This document shows positions 1-64,000 of a DNA stretch of 64,000 bases, in pieces. The notes beneath the pieces are model-generated. The model was not told where the DNA came from and did no database searches. It saw nothing but the letters and a program-made list of their open reading frames with translations. The DNA lies in contig JAVLUZ010000143.1 in assembly GCA_036768485.1 (NCBI GenBank), positions 2,847,633 to 2,911,632 of the forward strand, read 5' to 3'. Position numbers and translations under genes: made by a program. The DNA is from Mermis nigrescens (taxonomy: Eukaryota > Nematoda > Enoplea > Mermithida > Mermithidae). The stretch's first letter is position 1, and each line of letters begins with the position of its first letter.

Positions 1-147
1 ATTTCTTCTCGCCGGTTTATGTAAAGTGTAGGTTGGTTGGGTTTCTAGCCAATTTATCACCTCCTTTTTAGGCAATTTCACGCGTGCCCTCAGAGGTTCG
101 ACCCCCGTATACCCCGTTTGAGGATCGTAATAATTTTTTTCCATGAT

Positions 148-567
148 TCAATAGAAATATAATGCGTTTTTGCCTTTTGCTACAGTGCAAAAAATATTAG
201 TACACTTTTTGCAAAATTTGACTACAATTTTTAATTTTTTCTTTCGAGAAATTTTTAAAATACAATCATCACATTTAACAGCAAAGCTTATATCGTCACG
301 TTTTGGCTGAGGTCCTTCCGAATAAAAGTACAACATGTACTTATCTTTCTTGATAACGTTAATTTCACTTGAACATTTCTCACAGAGTAAAAATGAAAAA
401 CTTGGAGACTTTTTACCTATCTTTAAAACGCACTGTTTACAACCAGGTTCGAAAAATCTGCACCATCTCCGTTGAAAACATGGTTTCTTATGCAGAAAAT
501 TACAAATCTCGTAGTGGTATTTCGATTTGGGCTTCATCGAACACTGCAGACAATCGACGAGATCCAT
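148..567 (-). CDS. Cysteine-rich protein with two tandem zinc-ribbon-like repeats (Polinton A)
   Basis: A 139-residue reading frame. Five CxxC pairs are visible: near residues 6-9, 43-46, 62-65, 99-102 and 117-120. Residues about 43-82 and 99-139 are two copies of one unit, each running CxxC, a basic stretch, CxKC, and ending in the same aromatic tail (LYFY). This suggests two stacked zinc-binding ribbons. It lies just downstream of a small membrane-protein gene on the same strand and overlaps it by 68 nt. Both belong to the Polinton whose polymerase follows at 1251-5158. I know no family for it; a nucleic-acid or protein-binding role is inference. Confidence 0.5.
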   Translation of the reverse strand: MDLVDCLQCSMKPKSKYHYEICNFLHKKPCFQRRWCRFFEPGCKQCVLKIGKKSPSFSFLLCEKCSSEINVIKKDKYMLYFYSEGPQPKRDDISFAVKCDDCILKISRKKKLKIVVKFCKKCTNIFCTVAKGKNALYFY

Positions 568-736
568 TTCTACTTGATCCTAAGCTACTTAAACCTATAT
601 GTAACTTTTTAATTTGTTTCTTCAAAAGCTTGCACAAAACTAAAATAGATAGAACAATTATGAGAACAATACAGCCCAAAATTTCGTTATAAATAGGTTG
701 TAGGTGGTATCTAGTTATGCAAGTACCATTTAACAT
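500..736 (-). CDS. Small single-pass membrane protein (Polinton A)
   Basis: A 78-residue reading frame with a short N-terminal part, one strongly hydrophobic segment (about residues 19-39), then a basic KLLKKQIKKL stretch and a polar tail. The pattern NEILGC + hydrophobic run + KLLKK matches the 75-residue protein at 11415-11642 in the second Polinton, so the two are probably homologues. A TATATAAG box lies on the minus strand about 25-30 nt before the ATG. The 3' end overlaps the cysteine-rich gene. In the other element the homologue is oriented toward the polymerase gene rather than along with it. Function unknown; virion membrane or fusion accessory roles are only speculation. Confidence 0.5.
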   Translation of the reverse strand: MLNGTCITRYHLQPIYNEILGCIVLIIVLSILVLCKLLKKQIKKLHIGLSSLGSSRNGSRRLSAVFDEAQIEIPLRDL

Positions 737-1003
737 TTTTTATCATTTTTGAACAAGAAAATCTTATATAACTTTGCATGCTTCTCTGCCACTGCAAAAT
801 GCAGCGCCCGGTGCCAGGACGGGGACCTGAGCATGCGGCGGCACCATTTTTTTGTTTTTTTTGATTTTTTATTTTTTTACTTTTTTGGATTTTTTTTTGA
901 ACGTAATGAAAACTTTCTTAACACAAAAAGATACATGAAATTGGGAAAGAAGACGCCTAGAATATTCACACAACAACCCGATTTTGCCCATATGTACAAG
1001 GCT

Positions 1004-1211
1004 GCTACCTCCTGCCACGAACTTGCTTCCGCAAGGTACAGGCGGCATCAGCAAAATAAAAAAAGACTCAAACACTGGGTACACTGCACCACGTACCTGC
1101 TCCTCACAGGGTATGTAGTGCACCCAGAAAGAACAAACACACAATTGAGTTGACCGCTACCTCCTGCCACGAACTTGCTCCCGCAAGGTACAGGCGGCAA
1201 CAGCAAAATAA
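1004..1211. repeat. Two hairpin-forming repeats downstream of Polinton A PolB
   Basis: Two copies of a unit of about 57 bp (1004-1060 and 1156-1211), differing at few positions. Each contains a CTTGC/GCAAG stem inside a CTGCC/GGCGG-type outer stem and ends in GCAAAATAAA. Between them lies another inverted repeat (TGCAC...GTGCA). They sit between the small membrane gene and the 3' end of PolB. Polinton B has hairpin repeats in the equivalent place. Confidence 0.6.
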
Positions 1212-1250
1212 ATAAAAGACCCAACCACCACATACAAACACACAATGGGG

Positions 1251-4200
1251 CTAATAGCCATAGGGCAGTGTTGAATAATCAGGCTGTACAACGCGTTTAT
1301 TATATACAATTTTGTACTTTTTAGACGCATTTTCGGTCACAATGCTATGGTCGGGCAAACGTCGAATCTGAGGAAAATATACAGTTTTTTCTACGATATT
1401 GTTTTGCTGTACAAACATTTTGACCATTTTTAGTAATGAGATGAAAATTAATTTTTGTAGCAGTTACAGATGAAAGTGTGAACCCCGCACTTTTATATGG
1501 TAATAAATTTTACTATCCGCTGAGCGTACCTTGTACGCATAATTTTTAGGCCCCCCACTTACAAATTCTTCAATAAAACTACCCTCACCGTAATCTTTCA
1601 ACTCATTTGTCATATTACCCAAATATGACCCAATGGGCACTTGATATTCAGCTTTTCCTAATGTGCTTTTAAATATGACACTATCCGTGTCGAAATATAA
1701 AACTCTGTCGCCAAATTTTTCTAAATGCTCATACAGTCTTAGGCGCGCCTGTGATGTTGTATAGGCCGCGAGCACCGCGTTGGTATTCCCCATCACCTCA
1801 GCGAATTCGTCTTCCTTTGCATGTGTGACGGCCATTAAATTTTCGTTAATTGCGTTTATTGAGTATATTAAATTTGAAGCGATCGAAAATTAAGTCAAAG
1901 TATGGGGCCGGATCGGTAAAAAACGAAGCTTTCGACATGTTATTTCGCTGACCAAATTTACCCCAGAAACTATTGAGCATTAGCTTTGCTAATGCTCGCA
2001 GTCCTGGGTTTTTTGCTATTTTTGTAGCGTCTAGTTCAATTCCTTCATTTTCTTTGTACTCTTGCACGTATTTCGCCTTATCTTCGTCCGTTTTTACCCA
2101 TGAAGGCCATCCGTCCGATTCTTGTTTTATTTTCATAAATTTATTGATATATGACGTAAACAGGCCGCCGTTTGGGTTATTTGTTTTATCATATTGCTCT
2201 GTCGTTTCGTAGTGCCATATCTCGTATATTTCCATTATTTTGTACCCCAGTTCTAGCGCTTTGTACATTTCAAGTGTCACCCAGGCGCCCACTATTGCAC
2301 GTTCTTCATCACTGTGCTCGCATCTTGTTGTTTGATGCGTTTCAGTGCATGTTCTGCATAGCGGAAAATATAATTTTTCGCCAAATCTATAGGGCAGTAG
2401 TGGGTGGTACAAATTCCTGGGCGGTAGAATTTTCGCTTTAATCAAACCCTGATATGGCCTGCTGTTCACTGTCATTTCCGAAAAATTTTCTGTCAAAATT
2501 TGTGGATGACCTATGGGATACAACCCATACTTATTCACGGTCGGGTACAGGCTGCATATATCCGTGTACATGATATGCTCTAATGGTTCGTTGTTTTGGT
2601 CACGTTTAATTTTTTCATATAACTTGACTGCATTTGTGCGTCCACCGTAAAACGCTTCTCTAGGGTCGAGTGGGTCAACAATTTTTATCGAATCAAAAAA
2701 TTGTTTCATTTCTTTATTTGCTTTCAATTGCTGACGTAATTCGCACTCCCAGAGTTCTGTTACAGTATACCCCATTTTTCAATTTATTTACGTCGTCTAA
2801 TTGTATTTTGAAACGCTTCTTCCGCCGATGTTATTTGGTCTGCCGTCATTTGTGTCCTTTTCTTCATGCATTTCGGGCATCCGTGCCAGAAGCACCCATT
2901 AAATTCATATACGGTCTTTTCGTGTATGCCGTCAACGCGATAATTGCCAATTTTTTGTTCGCCCATATTGCGTGCATGCCTGATGTTGATTTTTTGCACC
3001 TCGCTCATCCACTTGAGCCATTTTATAGCTGTTATTGAATGCTTTTCCATTCGCCTATAGCCACCATGCGGTACTATGCCTATTGTTTTTGGCTTAAGGT
3101 AGGTTGACCGGAAAACTTTGTTACACGCGCTTGCTATTGTTAGTGAGCAGTCAAACGGATCCATTCCGGTCTCGGCTATAAATAAATCGCGGAATTTTAT
3201 ACAGCAGCGCCTTAAAATATCGACGTCAGACTCACAATAAGTCAAAAGTTCCGACTTGAAATTAAAAATTTTTCCTTTTTGTTCAGCGTACCACTTTTGG
3301 GATTAGCTTCCTTGTTCTTTGGACTCATTGTAGCAGAGGGGAATAGTACCACGCATCTGGCCATTCACCCACATAGTTTTCATTCGCCTTTGTATTGAAT
3401 AGGATGTGGGAAAAAACCCTTTTCAATTCGGGTTCGTCGAATGTTTTCGGTAAAGCGGCTAATGGCATCGGTAGGAAGTTGAATGAGTCGATTAATTTTA
3501 TCCGATCCGGCACTCAGGCTCATGATTTCTAGGCCTTTCGTGACAATGGTGGGCGCAACGGCTTGTTTAAACAGGTATTTTAAAATAAAATGTCCATCGA
3601 AACCTTTAGCATTATGGGCGATTGCTATTGCATTTTCGAGACCAGAGAGGAAATCGCAAAATGCATCTGTACAATTATCGCCAAAAAATATGCGCCGATT
3701 CTCACCACATTTACCGCAATGTCCAAGTGGTTTCGCTATGCAATCTGTACATACAATGTGCGCTATACTACAAATTGGGTTCATGCTCGAGTCTTGAATT
3801 TCCGCATGTCTTTTCTTGTCTCGTTTCAAAATCAAAAAACACATATTTGGTCTTTTTCTTTCTTCTTTTTCTTCAGATACGACTTGCATGTAACATTTAT
3901 GATCATCTGTAGGCGCATCAGATTTACACGCTTTACAATAAAAGTGGCCACATTTATGCTTCCGTATTTTATCGGCTCTATTTACATGCCGACCACAATT
4001 TTTACAGAGCATCTTTTGTTGACAGATCGACTTTTCGTTTTTCCCGACTTTTTTATGATTTTCGAAGCAGATTTGTCCCCTAAATAGGCGATTACAGTCT
4101 GTACATTCAGTGAGAGGTACGTTTGGGCATGCAGGACCATTACAACATGGGCAGACTTTAGAACAGTGATGCTCTTCCTTATTGTTATAACCTTTGTTAC

Positions 4201-5158
4201 AAGCTTCACAAAAATATCCACGGTTCATGAAGCCGGCCATACTGCCTATGACGTCAAAATGATTATTATTATGATACAAATGTATAATTTTTCTGCGGGC
4301 GGCCCTTCAAAAACTATGGCGTTACAGAAATCGGCGCTAAAGACTTTAATTTGAAAATGTGGCATCACAGCCTGCAACGCCTGCAGCTCGGGTATGCCAC
4401 AAGGGCCTATATGATCTTTAAGGCCTGCAATATTCATCAACTCTCGCGCACTTGTTCGCTGCATTGTGTATCGATATGCATCACCCATACATATTGCCTT
4501 GTATTTTGATTTAAGAGTTTTATCATTGGGTTTTTCCATGTGCAGCACACGCGCTTTGGCTACTACTAGAGCCCTAGGCAAACATAGATTATCATTGTTT
4601 TTAATTTTTACAAAGCAGCGTTTTGCCTTCATTTCTTTTCCAAATTGATAAATTTACGTTTATGTTGTCCTGAGCCACTCGGGGGCTAACCTGTACAATT
4701 TTGATGCGCGTTTCCGGCTGCTCGAGCTGCACTTCCTCATTTGACTGCAAAATTCGTTCAATCGTATGTACAATTTGTTCACCGTTTATTTGTTCACCTT
4801 TTCGAAAGGGCACAATCGCCGGCTTTTTTAGCGTTGGATGTGTAATTTGCAGGCCCACCATGTCCATTGCGTTAGAACAGTCCAAAATCTGTGTGATAGC
4901 ACTGTCAAAAATTTCGGCCAAGTTTTTTTCTAAGTCTAAGCGATCCAAATTTTTGAAATTTAATGTATACGCACGTCCTTCGGTGTTGAATCGTTTGATC
5001 TTTTGAGTTTCCGGCTCCCCCAACTCGTAAAATTCTTCTGGCGGGTACCATTCGTCCACAACGTCCAAACTGTCCTCCCACTCCTCCCGCATTTCTTCGT
5101 CCGTTTCGTACCACGCGTCTTGCGTTGAAAATTCGTCCATCTCAATGTCAGAATCCAT
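1251..5158 (-). pseudogene. polB: Protein-primed family-B DNA polymerase (PolB), frameshifted, Polinton A
   Basis: Replicates the element by protein-primed synthesis in the Polinton family. The chosen start (5158) opens an acidic N-terminus followed by an N-terminal domain shared with the other PolB in this window. In order on the minus strand: N-terminal domain, a Cys/His-rich zinc region (about 3.9-4.2 kb), ExoI FFDFET (about 3.8 kb, in a different frame from its flanks), ExoII HNAKGFDG, ExoIII YCESDVDIL, Pol motif DICSLYP, KLMLNSFWGKFGQRN, and FDTDSVIF. It ends in a DYSTLPYGY-type tail at 1251. At least six frame changes break it (near 4.6, 4.26, 3.8, 3.5, 3.3-2.78 and 1.84-1.46 kb). A TATAAAAG box lies at 5248-5255. 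PolB identity is firm; whether the breaks are decay or sequencing error is open. Confidence 0.9.
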
Positions 5159-5247
5159 TTTCAATGAGAAAAACAATTTAAGAGCGAAATTCAGAAGTTC
5201 AACAGAGCAATAATTTTGGAGAATGATTTTTTCTTGCCTGCTCTCTC

Positions 5248-5255
5248 CTTTTATA
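5248..5255 (-). promoter_or_regulatory. TATA box (TATAAAAG) upstream of Polinton A PolB
   Basis: TATAAAAG reads on the minus strand 90 nt before the PolB ATG at 5158, a plausible core promoter distance. Inferred from motif and position only. Confidence 0.4.
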
Positions 5256-5349
5256 CTTTCTGAGGGATGAGAACCGGACAAAACTGGAAAAAACCGGAAA
5301 ATTCTGGTTTTTTCAAGATTATATGGTACTGGAGAAATAATTCTATGTT

Positions 5350-5680
5350 CTAAAATTAGAATAGACCCTAAACATGTGCATGCCATGGGACTATGGACTT
5401 TGTCATGTGCTTATGAGTCATCATTGGCATGCATTGTGAACTAAAAATCGAACCTATGATGACTCATCGTCTGCGAGTCAACGTGCAGTGAGCTGATCAT
5501 CTGAACTAAAATTAGAACAGGCCCTTAAAATGTAGCATGCTATGGGACTATGGACTTTGTCACATGCTTATGACTCATCATCTGCGTGCATTGTGAACTA
5601 AAAATAAAGCAGGTCGGTGCTTTGCGCCCATACTTTAATGTGTAGTGAGCTGATGATCTGAACCAAAATTAGAATAGGCC
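5350..5680. repeat. Tandem repeat upstream of Polinton A PolB
   Basis: Two full diverged units and the start of a third begin at 5350, 5506 and 5664 (period about 156-158 bp), each starting with CTAAAATTAGAA(T/C)AG and containing CATG(C)CATGGGACTATGGAC-type sequence. The placement matches the AAAATTAGCATAC repeats upstream of PolB in Polinton B (16690-17430). Confidence 0.65.
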
Positions 5681-6020
5681 GTGAATGGGGACGCTGCTCG
5701 CTACTTATGCAAATTAAATTAATTTGTTCCGCCCGTCCAGGATAACCGACTGTGCATTAAAAGTTTGGCGATTCGCACCAAAGCAAAAAACTATGATTTC
5801 GTCACTGGGTGACCGACCAGTGCAAAAATAGTAGGCTCGAGCTCAGCAATTCGCGCTCATAGTTTTGTGCTCTAATGTGTAGTAGTATGGTCCTAAATTT
5901 GGCGCTTCACGCGGCTGAGTGCACTTGTACTAAGAGCGTGAGTGGTCCAAATGGAGTCTCTATGCTTAAGCATGTGCTATGCTTAAGCATTGTATAGCTG
6001 AAGGGTCCGGGAGTACTACT
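5681..6020. repeat. Right terminal region of Polinton A
   Basis: The sequence ends in GAGTACTACT at 6020. Read inward from the end it starts AGTAGTACTC, then carries AATGCTTAAGCATAGCACA; the Polinton B repeat starts AGTAGTTAAGGG and carries AATGGTTAAGCATAGGACA. Shared end bases and the shared internal block suggest a related but distinct terminal repeat. The partner repeat and its target duplicate (candidate AATGTG at 6021-6026) lie outside the window. Confidence 0.6.
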
Positions 6021-6112
6021 AATGTGGGACCTGAACTATCACTATATCGCCTGGAATATGCGCATTTCTCGAAATTAGATCGGAAAATGGCAATTTTGGC
6101 GATTGCAATAAC

Positions 6113-7400
6113 CTATTTCAATGAACTAAGTGAGTCATGAGCGGATTGTGAATATGAGACAATCTGAGCTGTCTCGGAAGTTGGCAATTCGATGATACGA
6201 TATGGACCCACTTGCTTAGGAGCAAGTTTGCCTTGGTTCGACGGAATAACTGCTTTGTTATTCAGATAAACAATATCGTTAACCGAAAAGGTTGTTTCGG
6301 AAACATTTTTATCATATTGTCGCTTATGATGCATACACACTTTCGCTAAATTAGTGGCTGCAGCCTCATGTAAGTCCCGTAGGGAGTGAACTAGGCTGGC
6401 TAAGTACGCTTCAACTTGGTTAGGCGATTCAGGGTCAAGGGTTAAATCATTCAAGATTTGAATATCTATCGGAAAAGATGGCTCTCGACTGTAAAGTAGA
6501 GACAAGTGGCGATAAATTTGTCGACGGCTTGAGGCGTTGCTGGATAGGCAAACAACGCAAATGGGTGATACTGTTCCCAATCATATTGGTCATGAGCACT
6601 TAGCTTCGATAAACAGTCAACCAACATTCGATTATAACGCTCAACTAGACCATCACATTGGGGATGGCATGGTGTTGTAAAAATTTTCTGAATATGCAAG
6701 ATTTTGCATATCTCAGAGACTAACGTTGATGTAAAATTGGATCCTTGATCTGTCAAAAAAGCGTCTAGGCACTCCGTGTCTAGGTATGATTTCACGTAGC
6801 AAAAGATTTGCAATCGTAGTAGCTTTTATGTCCGAAACAGGAAATGCTTCTACATATTCCGTGAAATAGTCCATAGAAAACTACAACTTGGTCATTTCCA
6901 CAGATAGATTTTTGGCATGTGAAGACAGTCACACGATGAGATCAAAAGGAGCGTTAACTTCAATCGATTTTAGGGGTATCGATGCTGGGATTGAGTGAAA
7001 ATCTTACGTTGCAGACATGTATGACAATTTTTACACCATGCAATGACATCGTTTTCCATTCTTGGCCACCAATATCTCATCTGGATATTGGGCAAAATTT
7101 TCGGGCTGAGAAATGAGCACCAAAAATAGAATCATGAAATTTTGATAGGATAAAACGACATAGGGATTTAGGTATGTTGAGCTGATGGATGACTTGGGGG
7201 CTACGTTTGGGTTGAAAGCGTCAAAAAAGTAGATCTTGGCTGATGAAAAATTCATCTCAATACTTCTTCTCGGAAAGATCATCGAGGGAGTCACGAATTT
7301 TGACGATTTTGGGATCAAGTCGTTGCTCTGCCAACAGTTTAGCTGGCGTTTGGATTTCTGCTTTTTCTGCATCTGTCAGCATATTTCTTTCATAATATAC
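6113..7400 (-). pseudogene. Retrotransposon integrase (gypsy type), fragmented
   Basis: The 3' part of pol. The fragment 6813-6113 (two overlapping frames) shows an integrase catalytic core: DQGSNF followed by TTPCHPQCDGLVERYNRML, the usual D...HPQ.DG..ER.N block. A C-terminal region with LNNKAV and KLAPKQVGPYRI resembles the GPY-type C-terminal fold. The N-terminal zinc-finger part near 7.0-7.4 kb is degenerate. Several frame changes and stops interrupt it, so it is inactive as read. Confidence 0.8.
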
Positions 7401-7607
7401 CGGTGGTACATTTCTATTCGCTTTTGACGTAGTTGGTATGTCAGGCGGATTATCATCCTCTTCCGACTCGGATTTCTCGGATTATAGATTGGCTAAGTTC
7501 ACAACTGCTTTTTCTTTCAGCTTTTGTACTTTCGCTCATTTTCATCATATTTGGGGTGACGCAAAAGTAAATTGGCGGCACAATTATAAGCTTACCGGGG
7601 ACATACA

Positions 7608-8086
7608 CTATTTTATATGTGTATTCTTGAAGCTTGAGTCCCCATCTTCGAAGAAGACTAGACGGGTCTTTGACGTTGACAAGCCATGTAAAGCTTTGTG
7701 GTCGGTTTCAACCACGAACTTGGTACTGTAGAGATAGTGACAATAGTATTTAATCGCCCACACAATGGCTAGAGCTTCTTTCTCTGATGTGGCGTAATTG
7801 CACTCAGCTGAATTCAAGACTCAGCTTGCATAGCTGAGTATGAAGCAATTACCCAACGGCAGATGCTTTTGGGTGAGAATCGCACCTAAAGCATAGTTGC
7901 TGGCATCAGTTTTCAAGATAAACTGATGTTTGTCGTCAAATTTTGGCAATTGAATTGTAGGATTGGCGGAGAAGTGAAAGCATCCTTGATTTTTCCAAAA
8001 GCTTCTTGATGCTTTTCAGTCCAAACAAAAGGTATATCTTTTCGCAATAGCATGAAAAGTGGCTTAGCTACTTTTGCGAGATCCTT
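7608..8086 (-). pseudogene. Retrotransposon RT thumb / RNase H fragment
   Basis: Minus-strand reading resumes immediately after the Polinton with KDLAKVAKPLFMLL and VWTEKHQEAFGKIK, the connection between RT and RNase H in gypsy pol. It continues with NYATSEKEALAIVWAIKYY and FVVETDHKAL, diagnostic of gypsy RNase H. The upstream half (FLGLVHWFKKFV) lies at 24.43 kb on the far side of the Polinton, so the gene was continuous before that insertion. The frame changes near 7.82-7.9 kb. Confidence 0.85.
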
Positions 8087-8092
8087 TACAAA
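8087..8092. other. Left target-site duplication of Polinton B (TACAAA)
   Basis: TACAAA immediately precedes the terminal AGTAGTTAAGGG and is repeated exactly at 24427-24432, just after CCCTTAACTACT. Six base pairs is the usual Polinton duplication size. Confidence 0.9.
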
Positions 8093-8605
8093 AGTAGTTA
8101 AGGGAGGCAGCCTGGGGCGCAATGGTTAAGCATAGGACACGTTGTAGCATAGGGCGGCCCGGGCACGCCCAAATTGGTGTACTAAAATTTGGTAGACTAA
8201 TAAATAGTTGACTTGAGCGACGCCCAAATTGGTGTACTAAAATTTTGGGAGGTCTAAAGAACCCTAGCGACCCTAATTTGATGTACTAAAAATTTAGTAG
8301 ACTAATTTCTGGCGGACGAAGGTGGGGTAGGATTCGTGTACTAAAAAATAGTTGAGGAGCCTAAATGAGGCCGAAATTCTGGGTGGCCTGTGATGGACCC
8401 CCAAATAACGTGTCCTATGCTCAGTGAGTGGGAACCCTCCTAAGCCTAGCTCAAATGGTGTAAAGTGGGAAGGGGAGAGAATACACCGGTTTGGAATGTA
8501 AAATTCAGGAACTAACGGACTCAGCAGGGATGGCCGGCCCATCCGACCCGAGTTAAACTAAGACTAAACTAATATTAAGTGTATCCGTTTTATTTTTTCA
8601 GGTCG
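8093..8605. repeat. Left terminal inverted repeat of Polinton B
   Basis: Pairs with 23913-24426 in reverse complement over about 513 bp. I estimate about 96% identity by eye, and most differences are single-base indels in homopolymers. It contains several GTACTAAAA / GTAGACTAA words that also recur in the spacer upstream of PolB. A short extra block of similarity (GTTGTTTTCTATGTA) lies just inside, at about 8633-8650. Confidence 0.95.
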
Positions 8606-8723
8606 ATTATCGGATGAAGCGATCGATAATTGTTGTTGTTTTCTATGTACGTGTATTACAATACAACATATGTATGTACATACATAATATTTGCTAAAGG
8701 AATTGTGAAACAGACTATAGCCT

Positions 8724-9020
8724 TTATCCTAGCAGAATTTGATATATGATATGGTCGTTGATACACTTTTCGAAAAAGTTTTCATAAAATTCCTTCGTTT
8801 CATCGTTAAATTCGTGCCAAAACTGGCATAACGATTCAAAATCTCTCATTTTAAGGTAATATTCCAATTCGTTAATAAATGACCGTTTCTCTCGCTTTTG
8901 TCTGTACTCAGGTCTCATTTTCAACCAAAAGTACCTGCCCAACTTTCCTTCTTCCATGTATCCGTACTTTAAAATGTGTGAGACGATGTGCTTGTAAATA
9001 CCTTCTCCTTTTGACGCCAT
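8724..9020 (-). CDS. Hypothetical 98-residue Polinton protein
   Basis: An intact small reading frame next to the left repeat, transcribed outward. The product is rich in aromatic and charged residues (YFWLKMRPEY, YYLKM) with no cysteine cluster, signal peptide or membrane segment. TATTTATA at 9051-9058 reads TATAAATA on the minus strand, 31 nt before the ATG, and forms a divergent promoter with the zinc-ribbon gene at 9108. I do not recognise the family. The perfect promoter spacing supports a real gene. Confidence 0.5.
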   Translation of the reverse strand: MASKGEGIYKHIVSHILKYGYMEEGKLGRYFWLKMRPEYRQKREKRSFINELEYYLKMRDFESLCQFWHEFNDETKEFYENFFEKCINDHIIYQILLG

Positions 9021-9050
9021 TTTGATATATTACATTCTGGGTATCGCGTA

Positions 9051-9058
9051 TATTTATA
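9051..9058 (-). promoter_or_regulatory. TATAAATA box for the 8724-9020 gene
   Basis: Minus-strand TATAAATA 31 nt before the ATG at 9020, placed back to back with the plus-strand box at 9068-9075. Confidence 0.55.
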
Positions 9059-9067
9059 AACAAAGTC

Positions 9068-9075
9068 TATAAATA
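9068..9075 (+). promoter_or_regulatory. TATAAATA box for the 9108 gene
   Basis: TATAAATACTAGCG lies 33-40 nt before the ATG at 9108. The same 14-base word occurs upstream of the gene at 22451. Confidence 0.6.
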
Positions 9076-9107
9076 CTAGCGATATTTTCGAGTATTTTAA
9101 AACAAAA

Positions 9108-9491
9108 ATGGAGGAAGTAATGAAAGAGATCCAAAAGCGACCCTTCGCGGAAGTGGAAACTAAAAGGGATGAAGTAATACCAAAAGTAGAGGAAAAGATA
9201 ACCGAAAAAGTAAAAATTGATGAAAAGCAGCAATTTATGGATGAGGACGTAAAACCTTACGGGAGGGCAATTCGACCCCCTATTGAGTTGTGCGGCAAAA
9301 ATCTACAAAGGCCGATGTACACGCTTTTGATTCAGTTATGCAAATACTGTCAAAATCGTAGTTCGACTAGAGATGTGTTTGAAACAAATTCGGGGGTACT
9401 GTACATACATATAGAAATGTGTCCGAGGTGTACCGAATTTAACAGAGCCATGCAAGAAGCAGGCAAAAGAGTCTTGAAACGTTATCCGTAA
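9108..9491 (+). CDS. Zinc-ribbon protein 1 (paralogue of 17498-17809)
   Basis: A 127-residue protein. The first 45 residues are charged and lysine/glutamate rich. The rest contains CKYC and, about 24 residues on, CPRC, flanked by conserved RPMYTLLIQLC and QEAGKRVLKRY blocks. The same pattern (RPMY, QLC, CxxC, MCxxC, QEAG, VLK) is present in the gene at 17498, so the two are paralogues in one element. Two CxxC pairs suggest a single zinc ribbon. The position, divergent from the small gene and upstream of the TBP-like gene, makes a DNA or transcription role plausible, but that is inference. Confidence 0.6.
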   Translation: MEEVMKEIQKRPFAEVETKRDEVIPKVEEKITEKVKIDEKQQFMDEDVKPYGRAIRPPIELCGKNLQRPMYTLLIQLCKYCQNRSSTRDVFETNSGVLYIHIEMCPRCTEFNRAMQEAGKRVLKRYP

Positions 9492-9600
9492 AACTTACTT
9501 ACATATATATCCCTATCTTAAAGCATCCCGTAAAACTTATGCTGCGCGTCTACCATATATACTTACGTACTTAGGTAGGTACCTATGTACAGTACTTAAA
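9492..9600 (+). other. Spacer before the TBP-like gene
   Basis: AT-rich, with ACATATATATCCC and CCATATATAC words that could serve as weak TATA elements for the gene at 9601. No canonical TATAAATA is present. Confidence 0.3.
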
Positions 9601-10305
9601 ATGAAGGTGCAGAATATCGTCAGCAGTGTTGACAGCAAAAAAAGAATCAGTTTACACCGCATTCACAGTGATTATCCTAATGTTAAATACGAACCTCACA
9701 AATTTCCAGGTCTAATTTTTCGTATGACTAACCCAAAATCAACTTTACTGTTTTTCGAGTCTGGAAAAATCGTATGCGTTGGGTCGAAAACGGTTGAAGA
9801 AGCTAAACAGACATTAGAGAAAGGATTAGAAATTATCGATTCAAATACTAATCTCAAAGTCAAAATTCACATGTTTGTCGGTTCATTCAGTTTAAATTCT
9901 CCAATTAATCTATCAGACTTTTACAAAAACGTGGATAGAAAGAGCGAATACGAGCCCGAGATTTTCCCGGGTCTCGTCTACAGAATGAGAAACACTACCG
10001 CAATTTTGTTTTCAAGCGGCAAAATTATTGTAACTGGTGCAAAATACGTGCAACATCTAAATCAAGCTGAACATATCTTAACAACACTACTAAAACAGCA
10101 CGTGCCAAATATACACTTCTGTTCATTTAAGGCCCTTAAAAGGGCCGTTGGGTTAAAAAATTCAATAAAAAGCGTCGCTCGCAAGGGTACGTCATTCTAT
10201 CCAATCGCAATACGTAGCGCATCTTGGCGTCAAAATCGTACGGCATTCGTTCACTCGTGCTCTAGTAATATTAGTGTATCAACTTCACGACCCTACACGA
10301 TATAA
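9601..10305 (+). CDS. TATA-binding protein (TBP) homologue carried by Polinton B
   Basis: A 234-residue intact frame with the two-fold saddle of TBP. Lobe 1 (about residues 3-80) begins VQNIVSSVD, matching the canonical QNIVSTV. Lobe 2 (about 87-168) contains YEPEIFPGLVYRM and SSGKIIVTGAK, nearly the eukaryotic TBP consensus. The four DNA-kinking phenylalanines of TBP correspond to F35, F52, F122 and F137. Lobe 2 is two residues shorter than usual between its pair. The last ~65 residues are a basic extension not found in host TBP. In the family, TBP binds TATA boxes and nucleates polymerase II or III initiation. Here it sits among genes that mostly start just after TATAAATA boxes, so an element-specific initiation factor is likely, though inferred. 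Divergence from host TBP argues against a recent host copy, and there are no introns. Confidence 0.85.
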   Translation: MKVQNIVSSVDSKKRISLHRIHSDYPNVKYEPHKFPGLIFRMTNPKSTLLFFESGKIVCVGSKTVEEAKQTLEKGLEIIDSNTNLKVKIHMFVGSFSLNSPINLSDFYKNVDRKSEYEPEIFPGLVYRMRNTTAILFSSGKIIVTGAKYVQHLNQAEHILTTLLKQHVPNIHFCSFKALKRAVGLKNSIKSVARKGTSFYPIAIRSASWRQNRTAFVHSCSSNISVSTSRPYTI

Positions 10306-10346
10306 AAATTAGTAGACCAATTTTTGATATTCACTTTAGTGTAAAG

Positions 10347-10354
10347 TATAAATA
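10347..10354 (+). promoter_or_regulatory. TATAAATA box upstream of the F-box gene
   Basis: One of two TATAAATA boxes (the other at 10386-10393) before the ATG at 10412. Just upstream, at 10305-10325, AAAAATTAGTAGACCAATTT resembles words of the terminal repeats. Confidence 0.5.
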
Positions 10355-10411
10355 CATGCATATATGTACAAAAGCAATCGATTTGTATAAATAAAACTAG
10401 TATACACAGAA

Positions 10412-11278
10412 ATGAAGATTTTCAAAATAAAGAAAAAACTTAAATTAAATATGCTACCCCCGGAGCTATTGGTTAAAATATTCAAGTATTTGGACGGGAG
10501 AACGAGACTGAAACTGCGAAGAGTATGTCGAAAATGGTTGGAAATTATAGAAAATTTTAATTTTTGGCCCATTTCTCACAAAATCGTTCTGACAATTTCT
10601 GACGGTAACCTTATTCTCACCACCCCGCTTTTCGTAAAAACAAACCCAACATTTGAGCAAACTATGAGCGTGTTGAAAATCGTCAATCCGGTCGAGTTGA
10701 AAATTTGCGACAAGTTCGATTCGCGTTTCGTCAGAGCTTTCGTTGCCAAAAATTCGACCGCAAAGCAGCTGCTTCTAAACGCGTGTCAACCGGACGATTG
10801 GCCCGAGGCTAAAATATACGAAATAGATATGATAATAATTAAATGGGTGTACTTAAACGAAAAATACGCAAATTTCTTAAAAGTTATGGATGCCGAGAAA
10901 ATAATGTTGAAACGGATTATGCTGGAACAGACTTTTCAGTTTTGTCCTGGAAAAAGATTAAACTATTTCTTAGTTAATTTTCTTACGTGCAACAATAAAA
11001 TGATGTGTCGCACTTTTGTCTTCAATTTATGTAAAACATTAGCAGACAAATCCCAAAAATGTGTTCTAGTGATAAGTATAGGACAATTAGGGTTTTCAAC
11101 GCATTACGATTTTGAAGATTACGTAATTGAGAAAAACATCTCAGTCAATTACTATACATTATACATATGCCGACATAAATACGCAATTTGGAAAAAACAT
11201 ATATTCGATAAAAAGTATATAATATCTATATACGATGTGGATAGGAAGGAAGAATTTTATCCTCAATTTATGTTTTAA
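10412..11278 (+). CDS. F-box protein carried by Polinton B
   Basis: A 288-residue intact frame. Residues about 12-55 match the F-box: LPPELLVKIFKYLD, then RLKLRRVCRKWLEI. In this family the F-box docks on Skp1 of an SCF ubiquitin ligase, and the C-terminal part selects the target. The remaining ~230 residues show no clear LRR, WD40 or ankyrin repeats by eye and may be a lineage-specific substrate domain. The gene is on the same strand as the TBP-like gene, 106 nt downstream, with its own TATAAATA boxes. A role in steering host protein turnover is inference from the domain; F-box genes are known in some large DNA viruses. Confidence 0.8.
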   Translation: MKIFKIKKKLKLNMLPPELLVKIFKYLDGRTRLKLRRVCRKWLEIIENFNFWPISHKIVLTISDGNLILTTPLFVKTNPTFEQTMSVLKIVNPVELKICDKFDSRFVRAFVAKNSTAKQLLLNACQPDDWPEAKIYEIDMIIIKWVYLNEKYANFLKVMDAEKIMLKRIMLEQTFQFCPGKRLNYFLVNFLTCNNKMMCRTFVFNLCKTLADKSQKCVLVISIGQLGFSTHYDFEDYVIEKNISVNYYTLYICRHKYAIWKKHIFDKKYIISIYDVDRKEEFYPQFMF

Positions 11279-11290
11279 TAAAAAAATAAA

Positions 11291-11350
11291 TAGACTCAGT
11301 TAGTCACCTTTGCGTTAGCAAAGGGTCCAACCTGCGCCACGTGGAGGCCG
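11291..11350 (+). other. Structured spacer with stem-loops
   Basis: Between the F-box and membrane genes: CCTTTGC-GTTA-GCAAAGG forms a perfect 7-bp stem, enclosed by GACTC...GAGTC, with CCACGTGG and ACCTGC/GCAGGT nearby. It could be a 3' processing or termination structure. It is not a tRNA because no acceptor stem closes. Confidence 0.35.
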
Positions 11351-11368
11351 AGTCTTTGCAGGTCGCAA

Positions 11369-11380
11369 TATAAATTTATA
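11369..11380 (+). promoter_or_regulatory. TATAAATTTATA upstream of the small membrane gene
   Basis: A palindromic TATA element 34 nt before the ATG at 11415. Confidence 0.4.
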
Positions 11381-11414
11381 AGTATAAAGAATAAAATTAA
11401 AATAAATAACAAAA

Positions 11415-11642
11415 ATGGATCTTAATTTTACGAGTAGAAATCGAGATTTTCCTCTAAAAGAAATAGAAAAATGTCTCGAAAGAGTTGATTTCAATGGAAG
11501 TGTTTCTAACCAAATAATTGGATGTTTAGTTCTTCTGATAATATTACTCTTTTTATTTATTTTCAAACTAATTAAGAAAAAATGTTTTCGTTTAATAACA
11601 AATTCAGATGATTCTTCAACATATACTCTCAGTCATGTTTAG
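11415..11642 (+). CDS. Small single-pass membrane protein (Polinton B)
   Basis: A 75-residue frame: polar N-terminus, hydrophobic segment about residues 33-53 (IIGCLVLLIILLFLFIFKL), basic KLIKKK, polar tail. It is homologous in layout and key residues to 500-736 of Polinton A, so it is a conserved gene in this Polinton group although short. It converges with PolB, with repeated hairpins in between. Function unknown. Confidence 0.55.
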   Translation: MDLNFTSRNRDFPLKEIEKCLERVDFNGSVSNQIIGCLVLLIILLFLFIFKLIKKKCFRLITNSDDSSTYTLSHV

Positions 11643-11954
11643 ACTGCAACGTCGATTTTAATTAAAATAATGAAATACTTTCAGCCATATTCGAGCTGTC
11701 AGCCATATTTGGGCTAAAAAGTCGATTTTTTAATTTTTATTTTCTAATTTTTTTCCGTTGGCATCCAAAATAAATGAAAAACACGATAAAACAAAAATGG
11801 AAATGGAAATTTAAAGGAATGAAAAAACGACAATATTTTAGCTAGAATACGCAAAAACGACTACCAGTTTATATACAACAATGATGCCTTTTACTTATTT
11901 ACGGGTATGCGCTACCGTCCCGGTTTTTACAATTTCTCTAATAAAATAAAAATA

Positions 11955-12284
11955 ATGACGTCTTGTCCGGTCACGCTGTTTTTCGGACAGGTACCGGCCA
12001 GAGGAACGAAATAAACAAAAAACTCAACCCGTGTTTCGACTACCCACCGGCACTTGCTCTTTTCAGGGAGATCCGGCAGGCAGGCGAGAAAAAAACAAAA
12101 TAGTAACCATGACCGTCATCTGAACAAAACAAAATGACGTCTTGTCCAGTCACGCTGTGTTTCAAGACAGGTACTGGCCAGAGGAACGAAATAAACAAAA
12201 ATAAGAACTAAACAAAATGACGTCTTGTCCGGTCACGCTGTGTTTCAAGACAGGTACCGGCCAGAGGAACGAAATAAACAAAAA
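11955..12284. repeat. Three hairpin repeats between convergent genes in Polinton B
   Basis: Copies at 11955-12021, 12134-12201 and 12217-12284, each ATGACGTCTTGTCC...GGTAC(C/T)GGCCAGAGGAACG and ending in AAATAAACAAAAA. Copy 1 has a TGTCCG/CGGACA stem. Copies 2 and 3 have a GTCTTG/CAAGAC stem at the same place, so pairing is kept with different bases. A more degenerate related block lies at 12026-12110. It may serve the 3' ends of the two converging transcripts. Confidence 0.75.
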
Positions 12285-12338
12285 ATGACGGTCAGAGGGT
12301 CAAATAATAAAATAAGGCACGGGTAAATCAAAAGACAA

Positions 12339-15300
12339 TTAAAAACCGAACGGTAGCGTACAATAGTTAGGGTAATAGGCATCTTTTGTCGTACACAACC
12401 CGATAATCCTTCTTACACATGCTAGTTAAAATATTGTGTTCTCCATCCCTTAAAATTTTCTTTTCCACAATTGTCCGCACGTATTCATCACCTAAAGTGA
12501 ATCCAACCACCATTTTTTTCAAATAGTCAAAAGTAATTTCCTGTTTAACAGAATAATTCAAATTGAAACCTTTAGACTTCTGCACCTCGTGCATCATATT
12601 CTTTCCATCGGTCGTGACACGGTAGGCATAATTTTTCGGTCCGCCCGAAACAAATTCGGAAATGTACGCGTTTTTGCCAAACGCTCGCAATTCGTTCGTC
12701 ATATTGCCCAAATACGGCCCTATTGGTACCGTATATTGATCTTCCGGCCTGCTTAAATAAATTACCGAGTCTGTGTCCATACATAGAACTCGGTCCTGCA
12801 ACTTTTCCAAATAGGTATATAATTTCAAGCGCGCCTGACACGTGACATAAGACGCAATAACAGGATTAGTATTATTAAGAGCTTCCAGAAATTCGTCTTC
12901 AACAACATAAGTGCAGCAAATCATATTTTCGCCAATAAACCGCATAGATCTGACTTCTTTAGTAGAATCAAACATTAAATTAGTAAATTCTTTAGGTTCA
13001 GAAATATATTTAATTTGAGACATGTTATTTCTCTGCCCGAATTTACCCCAAAAAGAATTTAGCATTAGTTTAGCGAGCGAGCGCATGCCAGCATTCTTCT
13101 CTATTTTACTAGGATCAAGCGCAATACCTTCAATGCGTTCATAATTAGCAATATAATCAACTTTATCAGTATCAGTCTTACAATTGGAAGGGTATCCGTC
13201 CGCTTGCTGCTTTAAGCGCAAGAACTTATTTATATAATCGGTAAAAAGACCGCCAGTCTTGCTGGTTGGGTCGTACTTAGCCAGATTTGAGTAATGCCAA
13301 ATTTCGTGAATTTTTAAAATTTTATACCCAAGCTCGAGAGCTTTATAAATTTCTAAACTAACCCAAGCCCCCGTAATCGCGCGCTGCGCGTCAGAATGCT
13401 CGCAGTCATCAATTTTATCAATAACGCATTGTTTACATAAAGGAAATAATAACTTGCCGCCATAACGGTAGGGGAGGACCGGGTGGTATAGGCCGCGCGG
13501 GGGATAATCGGTGCATTTAATAATGCCGTTATAAGTTTTTTCCGAAAGTGGGGTGAAGTTTTCCGTAAAAATTTGGGGATGGCCGGTTGGAAATTCCCCG
13601 GTTTTGCAAACCCAGGGGTACAAGCTACAAACATCTACATATTCAATTTTTTTCATTAAGCGCGCAAACGTGCAATAATTTAATAGCATTAGTGCGACCC
13701 CCGTAAAAAGCTTCACGGGGGCCTAATGGCGTAATTAATTCAATATCGTCAAAATATTTTTTCATTTCCCAATTTTCGTTCAATTCCTTTTTTAACTCGC
13801 ATTCCCATTTTTCAATAACGGTATAGCCAAGACTTTGCAAGTACATTTTACGATCAACAGTAGATAAATAAGCTTCTTCAGCAGTACGTTTATCAGCAGT
13901 TAATTTATTACGATCAGACATGCATTTAGTACAACCATGAAAATAACAGCCCTGGAACTCATAAATTGTTTTACCGCAAATACCATCAACTTTATATTTG
14001 CCAATTTTAATTTCGCCACCATTTAATTTATGACGAATATGAATATTTTGACTTTCAGATAATATATTTTAACCATTTTAACGCAATCATTGATTGATTT
14101 TCTTTACTTAAATACCCGCCATGCGGCACAATGCCGATGGTTTGGGGGTTAGGAAATTTTTACGAAAAATGTAATTACAAGCCGAAGCAATAGTAATACT
14201 AACAAGGAAGGGATCAACCCCCGTTTCAGAAATAAAAATTTGTCTAAACTTTAAACAGCAACGAGTTAATATATCAACATCAGATTCGCAGTATTCCATT
14301 AATTCTTTTTGCAAATTAAACGGTTTATTTAACAATTTTTCCTGCTCGTACCAGTTCAAAAACTCAGCGCGCGCCTCTTCCTTCATATTATCGGGGGCAT
14401 AAAAGTCAATATCGGTAAGGCCGCCAGAATAGTTCCAGTTTTCGAGTGTATTGAAAAAATGGGGGAAATACCCTTTTTTTAGTTCCGAAATCCCGAATGT
14501 TTTTGGTAGAGATGATAAAGCCGAGGGGATGAAATTCATGGAGTCAATGACCCGCACCTTTCCCGCTTCCAGCATCAAGATTTGCAGCCCGCGACAAATA
14601 AGTTTAGGATTAATTGTGCCGTGATTTTGAAAATATTGCAATAAAAACTGAGAATCAAAACCGCTAGCATTGTGCGCAAGTGCAGTAGCGCCTTCATTTT
14701 CTTTACTAAATAACCAGTGACAAAACTCGTTTAAGCAGTTTTGACCAGAAAAATAAAATTTATTAAACCCGCATTTAGCGCAATTTCCCAACTCTTCATT
14801 TATACAACTTTCGCAGACTTTATACGCAACACAGCAATTGGGGGTGTGCAAGAAATTTTTATCCCCTTGTTTATTTCGGCCAAACTCTTTGTCCTGACAA
14901 GTTTCAAAATCGAAGAAAATAAAAGTAGGTTTCCGTTTGGGTTCAGAATCGGGGGAATGGGCATCATATAACATTCGTGATTAACTTTATCAACGTACAT
15001 AGAACAAGTAGTACAATAAATTTGACCGCATTTATGATTTTTACCGTTTTTACCCGTTTTAAACAATTGATTACATTTTTTACAGTGACTGACAGTTGAG
15101 CAAACCGACAGCCGAAATTTTTCGCCCTTTTTAAATTTTCTGCCCGTTTTATGATTATTAAAACAACTTTCGCTCATAAACCATCTATTACAATCAGAAC
15201 AATATTTCCAACTATCAAATACGCATTGGGGGGAGCGATTGCAACAAGTGCATGCGCCTCTATTACAAACATGATTTTCAGAATGATCATAACCTTTATC

Positions 15301-16567
15301 GCATTTTTCGCAGTAATAAGACGCGCCGAAGAATGCTGGCATGCGCGTTATTACGTCAAAGTGGTTATGATGAAGATATAAATGAATGATTTTTTCAGAT
15401 TTAGGGCCGGCATAAATTAAAGCATCCATATGCTCTTTAGAATAAATTTTAATTTGAAAATTAGGGGTCAAAAAATTTTGAATTTTAGCTACCTCGTCCA
15501 AACCACAGAGTCCCTTGTGCTCGCCTAGACCCGCAGCTTCCATTAGCTCAACGGCTAATTTCTTCTGCAGGGTCCTCCGACCCTTCTCCCCCTTTCTTAT
15601 ACAATCCCACCTCGGATCCCCATCTAGACGAGCACGAGCAACAACTATGGCCCGGGCTAGGCACAATTTATCCATTTTATTTTCAATTTGAATAAAACAA
15701 CCCCCATTCCCGCAATGGCGGGCAAACCAGGTATCCCAATTAACAATATGTGTTTTTTTACGCATGTTATGGAGTGGTCCGGCTCCCATAGGGGCGTCAA
15801 CAATAATTACGTTCAAAAAAAGCAGATCATTAAAATTAAAATCGCGTTTGGATTGACTCATGCGTTCGACCACACTCAGGATGCGGTCGGCATTCAGGAG
15901 CTGGCGGTGACAGAATGGAATTAAAACTCGGTGGTCGAGAGAGGGATGCATCAGCTCGACCCTGATCATATCCTCGGGAGCACAGCCGTCTAAAATCCGC
16001 TCAAGCGCATGATCGAAAACTGATCGAATGAGACGTCCAAAATCGTGGACCTCATTCGTGCGCTTAAGCCGTAGGCTGTACCCCCGAGCGTCGGTGCCGA
16101 ACTTCCGCACCCTTAAACGATACATCTCTCCCACCTCGTAAAATTCGTATCAAAGACAGGCCACCGCCTATCTGCCCCATGCCTTCATCCCGCTCTCCCA
16201 AGATGGCATTCCAGAACGCTACAGATTCAAATTCGACTCTTTTTAGCCTCTTTTCAACAAATTTCTCAAAAATATATGTCAATACGCTAGGCTCGCCTGA
16301 ATAAAGCTCCAAATCCACCATTCGCTGCAGCACGTCCAGAGTCGGGTCGGGCGCCGCCGCAGTTGAGTCGTTTTCTTCAACCGCAAGTTGACAAATGGCG
16401 GTCGTTAGTGAGGTGTCGCGGCCGAGGTCGATCTATTTTCTCCATATAGCGTTCGTCAAAGCCGGGTTATTAATCCAAATCCGAGAGGTGATAATGTCCT
16501 TTAGCTTCTCGCACAGGCGATTAATGCTCGGGAATTCAAAGTGGTTTTGATTCGGATGATGATTCAT
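12339..16567 (-). pseudogene. polB: Protein-primed family-B DNA polymerase (PolB), frameshifted, Polinton B
   Basis: The central replication gene. In order: a ~140-residue N-terminal extension (from ATG at 16567), the PolB N-terminal domain (about 16.1-15.8 kb), a Cys/His-rich zinc region (15.3-15.0 kb), ExoI FFDFET (about 14.9 kb), ExoII AHNASGFDS, ExoIII YCESDVDIL, Pol DVCSLYP, KLMLNSFWGKFGQRN and MDTDSVI. It ends at 12339 with a tail equivalent to that of Polinton A. Single-base frame changes occur near 16.43, 16.15, 14.95, 14.12-14.06, 13.68 and 12.37 kb. All catalytic motifs are present within the fragments. A TATATAAGG box reads at 16701-16710. The polymerase call is firm; whether the gene is broken in the animal is uncertain because the indels lie largely in homopolymers. 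Confidence 0.92.
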
Positions 16568-16689
16568 TTTCTTCCAATAAAGTAGACGAAATAAGTAGCA
16601 AATTTGACAAATTGATCAGAGCGCAAATTGAACAACCGACTGATCAGCAGACAAAATTTCTATAAAATAAGAAGAGACTAGTTTTGCTC

Positions 16690-17430
16690 TTCGGTCGGCT
16701 CCTTATATACCAAAAATTGGTGTACTAAAAAATTAGTATACTAATATTTTCAGCCAATCAGAAGCGAGCTGGCACAGTGCCAACTAATCAGAAGCCAGCA
16801 AATTAGTATACTAATTAAACGTGTTCAGACATGTTCAGAGGGTGAGCGAAAAATTAGCATACTAAAAATTTGGTCTATCAAATTCGTTCAGACCTGTCAC
16901 CAAGTTAGCATACTAAAAAGCTGGTGTACTAAACTCATAAGATGGGGTCAAAAACAGACATACATATACGTACATATGTATGTTAGTGTATATCACATAA
17001 AAAACTGGTCAAAATTAGCATACGTATATGATTACTGCTGAAAAATTAGCATACATGTATGAATATTAGTGTTAAATTGATAAAAAAGAGGCAAAAATTA
17101 GCGTACGAATATGAATACGGGTGTGTTAAACACATAAAAATGAGTCAAAATCCGCATATCCATATGAATGAGTGTATGAAATTCATAAGAATGCATATGT
17201 ATATTAGTGCATAACACAAGAAAGCATAAAATTAGCGCAACTATGTGTATATTAGTGTATTAAATTGATAAGAAGAGCTAAAAATTAGCATACACATACG
17301 TTTATCATTGCATAACACATAAATATTAGCATATGCATATATGTATATTAATGCATTAGGCTGATAAAAAGGCTGAAAATTAGCATACGCGTATGATTAC
17401 TATGCTGAGAAAAACAAGTTTAGACATGTT
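16690..17430. repeat. Degenerate AAAATTAGCATAC repeat region upstream of PolB
   Basis: About nine copies of AAAATTAGC(A/G)TAC followed by TATG-like words, plus GTGTACTAAAAAATTAGTAT words like those in the terminal repeats. It lies between divergent PolB and the right-arm genes, where a shared control region or origin would be expected. There are no coding frames of note. Confidence 0.7.
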
Positions 17431-17497
17431 CACCCTTAAACCCGTGACTTTAATGTTTTAAGCAAAGGTTAAATAGACCAATTTTTGAAGTTTTTTA

Positions 17498-17809
17498 TTG
17501 AATTTTATTGAAAATTGTCAAAAAATCATGGAAGTTGAACAAGTCAAGAAGCCGTGCGGTCAATCCGCCAAGCTACCGATTGAAGTCTGCTCAAAAAACA
17601 TGGCGCGACCCATGTATCCGGTCACGGTTCAGCTCTGCTACTTCTGCCAGAAAGCCAGTTCCGAAAAAGAAGCGTTCCAGACAAATTTCGGCCGTTGGTA
17701 CATAACGATCCAGATGTGTGCGAAATGCTTCGAGTACAATTACGCGGCCCAAGAAGCCGGCAATGCGGTTCTGAAACATTATATGATGCAGCAGCAGCAG
17801 CAAAATTAA
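17498..17809 (+). CDS. Zinc-ribbon protein 2 (paralogue of 9108-9491)
   Basis: A 103-residue frame; a second in-frame Met at 17528 may be the true start. It carries CYFC and CAKC spaced as in the paralogue, with matching RPMYPVTVQLC and AAQEAGNAVLK blocks, and a short glutamine run at the C-terminus. It is GC-richer than its paralogue. AAATAGACCAATTTTTGAAG just upstream resembles the sequence before the F-box gene. It is the first gene of the right arm, before integrase. Function unknown; duplication within one element suggests two stage- or partner-specific versions. Confidence 0.6.
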   Translation: MNFIENCQKIMEVEQVKKPCGQSAKLPIEVCSKNMARPMYPVTVQLCYFCQKASSEKEAFQTNFGRWYITIQMCAKCFEYNYAAQEAGNAVLKHYMMQQQQQN

Positions 17810-17868
17810 TTAATATGCGTTCTATGTTGTTATTGTTGTTGTTGTTTTTTTCACAAGTAAAATGAAAT

Positions 17869-17876
17869 TATAAATA
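17869..17876 (+). promoter_or_regulatory. TATAAATA box for integrase
   Basis: TATAAATA 30 nt before the integrase ATG at 17906. Confidence 0.55.
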
Positions 17877-17905
17877 CGATCAGTGCTAAATCATGCTAAA
17901 CTAGC

Positions 17906-18949
17906 ATGGACAAGATTTACTATAATCCGAAAGAGGGATATGGGGGTTTAGAACAACTATATAGAAAAGCTAGAGTAAAATATCCAAAAATAAAGCGTTC
18001 TAGTGTGAAAAAATGGTTGGAAAAACAGCCGACGTACACGTTACACAAACCGGCTAGAAAAACATATTCTAGAAATAGGGTTTTAGTAAGCGGAATTGAC
18101 GAACAGTGGCAGGTAGATCTTGCCGATCTTAAATCTTTATCGCAATTCAACGATGATTTCAAATATCTCTTAAATTGTATTGACATTTTTTCTAAATTTG
18201 CATGGTCGGTTCCAGTAAAATCGAAAAATAGTCGAGATATTTTGCAAGCTTTTAAACACATTCTCGATTCGTCGGCTAGGAAACCATATAAACTGCAAGT
18301 CGACGCGGGGTCTGAATTTACTAATAAAGAGTTTCAAAATTATTTAAAAAGTGAGGATATTTTGTTCTTTACGACGAAAAGCGAAATGAAAGCTAGTGTG
18401 ATTGAGCGGTTTAATCGCACGCTAAAGGAAAAAATGTGGCGATTTTTTCAAACAAAAACACTTACACTTACACGGACGTGTTGCCCGACCTGCTGCACAA
18501 CTATAATCATTCCATTCATCGTACTATAGGCACTTTTCCGGCGAACGTGTCTGCAAAAAACGCTTGTGAAATATTAAATAAAGCTTTTCGTCTAAATATC
18601 AAAAATTTTGTATTTAAATTCGAAATTGGGGATAAAGTACGAATAAGTAAAGTGAAAAAGCATTTTGCTAAAGGTTATTGGCCGTCGTGGACCGAGGAAT
18701 TTTTTATCATTACGGATCGTTTTGCGCGAGATCCCCCGTTTATTTACTGAAAGATCAGATGGATGAAAAGTTGGAGGGGTTTTTTATGAACCCGAACTAC
18801 AAAAAATAGAAACCGATCCCGACTCTTTGTACATTATTGAAAAGATAATTAGAACGCGTAAGAGAGGTAAGAAAACGGACTATTTAGTAAAATGTAGAGG
18901 GTACGATGAAAAATTTAATAGTTGGGTTTCGGATATAGTAAACTTATAA
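17906..18949 (+). pseudogene. int: Polinton integrase with C-terminal chromodomain, frameshifted
   Basis: A retroviral-type integrase that inserts the element. The DDE core runs from VSGIDEQWQVDLADL (first Asp), through LQVDAGSEFTN (second Asp), to KASVIERFNRTLK (Glu). The C-terminal part ends in a chromodomain: YIIEKIIRTRKRGKKTDY, LVKCRGY, NSWV, stop at 18947-18949. Three single-base frame changes interrupt it, each in a homopolymer (T-run near 18440, C-run near 18733, T-run near 18782). TATAAATA precedes the start, and the stop codon overlaps the next gene's TATA box. Identity is firm; intactness is uncertain. Confidence 0.93.
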
Positions 18950-18952
18950 ATA
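18945..18952 (+). promoter_or_regulatory. TATAAATA box for the penton gene
   Basis: TATAAATA overlaps the integrase stop codon and lies 29 nt before the ATG at 18982. Confidence 0.6.
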
Positions 18953-18981
18953 GTAACATATTTTAATTAAATAATGCAAAA

Positions 18982-19728
18982 ATGGACGATTTTAACAGCG
19001 GACCTGGAAGTTTTACGCTAGTTTTTGATTCTTCGGACGTTAATGTTACACAAAAAGACAATGCTTACCTTTTACAATTGAATAAGCCAATAAATTTAGG
19101 CGGAAGCGGTTCGTGGGAAGCCGGAGTTAGACAAATTATTTTAAGATCGAAATTTTCCAGGGATTTACGCGTTAATTATTTCAAACCAAATAAATCGTCT
19201 CAAACGTTCCAAGTAAAGCAACAAAATTTTTTCGACAAACCGAGTAGGATAATAGATGCGGTAAATTATGCAATCCCCTCCAATTTGAACATTCGATTCG
19301 GGTTAGATTCAGAAAATCATGCAATAATAGGACTAGCACCAAACGCACAGATAAAAATTGAATCTAAAGAACTAGCACAATTTTTAGGTATGGAGTTTAA
19401 TAGTTTTTACCCCGACATTAAGAGTTCCGAACCATTCGCGTTCAAAGGCGCTTCTCCCGTCGCATTGCAAAATCCCATTTTTCGGCTGCACGTTGACTTC
19501 GTTTCGCCTCAAATATGGTCGTCACGGCATTTGCAGGCGATGGTAGCGGACGTTTTTCCTGATAACGAATCATATAAAGTTTATAAATACTCGGACGCAA
19601 TATATTATTCTATAATGAAAAGCTATATATCCGCAATTTATCTGTATTTTGCAGACCTGAATAACAAAATTGTAGATTTAGCCGAGCCTTTTCTCATTAC
19701 GTTTCACTTTAGACAATATTTAGCATGA
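18982..19728 (+). CDS. Minor capsid (penton) protein
   Basis: A 248-residue intact frame directly before the major capsid gene. The N-terminus has the beta-rich pattern of Polinton penton proteins: a short lead, hydrophobic strands, INLGGSGSWEAGV (the 'W-E-A' strand), then alternating strands to the end with no membrane segment or Cys cluster. In the family it forms the pentamers at the capsid vertices as a single jelly roll. Its stop overlaps the start of the next ORF (ATGA at 19725-19728). The assignment rests on position, length and fold pattern rather than strong sequence motifs. Confidence 0.75.
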   Translation: MDDFNSGPGSFTLVFDSSDVNVTQKDNAYLLQLNKPINLGGSGSWEAGVRQIILRSKFSRDLRVNYFKPNKSSQTFQVKQQNFFDKPSRIIDAVNYAIPSNLNIRFGLDSENHAIIGLAPNAQIKIESKELAQFLGMEFNSFYPDIKSSEPFAFKGASPVALQNPIFRLHVDFVSPQIWSSRHLQAMVADVFPDNESYKVYKYSDAIYYSIMKSYISAIYLYFADLNNKIVDLAEPFLITFHFRQYLA

Positions 19729-19964
19729 ACGGGTCGTTTTGTTTTTTTCCTCAATGGGGAGGCAGTATTGAAGAATTTATGTTTCGCCCTCCAACATCTA
19801 GGCAAAAAGTCGAGAAAGTTAAAAAGAAGCAAAAAAGGAAGAAAACACCGGTCCCATTATTCCAAAAAGGCGAGGTAGAGGCAAAGCCAAAAAAGACTAA
19901 AAAGTCTATAAATACAAAGAAAATGTCATTAAAAGCGCAATACGCTTTACGAAACTTCAAATAA
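19725..19964 (+). CDS. Small basic protein between penton and capsid genes
   Basis: A 79-residue frame: hydrophobic first 10 residues, then a lysine-rich stretch (about residues 28-70) with KKKQKRKK and KPKKTKKS. It overlaps the penton gene by 4 nt and the capsid gene by one base (TAATG). A short basic protein here could be a DNA-condensing core or internal capsid protein, as in adenoviruses, but this is inference. An internal TATAAATA (19907-19914) and an in-frame ATG at 19924 could also serve downstream expression. Confidence 0.5.
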   Translation: MNGSFCFFPQWGGSIEEFMFRPPTSRQKVEKVKKKQKRKKTPVPLFQKGEVEAKPKKTKKSINTKKMSLKAQYALRNFK

Positions 19965-21241
19965 TGTCTCGTCTAAGTGAGGAATTGGATATTTTTTCAG
20001 GCCCGGCCCTGGAAACTGCCATTTTAGGCGAAAATGAGCTGGAATTTTACCCCATAAACCCCTTAATTAAAGGAGAACCGATTCAGTTTGACATCAACGA
20101 AACCCACGCTCAAATGACAGATCCTGCATTTCTATTGAAAATGAAAGTGAAAGTTACAGAGAAAGATGGCAGTGCTCTTAAAGACGCTGCGCGAGTAGCG
20201 CCTTTAAATTTAGCACTGCACGCAATTTTCAAAGACATTGTTTTAAAAGCCAATGATACTATTTTAAATCAGGCAACAGGAACTTATGGATATAAATCGT
20301 ATATTGAAACTAATTTCACCTATTCTTCGGCCGCAAAAGAGGGAGCTATTGGAGCGCCGCAAATGTATTATAAAGAAACTGCTGGAAAATTTGAAGCGAC
20401 CGTTGCGGGGGTAAATGTTTCTTACGATGAAAGAGTGAAAAAGTTTGCGAAAAGCGTGCAAGTTGAGATGGGCGGTAGGCTTCACTTAGATATTTTAATG
20501 CAAAATAAATTAATCGTGCCAGGAATCAGATTTTCGCTCACGTTTTTTCCCGTCACTGACGAATTGTTCTTACTCTCCGGCACCCAAAATGCGGCTGAAA
20601 AATATGAAATTACAAAGATTAGCATTAAGGTTAGACGCGTTAATCTAAGCAGTCAAGCTATATTATCTATAGAAAAAGCGCTTCAAACAAAACCAGCAAA
20701 GTACCCCGTCAGTCATTCCGTTGTCAGGACGGTGCATATTGCAGTGGGGCTTAGTCAAGTATCCAACATGATTTTACATAACGGGCAACTGCCCAGAGTC
20801 ATAATCCTTACTCTAGTCGCGTCAAACAGCGTTTCTGGAAATTATCAGAGAAATCCGTTCACTTTTTCGTTAAAATCGTGTCTTTCTGCTCAATTAGAAA
20901 TAAATGGGCAATTATATCCCCCTCTTCCGTATACCCCAAAAACGTCTATGATCGAACCTTATTTAAATTTGCTTAGAATCGTTCATAAATTATATTCTGA
21001 TTCTAACAATGACATAAATTTTGACGCTTTTTCAAAAAACGGTTTTGAAGTTTTAGCATTTGATTTGAATCCGTACGAAACGACAGGTTATATGCATAAA
21101 AAGAACGGAGTGGTGAATTTCTCAGCTAGCTGGGATCCTGCTTCGCTAGACGAAAATTATACTCTACTGTCATACTTGCTTTGGGATAATTTAATAAGTA
21201 TAGACGGTCGAAAAAATATTTTTCTCGATTTCGTTCCATAA
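19964..21241 (+). CDS. mcp: Major capsid protein (double jelly roll)
   Basis: A 425-residue intact frame with the layout of Polinton major capsid proteins: an N-terminal strand region (DPAFLLKMKVKV), then VAPLNLALHAIFKDIVLKAN and GYKSYIETNFTYSS, which match the conserved 'N.lH.lF' and 'Y.Y..Y.E..L.Y' features at the start of the first jelly roll. The second half is a further beta-rich domain. In the family, trimers of this protein build the icosahedral shell. The gene is packed: one-base overlap with the ORF before, four bases before the protease ORF. Unlike most large genes in this element it has no frameshift. Confidence 0.88.
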   Translation: MSRLSEELDIFSGPALETAILGENELEFYPINPLIKGEPIQFDINETHAQMTDPAFLLKMKVKVTEKDGSALKDAARVAPLNLALHAIFKDIVLKANDTILNQATGTYGYKSYIETNFTYSSAAKEGAIGAPQMYYKETAGKFEATVAGVNVSYDERVKKFAKSVQVEMGGRLHLDILMQNKLIVPGIRFSLTFFPVTDELFLLSGTQNAAEKYEITKISIKVRRVNLSSQAILSIEKALQTKPAKYPVSHSVVRTVHIAVGLSQVSNMILHNGQLPRVIILTLVASNSVSGNYQRNPFTFSLKSCLSAQLEINGQLYPPLPYTPKTSMIEPYLNLLRIVHKLYSDSNNDINFDAFSKNGFEVLAFDLNPYETTGYMHKKNGVVNFSASWDPASLDENYTLLSYLLWDNLISIDGRKNIFLDFVP

Positions 21242-21245
21242 GAAA

Positions 21246-21792
21246 ATGTATTCGAATCAGCTAGATATAATATCAAAAGTGAATTTCACAACTAGAAAAT
21301 TATTTAGAGGAGTGTACGCGTATGATAAAGTCAAGGAAATTAGCGTCAAAAAAGAAAAAAGTTTTATTATCGTTAATACGGGAAGTTCGAATTCCGCCGG
21401 TGCTCACTGGGTGTTGTTTTTCAATAAAATCAACGAAACTCTGTTTATTGACACCTCAGGACGTCAGCCAAAATCTTACGGCGCAAAATTCGAAGAAGCA
21501 TTAAAGTATTACGCGAGCGTTACCAAAAGTATATCGGTCGTTTTGAATAAACCGATTCAGTTCGGAAATATCTTCGTTATGCAGAATATACTGTTTATAT
21601 TTTTCACACAATTTAAGTTTGAATAAAAGCATAAATACTATTCTGAAACCGTTTTCGTATATAAACACGCTAGAAAACGATAAACTGATTCGGCGCTGGT
21701 TCATAAAATTTTTTCATAACAAAACAATACGCCGCTGTGTAGGTCAGAAATGTTTATGTGCTAAAGAATGGAACAAGTCAGCAGCGATATAA
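21246..21792 (+). pseudogene. pro: Adenain-type (Ulp1-like) cysteine protease, one frameshift
   Basis: The maturation protease of the capsid module. The catalytic His is in GAHWVLFF and the Asp/Asn position in TLFIDTSGRQPKSYG. The oxyanion Gln and nucleophile Cys follow in a different frame (SSLCRIYCLYF near 21.57-21.61 kb), so a one-base shift occurs about 21555-21565. In the family the Cys is followed by Gly; here it is Arg. The reading then runs to a stop at 21790-21792, overlapping the ATPase start at 21768. The call is firm; activity as read is doubtful. Confidence 0.85.
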
Positions 21793-22422
21793 ATATTCTT
21801 AGATCGCCCGCGAATTTCGTAATTTCCGGGGCAACCGGGTCTTGGAAAACTTAGCTTGCTCCTAAAATTGTTAGACGAATGGCCTTTCCAACCAAAAAGA
21901 GGAAAAATGATTTATTTTTATAACGTTTGGCAACCTTTATTTGAAGAATTTATCAAAAAATTTCCAGAAATGATTTTCGTTCAAGGTTTATGTCTTGACG
22001 AGATTGAAAACGAGTGGACGGCCAAAAAGGATAAAGTGCATGTGGTTATCTGCGATGACCTCGCAGACAGCGCAGTAAAAAGCGATCAATTTGCTAGACT
22101 TTTTACGGTTTATAGCCATCACAAAAATATTTTAACGTTTTTTATCACACAAAATCCGTTTTTCAAAGGTCCAATGAGTACGACAATAAACAGAAACACT
22201 CATTATTTTATAATTACAAAAACTCCTCATTTAAATGTATTAAATACGCTTAATTCTCAATTATACGGGGGAAACGGACCCGTAAAACCAGCCTACATGC
22301 AGTGTATGAAGGAAAAACCTTACAATTATTTATTGATAGATGTGTTTAACGATGATGTCCGAAATAGGATACGAAACAATATTTTCAAAGATGAATATCC
22401 GTTATGTATATGGCGTTTATAA
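21768..22422 (+). pseudogene. atp: FtsK/A32-type packaging ATPase, one frameshift
   Basis: Pumps DNA into the capsid in this family. The start at 21768 overlaps the protease end. The Walker A region reads GATGSWKT (Trp where Gly is expected) and a one-base insertion right after it (about 21851) shifts the frame. Walker B is VVICDDL, followed by FFITQNPF, typical of the polinton ATPase, and a C-terminal MKEKPYNYLLIDVF block. It ends at the TATA box for the next gene. Identity is firm; the two Walker A changes would disable it if real. Confidence 0.87.
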
Positions 22423-22425
22423 ATA
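22418..22425 (+). promoter_or_regulatory. TATAAATA box for the 22451 gene
   Basis: TATAAATACTAGCG overlaps the ATPase stop and lies 25 nt before the ATG at 22451. It is identical to the word upstream of 9108. Confidence 0.6.
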
Positions 22426-22450
22426 CTAGCGTTGCTTCGAATAAAATAAA

Positions 22451-22776
22451 ATGTCTTCGACGAAAGCTAAACGCGAAATCGATAAAAGTCGCCCCTACTT
22501 TCAGTTAATAGGCGATAAGAGTATAAATAAAAAGTAAGAAACGTTTTAATTTCACACGCTCCATCGGAATTTTATACGGTTTTAACTCAAATATCGAGGC
22601 ATTTGCTCAACGGAACATTTTGTAAAGCGAATCCCGCATTCTGTAAAAAATACCGAAACGCATTGTACCTTATATCCTTGCCCGAAACGCGTGTTGAAGA
22701 TAAACAGTTGATTATACGGAAAGAATCAACAGATTTAGTTAAGATTTTATTCGAATTATTAGAGAAAGAAACATGA
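22451..22776 (+). pseudogene. Small Polinton protein, one frameshift
   Basis: The start is MSSTKAKREIDKSRPYFQ; the frame shifts near 22535 and continues as SEFYTVLTQISRHLLNG...LVKILFELLEKET to a stop at 22774-22776, which overlaps the next ATG. The total is about 107 residues, helical and charged, with no motif I recognise. The TATAAATA box and tight packing support a real gene. Another in-frame TATAAATA is at 22522-22529. Confidence 0.5.
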
Positions 22777-23195
22777 TAAAAAAGATGTACGTAGTACCGG
22801 CTGAACTGTACGACACCGTTTTTCGCAAGGCCAATATCACCGACGATCCTTTATTACAAGCGCAAGTGGAAGTCGAGAAGGAAAAAGAAGAAATTCTAAA
22901 AGCACCAAAATCAGCAGATCCCGACACCGTTCTAAGGAAATATTCGGACAAGATGCACGAATTGGGTGTTCTAAGCGAGCAGCGAAAGAAACGTCTCTCA
23001 ATTCCAGTTCCCGTAACTTTCGTTAAGCCATCGGCGCCCAAAAAGGAGGTGAAGACGCGTAAAGTAATACAAAAACGTGAGCCAGAAATACTTGAGCATT
23101 TTTATGATTATGAACCCGATGTTATCGATGAAAAAGAAATTAAGGAAGCAATCAAATTAACACCTAAGAAAACTCGATCGAAACTTTCTTATTAA
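22773..23195 (+). CDS. Hypothetical charged protein (Polinton right arm)
   Basis: A 140-residue intact frame starting inside ATGA of the preceding gene. The N-terminus is YVVPAELYDTVF, then a glutamate/lysine-rich coiled-coil-like stretch (about residues 30-65) and a basic/acidic C-terminus. It has no cysteines and no membrane segment. The position between ATPase and the right repeat is where Polintons carry small virion or accessory genes. Family not recognised. Confidence 0.55.
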   Translation: MIKKMYVVPAELYDTVFRKANITDDPLLQAQVEVEKEKEEILKAPKSADPDTVLRKYSDKMHELGVLSEQRKKRLSIPVPVTFVKPSAPKKEVKTRKVIQKREPEILEHFYDYEPDVIDEKEIKEAIKLTPKKTRSKLSY

Positions 23196-23396
23196 CCACA
23201 GTATTAAACTTATTAAATCTACCTTAATGCAATGTCTATCCTGCAGTCATAATCGGCTCAATGAGTCAGACACCTTTCTACTGTGCGTGTCTGGGCATGT
23301 CCCGCTTAAACCCCGCGAGTTTGATGCTTTATGTGAAACATATATAGGCCCCATAATAGCAAAAAACATAAATTTTATCTATAGTTTCATGAAAAT

Positions 23397-23768
23397 ATGA
23401 ATATTAACGAATTCTACACTCTTGACGAGGTTGGTAAACCTATTCATGTTAAGAAATTCAAATGTTTTGGCAAAGTGTACACCCTAAGATTTCTGAAACT
23501 CTATCAATGGATTGACATTAATCGTATTTTGAATTCAATTTTTGACGATGTTATCAAGAGAACATTGCAAGATCATCCTCCCGACTGCATGATCGGTATT
23601 GAAATAAAACATCCGAGTTTACATTCTCCCGTATTAGTTCCATTTGCTCCCGCTCAGAGTATGGATGCGGATCAAGTTATCAGTCTCATTGAACGTGTAT
23701 CTCAGTCAGTGAAAGACTTGTCTTTAAGTGAAACCATGACGTGGAGCGTGACGATTGTTGAAAAGTGA
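23397..23768 (+). CDS. Stand-alone PolB N-terminal-domain protein
   Basis: A 123-residue intact frame beside the right repeat. Its core, YTLRF ... IFDDVIKRTL ... IGIEIKHPSL ... PVLVPFAPAQSM ... QVISLIERVSQS, matches the N-terminal domain of both PolB genes in the window (in Polinton B: SVFDHALERIL, VELMHPSL, LIPFCHRQ, VVERMSQS). The similarity is thus paralogy with a polymerase domain, without the catalytic parts. It has its own start, TATATA upstream and no frameshift. A partner, competitor or terminal-protein-like role in replication initiation is inference. It is separated from 22773-23195 by about 200 nt of plain sequence. Confidence 0.7.
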   Translation: MNINEFYTLDEVGKPIHVKKFKCFGKVYTLRFLKLYQWIDINRILNSIFDDVIKRTLQDHPPDCMIGIEIKHPSLHSPVLVPFAPAQSMDADQVISLIERVSQSVKDLSLSETMTWSVTIVEK

Positions 23769-23912
23769 TTCAATTATGATTTGTTTATTTTTGATGTAAT
23801 GCTCATTATATACATACATATGTAGTATGACTGTGGGCATATACATATGATAACTTTGATACATAGAAAACAACGACATTATCAACATTATCATTCGTTG
23901 CTCCACTGCACA

Positions 23913-24426
23913 CGACCTGAAAAATAAAACGGATACACTTAATATTAGTTTAGTCTTAGTTTAACTCGGGTCGGATGGGCCGGCCATCCCTGCTGAGTCC
24001 GTTAGTTCCTGAATTTTACATTCCAAACCGGTGTATTCTCTCCCCTTCCCACTTTACACCATTTCAGCTAGGCTTGAGGAGGGTTCCCACTCACTGAGCA
24101 TAGGACACGTTATTTGGGGGTCCATCACAGGCCACCCAGAATTTCGGCCTCATTTAGGCTCCTCAACTATTTTTTAGTACACGAATCCTACCCCTACCTT
24201 CGTCCGCCAGAAATTAGTCTACTTAATTTTTAGTACATCAAATTAGGGTCGCTAGGGTTCTTTAGACCTCCCAAAATTTTAGTACACCAATTTAGGGCTC
24301 GCTCAGGGCAACTATTTATTAGTCTACCAAATTTTTAGTACACCAATTTGGGCGTGCCCGGGCCGCCTATGCTACAACGTGTCCTATGCTTAACCATTGC
24401 GCCCCAGGGTCCCACCCTTAACTACT
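23913..24426. repeat. Right terminal inverted repeat of Polinton B
   Basis: Reverse complement of 8093-8605, ending CCCTTAACTACT. A further short match to the left side (TACATAGAAAACAAC) lies just inside, near 23860-23875. Confidence 0.95.
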
Positions 24427-24432
24427 TACAAA
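24427..24432. other. Right target-site duplication of Polinton B (TACAAA)
   Basis: Exact copy of 8087-8092. On the minus strand it lies in codons of the conserved KKFV of the RT thumb, so it pinpoints the insertion. Confidence 0.9.
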
Positions 24433-25600
24433 CTTCTTGAACCAATGTACAAGACCAAGGAATTTTTGTACACCTTTCACATTTTTCGGAGTCGGAAAGC
24501 TTCATACGTCTGCCACTTTCGTTGGGTCTGGCACGATCCCAAAAAGAGCTAATTCTATGCCCTAAAAATTGCACTTCTTTGTGGGCAAAATGGCGTTTGT
24601 CAGGCTTTATGCGCAGATCTGTGTCACTTAGAGCCTATAAAAACTTTTCTAGAGTCTTGAGAGATATTCTGGAAAAGTTCGAGAAAAACTATGATGTCCA
24701 TCAATGTAAACTAGGCACTTGTTCCAGTTCAGTCCTGTTAGAACTGTTTCCATTAAGCGCTGAAAATCTGCAGGCACATTTTTGAGACCCAAAGGTAGCA
24801 CATTGAATTTGTAGTGACCGACAGGGCAAATGAAAGCTGTTTTCTCCTTGATTCTCTATCTAATGGGATTTGCCAATACCCTGATTTGAGATCTAGCATA
24901 GAAAAATATGCTGCTGATCCGAGAGCATCAAAATAATCCTTGATTTGAGGTAACGGATACACTTGGGTCTTCTTGGTCACTTCATTTAGGCGGCGATAGT
25001 CTACAATTGGATGTAAGGAACCATCCTTTTCACCGATTAAGAATAACGGACTAGCCCATGGGCTCGTAGTTGGACGAATCACTTTATCAGCTAGCATTTC
25101 GATCAATAACTGCTTGCATCGCTTTTCAATGCAAATGTTCGACACGATATGTTTTTCCTATGATAGGCGGACTATCACCTGTATCAATATGATGCTTTAG
25201 GAGTGGCGTTCGGCCTAGGGGTTCTCCTTTCAAGGCAAAAATTGAGGAGTAACGCTGGCACGGATCACAAACCTGCTGTTGCTGATGGGGCATTTATTGC
25301 CGAACCATTCAAGGCTTTGTTGATTGATGCAAAAGTTCGGGCGCTCTATCATCCAATAGGGCGACATGAGACACAATTTCCGCTTCGGTCGTTAAAGAAC
25401 CGATGAATTCTCCAATATCTATGGTGATAGGTGATTTAGACGTATTACAGACGCAGAGTGGGAAAACAGGAACTGATGTGTCGATGATAGCTGGTGCGAC
25501 GAACAGTGATTTGCTTAGCATGAAATCATTATCAGGTTCAAAAAGAGCGATTTCAGCATTGAATTCACCACAACAAACAAATCCAGGCGTCACAACTTTG
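24433..25600 (-). pseudogene. Retrotransposon reverse transcriptase (gypsy type), 5' part
   Basis: The minus-strand fragment 25145-24753 shows TSPWASPLFLIGEKDGS, HPIVDYRRLNEVT, YPLPQIKDYFDAL and FSMLDLKSGYWQIPL, classic gypsy RT fingers and palm. The YxDD region is degraded. FLGLVHWFKKFV ends at the Polinton target site. Upstream, 25593-25309 is the linker between protease and RT. Frames are broken in several places. Confidence 0.85.
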
Positions 25601-26027
25601 TGACGCGGTTGAATGACAATTGATTTGGTACATAGTTTCCCAAGGTCGAAAGTTCAGAGGGGTGAAATCCTAAAATTTGAGACCACTAAATTTAGATTTC
25701 TAGCCTTTTTTGCAGGTCAAATATGCAAAACGCTTAAAACATCCTATATATCATGTTTTAATGTGGAAAACTGCATTTTTAACTACTTTTTGTCCCATCT
25801 TGAGTAGTTTCGTCACTCTTGTAAGTAAAAAATATAAGAATTCATCGAAAATTTTGACTTTAAAGATCATTTTAACTTCATTCTAGGTGTTTTATGGGTA
25901 AATAAAACAGAAACGTACTAGTTGGCGCATGGCGCCGAAGAATTTTAACATCTGCGCTGCTTTAGTACCCAAAAATCATTGCAGAAAACGTTTGATAGCT
26001 CAAAGTCGTCTGACAGTGATTCAAGTC

Positions 26028-26870
26028 TCATACCCTGAGGTGGGGGTAATACCCCATGGGAATGTGTGATTCGGTAACAGTTACGCGAGCACAAACTGGA
26101 CATGCGGTTTGCATATCAGGGTTTACGCGTAAATGTTTTTTGTCATTTGCGGATAGTAATTCGACACGAAAGCCATTGGCAAAAGCACAATCTTTGACTG
26201 TGTTGACGAAAAGTAAGGGTTGTTTGCAAAAATCGAAGCCTAGAAGCAAATCTTCCGGTAAGTCATCAATGATTAAGACAACAGCCAGAGTGGTTTGTTC
26301 TGCGACTGTGATTTGCATGATATAGGTAAAACGCACAGTTGCTGTCATTTTTCCAATTCCGTGGACAACATGCGCTGCTTGCTTTGGTGGCAATTTGAAA
26401 CCTAAGAGCAGGAAAGCGCTTGTGGTCATCATTGTAACTTGCGAACCTGTGTCAATTAATGCAGGGAGCTTTACTCTGTTGATTTCCGCTAATATTGTAG
26501 GCAAATTTGTAGATGCATGGCTAACAACAACGGTTTTATTAGCTGCATCCTGAGTTTTGACCTGCAAATTTAGCTTTTTGTAGACTGCTAAACGTTTCTG
26601 TAAACGATGATATTCTTCGAGAAAAGCTTGAGATGCAAAACGCTGTTCCGAATTTTCGGAAGTCGAGACAGACGAAGTTATGACGTTTTCGTTATTAGAT
26701 GACGATTGGGTCGGTTGCGGTGGAGGAAACGTAACGGTGGGTGTGGAAAATACCGAATACGTAACTGCCGGGGGGTTAGAACGCATAGGTTGCTGAGGAA
26801 ATTGTCGATATGCGTTATTCTGCTGGTGATAATTCTGAGAATGTTCTGCAAAACGATTGTTTGCATACAT
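26028..26870 (-). pseudogene. Retrotransposon aspartic protease (retropepsin) region
   Basis: A 280-residue open segment. The N-terminal ~80 residues are the glutamine/asparagine- and proline-rich end of gag. The catalytic motif is ALIDTGSQVTMM, with the flap-side AHVVHGIGK and the C-terminal LLLGFDFCKQ, matching gypsy retropepsins. It lies between the gag zinc knuckle and RT as expected. No internal stops, but separated from its neighbours by frame changes. Confidence 0.8.
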
Positions 26871-27107
26871 ATTTCTGTCATTGTCATAGTATCGCGTATT
26901 ACTGTAGGGATTACAGTAGTTCTGGCGATTACCGTAATTTTGCCAAAAATCATTGCTCGGACGTCGAAAATCTTGACAGGAGTCGTAATTTTGAGACGTA
27001 GATGGTTACTGTGAGTTTTGAAACACAGGAGAATTATACGGAGTACGGTAGTTCGAACGCAACAATGATGGGTTGTTTTGAAACATTGGCCTGGATTGGC
27101 TATGGTA

Positions 27108-27989
27108 TCAATTCAAATACTCACTGGAATTGTGAGCTTTGCTGTTGCAATAATTTTGGTTGTTGTTTTGCTGACGCTGAAAACATTCATCTCTGGTGTG
27201 GCCCATGTGTTTGCAATACACGCAATATTGTTGCGCTAAACGCATTAGATGTCTCTGGACGCGATTGACGAAAAGACGTAGATTGACGAGAGGTCTCATT
27301 TTGACTATATGTTGAATGACAAAAATTATTTTTTGGCAACATGCTACTGGATGCTGCAGCGGCTGTTGCTGGTAAATATGGCGTAGGCTGCTTAGCTGAA
27401 GCATACTGTAGGTTCGCAAACTCTATGCAATGCGCAGCATGAAGAAAATCTTGAAGCGGTGCTTCAGGCGCTCTTTTGTAAGCTTTTCTCGCAATATCTG
27501 GATTCATCCCTTTTCTGAGCTGATGACGGAGCATTTTCTCAAAAGCTATCAAATCAACCTGAATTTCTGGTTGAGCTCGAATGAGATCTTTGTGTAACGT
27601 CAAAAAGTAAGCGTTCACAGACTCCAATGGGTGCTGTTTTCGTTCAAGAAATCTATCAAACAATGTATCTGAGTCAATAGGACAAAACTCTGCAATTAAT
27701 GCTCGTTTTGTAAGTTCATTAGATTCGCGAACGTCATTGGGTAGGGAGCAAAACAATCTAGTCGTATAGGTATCGAAAAAGATGGCAACAAATCTATACA
27801 CGATCTTTCATCAATTCTATAGCCATTTGCTAATCGCTCAATTTCATGAAAAAATCCACAAATATCTGTTTTTTCACCTTGAAAAAACTTCTTATTGGCT
27901 ATCGTGAACTGAATTTGTTGCAAAAAAGGACCTCTATTCATAGAGTCGGCTACGTAGCAAATACCTGTATTCTCTGAGCTATCAGACAA
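27108..27989 (-). pseudogene. Retrotransposon Gag with CCHC zinc knuckle
   Basis: Overlapping minus-strand frames: 27989-27696, 27801-27187 and 27419-27108. The middle one has a typical gag helical core (FCPIDSDTLFDRFLERKQ, ESVNAYFLTLHKDL, FEKMLRHQLRKGM). The last contains YCVYCKHMGHTRDEC, a CX2CX4HX4C knuckle. Two frame changes separate them. It packages the retroelement RNA in intact relatives. Confidence 0.75.
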
Positions 27990-28203
27990 CGTGTCACGGT
28001 GGCGGCGTCATGAATGTCTTGAAGAAGATCTATGACGCCTGGGACTTTCCGGCGGAGAGTCAGTAGCTTGATCCGGAAAGTGAACTCTTCGGTTTTGCTG
28101 ATTCTGAGGCGGAATCTGATCTGTTGGGATCGATGCACCTGTATTTGGCACGAAAATTTGATTCTGTGGAATATGCATCGCATGAAGTGGCGGTAATTCA
28201 GCA

Positions 28204-29253
28204 TTTACGGGATTAGCTTGGTTCGCTGCCGGCGGAACGGCTGGCGAAACAATCTGTACTTGCGGAGACAGTTCAACATTTGCAAAACGGGCTAAATGTT
28301 GCTATTCAGCATTTACAGAGACGGTAGGACGCAATAAACGTGACGCAATTTGCTGATTAGGATGCACTGAGGCTGATGAATGACAGACGGGCATTGACGT
28401 TGCAAGCTGCACATGCGAATCCGAGTCAGCATTTGCAAAGCGAACTAAATGCTGCTGGTCCGTGTTTGCAGTGACGTTGGGAACTGATTGTGGCCATACG
28501 TGGGCAGCAAGAAAATTCTGGGGGTGCAAGATTTTTTTGAAGGTCAAAAAATGGCCTTAAAAATGGTGGTAGGGTGATAAAAACACCATTTTTCGACGTT
28601 TCTCATCAAGCACTATCCATTGGCATCAAAAAATTGCGAAAAAACCGAAAAAAATTTTTAAAAATTGAATTCTGGGGGGGGGGTATTTTGATTTCTGGGG
28701 GGGGTATTTTGGTTTCTGGGGGTGCATACCCCTCAAACCCCACGCCCAGGTGTGGTTGTGGCTCAACAGGCTGCATATCATGGTTTGCAGAGTTTGCATT
28801 TTGCAATTGTGCATGCACATGTTCAACGGCTATACGTTCAAGACGATTTTCTAAATCTTGCATATGCGCAAACATTGCATTCAAAAGATTATCTGAATTG
28901 CGATTTTCAGTTATCCGATTCACGTTTGTGTCGGAAACCGATTGTTGTGGATTAGGAATCGTTGTTTCATTCAAAATTTGGCGAAGAGTGATATTGTCGT
29001 CGTTTGCAACTTGATTATCTTGCGGAGAGTCAACACTGTTGTCCTGATTTTGGACACCTAGCGTTTGATTTGTATTCACAACGCTGTCTGCGCTTGCACA
29101 ATTTTGTGCACTGGCGCTATGATCGGAATCTGAGTCATTTGACACACTTCTAGATGATTTCGGAGTACTAGCCTGCTTAGGCGACTTATCTGGGGTTTTC
29201 TTCCCCGTTTTGGTCATTTTTCCTGCTAGTTTCTTGCCTGGCATGACAGACAA
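28204..29253 (-). pseudogene. Gag N-terminal / leader region, interrupted by a dispersed element
   Basis: ATG at 29253 opens a Ser/Lys-rich, low-complexity protein that runs to 28763, where a 261-bp repeat element interrupts it. It resumes at 28487. The sequence is rich in Asn, Gln, Ser and Val with no known domain. It is upstream of the gag core, so it is probably the gag N-terminal domain or a separate leader ORF. Confidence 0.5.
28495..28755 (+). mobile_element. D1 dispersed TIR element inserted in gag
   Basis: A reference copy of the commonest repeat here: starts CATACGTGGGCAGC, ends CCCAGGTGTGG, flanked by TTGTGGC at 28488-28494 and 28756-28762 (7-bp target duplication). Inside: AAAAATGG...GGTGTTTT-type text, TTTCTCATCAAGCACTATCC, then TTCTGGGGG blocks. 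Confidence 0.8.
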
Positions 29254-31750
29254 TTGAGATTAAGATCAGGACAAGAAATTTATGTCACAACCCCAATCTC
29301 GACCAAGAAAAATATGCACACAAACACAATAGAGTCAAAAATGCACACGAACAGTGAAATGTTAAGAATGCACATGAACACAATATGGTTACGCAAAGTG
29401 GAAATATTTTTGAAATTTTTTAGGCAGAAAACTGAAATGATGTTAGCTCGGCCGGTCGTCGTGAATGACCTCCAATGTAAATGTAGCTGGACGCTACGCT
29501 CACAAGCTTACTTACACCCTAGCTTAAGCTCATGCGCTCGCACTGGCGGTAATTGCCCTTTTAGGGGGACAATCACCAACCGGCGACTTGGGGGTAAGTG
29601 GCCCAGCCTATCAAGATAGCCCGGCCCTCTAGGCACGCACCTAGTGAAACTTACTTACTTAACCCCTTTTGAGATTAAGTACCTAAATAATGTAAGTTCC
29701 CCGGAAACCTAATTGAGGGCTCAAAAAGATTATTATTTAACTTGTTTTGGGACCGAATTCCGGTGCTTGAAAATATTGAAGGTTCCTAAGTATAGTGTAG
29801 CACAAGGACAGAATTCAACAGCACGGAAATTCAACCGAGCCCAACATCGTTAATTAAATAATTAATTTTTACAATATTTTTGGACAGAAAATTATGAAGC
29901 AATGAAAAACGCGACAGCATGAAGATGCATGCTGCCGACTGTCGTGTTACGCTAATCGGTTAAAACAAACAATGTAATTACGAGGGCACGTAGCCCGCCA
30001 ACGGCATACAACAAAATGCCGGTGTGGCACACAAATAAAATAACAAATGCGTAGGGGCGAAAAGAAACCTGCCCACTATGCGACGAAAACGACGAGATTT
30101 CCCTGCAGCCACGCAGGGGAAAAACAACAGGGACAACATGCGGAGACTACTCGACGCACCGAAAAGAAAAACGACGCACAGCGTACAAGCTGGCGTAAAG
30201 AAGGCTCAAGAGCTCAATGTAAAATGAAAAAGTCTTAAAGTGCCGGAATGATCGTAATGTCGTCAAAACTGCGCTCGCACGCAGTTTTAAACAATACAAA
30301 AAAGAGGCGTATCAACGCGGACAAAGAAACGCGGAATGGATCTACGAGAATAACAATAGGCCTATGGGCAAAGCTTACGGTAAAGAATGTACAAACGGAA
30401 TAGGCACAAATATGAGACACACACATATAGAGTTTTAACACACGTATGATATGATAGCACATATACCAATTCGTACTCAAGTCGCATTAAGCCTGAGTGC
30501 CCATTTTCCTATCCCGGATTTTTATTGAAAATATGTATGGGAAAGGAAATGAAGATATGATAATTTTGGAGGGAAGGTGGTCCCGGGCGACACACTATAT
30601 GCGTTGCGCTTAGTGGTCGCATACGTGCGTATGGAAATTAAGCACGAAAATGCACAGGCTGGGTCAAACAGTCATCGGAATGTAGGTACAACGTAGCACA
30701 AAACAAATGGAATTTCGCGTTGAACCAACGCGGCGAAACAGGGTGTAGAGCGATCTCTACAAATAGAGCATAAAATTCTCTATCTATTTACAAAAAAAAT
30801 TTCGAAACATCTTGAAAGCACAAAGAATTGTGGATAAAAGCGTCCAAAACTACAGTAGTTTTCCGATGCTACCTGCATGGCCTAAAATTAAAAATGCGAA
30901 TTCTTGATCAAATTAGACGAGTGAGGTAATCATTCAAGAGCTCACTTCACACTCTTTTCAAATTGAGCATTAACATTCAATAATATACAATACAACCTGT
31001 GGCGCATAATAAGCATAGCTTATGGAGGTACTATGTACATATGAGGCCAGAGAAAGTGAAGCGAAATCTGGGGACGGTCATTTAGCATCATACATGTAAC
31101 AGAAGGAATTATGGGGATCCCCCACCCAAATTTGGTCGTTCCTCCTATTCCCCTAGAGCCAGTAAATTTTTGTCCCCCTCCCCCATTTTTGTGAAAAATT
31201 GAATTTTTGACCGTTTGTATGCGTTTTTGGCCGAAAATTGGATTTCATTCACCCCCCCCCTTTCCAAAAATCGCTGGGGACCCAACCCACAATTTTTAGT
31301 TGTAGCACATATGTAATGATTATAGTATGAATTTTGCTACAACCTTTTATACCACAAAAGGCCTTTTTTCAGTCTTTTAAAGCGCCACTTTTAATAACAT
31401 AAGGTGATTAAATTCAATTTCAGAGTACATTTTTCCGAGGAAAATGCCTGTTTGTGACCGTGTTATTACAGTCCAAAGTTTCTGGTAGTCGACTTGATTG
31501 TAAAGAAACACAAATTTTACATGAAAATCAATAATTTTGCAGTTGACGTCGATTTAAATTTCCTGCATTATGATCGAAAATTTTTCATGGGCTTATTCGT
31601 CAATCTCAAAATCGCCATTTTATTTTTCAAAATTTAAAGGGAAGTACAAAACCTCTCTGACCTCTCCCATCCTGTGTCGACGTGGATGTGTGTTGATAAT
31701 GACAAAAGTGACTGATGTCAGCAAGGTGTAATATTAGCTAATCAGCGATG
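29254..31750. other. Unassigned spacer
   Basis: No convincing coding frame. 29254-29700 could be retrotransposon leader or LTR-derived sequence, but no matching second copy was found. 31115-31290 is a copy of the D2 repeat (see 43950-44130). The rest shows nothing I can name. Confidence 0.4.
31115..31290 (+). repeat. D2 repeat copy 1
   Basis: GGGGATCCCCCACCCAAATTT onward resembles, in inverted orientation, 43950-44130. Ends are not defined. Confidence 0.45.
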
Positions 31751-32069
31751 TAAGCCATTTTGTATTTTATCAGCGCTTCTGCTAGATCGAGCATTCAGCC
31801 ATACTTTTATGGCGAACTCAGACCTGAATTCCCCCTCCGATGAGCAGCCACTTTAACGTAGTGGAGGGGTTTGTGTGCCTCAATGAAGCTAACTGAGAGA
31901 CCAGACTAAGAGCTGCTCCCCAGGGCTTGAGTGGCTACTGGACATGTCTGGTGGTTGGTGGCCGTTAGAAGTTGGCAGGGTGAGCCCATTAAGGGATCAC
32001 TAGGGGCCCTGCTGGGACCCTAACTGTCAACTTGCTGAGTTTATCAGCCATGAACCAACTCACCGTTCT

Positions 32070-32579
32070 ATGACCATGGAGTTATCAGAAACCGGCCCTC
32101 AGTATCCGGCAGACGAGGGTTCTAAAATCTCCGGAGACCCAGCCAGCACTGTGTCGTTGCAAGGCAATGTTGGTGGTCATGCTACTTGCAACCCAACTAG
32201 GGCATCACTGGTGGCCGAGCTACTTGTGGCTTCTGAAGTTGCCATAGGGAACCAGGTGGCAGTTGAGGGCAATGCTACTGGAACACTTACAAAAGGGACT
32301 CCCTTGGAGAACCTTTTGGAGAAACTGGGCTCCATAAATTTGCGCAAGCAACCTAGCGGGGCCCAGAAACGAAAACTTCGTAAGCAGGCTCGTGCTGCTA
32401 GAGCCCTCCAGGGATCTGGCACTGACCTGCCGAAGTTACAGGTTCTGATTCGAGCAGGGGCACCGGGCAGAATACTGCTCAGGAGGACCCAGCTCCCTCC
32501 AAATCTAGGGCATTTAGTAGTGGGGGAGCACAGCAAGCAATTGCTGTTGCACACCCAACTCCTAAGCCTTCGTGCATAG
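32070..32579 (+). pseudogene. LINE ORF1-like fragment
   Basis: A 169-residue frame, low complexity at the N-terminus, then a basic segment LSGAQKRKL-like (PSGAQKRKLRKQARAAR), a feature often seen in ORF1 of this LINE group. No zinc knuckles are visible; probably truncated by frameshift. Confidence 0.45.
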
Positions 32580-32585
32580 ATTAGG

Positions 32586-33412
32586 ATGGTTGGTACTAGT
32601 ATTCTCCCATCCCAATCAGTACTGGAATTATTCCAGATTAACTTGCAGCATAGCCAAGGTGCAACTGGTGTACTTAGTCACTGCCTAGGAAAACTGCAGA
32701 CAAAACTAGCGTTGATCCAGGAGCCTTGGATCTATAAGAACAGGGTATGTGGATTAAATGATAAATTATATACTGTGTTAGTAGGGATTGTGGTACAAGG
32801 ACCAAGGGCTTGCGTGCTTGCCTCACGGAAACTTAACCCAGTGCTCCTCCAACAATTTAGCAACCGTGACATGGTGTCTGTCGAGTTAAGTTATAAAAGT
32901 GCAGGGCACTGGCATAACATTATTGTTACATCAGCATACCTGCCTTTTGACTCTCCTCATTTATCTCCAGGTAGAGTTTTTTTCTTCTGGTTGACTACTG
33001 CAGTAAAAAGCAGATACCACTAATTATTGGGTGTGACGCCAATGCTCACCACACCTTGTGGGGCAGCAGCGATACCAATAAACGTGGGACTGCACTTGCT
33101 GAATATTTAGCCTCCACCAATTTAATTTCATTAAATAGGGGAAGTGAACCTACATTTGTTGTGGCAAAGAGACAAGAGGTTATTGATCTAACCTTATGTT
33201 CTCTCGACCTCGCTAATGATATAAGAAATTGGCATGTATCACAAGAGGAGTCTCTATCTGACCATAGACAGATACGCTTCTCTTTACATGCTGATTCCTT
33301 TCTTCTAGGTTGTACAGGAATCCAAGGTCCACTAATTGGGCTCTTTTTAAGCAGCACCTTAGAAGTCGCTTGGGTCCTTGGGCTCCTAGTTGCCCAACAA
33401 AGGAGGACGTAG
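32586..33412 (+). pseudogene. LINE AP endonuclease domain
   Basis: Two frames. 32586-33023 has QINLQHSQGAT and LIQEPWIYKN (the catalytic Glu region). 33056-33412 has GCDANAHHTLWGSS just upstream in frame, RGTALAEYL, then SLSDHRQI (the terminal SDH). These are the hallmarks of LINE endonucleases. A frame change lies near 33.02-33.05 kb. Confidence 0.8.
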
Positions 33413-35561
33413 AGGGTGCTGTTGACTTTGTACAGCAAGCTCTTACATCCTCTTATGAGAACTCCTGCAGTTTACAGAGGGAAAAGAGCAAACCTATTCC
33501 CTGGTGGAATAGGGAGCTCCAAGACCTCTGTAAGAAAAGTAGGAGAGCTTGGATTCAAGCGAAATTATCTCAATCAGTTTCCGATGGGGCTGATTATTGC
33601 AAGGTTCGACAGGAGTATAAGCATCTTAAACGCCTTAGAAAGCATTTGTGCTGGCAGGTTTACTGCTCCAACATTGATAAAATGTCGGATGCTGCTAGGC
33701 TTCGCCGCATTTTATGTAAACCATGAGTAGGTGAACTTGGCTCATCAAAACTACCTTCGATTCAGTATACACTCAACCGAAGGGAAACCTTGCTTCACCT
33801 TCTTAACACTCATTTTCTGGCAGCTTTGCAGTTGTAAATGAGACATATCCGGACACATTGGGCCCAACCAGTTTTTCTGGCTTTGGTGACCAAGTTCTGG
33901 CCTGCAGGGTGATAACACCTGATAAGGTTCGCTGGGCTGTAAAGTCTTTTGAACCCTACAAGACTCCAGGGGTTGATGGCATTTTTTCAGCTCTTTTGCA
34001 GGAAGGATTGGACATGCTGGTGAGGACCCTAGTGAATATTTATCGAAGATGCCTAGCACTTGGCTATGTTCCAATAGCCTGGCGACAAGTAAAGGTCATC
34101 TTTATTCCTAAGCCAGGGCGTAGTTCCTATGACCTGGCAAAATCCTTCAGACCAATTAGTCTTTCCTCCTTCTTACTGAAGTGTATGGAAAGATTAATCG
34201 ATCGCTTTATAAGAGATGGTCCCTTGCTGGAACATCCTTTACGTGTTACACAACATGCGTATCAGTGTGGAAAGTCTGTTGATATGGCCCTTCATGAACT
34301 AGTTTCTATGATTGAACGGGCATTAGACAACAAACAATTAACACTGGGCGTTTTTCTGGACATTGAAGGGGCATTTGACAATACAACCTTCAATGCTATC
34401 TGCAAAGCAGCATCCAATCATGGCGTACATCAGACCATTGTTAAATGGATTGATGCTGTGCTAAGATTTCGCCATATCATGACTGACTCTTGTGGAGACA
34501 GCATGATCTTTACTACCACAAAAGGCTGTCCACAAGGAGGTGTACTATCTCCTTTCCTGTGGTGCCTTGTAATAGATGAACTTTTGCAGAATTTGCAAAA
34601 GTCTGGCCTCTACAGTCAAGGATATGCTGATGATTTGGCAATCCTTGTTACTGGAAGGTTCCTTGACACCATTTCCTCACTTATGGAAAGTGGTTTAGCC
34701 AAGGTGGAACAGTGGTGTCCCCATAATGGTCTATCTGTGAACCCACAGAAAACCGAAATGGTGCTATTCACTCATAAACGGAAGCTTGATGGATTTAAAC
34801 CACCAATTTTCTATGGTATGCCACTACAACGTGCAGACCAGGTCAAATTTCTGGGACTTATTTTGGACCAAAAATTAAACTGGCGCAATCATGTAGAGGT
34901 CAAATGTCAGAAGGCTGTTAATGCATTCTGGCAATGTCGTAGAGCTGTAGGGAAATCCTGGGGTCTATCACCACAGGTCATGCGATGGCTTTTTGTGATC
35001 ACCTATGGTTCACTAATCTGGTGGCCTCGTGCACACTTGTCTACTGTGAAATGTCAGCTTAGTCATTTACATAGAATGGCTTGCCTCAGCATTTGTAGTG
35101 CCATGTGCACCACACCGACTGCAGCCATGGAAGTCTTGCTGGACCTGCCTCCCCTGCATATCTTTGTGGAGGGTTGTGCTAGGGCAGCTGCGTATCGACT
35201 AAACATATCTGGCAGTTGGAATGCAAAAGACAAGGTTGTAGGTCACAATGCTGTTTGGGCTAAGGCCATTAGGCCAGTACTCAAAATGCCAAGTGACTTT
35301 ATTGTACCAAAATTTATTTTTGGTAGACTTTATACAATTCAGTTTCCCACTATGGATGACTGGGAAAAATCTAGAGTGAATATTCTCTCGCCTCCTGGAA
35401 TTGTCTGCTACACTGATGGATCACGTTTTATGAATACCTCAGGCGCGGGCATCTATTTCCAGAAGTTAAAACAGATGCGGTATTTTACCTTAGGCAGTAT
35501 GTGTACTGTCTTTCAGGCAGAAATACTCGCTATTTTACAATGCTGCCGTTGCAGAGATTGA
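33310..35561 (+). pseudogene. LINE reverse transcriptase
   Basis: 33310-33726 is the linker. 33858-35561 (567 residues) has SFEPYKTPGVDGIF, FRPISLSSFLLK, LDIEGAFDNT, GCPQGGVLSPFLW, the active-site YADD, and GLSVNPQKTE with FLGLILDQKLNW. RNase H begins at CYTDGSRF near 35400. The long open frame suggests a moderately young copy. Confidence 0.92.
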
Positions 35562-36190
35562 TGGCCCTTAGAAATAAGAACATCTTTATTTGCTCTGACA
35601 CTCAATCTGCAAGTGTCTTCAAAGTTAGTTCTTGAGTGTCGCAGGATAACAATGTCAAATTATTATGGGTCCCAGGTCACTGCGGCATTGAGGGCAATGA
35701 ATTTGCGGATCATGATGCAAAAATGGGATCAGCACGTAAAACATGTTGGCCCAGAACCGGTAGTTGCTGTCTCCAGAGCTGTTACTAAGGCATGACATGA
35801 ACAGCTGGGTCAGGGAACAGCATGTTCAATATTGGAGTGAGCAAAAGACTTGCCGTCAGGCAAGATCCTTTATGGAGAGGCCATGCAAGAAAATAGCCAG
35901 CTCCTTGATCAGCTTAGGTCGTAAGCTGCTTAAGACAGTAACTGGTCTCTTAACTGGACACTGTCCCCTCAACAGACACCTATGTACTATTGGGATTCTG
36001 ACAACCCCAAATGCGCAAAATGTCTGCTCACAGAAGAGGATTCTATCCACTTCCTTTGTCACTGCCCTGGGTTTGATAAGTTGAGAGCTAGGTTCTTCCA
36101 TGCTCCACATATTGAACCCTCGGCCGTTTTACAGGAGCCTGTTGCTCAACTTTTGGGGTTCATTAAAGCCTCAAAACGTTTGTGCGACTA
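35395..36190 (+). pseudogene. LINE RNase H and C-terminal zinc motif
   Basis: CYTDGSRFMN, then ICSDTQSA and LLWVPGHCGIEGNEFAD supply the RNase H Asp, Asp and His/Asp positions in shifting frames. CAKCLLTEEDSIHFLCHC near 36.01-36.07 kb is the usual C-terminal CCHC block. Several stops and frameshifts are present. Confidence 0.8.
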
Positions 36191-36886
36191 GCTCTCAAAA
36201 GTTTCCGTGGGGTACACAATGGGCTTCTTAGCCTGCGTGAAGGGCTTGCGCCCACCCCTTTATCACTATCACTATCACACAGACCTGAATTCTGTGCGAA
36301 GAAGATTTTTTGCTCAGAAAACCGTCCACGCTCTCGTAATTCCAACAGGTGGTCTGGCATGGTGCGTCATTACCAAGTTGATTTTGATGGAAAAACCTCC
36401 AGGTCAGATGTCTTCAAAGAAGAATAGATATTAGATAACCAGCATGATAAGATCGGATGGATTGTAAAAAAATCCGATGAAAATTATATGTGTATACAGC
36501 TGTTGCAAAATTAGATGAAATGTATGTATGCGTCTACCAAAAATACAGCGTTCCCCGAACTTCATACGTAGTGTAATTATCAAAGTGGCTATTCCGCAAA
36601 AAGTAAAAAAATCAATATTTTTTCAGAAATTTTTAAGTCGACTATATGCAGGGTTTCCAACAGTCCATCGATCGACTGGCAATGTTTGGCAGATCCGGTA
36701 TTACATACTGTGTAAACTAAAGCACTTTTATGGAGCTAACAAATGCGAAAACGATGTCGCCACTGACTTTTGACAGCGATAAACCTGTCTAAAAATTTGT
36801 TATTCAACTAAAACATAATCACTTAAAAAGTTTTTTACGTCATACATAGGTATCGTACCTATCATACATATCGTACCTATCATACC

Positions 36887-37463
36887 TATAGTCTGTTTCA
36901 TTTATTCGAGAGCTTTTTAGTCAATTCTTTTAAGGGCTACAGTAAGCGAAACAAGACGAATTACTGTAATTCGGCAGATCAGCTCAGTGAGGGCGAGTGG
37001 CTGGAATTCTTCCATTTTTAATGCACTAATTCGCCTATATAAATTTAATTTAGGCATTTAATCAGTACTGGGACATACTACAGTATAATCAGTACTGGGA
37101 CATACTACAGTAAGTGCGCTAAATAAAAAGGTATCGGGTGGAATCGAACCCGGTTGCTTCGACACAACAAGCAGACGTTTTATCACTGAGCTATGAGGGA
37201 GTTCGCGGCGTTTCTTAACACTTCAGTCTATTGTGTTTAAAGTTTCAACTTAGGATAAGCTGAATGCGCGATTTTTATCTGTAAGTTGATTTATCTGTTG
37301 GAAGACGAGAATAAATTATGTCGCAAAAATTTTATTGAAAAACCCTTCTCTGCTACGTAACTACAGTGAGATCTAGCGAACTACAGTAAATAAGAAAGAA
37401 GGGGTTACTGTAGCCTCCGAAAACATTTACTAAAAAGCTCTCGGATAAATGAAACAGACTATA
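36887..37463. mobile_element. M1 MITE with TATAGTCTGTTTCA ends
   Basis: The left end TATAGTCTGTTTCATTTATT and the right end reverse-complement the same text. Similarity of the ends extends about 57 bp (through GCTACAGTAA). CATAC flanks both sides (a possible short target duplication). It contains a tRNA-like sequence. Confidence 0.75.
37132..37204 (-). tRNA. tRNA-like sequence (probable pseudogene or SINE-like)
   Basis: On the minus strand it has an A-box-like TAGCTCAGTGATAAAACG, a 4-5-bp anticodon-like stem and a B box GGTTCGATTCC. The acceptor and T stems do not pair, so it is not a working tRNA. It lies within the M1 element. Confidence 0.4.
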
Positions 37464-37559
37464 GCATACCCCTAACACCCGTGCACCCCCTATAGCTATA
37501 ACGGGACACATCTGAGTGGTTCGGTATTTTTGATCGATAGAAAATGAAAAAGATTATGC

Positions 37560-38350
37560 GCTCTTTTTTATTTTTTTACGCTCAATACTGGCTGTGTAAA
37601 GAAGATGTAAAGTTTTGGCGTAACTTTAAAACATTTAGCGAATTTAGGTGGTTTTTTCCACTGCTTGTATAAAACGCAATATTAAAACTCAAACAATTTA
37701 ATGGTTTTGATATGTGGAGGACGAAATCCTCCAGATGACGTTTTTTGTTTTCTGAATTTCGCATTAGTTCTCAAATGGGAGTATAAAGATTGTGAAAATC
37801 TGGCAGTAAAAAACACATTTTGGTCGACATTTCGACTTATTTATGTCTGCCATTAAGTCCGATTATGAGTTCCAAGAAATTTTTTCAAACCGAAATGTAA
37901 TACGGCATATGGCCTACTTTCTGCTTACCAGCGAACGTTTGTGCACTTAATTTTGAGTTAGATCTAGAGGTATAAACTTTACACTCTAGTGGATGGTATA
38001 AAAAATAGATTTCGTCTAAGATGTCCCTGCTAGTTTTTCCGCTTATAAGTCGGGATAAATTGAATAAAGTAGAAATTAGGTACCTTCTAAGGGCTACACG
38101 TTGCAGTGAACCGCGTTCAAAAAACGCAATATTGAGTTATTTAGGGGTGTAAAGTTCGAAATTAGGTGCAAAACAGGCGAAAAAACACATTTGTCTCTAT
38201 TTTGTTTGGTAAATATCTCAAATATTTTGCGGGACAGATTTTTTTACATAAAAACGTACTACAATCCGAAGGCTACAAACTGTCCCAAACCGAATTTCTT
38301 TACATTCAATGGGGACTTAGATTCGGATTTTTAAAGTTTACAATGATTAA
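37560..38350 (+). repeat. R4 long repeat copy 1
   Basis: Matches 47990-48790 in the same order and orientation with many substitutions (for example the blocks GCATTAGTTCTC, CTTTCTGCTTACCAG, TACACTCTAGTGGAT and GCTACACGT). No coding frame is shared. Degenerate related text occurs through 46.1-49.0 kb. Confidence 0.65.
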
Positions 38351-38968
38351 GTATTAATTGAGCGCGAGCTCGTGATTATATTAAACCGATTGCAATATAA
38401 ATCTCGATGTCGCGCTCAGCTAATCTCGAAGTTTAATCGTGAACCTTCAAACTTTTTCGTGTTTATGTGCAGTGTGCAATCTTAGGACAATAGTTTCTTA
38501 ACATAACCATTGGAAAAACGGTGCAGTGTTTCTTACGAACTAATCATAAGCACGAATGAAAAGTCGATGAACGCTCATTTTAAATTCGCAAAACGCTCCA
38601 TCTTTTGTATGTTTCAATACTGCTCATGAACAACTTTACCATACGATTTAATCGCGAGCTTGGGATTGAAAACTGGCAAAAGTTTATTGCAACTCACTTC
38701 GCGTCGCGACGCGATTATCTCGTGCTGGAGATAATCGCGAACTCACGATTAGCTTGAGCTCGAGATAAGCACGACATTTGCAACCGAGTTCCCAATTAAA
38801 GTTTGAGATAATGCCGAGCTTGCGCTAATCTGCCATATTGCAACTGGGCCCTGAACAAGCCACTGAAGCTTGCCAATCAGTTTTCAATTCAACCTTAGTG
38901 CTATATCTCAATGAAAATACAAAAGCGGAGTTATTACAAAAAAGTTGAATAGTTAGATGGGATCTTAT
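38351..38968. other. Spacer rich in GAGATAATCGCG-type palindromic words
   Basis: Contains AGCTCGAGATAAGCACG, AATCGCGAGCTTGG and related inverted words but no gene. Confidence 0.3.
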
Positions 38969-39231
38969 CACACGTGGGCGTGAGGGGGTTTGGGAGGGGG
39001 TGTGCTCCCCCAGAAGTTGTATACCCCCTCCCCCCAGAAATCAATTTTTGAAAAATTTTTTTGCTTTCTTAGCGATTTTTTTTTGATGCCCTGAATAGTG
39101 CTCGATGAGAAACATCGAAAAATGGTGTTTTTTCGCCAAATGACCACTTTTAAGACCATTTTTTGACCTTTGCAAATTTTTTCACCCCCTCCCCTCCCAG
39201 AAAGTTTTTCACCGGTGTTGCCCACCTATGG
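38969..39231 (-). mobile_element. D1 element
   Basis: CACACGTGGGCGTG ... GCCCACCTATGG with the D1 interior in reverse. Confidence 0.75.
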
Positions 39232-39571
39232 ATCATATGCACAGCATGAAAATTTCGGGGTCCGAACCAAAAAAAAATTTTTTAACGATGTAAATACCTC
39301 AAAAACATCATTTGTGGCGCTTATGATAATGCTCTTCCTTCATGAATGATAAAAAACAAAAAATTTTGAGAAAAGTTTAATAAAATTCCAGAAATAATAG
39401 TACAACGTGGCCGTTTGGTGCGAAGCGTCGAAAAATTAGGTAGTTGAGAAGGAAATGATTACTAAACTGACGTCGTCTGTGATTTATTCTGAGGGGAGAA
39501 AATATTTTTGTCAAGGGAGTGAAGAAAACCCTTCTAAATAAGTGAACTGAACTGAAATAATTTATTGCTGA

Positions 39572-39780
39572 GAATTCTGGTGGTGCGAGATTTTTTAAAG
39601 GTCAAAAAATGGTCTTAGAAATGGTGGTATGGCGAAAAAAACACAATTTTCAACGTATCTCATCGAGCACTATCCATTGGCATCAAAAAAATTCCGAGGA
39701 AAAAACATAAAAAATTCCAAAAAACTGAATTTCGGGGATATTTTGGGTGGAGGCGGTATTTTGGTTTATCGGGGGTCGCA
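39572..39780 (+). mobile_element. D1 element, truncated at 5' end
   Basis: Lacks the CATACGTGGGC end; interior and 3' blocks present. Next copy follows directly. Confidence 0.65.
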
Positions 39781-39785
39781 TACAT

Positions 39786-40046
39786 ATGTAAGCAGCAAGA
39801 AAATTCTGGGAGGGGGGGTGCAAGATTTTTTTGAAGGTCGAAAAATGGCCTTAAAAATCGTGGTATGGCGATAAAAACACCATTTTTCGACGTTTCTCAT
39901 CAAGCACTATCCATTTGCATCAAAAAATTGCGAAAAAACCGAAAAAAAAATTTTCAAAAATTAAATTCTGGGGGTATTTTGATTTCTGGGGGTATTTTGG
40001 TTTCTGGGGGTGCATACCACCCAAAACCCCCACGCCCAGGTGTGAG
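39786..40046 (+). mobile_element. D1 element
   Basis: Interior nearly the same as the copy in gag, ending CACGCCCAGGTGTG. Confidence 0.75.
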
Positions 40047-40289
40047 GGTGACCCTGAATATGGAGGGTGGAGTAACAGCTAAAATCAAATATATTATAAA
40101 CCAGTGGACTGCAATTTTGGATTAGTACAGATATGTGCTTGGCATGTGATCTCTTTAGCACGGATGCAACCGGATTACTGTATCTATGTTATAACACGTA
40201 AGCCTGTATCTCGTAGTTCACTTCAGCTTCAATTTCGGAAAAATGATCGAAATATTCCGAATACACCTTACAATAATTTTTATTAAAGA

Positions 40290-40990
40290 GTGCCTACATA
40301 ATTAAATAATTGGGATTTTTTAATAAAATGATCAAGATTAATTAATGGAGGGTTTATGTAATGTTTAATTAATTAACTAATCAATTTTTATTAATTAATT
40401 AATCAAGACTTAACTAATTAATTACTTGATTAACAAGTTGATTAATAGTTATTTCATTATTTTGATTATTTAATTGACAGTAATTTAAGACTTAATTGAT
40501 TAAGAGCTCATTTGATTAATTTATTTTCAAGAGTTGATTAACGAGTTTATTTAATTGAGCAATAATTTATTTAATTTTGATTAATTGATAAAGGGTCAGG
40601 AATCATACGTGGGCAAAAAAATTTAAAATTGAATTCTGGGGGGTTATTTTGATTTCTGGGAAGGGGGTATTTTGGTTTCTGGGGGTGCATACCCCCTAAT
40701 TCCCCACGCCCAGGTGTGGTCAGAATAGGTAATGATTTTCGAATACAAATAATTAAAATACAAAAAGAATTTAAAATAATTTTCAAAAATTATCCGATTC
40801 TAAATTGAAATTTATTAAAAAATATGAAATCTAAAATTAATTGAAAATTTATAAAAATTATGTAATCCTTAAAATTTGATAATTAAACTTTGATTAATGA
40901 AGAGTTGATTATAAAAAAAATTTAATAAATTATAAAATTAATAATAGTCAAAACTGGTGATATGATACAAAGCTTATGCGTTATAACACA
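40290..40990. repeat. AT-rich TTAATTAA block
   Basis: Dominated by ATTAATTAATT words and A/T runs, interrupted by a short D1 copy at 40604-40719. No gene. Confidence 0.55.
40604..40719 (+). mobile_element. D1 element with large internal deletion
   Basis: Keeps CATACGTGGGC and CCCAGGTGTGG ends but only about 116 bp. TCAGGAAT before and TCAGAAT after suggest a target duplication with one indel. Confidence 0.65.
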
Positions 40991-41322
40991 GCTACAATAA
41001 ACCTGACGCATAGTCATCGTGTGTATAATATATATGGCATATATCAATCATTTCCCCAAAATTTAGTTTCAATTAGACACTTGGATCGTGAAATGTATAT
41101 TTACGTGTTATAAGATGGCTACAGTAATCCGACTGCATCCTTGCAGAGGATGTCCATGGTTTGTATACATCTGTCCTACATCCGAAATTTCAGCTCAATC
41201 GAGCCACTGGTTCATGAAATATTTTGATTTTAGGTCTATTCAGGGTACCCCAACCCCCTCCCCCAATTCAAGGACACCTTGTCTCACCTCAAGCACTTTT
41301 ATAAACTCGTCCTAGTCCCATT

Positions 41323-41576
41323 CATACGTGGGCAGCAAGAAAATTCTGGGGGGGGTGCAAGATTTTTTTGAAGGTCGAAAAATGGCCTTAAAAATCGTGG
41401 TATGGCGATGAAAACACCATTTTTCGACGTTTCTCATCAAGCACTATCCATTGGCATCAAAAAATTGCGAAAAAAACGAAAAGAATTTTCAAAAATTGAA
41501 TTCTGGGGGGTATTTTGATTTCTGGGGGTATTTTGGTTTCTGGGGTGATACTCCAAACCCCCACGCCCAGGTGTGG
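41323..41576 (+). mobile_element. D1 element
   Basis: Full copy; followed 7 bp later by an inverted copy. Confidence 0.75.
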
Positions 41577-41583
41577 TCGCATA

Positions 41584-41772
41584 CACATCTGGGCGTGAGG
41601 GGTTTGGGGGTTGGTATATTTTTGTTTTTCCGCAAGATTTTGATGCCAATGAATAGTGCTCGATGAGAAACGTAGAAAAATGGTGTTTTTTGCCATACCA
41701 CCATTTTTAAGACCATTTTTTGACCTTTAAAAAATCGTGCACCCCCAGAATTTTGGTGCTGCCCACGTATGG
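41584..41772 (-). mobile_element. D1 element, inverted and shortened
   Basis: Starts CACATCTGGGCG, ends GCCCACGTATGG. TCGCATA before and TTGCATA after resemble a target duplication. Confidence 0.65.
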
Positions 41773-41816
41773 TTGCATACCACCAAACCATCCCCCACGC
41801 CCAGGTGTGGTCATCA

Positions 41817-41955
41817 TACATGGGCAGCAAGAAAAATTTTGGTTGGGTGAAATCACCAAAAATATCACTAAAAATAGAATTCTGGGGATCTGAGGGAGAT
41901 TTTTCAACTTCTGGGAGAAGGAGCAAACCCCCACGCACGCCAACGTGTGGTAGGT
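41817..41955 (+). mobile_element. D1b subfamily element
   Basis: Ends as D1 but with a different interior (GGGTGAAATCACCAAAAATA, TAGAATTCTGGGG), shared with 56987-57138. Confidence 0.6.
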
Positions 41956-42154
41956 GTGCGTCGATAAAACTACAAATTTTTAACGTTTCCGACGATTCTG
42001 GTTCTAGAACGTCCTTTCCTAGCGATGATGCTCAGCAGATCCTTCAGCTGCAACGTGGCAAAGATGACCCTACTTATGTGGATTAAACATGAGAGAAAAC
42101 TGCAAGCCTTTACATATCGAACTATTTTGGGCCAATGAGGGGCGACCGCTTCCC

Positions 42155-42415
42155 CTATACGTGGGTAGCACCAAAATTCTGGGGGAGAGGGGTGCAAGAG
42201 TTTTAAAAGGTTAAAAAATGGCCTTAAAAATTGTGGTATGGCGAAAAATACCATTTTTAACGTTTCTCATTAAGCCCTTGGCATCAAAAACTTGCGAGAA
42301 AAACAAAAAAAATTTCAAAAAATTGAATTCTGAGGGGATATGTTGGTTTCTGAGGGGTATTTCGGTTTCTCTGGGGTAGCCCCCGAAACCCCCACGCCCA
42401 GGTGTGCTTCCCCCG
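42155..42415 (+). mobile_element. D1 element with 7-bp duplication
   Basis: GCTTCCC occurs at 42148-42154 and again at 42416-42422 (sharing the terminal G), so the target duplication is visible. Confidence 0.75.
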
Positions 42416-42783
42416 CCCCTTAAATCGACCCCTGGGGCCCGGACTTCTTCCGGCAATTTTATAAGATTTTATGAAACAACGCATGTCCTTACATACTTGT
42501 AAGCTGCATTGCACGATTATTTACCCATGATGTATACCTTGTATTTGCACAAATGTCATGCAGTATTTCCGCTCGTGATTGTCCAAACGGACGCCTAATG
42601 CTTGACATTATTCCCAAAATTATGAATGCAGCAATAAAAAAATTTGCCCAGCTATTAGGTTACGTATACACTCGTCATGCGTGTGCTCACAAGGTTCGTT
42701 ATGAAATTTGACACTTTCGAATTAATCGCCTGATTTGCCATGTTATTCTAAAGTGAGAAATCGCGAACGACCGCTACCGAATA

Positions 42784-44826
42784 ATGAGATTAATCGCAAG
42801 AATGCTCTACTGGAATTTGCGTTTGGAAAAAATCATGATATGGACTCTGAGGTCCGGTTCCAGCTTCAGTTTTTTGGCCAATTGCTTCTTCTACTTGCTC
42901 CTATTTTGCCGTCCTTTCAAGCTAAACCTTAACATTCATTGGTACCTGTGCAATTTCGCCATCAGCGAAATGATGCGAAACGCGGCCGTTTTTGTGCACG
43001 GATTTTTGTGGGAAAAAATGATCCTATTTTCGACCAACGTCGACATTTTTCCGAGGAGTTCGAATTCGACGAATTCGACCTCGATGATTTCATCAAAATT
43101 CGATTTCGATAAATCCAACTCGCTTTTCGCCCAGTATATGCATACTTTGTTCGTCAGGGACGTCGTCGATTCGGTGATGGATATCTGTCGAATGACCACT
43201 TGCGTTTACGGTTACTTGATTTTGCTTCAATTCTATTTTTCCGTAAAAACGCTGTTCGACGATTACGAGGACAAATTCGCCGGCGCTTCGCAGCGATTCG
43301 ACTGCCGAAATATTTTCGTTTCTGTGATTATTTGGATCGCTTCGATTTGCTACGTGGCCCTCATTTCGCTTTGCGTCGCCGAACCGTCCTACTCCGATGC
43401 GGCTTATATCGTCGTCGATTTCGATGCAGGCAAGTATGGCTGACACAAACGGGCGTGTGGAGGGGGGTTTGGGGGTTACACGCCTTCAAAATCTGAAAAA
43501 CCTCCGCAAAAATCGATAACCCCGAGAACTGAATTTTTAGCATGTTTATAGGGATTTTTCAGCCGGTTTTGACCCACCCCCAGAATTTGGCCGCTGCCCG
43601 TTTATGGTTGGTGACCTTTTAAATTTGAAGGACGAACATTTTGAATTCAGATTTGTTATCTTGACAAAGCAAAAATAATTGAGCGTTTCTTAAAGTGCTC
43701 TCAAATAATTGAAAAATTTCATTCTAACCTATTCGTGTACAAAAATGAGTCGTTTAAAATAGCCATATAAATGATTTTTCGATTCTGTCAGCACGTTCGA
43801 CTCTGCTAAAAAGTTTTTGACTTGTTCTACAGTCAGCTCTGGTAGCATTAGGAAAAGCAATCAGAAAATGAATTATGCGGGACGGGAAGCGTTAGAAAAT
43901 TTAACTTACGTGCACACATATTTATCACACCAACCATAACGACTCGAAATTTCGGGAGTGGGGTCCTCGACTATTTTTACGGATAATGATGACCTCCAGT
44001 TTTTGGTCAAAAACGCCTAAAAACGGCCAAAAAATTCGATTTTTTTCTAAAATCGGGGTGGATTCAAAAATTTTCTGGCTTTATGGGATGGAGGAAAGCC
44101 AGTTTTTGGTGGGGGATCCCCCATAAAGGTCGTACTTGGGCTGTTTTGAGGATAAAAATTTTACAAAAACGACAATCTTCGTCTTTAGCTCAGAACGTGT
44201 AATAAAATATTTTCTGGTAGTGTCAATCAAATGCGAAGATTTTTCGATTCTTTTTTTGTTTGTGAGACCCTTGTAAAGAATATTTGTATGTACATATACT
44301 TCCGAAATTTTGAGGTCGTCCTCCCCCAGTCCCCCTTTAGCTACCTGCTTCAATTATAGCCGTCGCTATTGCCTTTTCGACGCTCTATCTTATCAGCCTG
44401 ACTCTGTTGCTGGCTAAGACGATTCGTTGCTCGTTGGTCGAAAAAATTTGCATATTCGATGCCTGCAGCGATCGCCGAATTTTCGACACATTTTGTCGAT
44501 TTCGCAAACTCGGCCTCCGTTATTTGACCGTTCTTAATTTGGCCCTGTTTTTGCCCGCTTTCGCCATCGTAGTCGGATCCGTGGCCAATTTTGTTCCGTT
44601 TCTTCTGAAAAATCAAGCTTATTTGGCCGCCGTTGACAAATCGTCCGTCGTATATTTGTCGTTAATGTCGGCTGTGTGGAGCTTCGTTTGGTTGCACATC
44701 GATTGTTCGTTGGAGGACCAAAAACCCAAGCGATACGCTATGCTTTCGAAGGATTTGGAATGGTCCTTGGCCATTAAGCAAAACTTCGATGGACCGGCTA
44801 AATATTCGTCGAACTCAGCACCATGA
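42784..44826 (+). CDS. Two-exon multi-pass membrane protein, possible insect chemoreceptor
   Basis: Exon 1 is 42784-43429 and exon 2 is 44360-44826 (stop TGA), giving about 371 residues. Only a GC-AG intron (GCAG|GCAAGT ... ATTATAG) keeps the frame; the nearby GT donor would not. Six or seven hydrophobic segments are visible: near residues 26-44, 51-80, 143-160, 185-205, 215-238, 268-298 and 310-325. The size, segment number and arrangement would fit a gustatory-receptor-type protein, but I see no decisive TYhhhhhQF motif, and the N-terminal start is uncertain. It is GC-richer than its surroundings, as expected for host coding DNA. The intron holds a D1-like element and a D2 repeat. It lies downstream of, and convergent with, SLC30A9. 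Coding nature is likely; the family is a guess. Confidence 0.5.
43446..43612 (-). mobile_element. D1b-like element in the intron
   Basis: CAAACGGGCGTG ... GCCCGTTTATGG ends with a diverged interior. Confidence 0.5.
43950..44130 (-). repeat. D2 repeat copy 2
   Basis: Reverse complement resembles 31115-31290: GGGGGATCCCCCACC, GCCAGAAAATTTTTG, GGCCGTTTTTAGGCGTTTTT. Confidence 0.45.
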
Positions 44827-45897
44827 TGATATGGATAGTGTCAAAATGGAATTTATTGTACATTTTTCAACAAACTTTATGTACATCCACGAAACGACAT
44901 TATTTGTGAATAATTTGTATCTTGGCGTACACAATAATTTCGTAGATAGAATTGAACTTACTCGTAGTTTTCAAAGTTTTTATAAATCAGTTTCAAATAC
45001 ATATGTAGTCTAAGTTTGAACAAGACGAATTTTCACCTGCATTGCTGGTACGTAACTGTATCGCATTGATACATAATTACCGTAATTGCTGGTTTATGTA
45101 GTACCTATTGTCGGTAAAAATTCTTAAAATTCATGCCCTAACTTCATAATTAAAACAGCTTTATATAATGCATGCAGTTTATGGTTGAACCTTTGGCCTG
45201 GCTATAAGATGACCCACACATTTTATCGCTAAAGTTCAGCTGAATATTAGCGGGATTTCTGAAAAGAGTTTATAAATGACTTAAGCATTTCTACTTACAC
45301 AGACAGGGCAAAACGGCACTTAAATAAAAAAGATAAAAACTTCGAAGTTTATGCCGAGTCAACAAAAAACACTTCTTCTCTTCTTAAACGCACTTCGCAA
45401 TCAGGCATTAAGTTCCACAAAACCTAAGGTATGTAAGTACGTCATATGCAGGTGGGCAGCGGCCAAATTCTAGGGGTATTGGGCGAGATTGTGAAAAATT
45501 CCGAATCTGGGGGTTAATGACTTTAAGGGGAAGAGGTCCGCCAGATTCTCGGGTTCTCGGGGTCCAGACTACACGTAGGCGTAAGGGGTAGGTAGTAGTA
45601 ATAGTCGCCCATCTAGCCTAACCATGGGCGCATAGCGCCTATCTTTTCAGCATACTACGTTGAACATAGCAAAGAACTGTTCGGCAACATAAAAAACTTT
45701 ACCGAGCAAACATGACGTCACTTTCGCGACTGACTCAGTTTTTTATGCTTCAGAGCCTAAAATGGTATGAGTAAATGGTCATAACTTTTGATCTAAGAAC
45801 AATGAAGGAAAGCGGTTTTCAGATTCAAATTCCTCGTATAAATTTCTGTAAAAATATCAAATTTTAGCCGTTTTGCTCAATTTTCAATTCCTCAACT
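44827..45897. other. Spacer
   Basis: No gene seen. 45450-45600 contains a diverged, partial D1-type element (GGTGGGCAGCGGCC ... ACGTAGGCGTAAGGG). Confidence 0.3.
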
Positions 45898-46067
45898 GAT
45901 AGTCTGTTTCACACAACTTCAGTTATAAATTTTAAACCGATCTCCGACAATAAGCTGACAGATTGCGATTATAGCATTGAACTGATATATAATTATCGTA
46001 ACCCCACGGCTTACTCTCGTTGGAAATTCTTAGAATTTACGCACAAAGTTATGTGAAACAGACTATA
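45898..46067 (+). mobile_element. M2 MITE
   Basis: About 170 bp; ATAGTCTGTTTCACACAACTT at the left and AAGTTATGTGAAACAGACTAT at the right form the inverted ends. A second copy lies in reverse at 52805-52973. Confidence 0.75.
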
Positions 46068-47985
46068 TGTAGTCATTTATTTCACATTAAAATTTGATTA
46101 AAAATTGTCAGGAAAATGTGATACTCATCTCATGTTAAATCGGCTACTTTACACATGCTAAGGTTTCCTTCCAAGCTGTTCACCAAACAGCAGTAAAAGT
46201 GTTTTGAGAGGACGCCTTCTTTTTTCAGAGGCTTTTTTTTCAGACACTCAGATTCGCAACCCTAGCGTTACATGGAACATTTTAAAAAATTGAGCTTTCG
46301 TAACGCTTTAGGACTAAAATTAATTTTCAGTGTAAACTTAGTATAACTACAGGGTGTAAAGAAAGCATGCAGTCGGATTCTTAATCCTGATCTTACGGAA
46401 CAAATTTTGAAAAAATTTAAGTTTTGCAATGCTCTGGAAGTAAAATAAATTTGTAGTGTAAAGTTTACACATCAACAATAATTGAAGTACAAACTTTACA
46501 TAACTACAGGGTTTAGGGAAAACTAACACTCAGATTCGTAATTCTGACGTTACATAGAACGTTTTGAAAAAAAGCTTTTGCAACGCTCTAGAACTAAAGT
46601 TAATTTTCAGTGTAATGTAACGAATGACAGTCTTAACTGATGATTATTCATCAGTTTGCTTTATTTATAACATTGTACTTTGCACTGAGAAAATGTTTTA
46701 TTTCTATTAGATATATTTTTCGGCGTTTTTATGGCATATCGCGAATCTGAATCTAAAAATCATAAGATTGGTCATCAGAAAAACTAACATAACTTACTTC
46801 GCGCGTCATTGCATACTCCTCAATCATCTTCCATTCCAAAATTATAATATTCGTCATGTTTTAACTAATTTAATAGCATAAAAAGTGGCTTGTGATTCTT
46901 AGCTTTTATTTCGTATTCACGTATCATTCGACGATTCGGTTCATTATTCGATTACCATTCGCTTACTGCCATTTTCGAACTTGTTTACTTATTTTAACAC
47001 TTAACTATAATAAAACATTAGCACTTATTCGAAAGCCGGGTCTTCACAATAAAACACACAACCACCAATTGTAAAGATTTTTTTTAGTCGGATTCGTTAT
47101 TCTGATACTACTCTGATATTACGATCGACATTTATAGAAAAAATTAACCCTTCACAATGGTCAGAAGACAAATGAATATTAGATGTAAATCACTTTGCAC
47201 CACTGTTGAGTGTAAAGATACGCGCCCTACTGACGTATAACGTTTGACCCTGGTACATTTTTAGACTTGTGATTATGTCCAGACTCATAACCGGAGAAGT
47301 TGGCAAAAATAAACAAGACAGAAACACGCTTAACACCCCCTATTTTTGACTTTACACTTCCCGAAAAAGCTCAATATTGATGTAAATAAAGACCAATTTG
47401 CTGTTACATGTACCCCTAAGAAAGTACTTTATTTTTATTCGATTCGACTCCGAAGCCGGACAAATAGGGGCAAAAACGTATTTTTCCACTTCAACATATC
47501 CATCACAATGTATACTTCTTAAAAGTCTGTACCTAAGTCCACATTGAGTGTAAATAAATTCGGTTTAGGCCAGTTTGTAGCATTTGAATCGTATTAGGTT
47601 TGTGTATGAAAAACTTCTGTTCCACCCGATTTGATATATTGACCAATCGAAAGAGGGGAAAATAGATTTTTTCGTTCAATGTTACACACAAATTTCGAAC
47701 TTTACACTTTCACAAATAACTCAATAGTGAGCTTTTAAACGCGGTTTGCTGCGACGAGTAGGCTTTGAACGTAATTTTTATTCTATTTAACTTGTCCCGA
47801 CTTACAAGCGGAGAAGTTGGTGTGAAAATCTGAGACAAGCCCGTTTTTTATGCTCTGTTTAAAGCAACCAACCGCTACGAGAGCATAATTGAAGATGCCA
47901 GTTTGCAGTGAAAATCTAGTACAGTAATAAGACTTCAGCAAAACATGAGCCATTTGGAATGGAGCAGACTATACATAGTAAATTT
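46068..47985. other. Repeat-derived spacer
   Basis: Recurring words such as GTGTAAAGTT, AACTTTACAC and TTACACTCAAT related to R4. No coding frame I can support. Confidence 0.35.
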
Positions 47986-47989
47986 CTAT

Positions 47990-48790
47990 CAGAAAAATAT
48001 TTTTGGGACTCATAACCTCAAGAAATAATGCGAAATTCAAAAACAAAAATACCGTTTTTAGAGAATTTCATGACACACTTTGGTCGTTTTTTTACACGGC
48101 TTGTGAACAACTCAGTATTAACGCCGAAAACAATTTAATGGCTTTGAATTGTAAAGGAAGAATCGCTCCAGATGCCAATTTTTTGTTTTTTGAATTTGGC
48201 ATTAGTTCTCCAATGGGAGTTTAAAATATGAAAATCTGAGGGGAACAAATTTTGGTCGAGTTTTCGACTTGTAATGTCTGCCAACAACTCTGGTCATGAG
48301 TCCCAAGAAATTTTTTCTGATAGAAATGTATTACGGCATGAGGGCTACTTTCTGCTTACCAGTAAACTTTTGTACACTCAATACGGAATTAGATCTACGG
48401 GTCTAAACTTAACACTCTAGTGGATAGTGTAAAAAAAGATTTTGTCTGAGATTTCTCTGCTAACTTTAGCTGTCATAAGTCAGGGCAAATTGAATAATAT
48501 AGAAATCAAGTACCTTCTAAGGGTTACACGTCGCAGCAAACTGCGTTTGAAAAAACGCAATATTGAGTCATTAATAGAGGTGTAAAGTTCTAAATCAGGG
48601 ATGTAGAATAGGCGAAAAAAACACGTTTTTTTCCGCTATTTTGGTTGGTACATAAATATCTAAAAAATATTTTGAAGAACAGAAGTTTTCCATATACAAA
48701 CGTACTACGATTCAAAGGCTACAAACTTACACAAACCGAATTTCTTTACACTCAATGGGGAGTTAAGGTTCAGATTTTCAAAGTTTACAA
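47990..48790 (+). repeat. R4 long repeat copy 2
   Basis: See 37560-38350; direct orientation. Confidence 0.65.
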
Positions 48791-49502
48791 TAAGTTGGAT
48801 GTTGGAAAATGCGTTTCTGTCCGTTTTTTTGTTTGCCACGTTCTCCGGTTAGAAGTCGGGATAGGACGAACAAAGTAAAAATAAAGTGCTTTGTAGGGGT
48901 ACACGTCACAGCGAATTGAACTTATTTACATCAATATTTAGCTTTTTCGAAAGATGTAAAGTCAAACATTGGGTGTTAAACGTGTTTCTGTCCAATAGTT
49001 CCATTTTCGGGTTTGACCCATGCTTTCCATTTTTTCATCTTAGCCATAAACGAAAAATTTCAATTAAGTTAATCGAGTGTCCATGATTTTTGCTTTGTTT
49101 CCTAAAATAATCATTTTCAATCTAAAAATTAAATACATAGAAACATTTTCCTATTTCTGTTTCAATTTTTCATTTTCCAGATTTTGCCTATGTATTGTTC
49201 CATTGGCGGCGATTTTTCCCTTGGCCATGAATGAATACGGACAAAATTTCAGCGAAGGGCATCAAAACATCCATGATGTAATTTTTGCTAAAGAATATAC
49301 ATTTTCAACGGGAAAATTCGAAAATGGACAATTTTTCATTCCCGGATTTTGATCAATTTCTATTTCCGAATTAGACCTTTCCTCTTGCACCTGTATATGT
49401 AAGCTTCGAGACCAGTCATATATAAGACGGACTGTACATATGTATGTATAAATTCAATTTTTCTAGAACTCGCTATTGACCAATGACCAATGCCATGACT
49501 TC

Positions 49503-49575
49503 GCCGCGATAGCTCAGTTGGGAGAGCGTTAGACTGAAGATCTAAAGGTCGCTGGTTCAATCCCGGCTCGCGGCA
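49503..49575 (+). tRNA. trnF: tRNA-Phe (GAA)
   Basis: 73 nt, full cloverleaf: acceptor GCCGCGA/TCGCGGC with discriminator A, D arm GCTCAGTTGGGAGAGC, anticodon loop with GAA (ACTGAAGAT), T arm with GGTTCAATCC. No intron. It matches the standard metazoan tRNA-Phe. It lies in one arm of an inverted duplication whose other arm carries the second copy. Confidence 0.95.
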
Positions 49576-49687
49576 ATATTTTTTCTATTGAAGCTGAATC
49601 ATTTTTTTGCTCAAAATAGAAATCTTTAATAAAATAAGCGAATCGAAAGCGACAAATCGATTTATTTAAATAAAAAAAGGTCATTAT

Positions 49688-50102
49688 CATAGGTGGACTG
49701 AGCAGCACCAAGATTCTGAAGTAGTGTGCATGATTTTTCAAAGGTCAAAAAATGGTCTTAAAAATGGTGGTACGCACACCTGAGCGTGGGGGTATGCACC
49801 CTCCAAAAACCCAAATACCCCCAGAATTCAATTTTTGAAATTTTTCTTGTTTTTTCTAGCTTTTTTTGATGCCAGTGGATAGTGCTCGATGAGAAATGTT
49901 GAAAAATGGTGTTTTTCGCCATATCAATATTTTTAAGGCCATTTTTTGACCTTTGAAAAATCTTGCATCCCCAGAACTTTTGTGCCGCCCACCACAATTT
50001 TTCGACGTTTCTCATCGAGCACTATATCAAAGAATGTCGAAAAAAAATCTGAAAAATTGAATTCTGGGGGGTACAATGAGCATACCCCACGCCCACATGT
50101 GG
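49688..50102 (+). mobile_element. D1 element containing a nested D1
   Basis: The outer copy is split at about 49772 and resumes at about 49992. The inner copy is inverted. TCATTAT / TCATTAA flank the outer copy. Confidence 0.75.
49772..49991 (-). mobile_element. Nested D1 element
   Basis: CACACCTGAGCGTGGGG ... GTGCCGCCCACC inserted in another D1. Absent from the matching arm at 55.6-55.8 kb. Confidence 0.7.
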
Positions 50103-50544
50103 TCATTAATCGATGCATAACTTAAATTCCAAATTACAAAGAAGCTATAGAGCTTTTATAGTCTATTTTCAAGACAATATGATCCATACGTCGGTATGTA
50201 CATAAACGTTAAATCATTTTATTAGGCAAGCCACAATGTACATATAGTAGGTTTCGTTTAGCCTTTAAGTTTTAAAAAAAATTCAAAGCGGCTACAAGTG
50301 TTTTAAAGTAACACTGTAAACACGATACTGTACAGTATATCGGGTCATGTGAATATGTATGCCAATGCCATTGTTAAGCCGCATTACTGTGTGAATATTT
50401 TAAACCATTTTTGTAGCCCGATTCTTGCGGGAAAATTCGAAAGAAAATCGCAAAGCGAAATGAAACAGACTATAGGCAACGGATAAAACAGAAGATTCGG
50501 ATCACGTACATATGTACAGTCGTGTAAATAAAAATCACTGACCA

Positions 50545-50880
50545 GGCCTGTATCAAGGATTCGGCCAAGGGGGAGGGAGGGGCCTACATTTCGGAAAACT
50601 CGTCGAAAGAGCTCGCAAAACCACTTTTTTGGACGTTTTTCGACATTTGAGATAAAATTCGAATTTTCCGAGAAAATTTCCTATTTTTCCAAATACATTC
50701 GTTTTTTTGGTCGCGCTTCAGCCAAAATTATGGAAAATACTTCAGATTTGGCGCGAACGCCGGTAATTAGAATATTCTACGTCAGAAATGTGCAATTATT
50801 TCCATCTTTCGTGCAATATCTTACCTTTCGAAATTTTTCTAGGCCAAGAGGGGGCGCCCCCTAAATACGGCCCTGACTAT
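50545..50880. mobile_element. D3 MITE-like element
   Basis: GGCCTGTATCAAGGATTCGG at the left and AAATACGGCCCTGAC at the right are inverted relatives, both next to GGGGG-rich blocks and GGCCAAG. Confidence 0.45.
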
Positions 50881-50987
50881 GACAGTTATGTGCATACAAG
50901 TACACAATATGTAGGTAACAAATGGTACAATAAGCCTATTGTATCGCAATTGACACTAAAGGCAGTTTTCAACATATCTTGGCACAG

Positions 50988-63947
<12,960 letters not shown>

Positions 63948-64000
63948 CTAAGTGTAAAGTAAACAACAAGTGGAATAAGCGATTGTTTCCCTTCATTGGG

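What the first reader, a model, noticed from the sequence alone, without database searches (positions are those of the whole stretch)
9601..10305. A Polinton that encodes its own TATA-binding protein
The intact 234-residue frame has both TBP lobes, the four DNA-kinking phenylalanine positions (F35, F52, F122, F137) and near-consensus YEPEIFPGLVYRM, plus a basic C-terminal tail. TBP is not part of the standard Polinton gene set I know of. A transposon or virus with its own TBP could fire its genes independently of host control of TBP.
Basis: partly seen in the sequence, partly recalled or inferred. Interest (0 to 1): 0.92.

Follow-up and report, generated by a model that had tools for sequence, protein, structure and literature searches.

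The report
Polintons carrying their own TATA-binding protein
A virus-like transposon in an animal genome, probably a parasitic nematode's, carries its own version of TBP, the protein that marks where genes start; related elements in the same genome carry it too, and matching TATA boxes stand before many of their genes.

The parts
8093..8649 (+). left terminal inverted repeat of the Polinton, begins AGTAGTT
   Evidence: 537 identities, 16 mismatches, 18 gap positions against the right repeat; I1-I4
23860..24426 (-). right terminal inverted repeat
8087..8092 (.). target site duplication TACAAA (left)
24427..24432 (.). target site duplication TACAAA (right)
8724..9029 (-). small conserved ORF 'o0' (my label), divergent from the next gene
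   Evidence: open frame; conserved beside TBP in many class-A copies
9108..9491 (+). C4 zinc-ribbon-like ORF 'zr1' (my label), 127 aa
   Evidence: no Pfam match above cut-off; paralogue of 17489-17809, 52.6% identical over 78 aa
9601..10305 (+). TATA-binding protein gene; TBP core is about residues 1-166, the rest probably read-through
10412..11278 (+). F-box protein gene
   Evidence: Pfam F-box-like 1.1e-11, F-box 1.9e-11
12367..16149 (-). family B DNA polymerase gene of the organellar/viral type, broken into several frames
   Evidence: DNA_pol_B_2 1.1e-19 and 3.1e-20 in two pieces
17489..17809 (+). second C4 ORF 'zr2' (my label)
17906..18750 (+). retrovirus-type (rve) integrase gene, frame broken
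   Evidence: rve 4.7e-11 in the first piece, 17900-18529; second piece by position only
18982..19728 (+). putative minor capsid / penton-like gene (by position and size only)
   Evidence: no Pfam or PHROGs match
19964..21241 (+). major capsid protein gene (double jelly roll)
21246..21626 (+). adenain-type cysteine protease candidate (below Pfam cut-off)
   Evidence: Peptidase_C5 E 0.0014, 18.8 bits, cut-off 21.3
21823..22422 (+). putative A32-like packaging ATPase gene (weak)
   Evidence: Pox_A32 E 0.15, below cut-off
22743..23195 (+). ORF 'o1', unknown
23385..23768 (+). ORF 'o2', paralogue of the N-terminal part of the PolB gene
   Evidence: 35.6% identity over 118 aa, E 5e-24
9068..9075 (+). 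TATAAATA, 40 bp before zr1
9051..9058 (-). TATAAATA on the minus strand, about 38 bp before o0
10347..10354 (+). TATAAATA, 65 bp before the F-box ATG (another at 10386, 26 bp before)
17869..17876 (+). TATAAATA, 37 bp before integrase
18945..18952 (+). TATAAATA, 37 bp before the putative minor capsid gene
19907..19914 (+). TATAAATA, 57 bp before the MCP ATG
21788..21795 (+). TATAAATA, 35 bp before the first codon of the ATPase open frame (not an ATG; the ATG that chose has no box at -80 to -20)
9556..9561 (+). TATATA, 45 bp before the TBP ATG (TBP itself has TATATA, not TATAAATA)

Best explanation
The element is a Polinton (Maverick) whose lineage took up a eukaryote-type TBP long ago and kept it as a working gene. 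The element-encoded TBP most likely binds the TATAAATA boxes that stand before many element genes, bends them with its four phenylalanines, and recruits host TFIIB and host RNA polymerase II, so that element promoters can be started without waiting for TFIID. Shown: TBP gene inside the element; TBP fold (predicted); many copies and several classes across the genome; purifying selection; TATA boxes before element genes beyond chance; host TBP is a separate, very different gene. Inferred: DNA binding, TFIIB recruitment (from invariant contact residues), TFIID independence, and benefit to the element.
For: TBP identity. Element boundaries. At least one further element gene beside TBP in 20 of 20 fetched 10-kb stretches; hallmark genes (PolB, integrase, capsid, ATPase or protease) in 15 of 20, though in L024 the integrase is only 51% identical and may belong to a neighbour. 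402 distinct TBP places on 189 contigs; 92 of the 150 best integrase places have a TBP within 5 kb, chance 1.15. 134 of 150 class-B places have no stop in the match. dN/dS 0.13-0.16 (window against 4 class-A relatives) and 0.11-0.18 (8 pairs between class-B subfamilies). TATAAATA 20-80 bp upstream in 33 of 90 distinct starts, against 5 and 4 of 90 in the two windows further upstream and a shuffle mean of 0.57, maximum 4 in 200. In the window, 12 sites in the 16,334-bp element against 6 in the other 47,666 bp. The glutamates aligned with human E284 and E286 (TFIIB contacts, recalled) are kept in 15 of 15 Polinton TBPs; F197, F214, F288 in 15 of 15 and F305 in 13 of 15. Precedent: an algal giant virus, CpV-BQ1, is said to use its own TBP and TFIIBs with the host's RNA polymerase (PMC12085832, passages).
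Against: No binding, expression or promoter data. Host TBP could read the same TATA boxes, so the boxes alone do not show that the element TBP is used. 57 of 90 starts had no TATAAATA at -80 to -20; some of these are internal fragments of broken genes, others may be real (in the window PolB, zr2, protease and o1 had no TATA[AT]A in 150 bp). No host-gene or TBP-free Polinton control for the TATA count. No second species was found with a TBP-bearing Polinton. 58 of 150 integrase places had no listed TBP within 5 kb (the TBP lists are truncated at 150). dN/dS rests on few copies, and class C is saturated.
Confidence: 0.62

Rival explanations
1. The element TBP is mainly a weapon against host transcription: it competes with host TBP for TFIIB or promoters, or ties up TBP regulators, to favour the element.
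For: Keeps the TFIIB-contact glutamates and the DNA-kinking phenylalanines, while helix H2 is poorly conserved (0-8 of 20-23 identical to human, host TBP 19 of 23), which could free it from host regulators.
Against: TATA boxes before many element genes point to a use on the element's own promoters. The 3 archaeal TBPs compared show similarly poor H2 identity (4-6 of 23), and the residue aligned with human K236 is still K in 10 of 15, so this is not a clear sign.
Confidence: 0.2
2. It is an architectural DNA-bending protein for replication, packaging or integration at the termini rather than a transcription factor.
For: TBP bends DNA; in the window the gene lies about 1.5 kb from one terminus.
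Against: In classes B, C and E the gene lies near ATPase, integrase, protease or capsid genes instead. The 12 TATAAATA sites in the element lie between 9051 and 22529, none inside the terminal repeats.
Confidence: 0.08
3. A recent processed copy of host TBP that landed in the element by chance.
For: The frame has no introns.
Against: 38% identity to host TBP; host TBP is 87% and 76% identical to human in its two matched exons; hundreds of copies in several divergent classes (tree); purifying selection.
Confidence: 0.01
4. A passenger gene that is replicated with the element but does nothing.
For: The window copy sits in an element whose PolB and integrase frames are broken.
Against: dN/dS 0.11-0.18 between subfamilies, invariant functional residues, presence in several element classes with different gene orders.
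Confidence: 0.03

Closest known systems
Polinton / Maverick transposons (Polintoviricetes)
   Same: PolB of the viral type, rve integrase, double-jelly-roll capsid protein, protease and ATPase candidates, terminal inverted repeats, 6-bp TSD, 16 kb
   Different: Carries a TBP (and an F-box gene). The standard Polinton gene set, as I recall it and as PMC11071308 lists part of it (passages), has no TBP
Mirusvirus TBP (Mirusviricota)
   Same: A DNA virus of eukaryotes with its own TBP; in 59% of mirusvirus genomes, per PMC10132985 (passages)
   Different: Mirusvirus genomes reach over 430 kb and their capsid is HK97-fold (passage of PMC10675990); this element is 16 kb with a double-jelly-roll capsid
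Giant virus TBPs (e.g. Heterosigma akashiwo virus, Terrestrivirus, Megavirus chilensis, CpV-BQ1; asfarvirus B263R homologues)
   Same: TBP fold; virus-encoded TBP, in CpV-BQ1 said to act with host RNA polymerase (PMC12085832, passages)
   Different: The 50 viral matches listed are 8-21% identical in structural alignments. Megavirus chilensis TBP accompanies viral RNA polymerase subunits and TFIIB (PMC11464507, passages) and CpV-BQ1 has TFIIBs; I saw neither among the Polinton ORFs scanned with Pfam (not every ORF was scanned). PMC10132985 counts its TBP cluster in 0% of Nucleocytoviricota, so these are divergent proteins
Host (nematode-like) TBP and TRF2/TBPL1
   Same: Two-lobed TBP fold; TBP has the DNA-kinking phenylalanines
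   Different: 38% identity to host TBP, 32% to TBPL1 (recalled sequence); outside the animal TBP group in the tree

Membership tests
Polinton / Maverick | viral-type family B DNA polymerase | tested here: met
   DNA_pol_B_2 1.1e-19 and 3.1e-20; broken frames
Polinton / Maverick | retrovirus-type integrase | tested here: met
   rve 4.7e-11
Polinton / Maverick | double-jelly-roll major capsid protein | tested here: met
Polinton / Maverick | adenain-type protease | tested here: inconclusive
   Peptidase_C5 E 0.0014, below cut-off
Polinton / Maverick | A32-like packaging ATPase | tested here: inconclusive
   Pox_A32 E 0.15
Polinton / Maverick | long terminal inverted repeats and 6-bp target duplication | tested here: met
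   557/567-bp repeats, TACAAA on both sides
TBP | match to the TBP profile with two lobes | tested here: met
   PF00352 E 2.1e-48, two stretches
TBP | saddle fold | tested here: met
TBP | four intercalating phenylalanines | tested here: met
   all four in the window protein; 13 of 15 Polinton TBPs keep all four
TBP | binds and bends TATA DNA, recruits TFIIB | not testable with these tools
   only residue conservation
Mirusvirus TBP | groups with mirusvirus TBPs in a tree | not tested
   No sequence labelled mirusvirus was at hand; some unlabelled viral rows may be
Host TBP copy | near identity to host TBP | tested here: not met
   38%
TRF2 / TBPL1 | groups with TBPL1 | tested here: not met
   TBPL1 (recalled) joins four viral rows weakly (80/48), away from the Polinton rows; it is a long branch

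The most novel reading that the evidence does not exclude
A lineage of Polinton viruses runs its own promoter system: element-encoded TBPs, in some loci two unlike ones side by side, dedicated to TATAAATA boxes before their genes and working with host TFIIB and RNA polymerase II but outside TFIID. To my knowledge (recalled) it would be the smallest DNA virus genome, 16 kb, with its own TBP.
Probability: 0.4. Interest if true: 0.9.

Novelty: new variant of a known kind. Interest (0 to 1): 0.78.

Why it matters
TBP is a basal factor that small DNA viruses, as far as I recall, borrow from the host. A 16-kb virus-like transposon that brings its own, conserved under selection and spread through hundreds of copies, with matching TATA boxes, gives a natural small system for asking what a TBP needs to start RNA polymerase II transcription without TFIID, and how a transposon escapes or overrides host promoter control. 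It adds a small kind of eukaryotic DNA virus to the large ones (giant viruses, mirusviruses) that have their own TBP.

Tried and rejected
Processed host copy: rejected. Archaeal origin or contamination: the hits named (120 listed of 154, 28-42% identical) are archaeal where they bear an organism's name, but the trees put all 15 Polinton TBPs on the eukaryotic side (98/95, 99/98); the make-up of the database and its word filter may explain the hit list. One or two captures: classes A, B, D, E form one clade (96/95; 92/88), class C falls apart from them, but one origin is not rejected (AU p 0.31). Basic tail as a domain: rejected.

Searches that found nothing: viral contigs with the TBP, the capsid protein, PolB and two alignments. 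One search found 15 viral TBPs, 27-37% identical; none of the other element proteins matched in those loci. Protein database with the Polinton TBP profile: 4216 hits among 7999 candidates scored, best 120 listed; the 9 that I read look archaeal or eukaryotic, none Polinton-like. PHROGs and PADLOC: no match for TBP. Paper searches for Polinton/Maverick with TBP terms: the six different papers were looked at in passages and none places a TBP in a Polinton; Cymbomonas elements with TBP genes are of putative mirusvirus origin. One search was swamped by TATA papers and says little. Jeong et al. 2023 on nematode polintons (seen only in a reference list) is not held; work on Caenorhabditis Mavericks is recalled, not looked up. 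So 'not reported' is limited to this open-access library.

The Pfam PF00352 search of the own genome with control genomes did not complete. No control for TATA boxes in host genes or TBP-free Polintons.

Full report

Not the host gene. Human TBP core finds the host's TBP as two exons, C73:2488105-2488362 (87% identity) and C73:2491018-2491290 (76%). The window TBP is 38% identical to it, and the host TBP groups with that of the nematode Aphelenchoides (99/94). The assembly, 523,963,438 bases in 860 contigs, is close to the 524,220,005 bp in 867 scaffolds of Mermis nigrescens (PMC10989877, passages); that this is the host is my inference. The main text of that paper has no occurrence of Polinton, Maverick or TATA.

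A family, not a single case. Three searches of the genome list 150, 150 and 150 places, the scored best of 1893, 1702 and 2154 candidates. With the two host exons dropped and places within 600 bp merged they make 402 distinct places on 189 contigs. Of the 150 best integrase places (of 2683 candidates) 92 have a TBP within 5 kb, 1.15 expected, and 58 have none listed. Of 20 fetched 10-kb stretches, chosen by me from the first list to span identities, 20 carry another element gene beside TBP; 15 carry a hallmark gene, while L029, L032, L033, L034 and L037 do not within the stretch. In L024 the integrase is 51% identical and may belong to a neighbour. Five further 6-kb stretches and four 3.5-kb loci show other classes: TBP beside protease and capsid matches (L051 has capsid, L054 both; L046-L048 protease), beside an F-box gene and a C4 ORF (L050), and between two capsid-protease-ATPase blocks (L053); in L049 and L052 the TBP is the only match to the window's proteins. 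L035 and L036 hold two unlike TBPs about 2.2 kb apart, either one composite element or a nested pair.

Selection and descent. Nei-Gojobori dN/dS is 0.13-0.16 for the window against four class-A relatives and 0.11-0.18 in 8 pairs between class-B subfamilies (dS 0.9-2.0, partly near saturation); close pairs give 0.25-0.65 on few changes, one pair has no synonymous change, and class C is saturated at synonymous sites. All 15 Polinton TBPs fall on the eukaryotic side of the tree (98/95; 99/98), outside the animal TBPs. Classes A, B, D and E form one clade (96/95); class C is apart, but a single origin is not rejected (p 0.31), nor is a group of Polinton plus host and human TBP (p 0.18).

Surfaces. 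Across 15 Polinton TBPs the residues aligned with human F197, F214, F288, E284 and E286 never vary; F305 is kept in 13 (S in L035's class-A copy, Y in L050). Helix H2, the side used by TFIIA, NC2 and Mot1 (recalled), is 0-8 of 20-23 identical to human, against 15-22 of 32-34 in the N-lobe strands; the three archaeal TBPs compared give 4-6 of 23, and K236 itself is kept in 10 of 15. This fits a TBP held to DNA and TFIIB but less to the eukaryotic regulators; it is an inference.

TATA boxes. In the window element TATAAATA stands before the o0, zr1, F-box, integrase, minor-capsid and MCP starts and before the ATPase open frame; TBP and o2 have TATATA; PolB, zr2, protease and o1 have neither within 150 bp. 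Over 158 gene starts in the element and 29 loci, 90 remain after near-identical upstreams are dropped; 33 have TATAAATA at -80 to -20, against 5 and 4 in the two windows further upstream; shuffles give 0.57 on average and at most 4. The looser TATA[AT]A gives 43 of 90 against a shuffle mean of 8.9, maximum 16. Starts were picked by a rule and include internal fragments, so 33 of 90 is neither a clean rate nor a count of promoters. In the window, 12 sites fall in the 16,334-bp element and 6 in the remaining 47,666 bp.

The tail. In 10 of 15 distinct class-A copies the frame ends 16-17 residues after TGAK; in L037 it runs 29, in the window and three others 39-85. I read the tail as read-through.

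Mechanism. The element carries no RNA polymerase that I recognised among the ORFs scanned, so host RNA polymerase II is the likely partner. An algal giant virus, CpV-BQ1, is described as redirecting the host polymerase with its own TBP and TFIIBs (PMC12085832, passages), a precedent for the route proposed here; the Polinton would have to use host TFIIB.

Known and new. Giant viruses have TBPs and 59% of mirusvirus genomes do (PMC10132985, passages). I found none in print for Polintons, within an open-access library that lacks the main paper on nematode polintons. I call it a new variant of a known kind.

Noticed in passing
window 4-5386 (-): A second, older Polinton fragment with PolB pieces (31-57% identical to the element's) and an integrase piece cut by the window's edge. 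A TBP place lies 7.2 kb left of the window (C49:2840389), perhaps its own.
   Followed up: partly
L035:1992-2504 and 4683-5330; L036:4767-5414 and 7593-8108: Two unlike TBPs (class A and class B) about 2.2 kb apart on opposite strands; one composite element or nested elements.
   Followed up: partly
window 10412-11278; L024-L031, L034-L037, L050, L053: An F-box gene accompanies TBP in several element classes, as if the two belong to one accessory module; it was not matched in L032, L033 or L038-L043.
   Followed up: no
window 9108-9491 and 17489-17809: Two paralogous C4 zinc-ribbon-like ORFs in one element, 52.6% identical; whether they are transcription partners of TBP is open.
   Followed up: no
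window 23385-23768 and 15796-16146: A free-standing ORF is a paralogue of the N-terminal part of the PolB gene (35.6%, E 5e-24).
   Followed up: no
G000 C51:3875928, 3884310, 3892695: Three TBP places with the same score, about 8.38 kb apart: looks like a head-to-tail array of element pieces (o1 recurs at the same step in L032).
   Followed up: no
window 6113-6825 (-) and 24753-28007 (-): Ty3/Gypsy-like pieces on the same strand on both sides: the Polinton seems to have landed inside a retrotransposon (reading of ORFs, not tested).
   Followed up: no
window 11943-12284: Three copies of an 80-nt repeat between the F-box gene and PolB.
   Followed up: no
window 49503-49575 (+) and 55928-56000 (-): Two tRNA genes with identical scores on opposite strands.
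   Followed up: no
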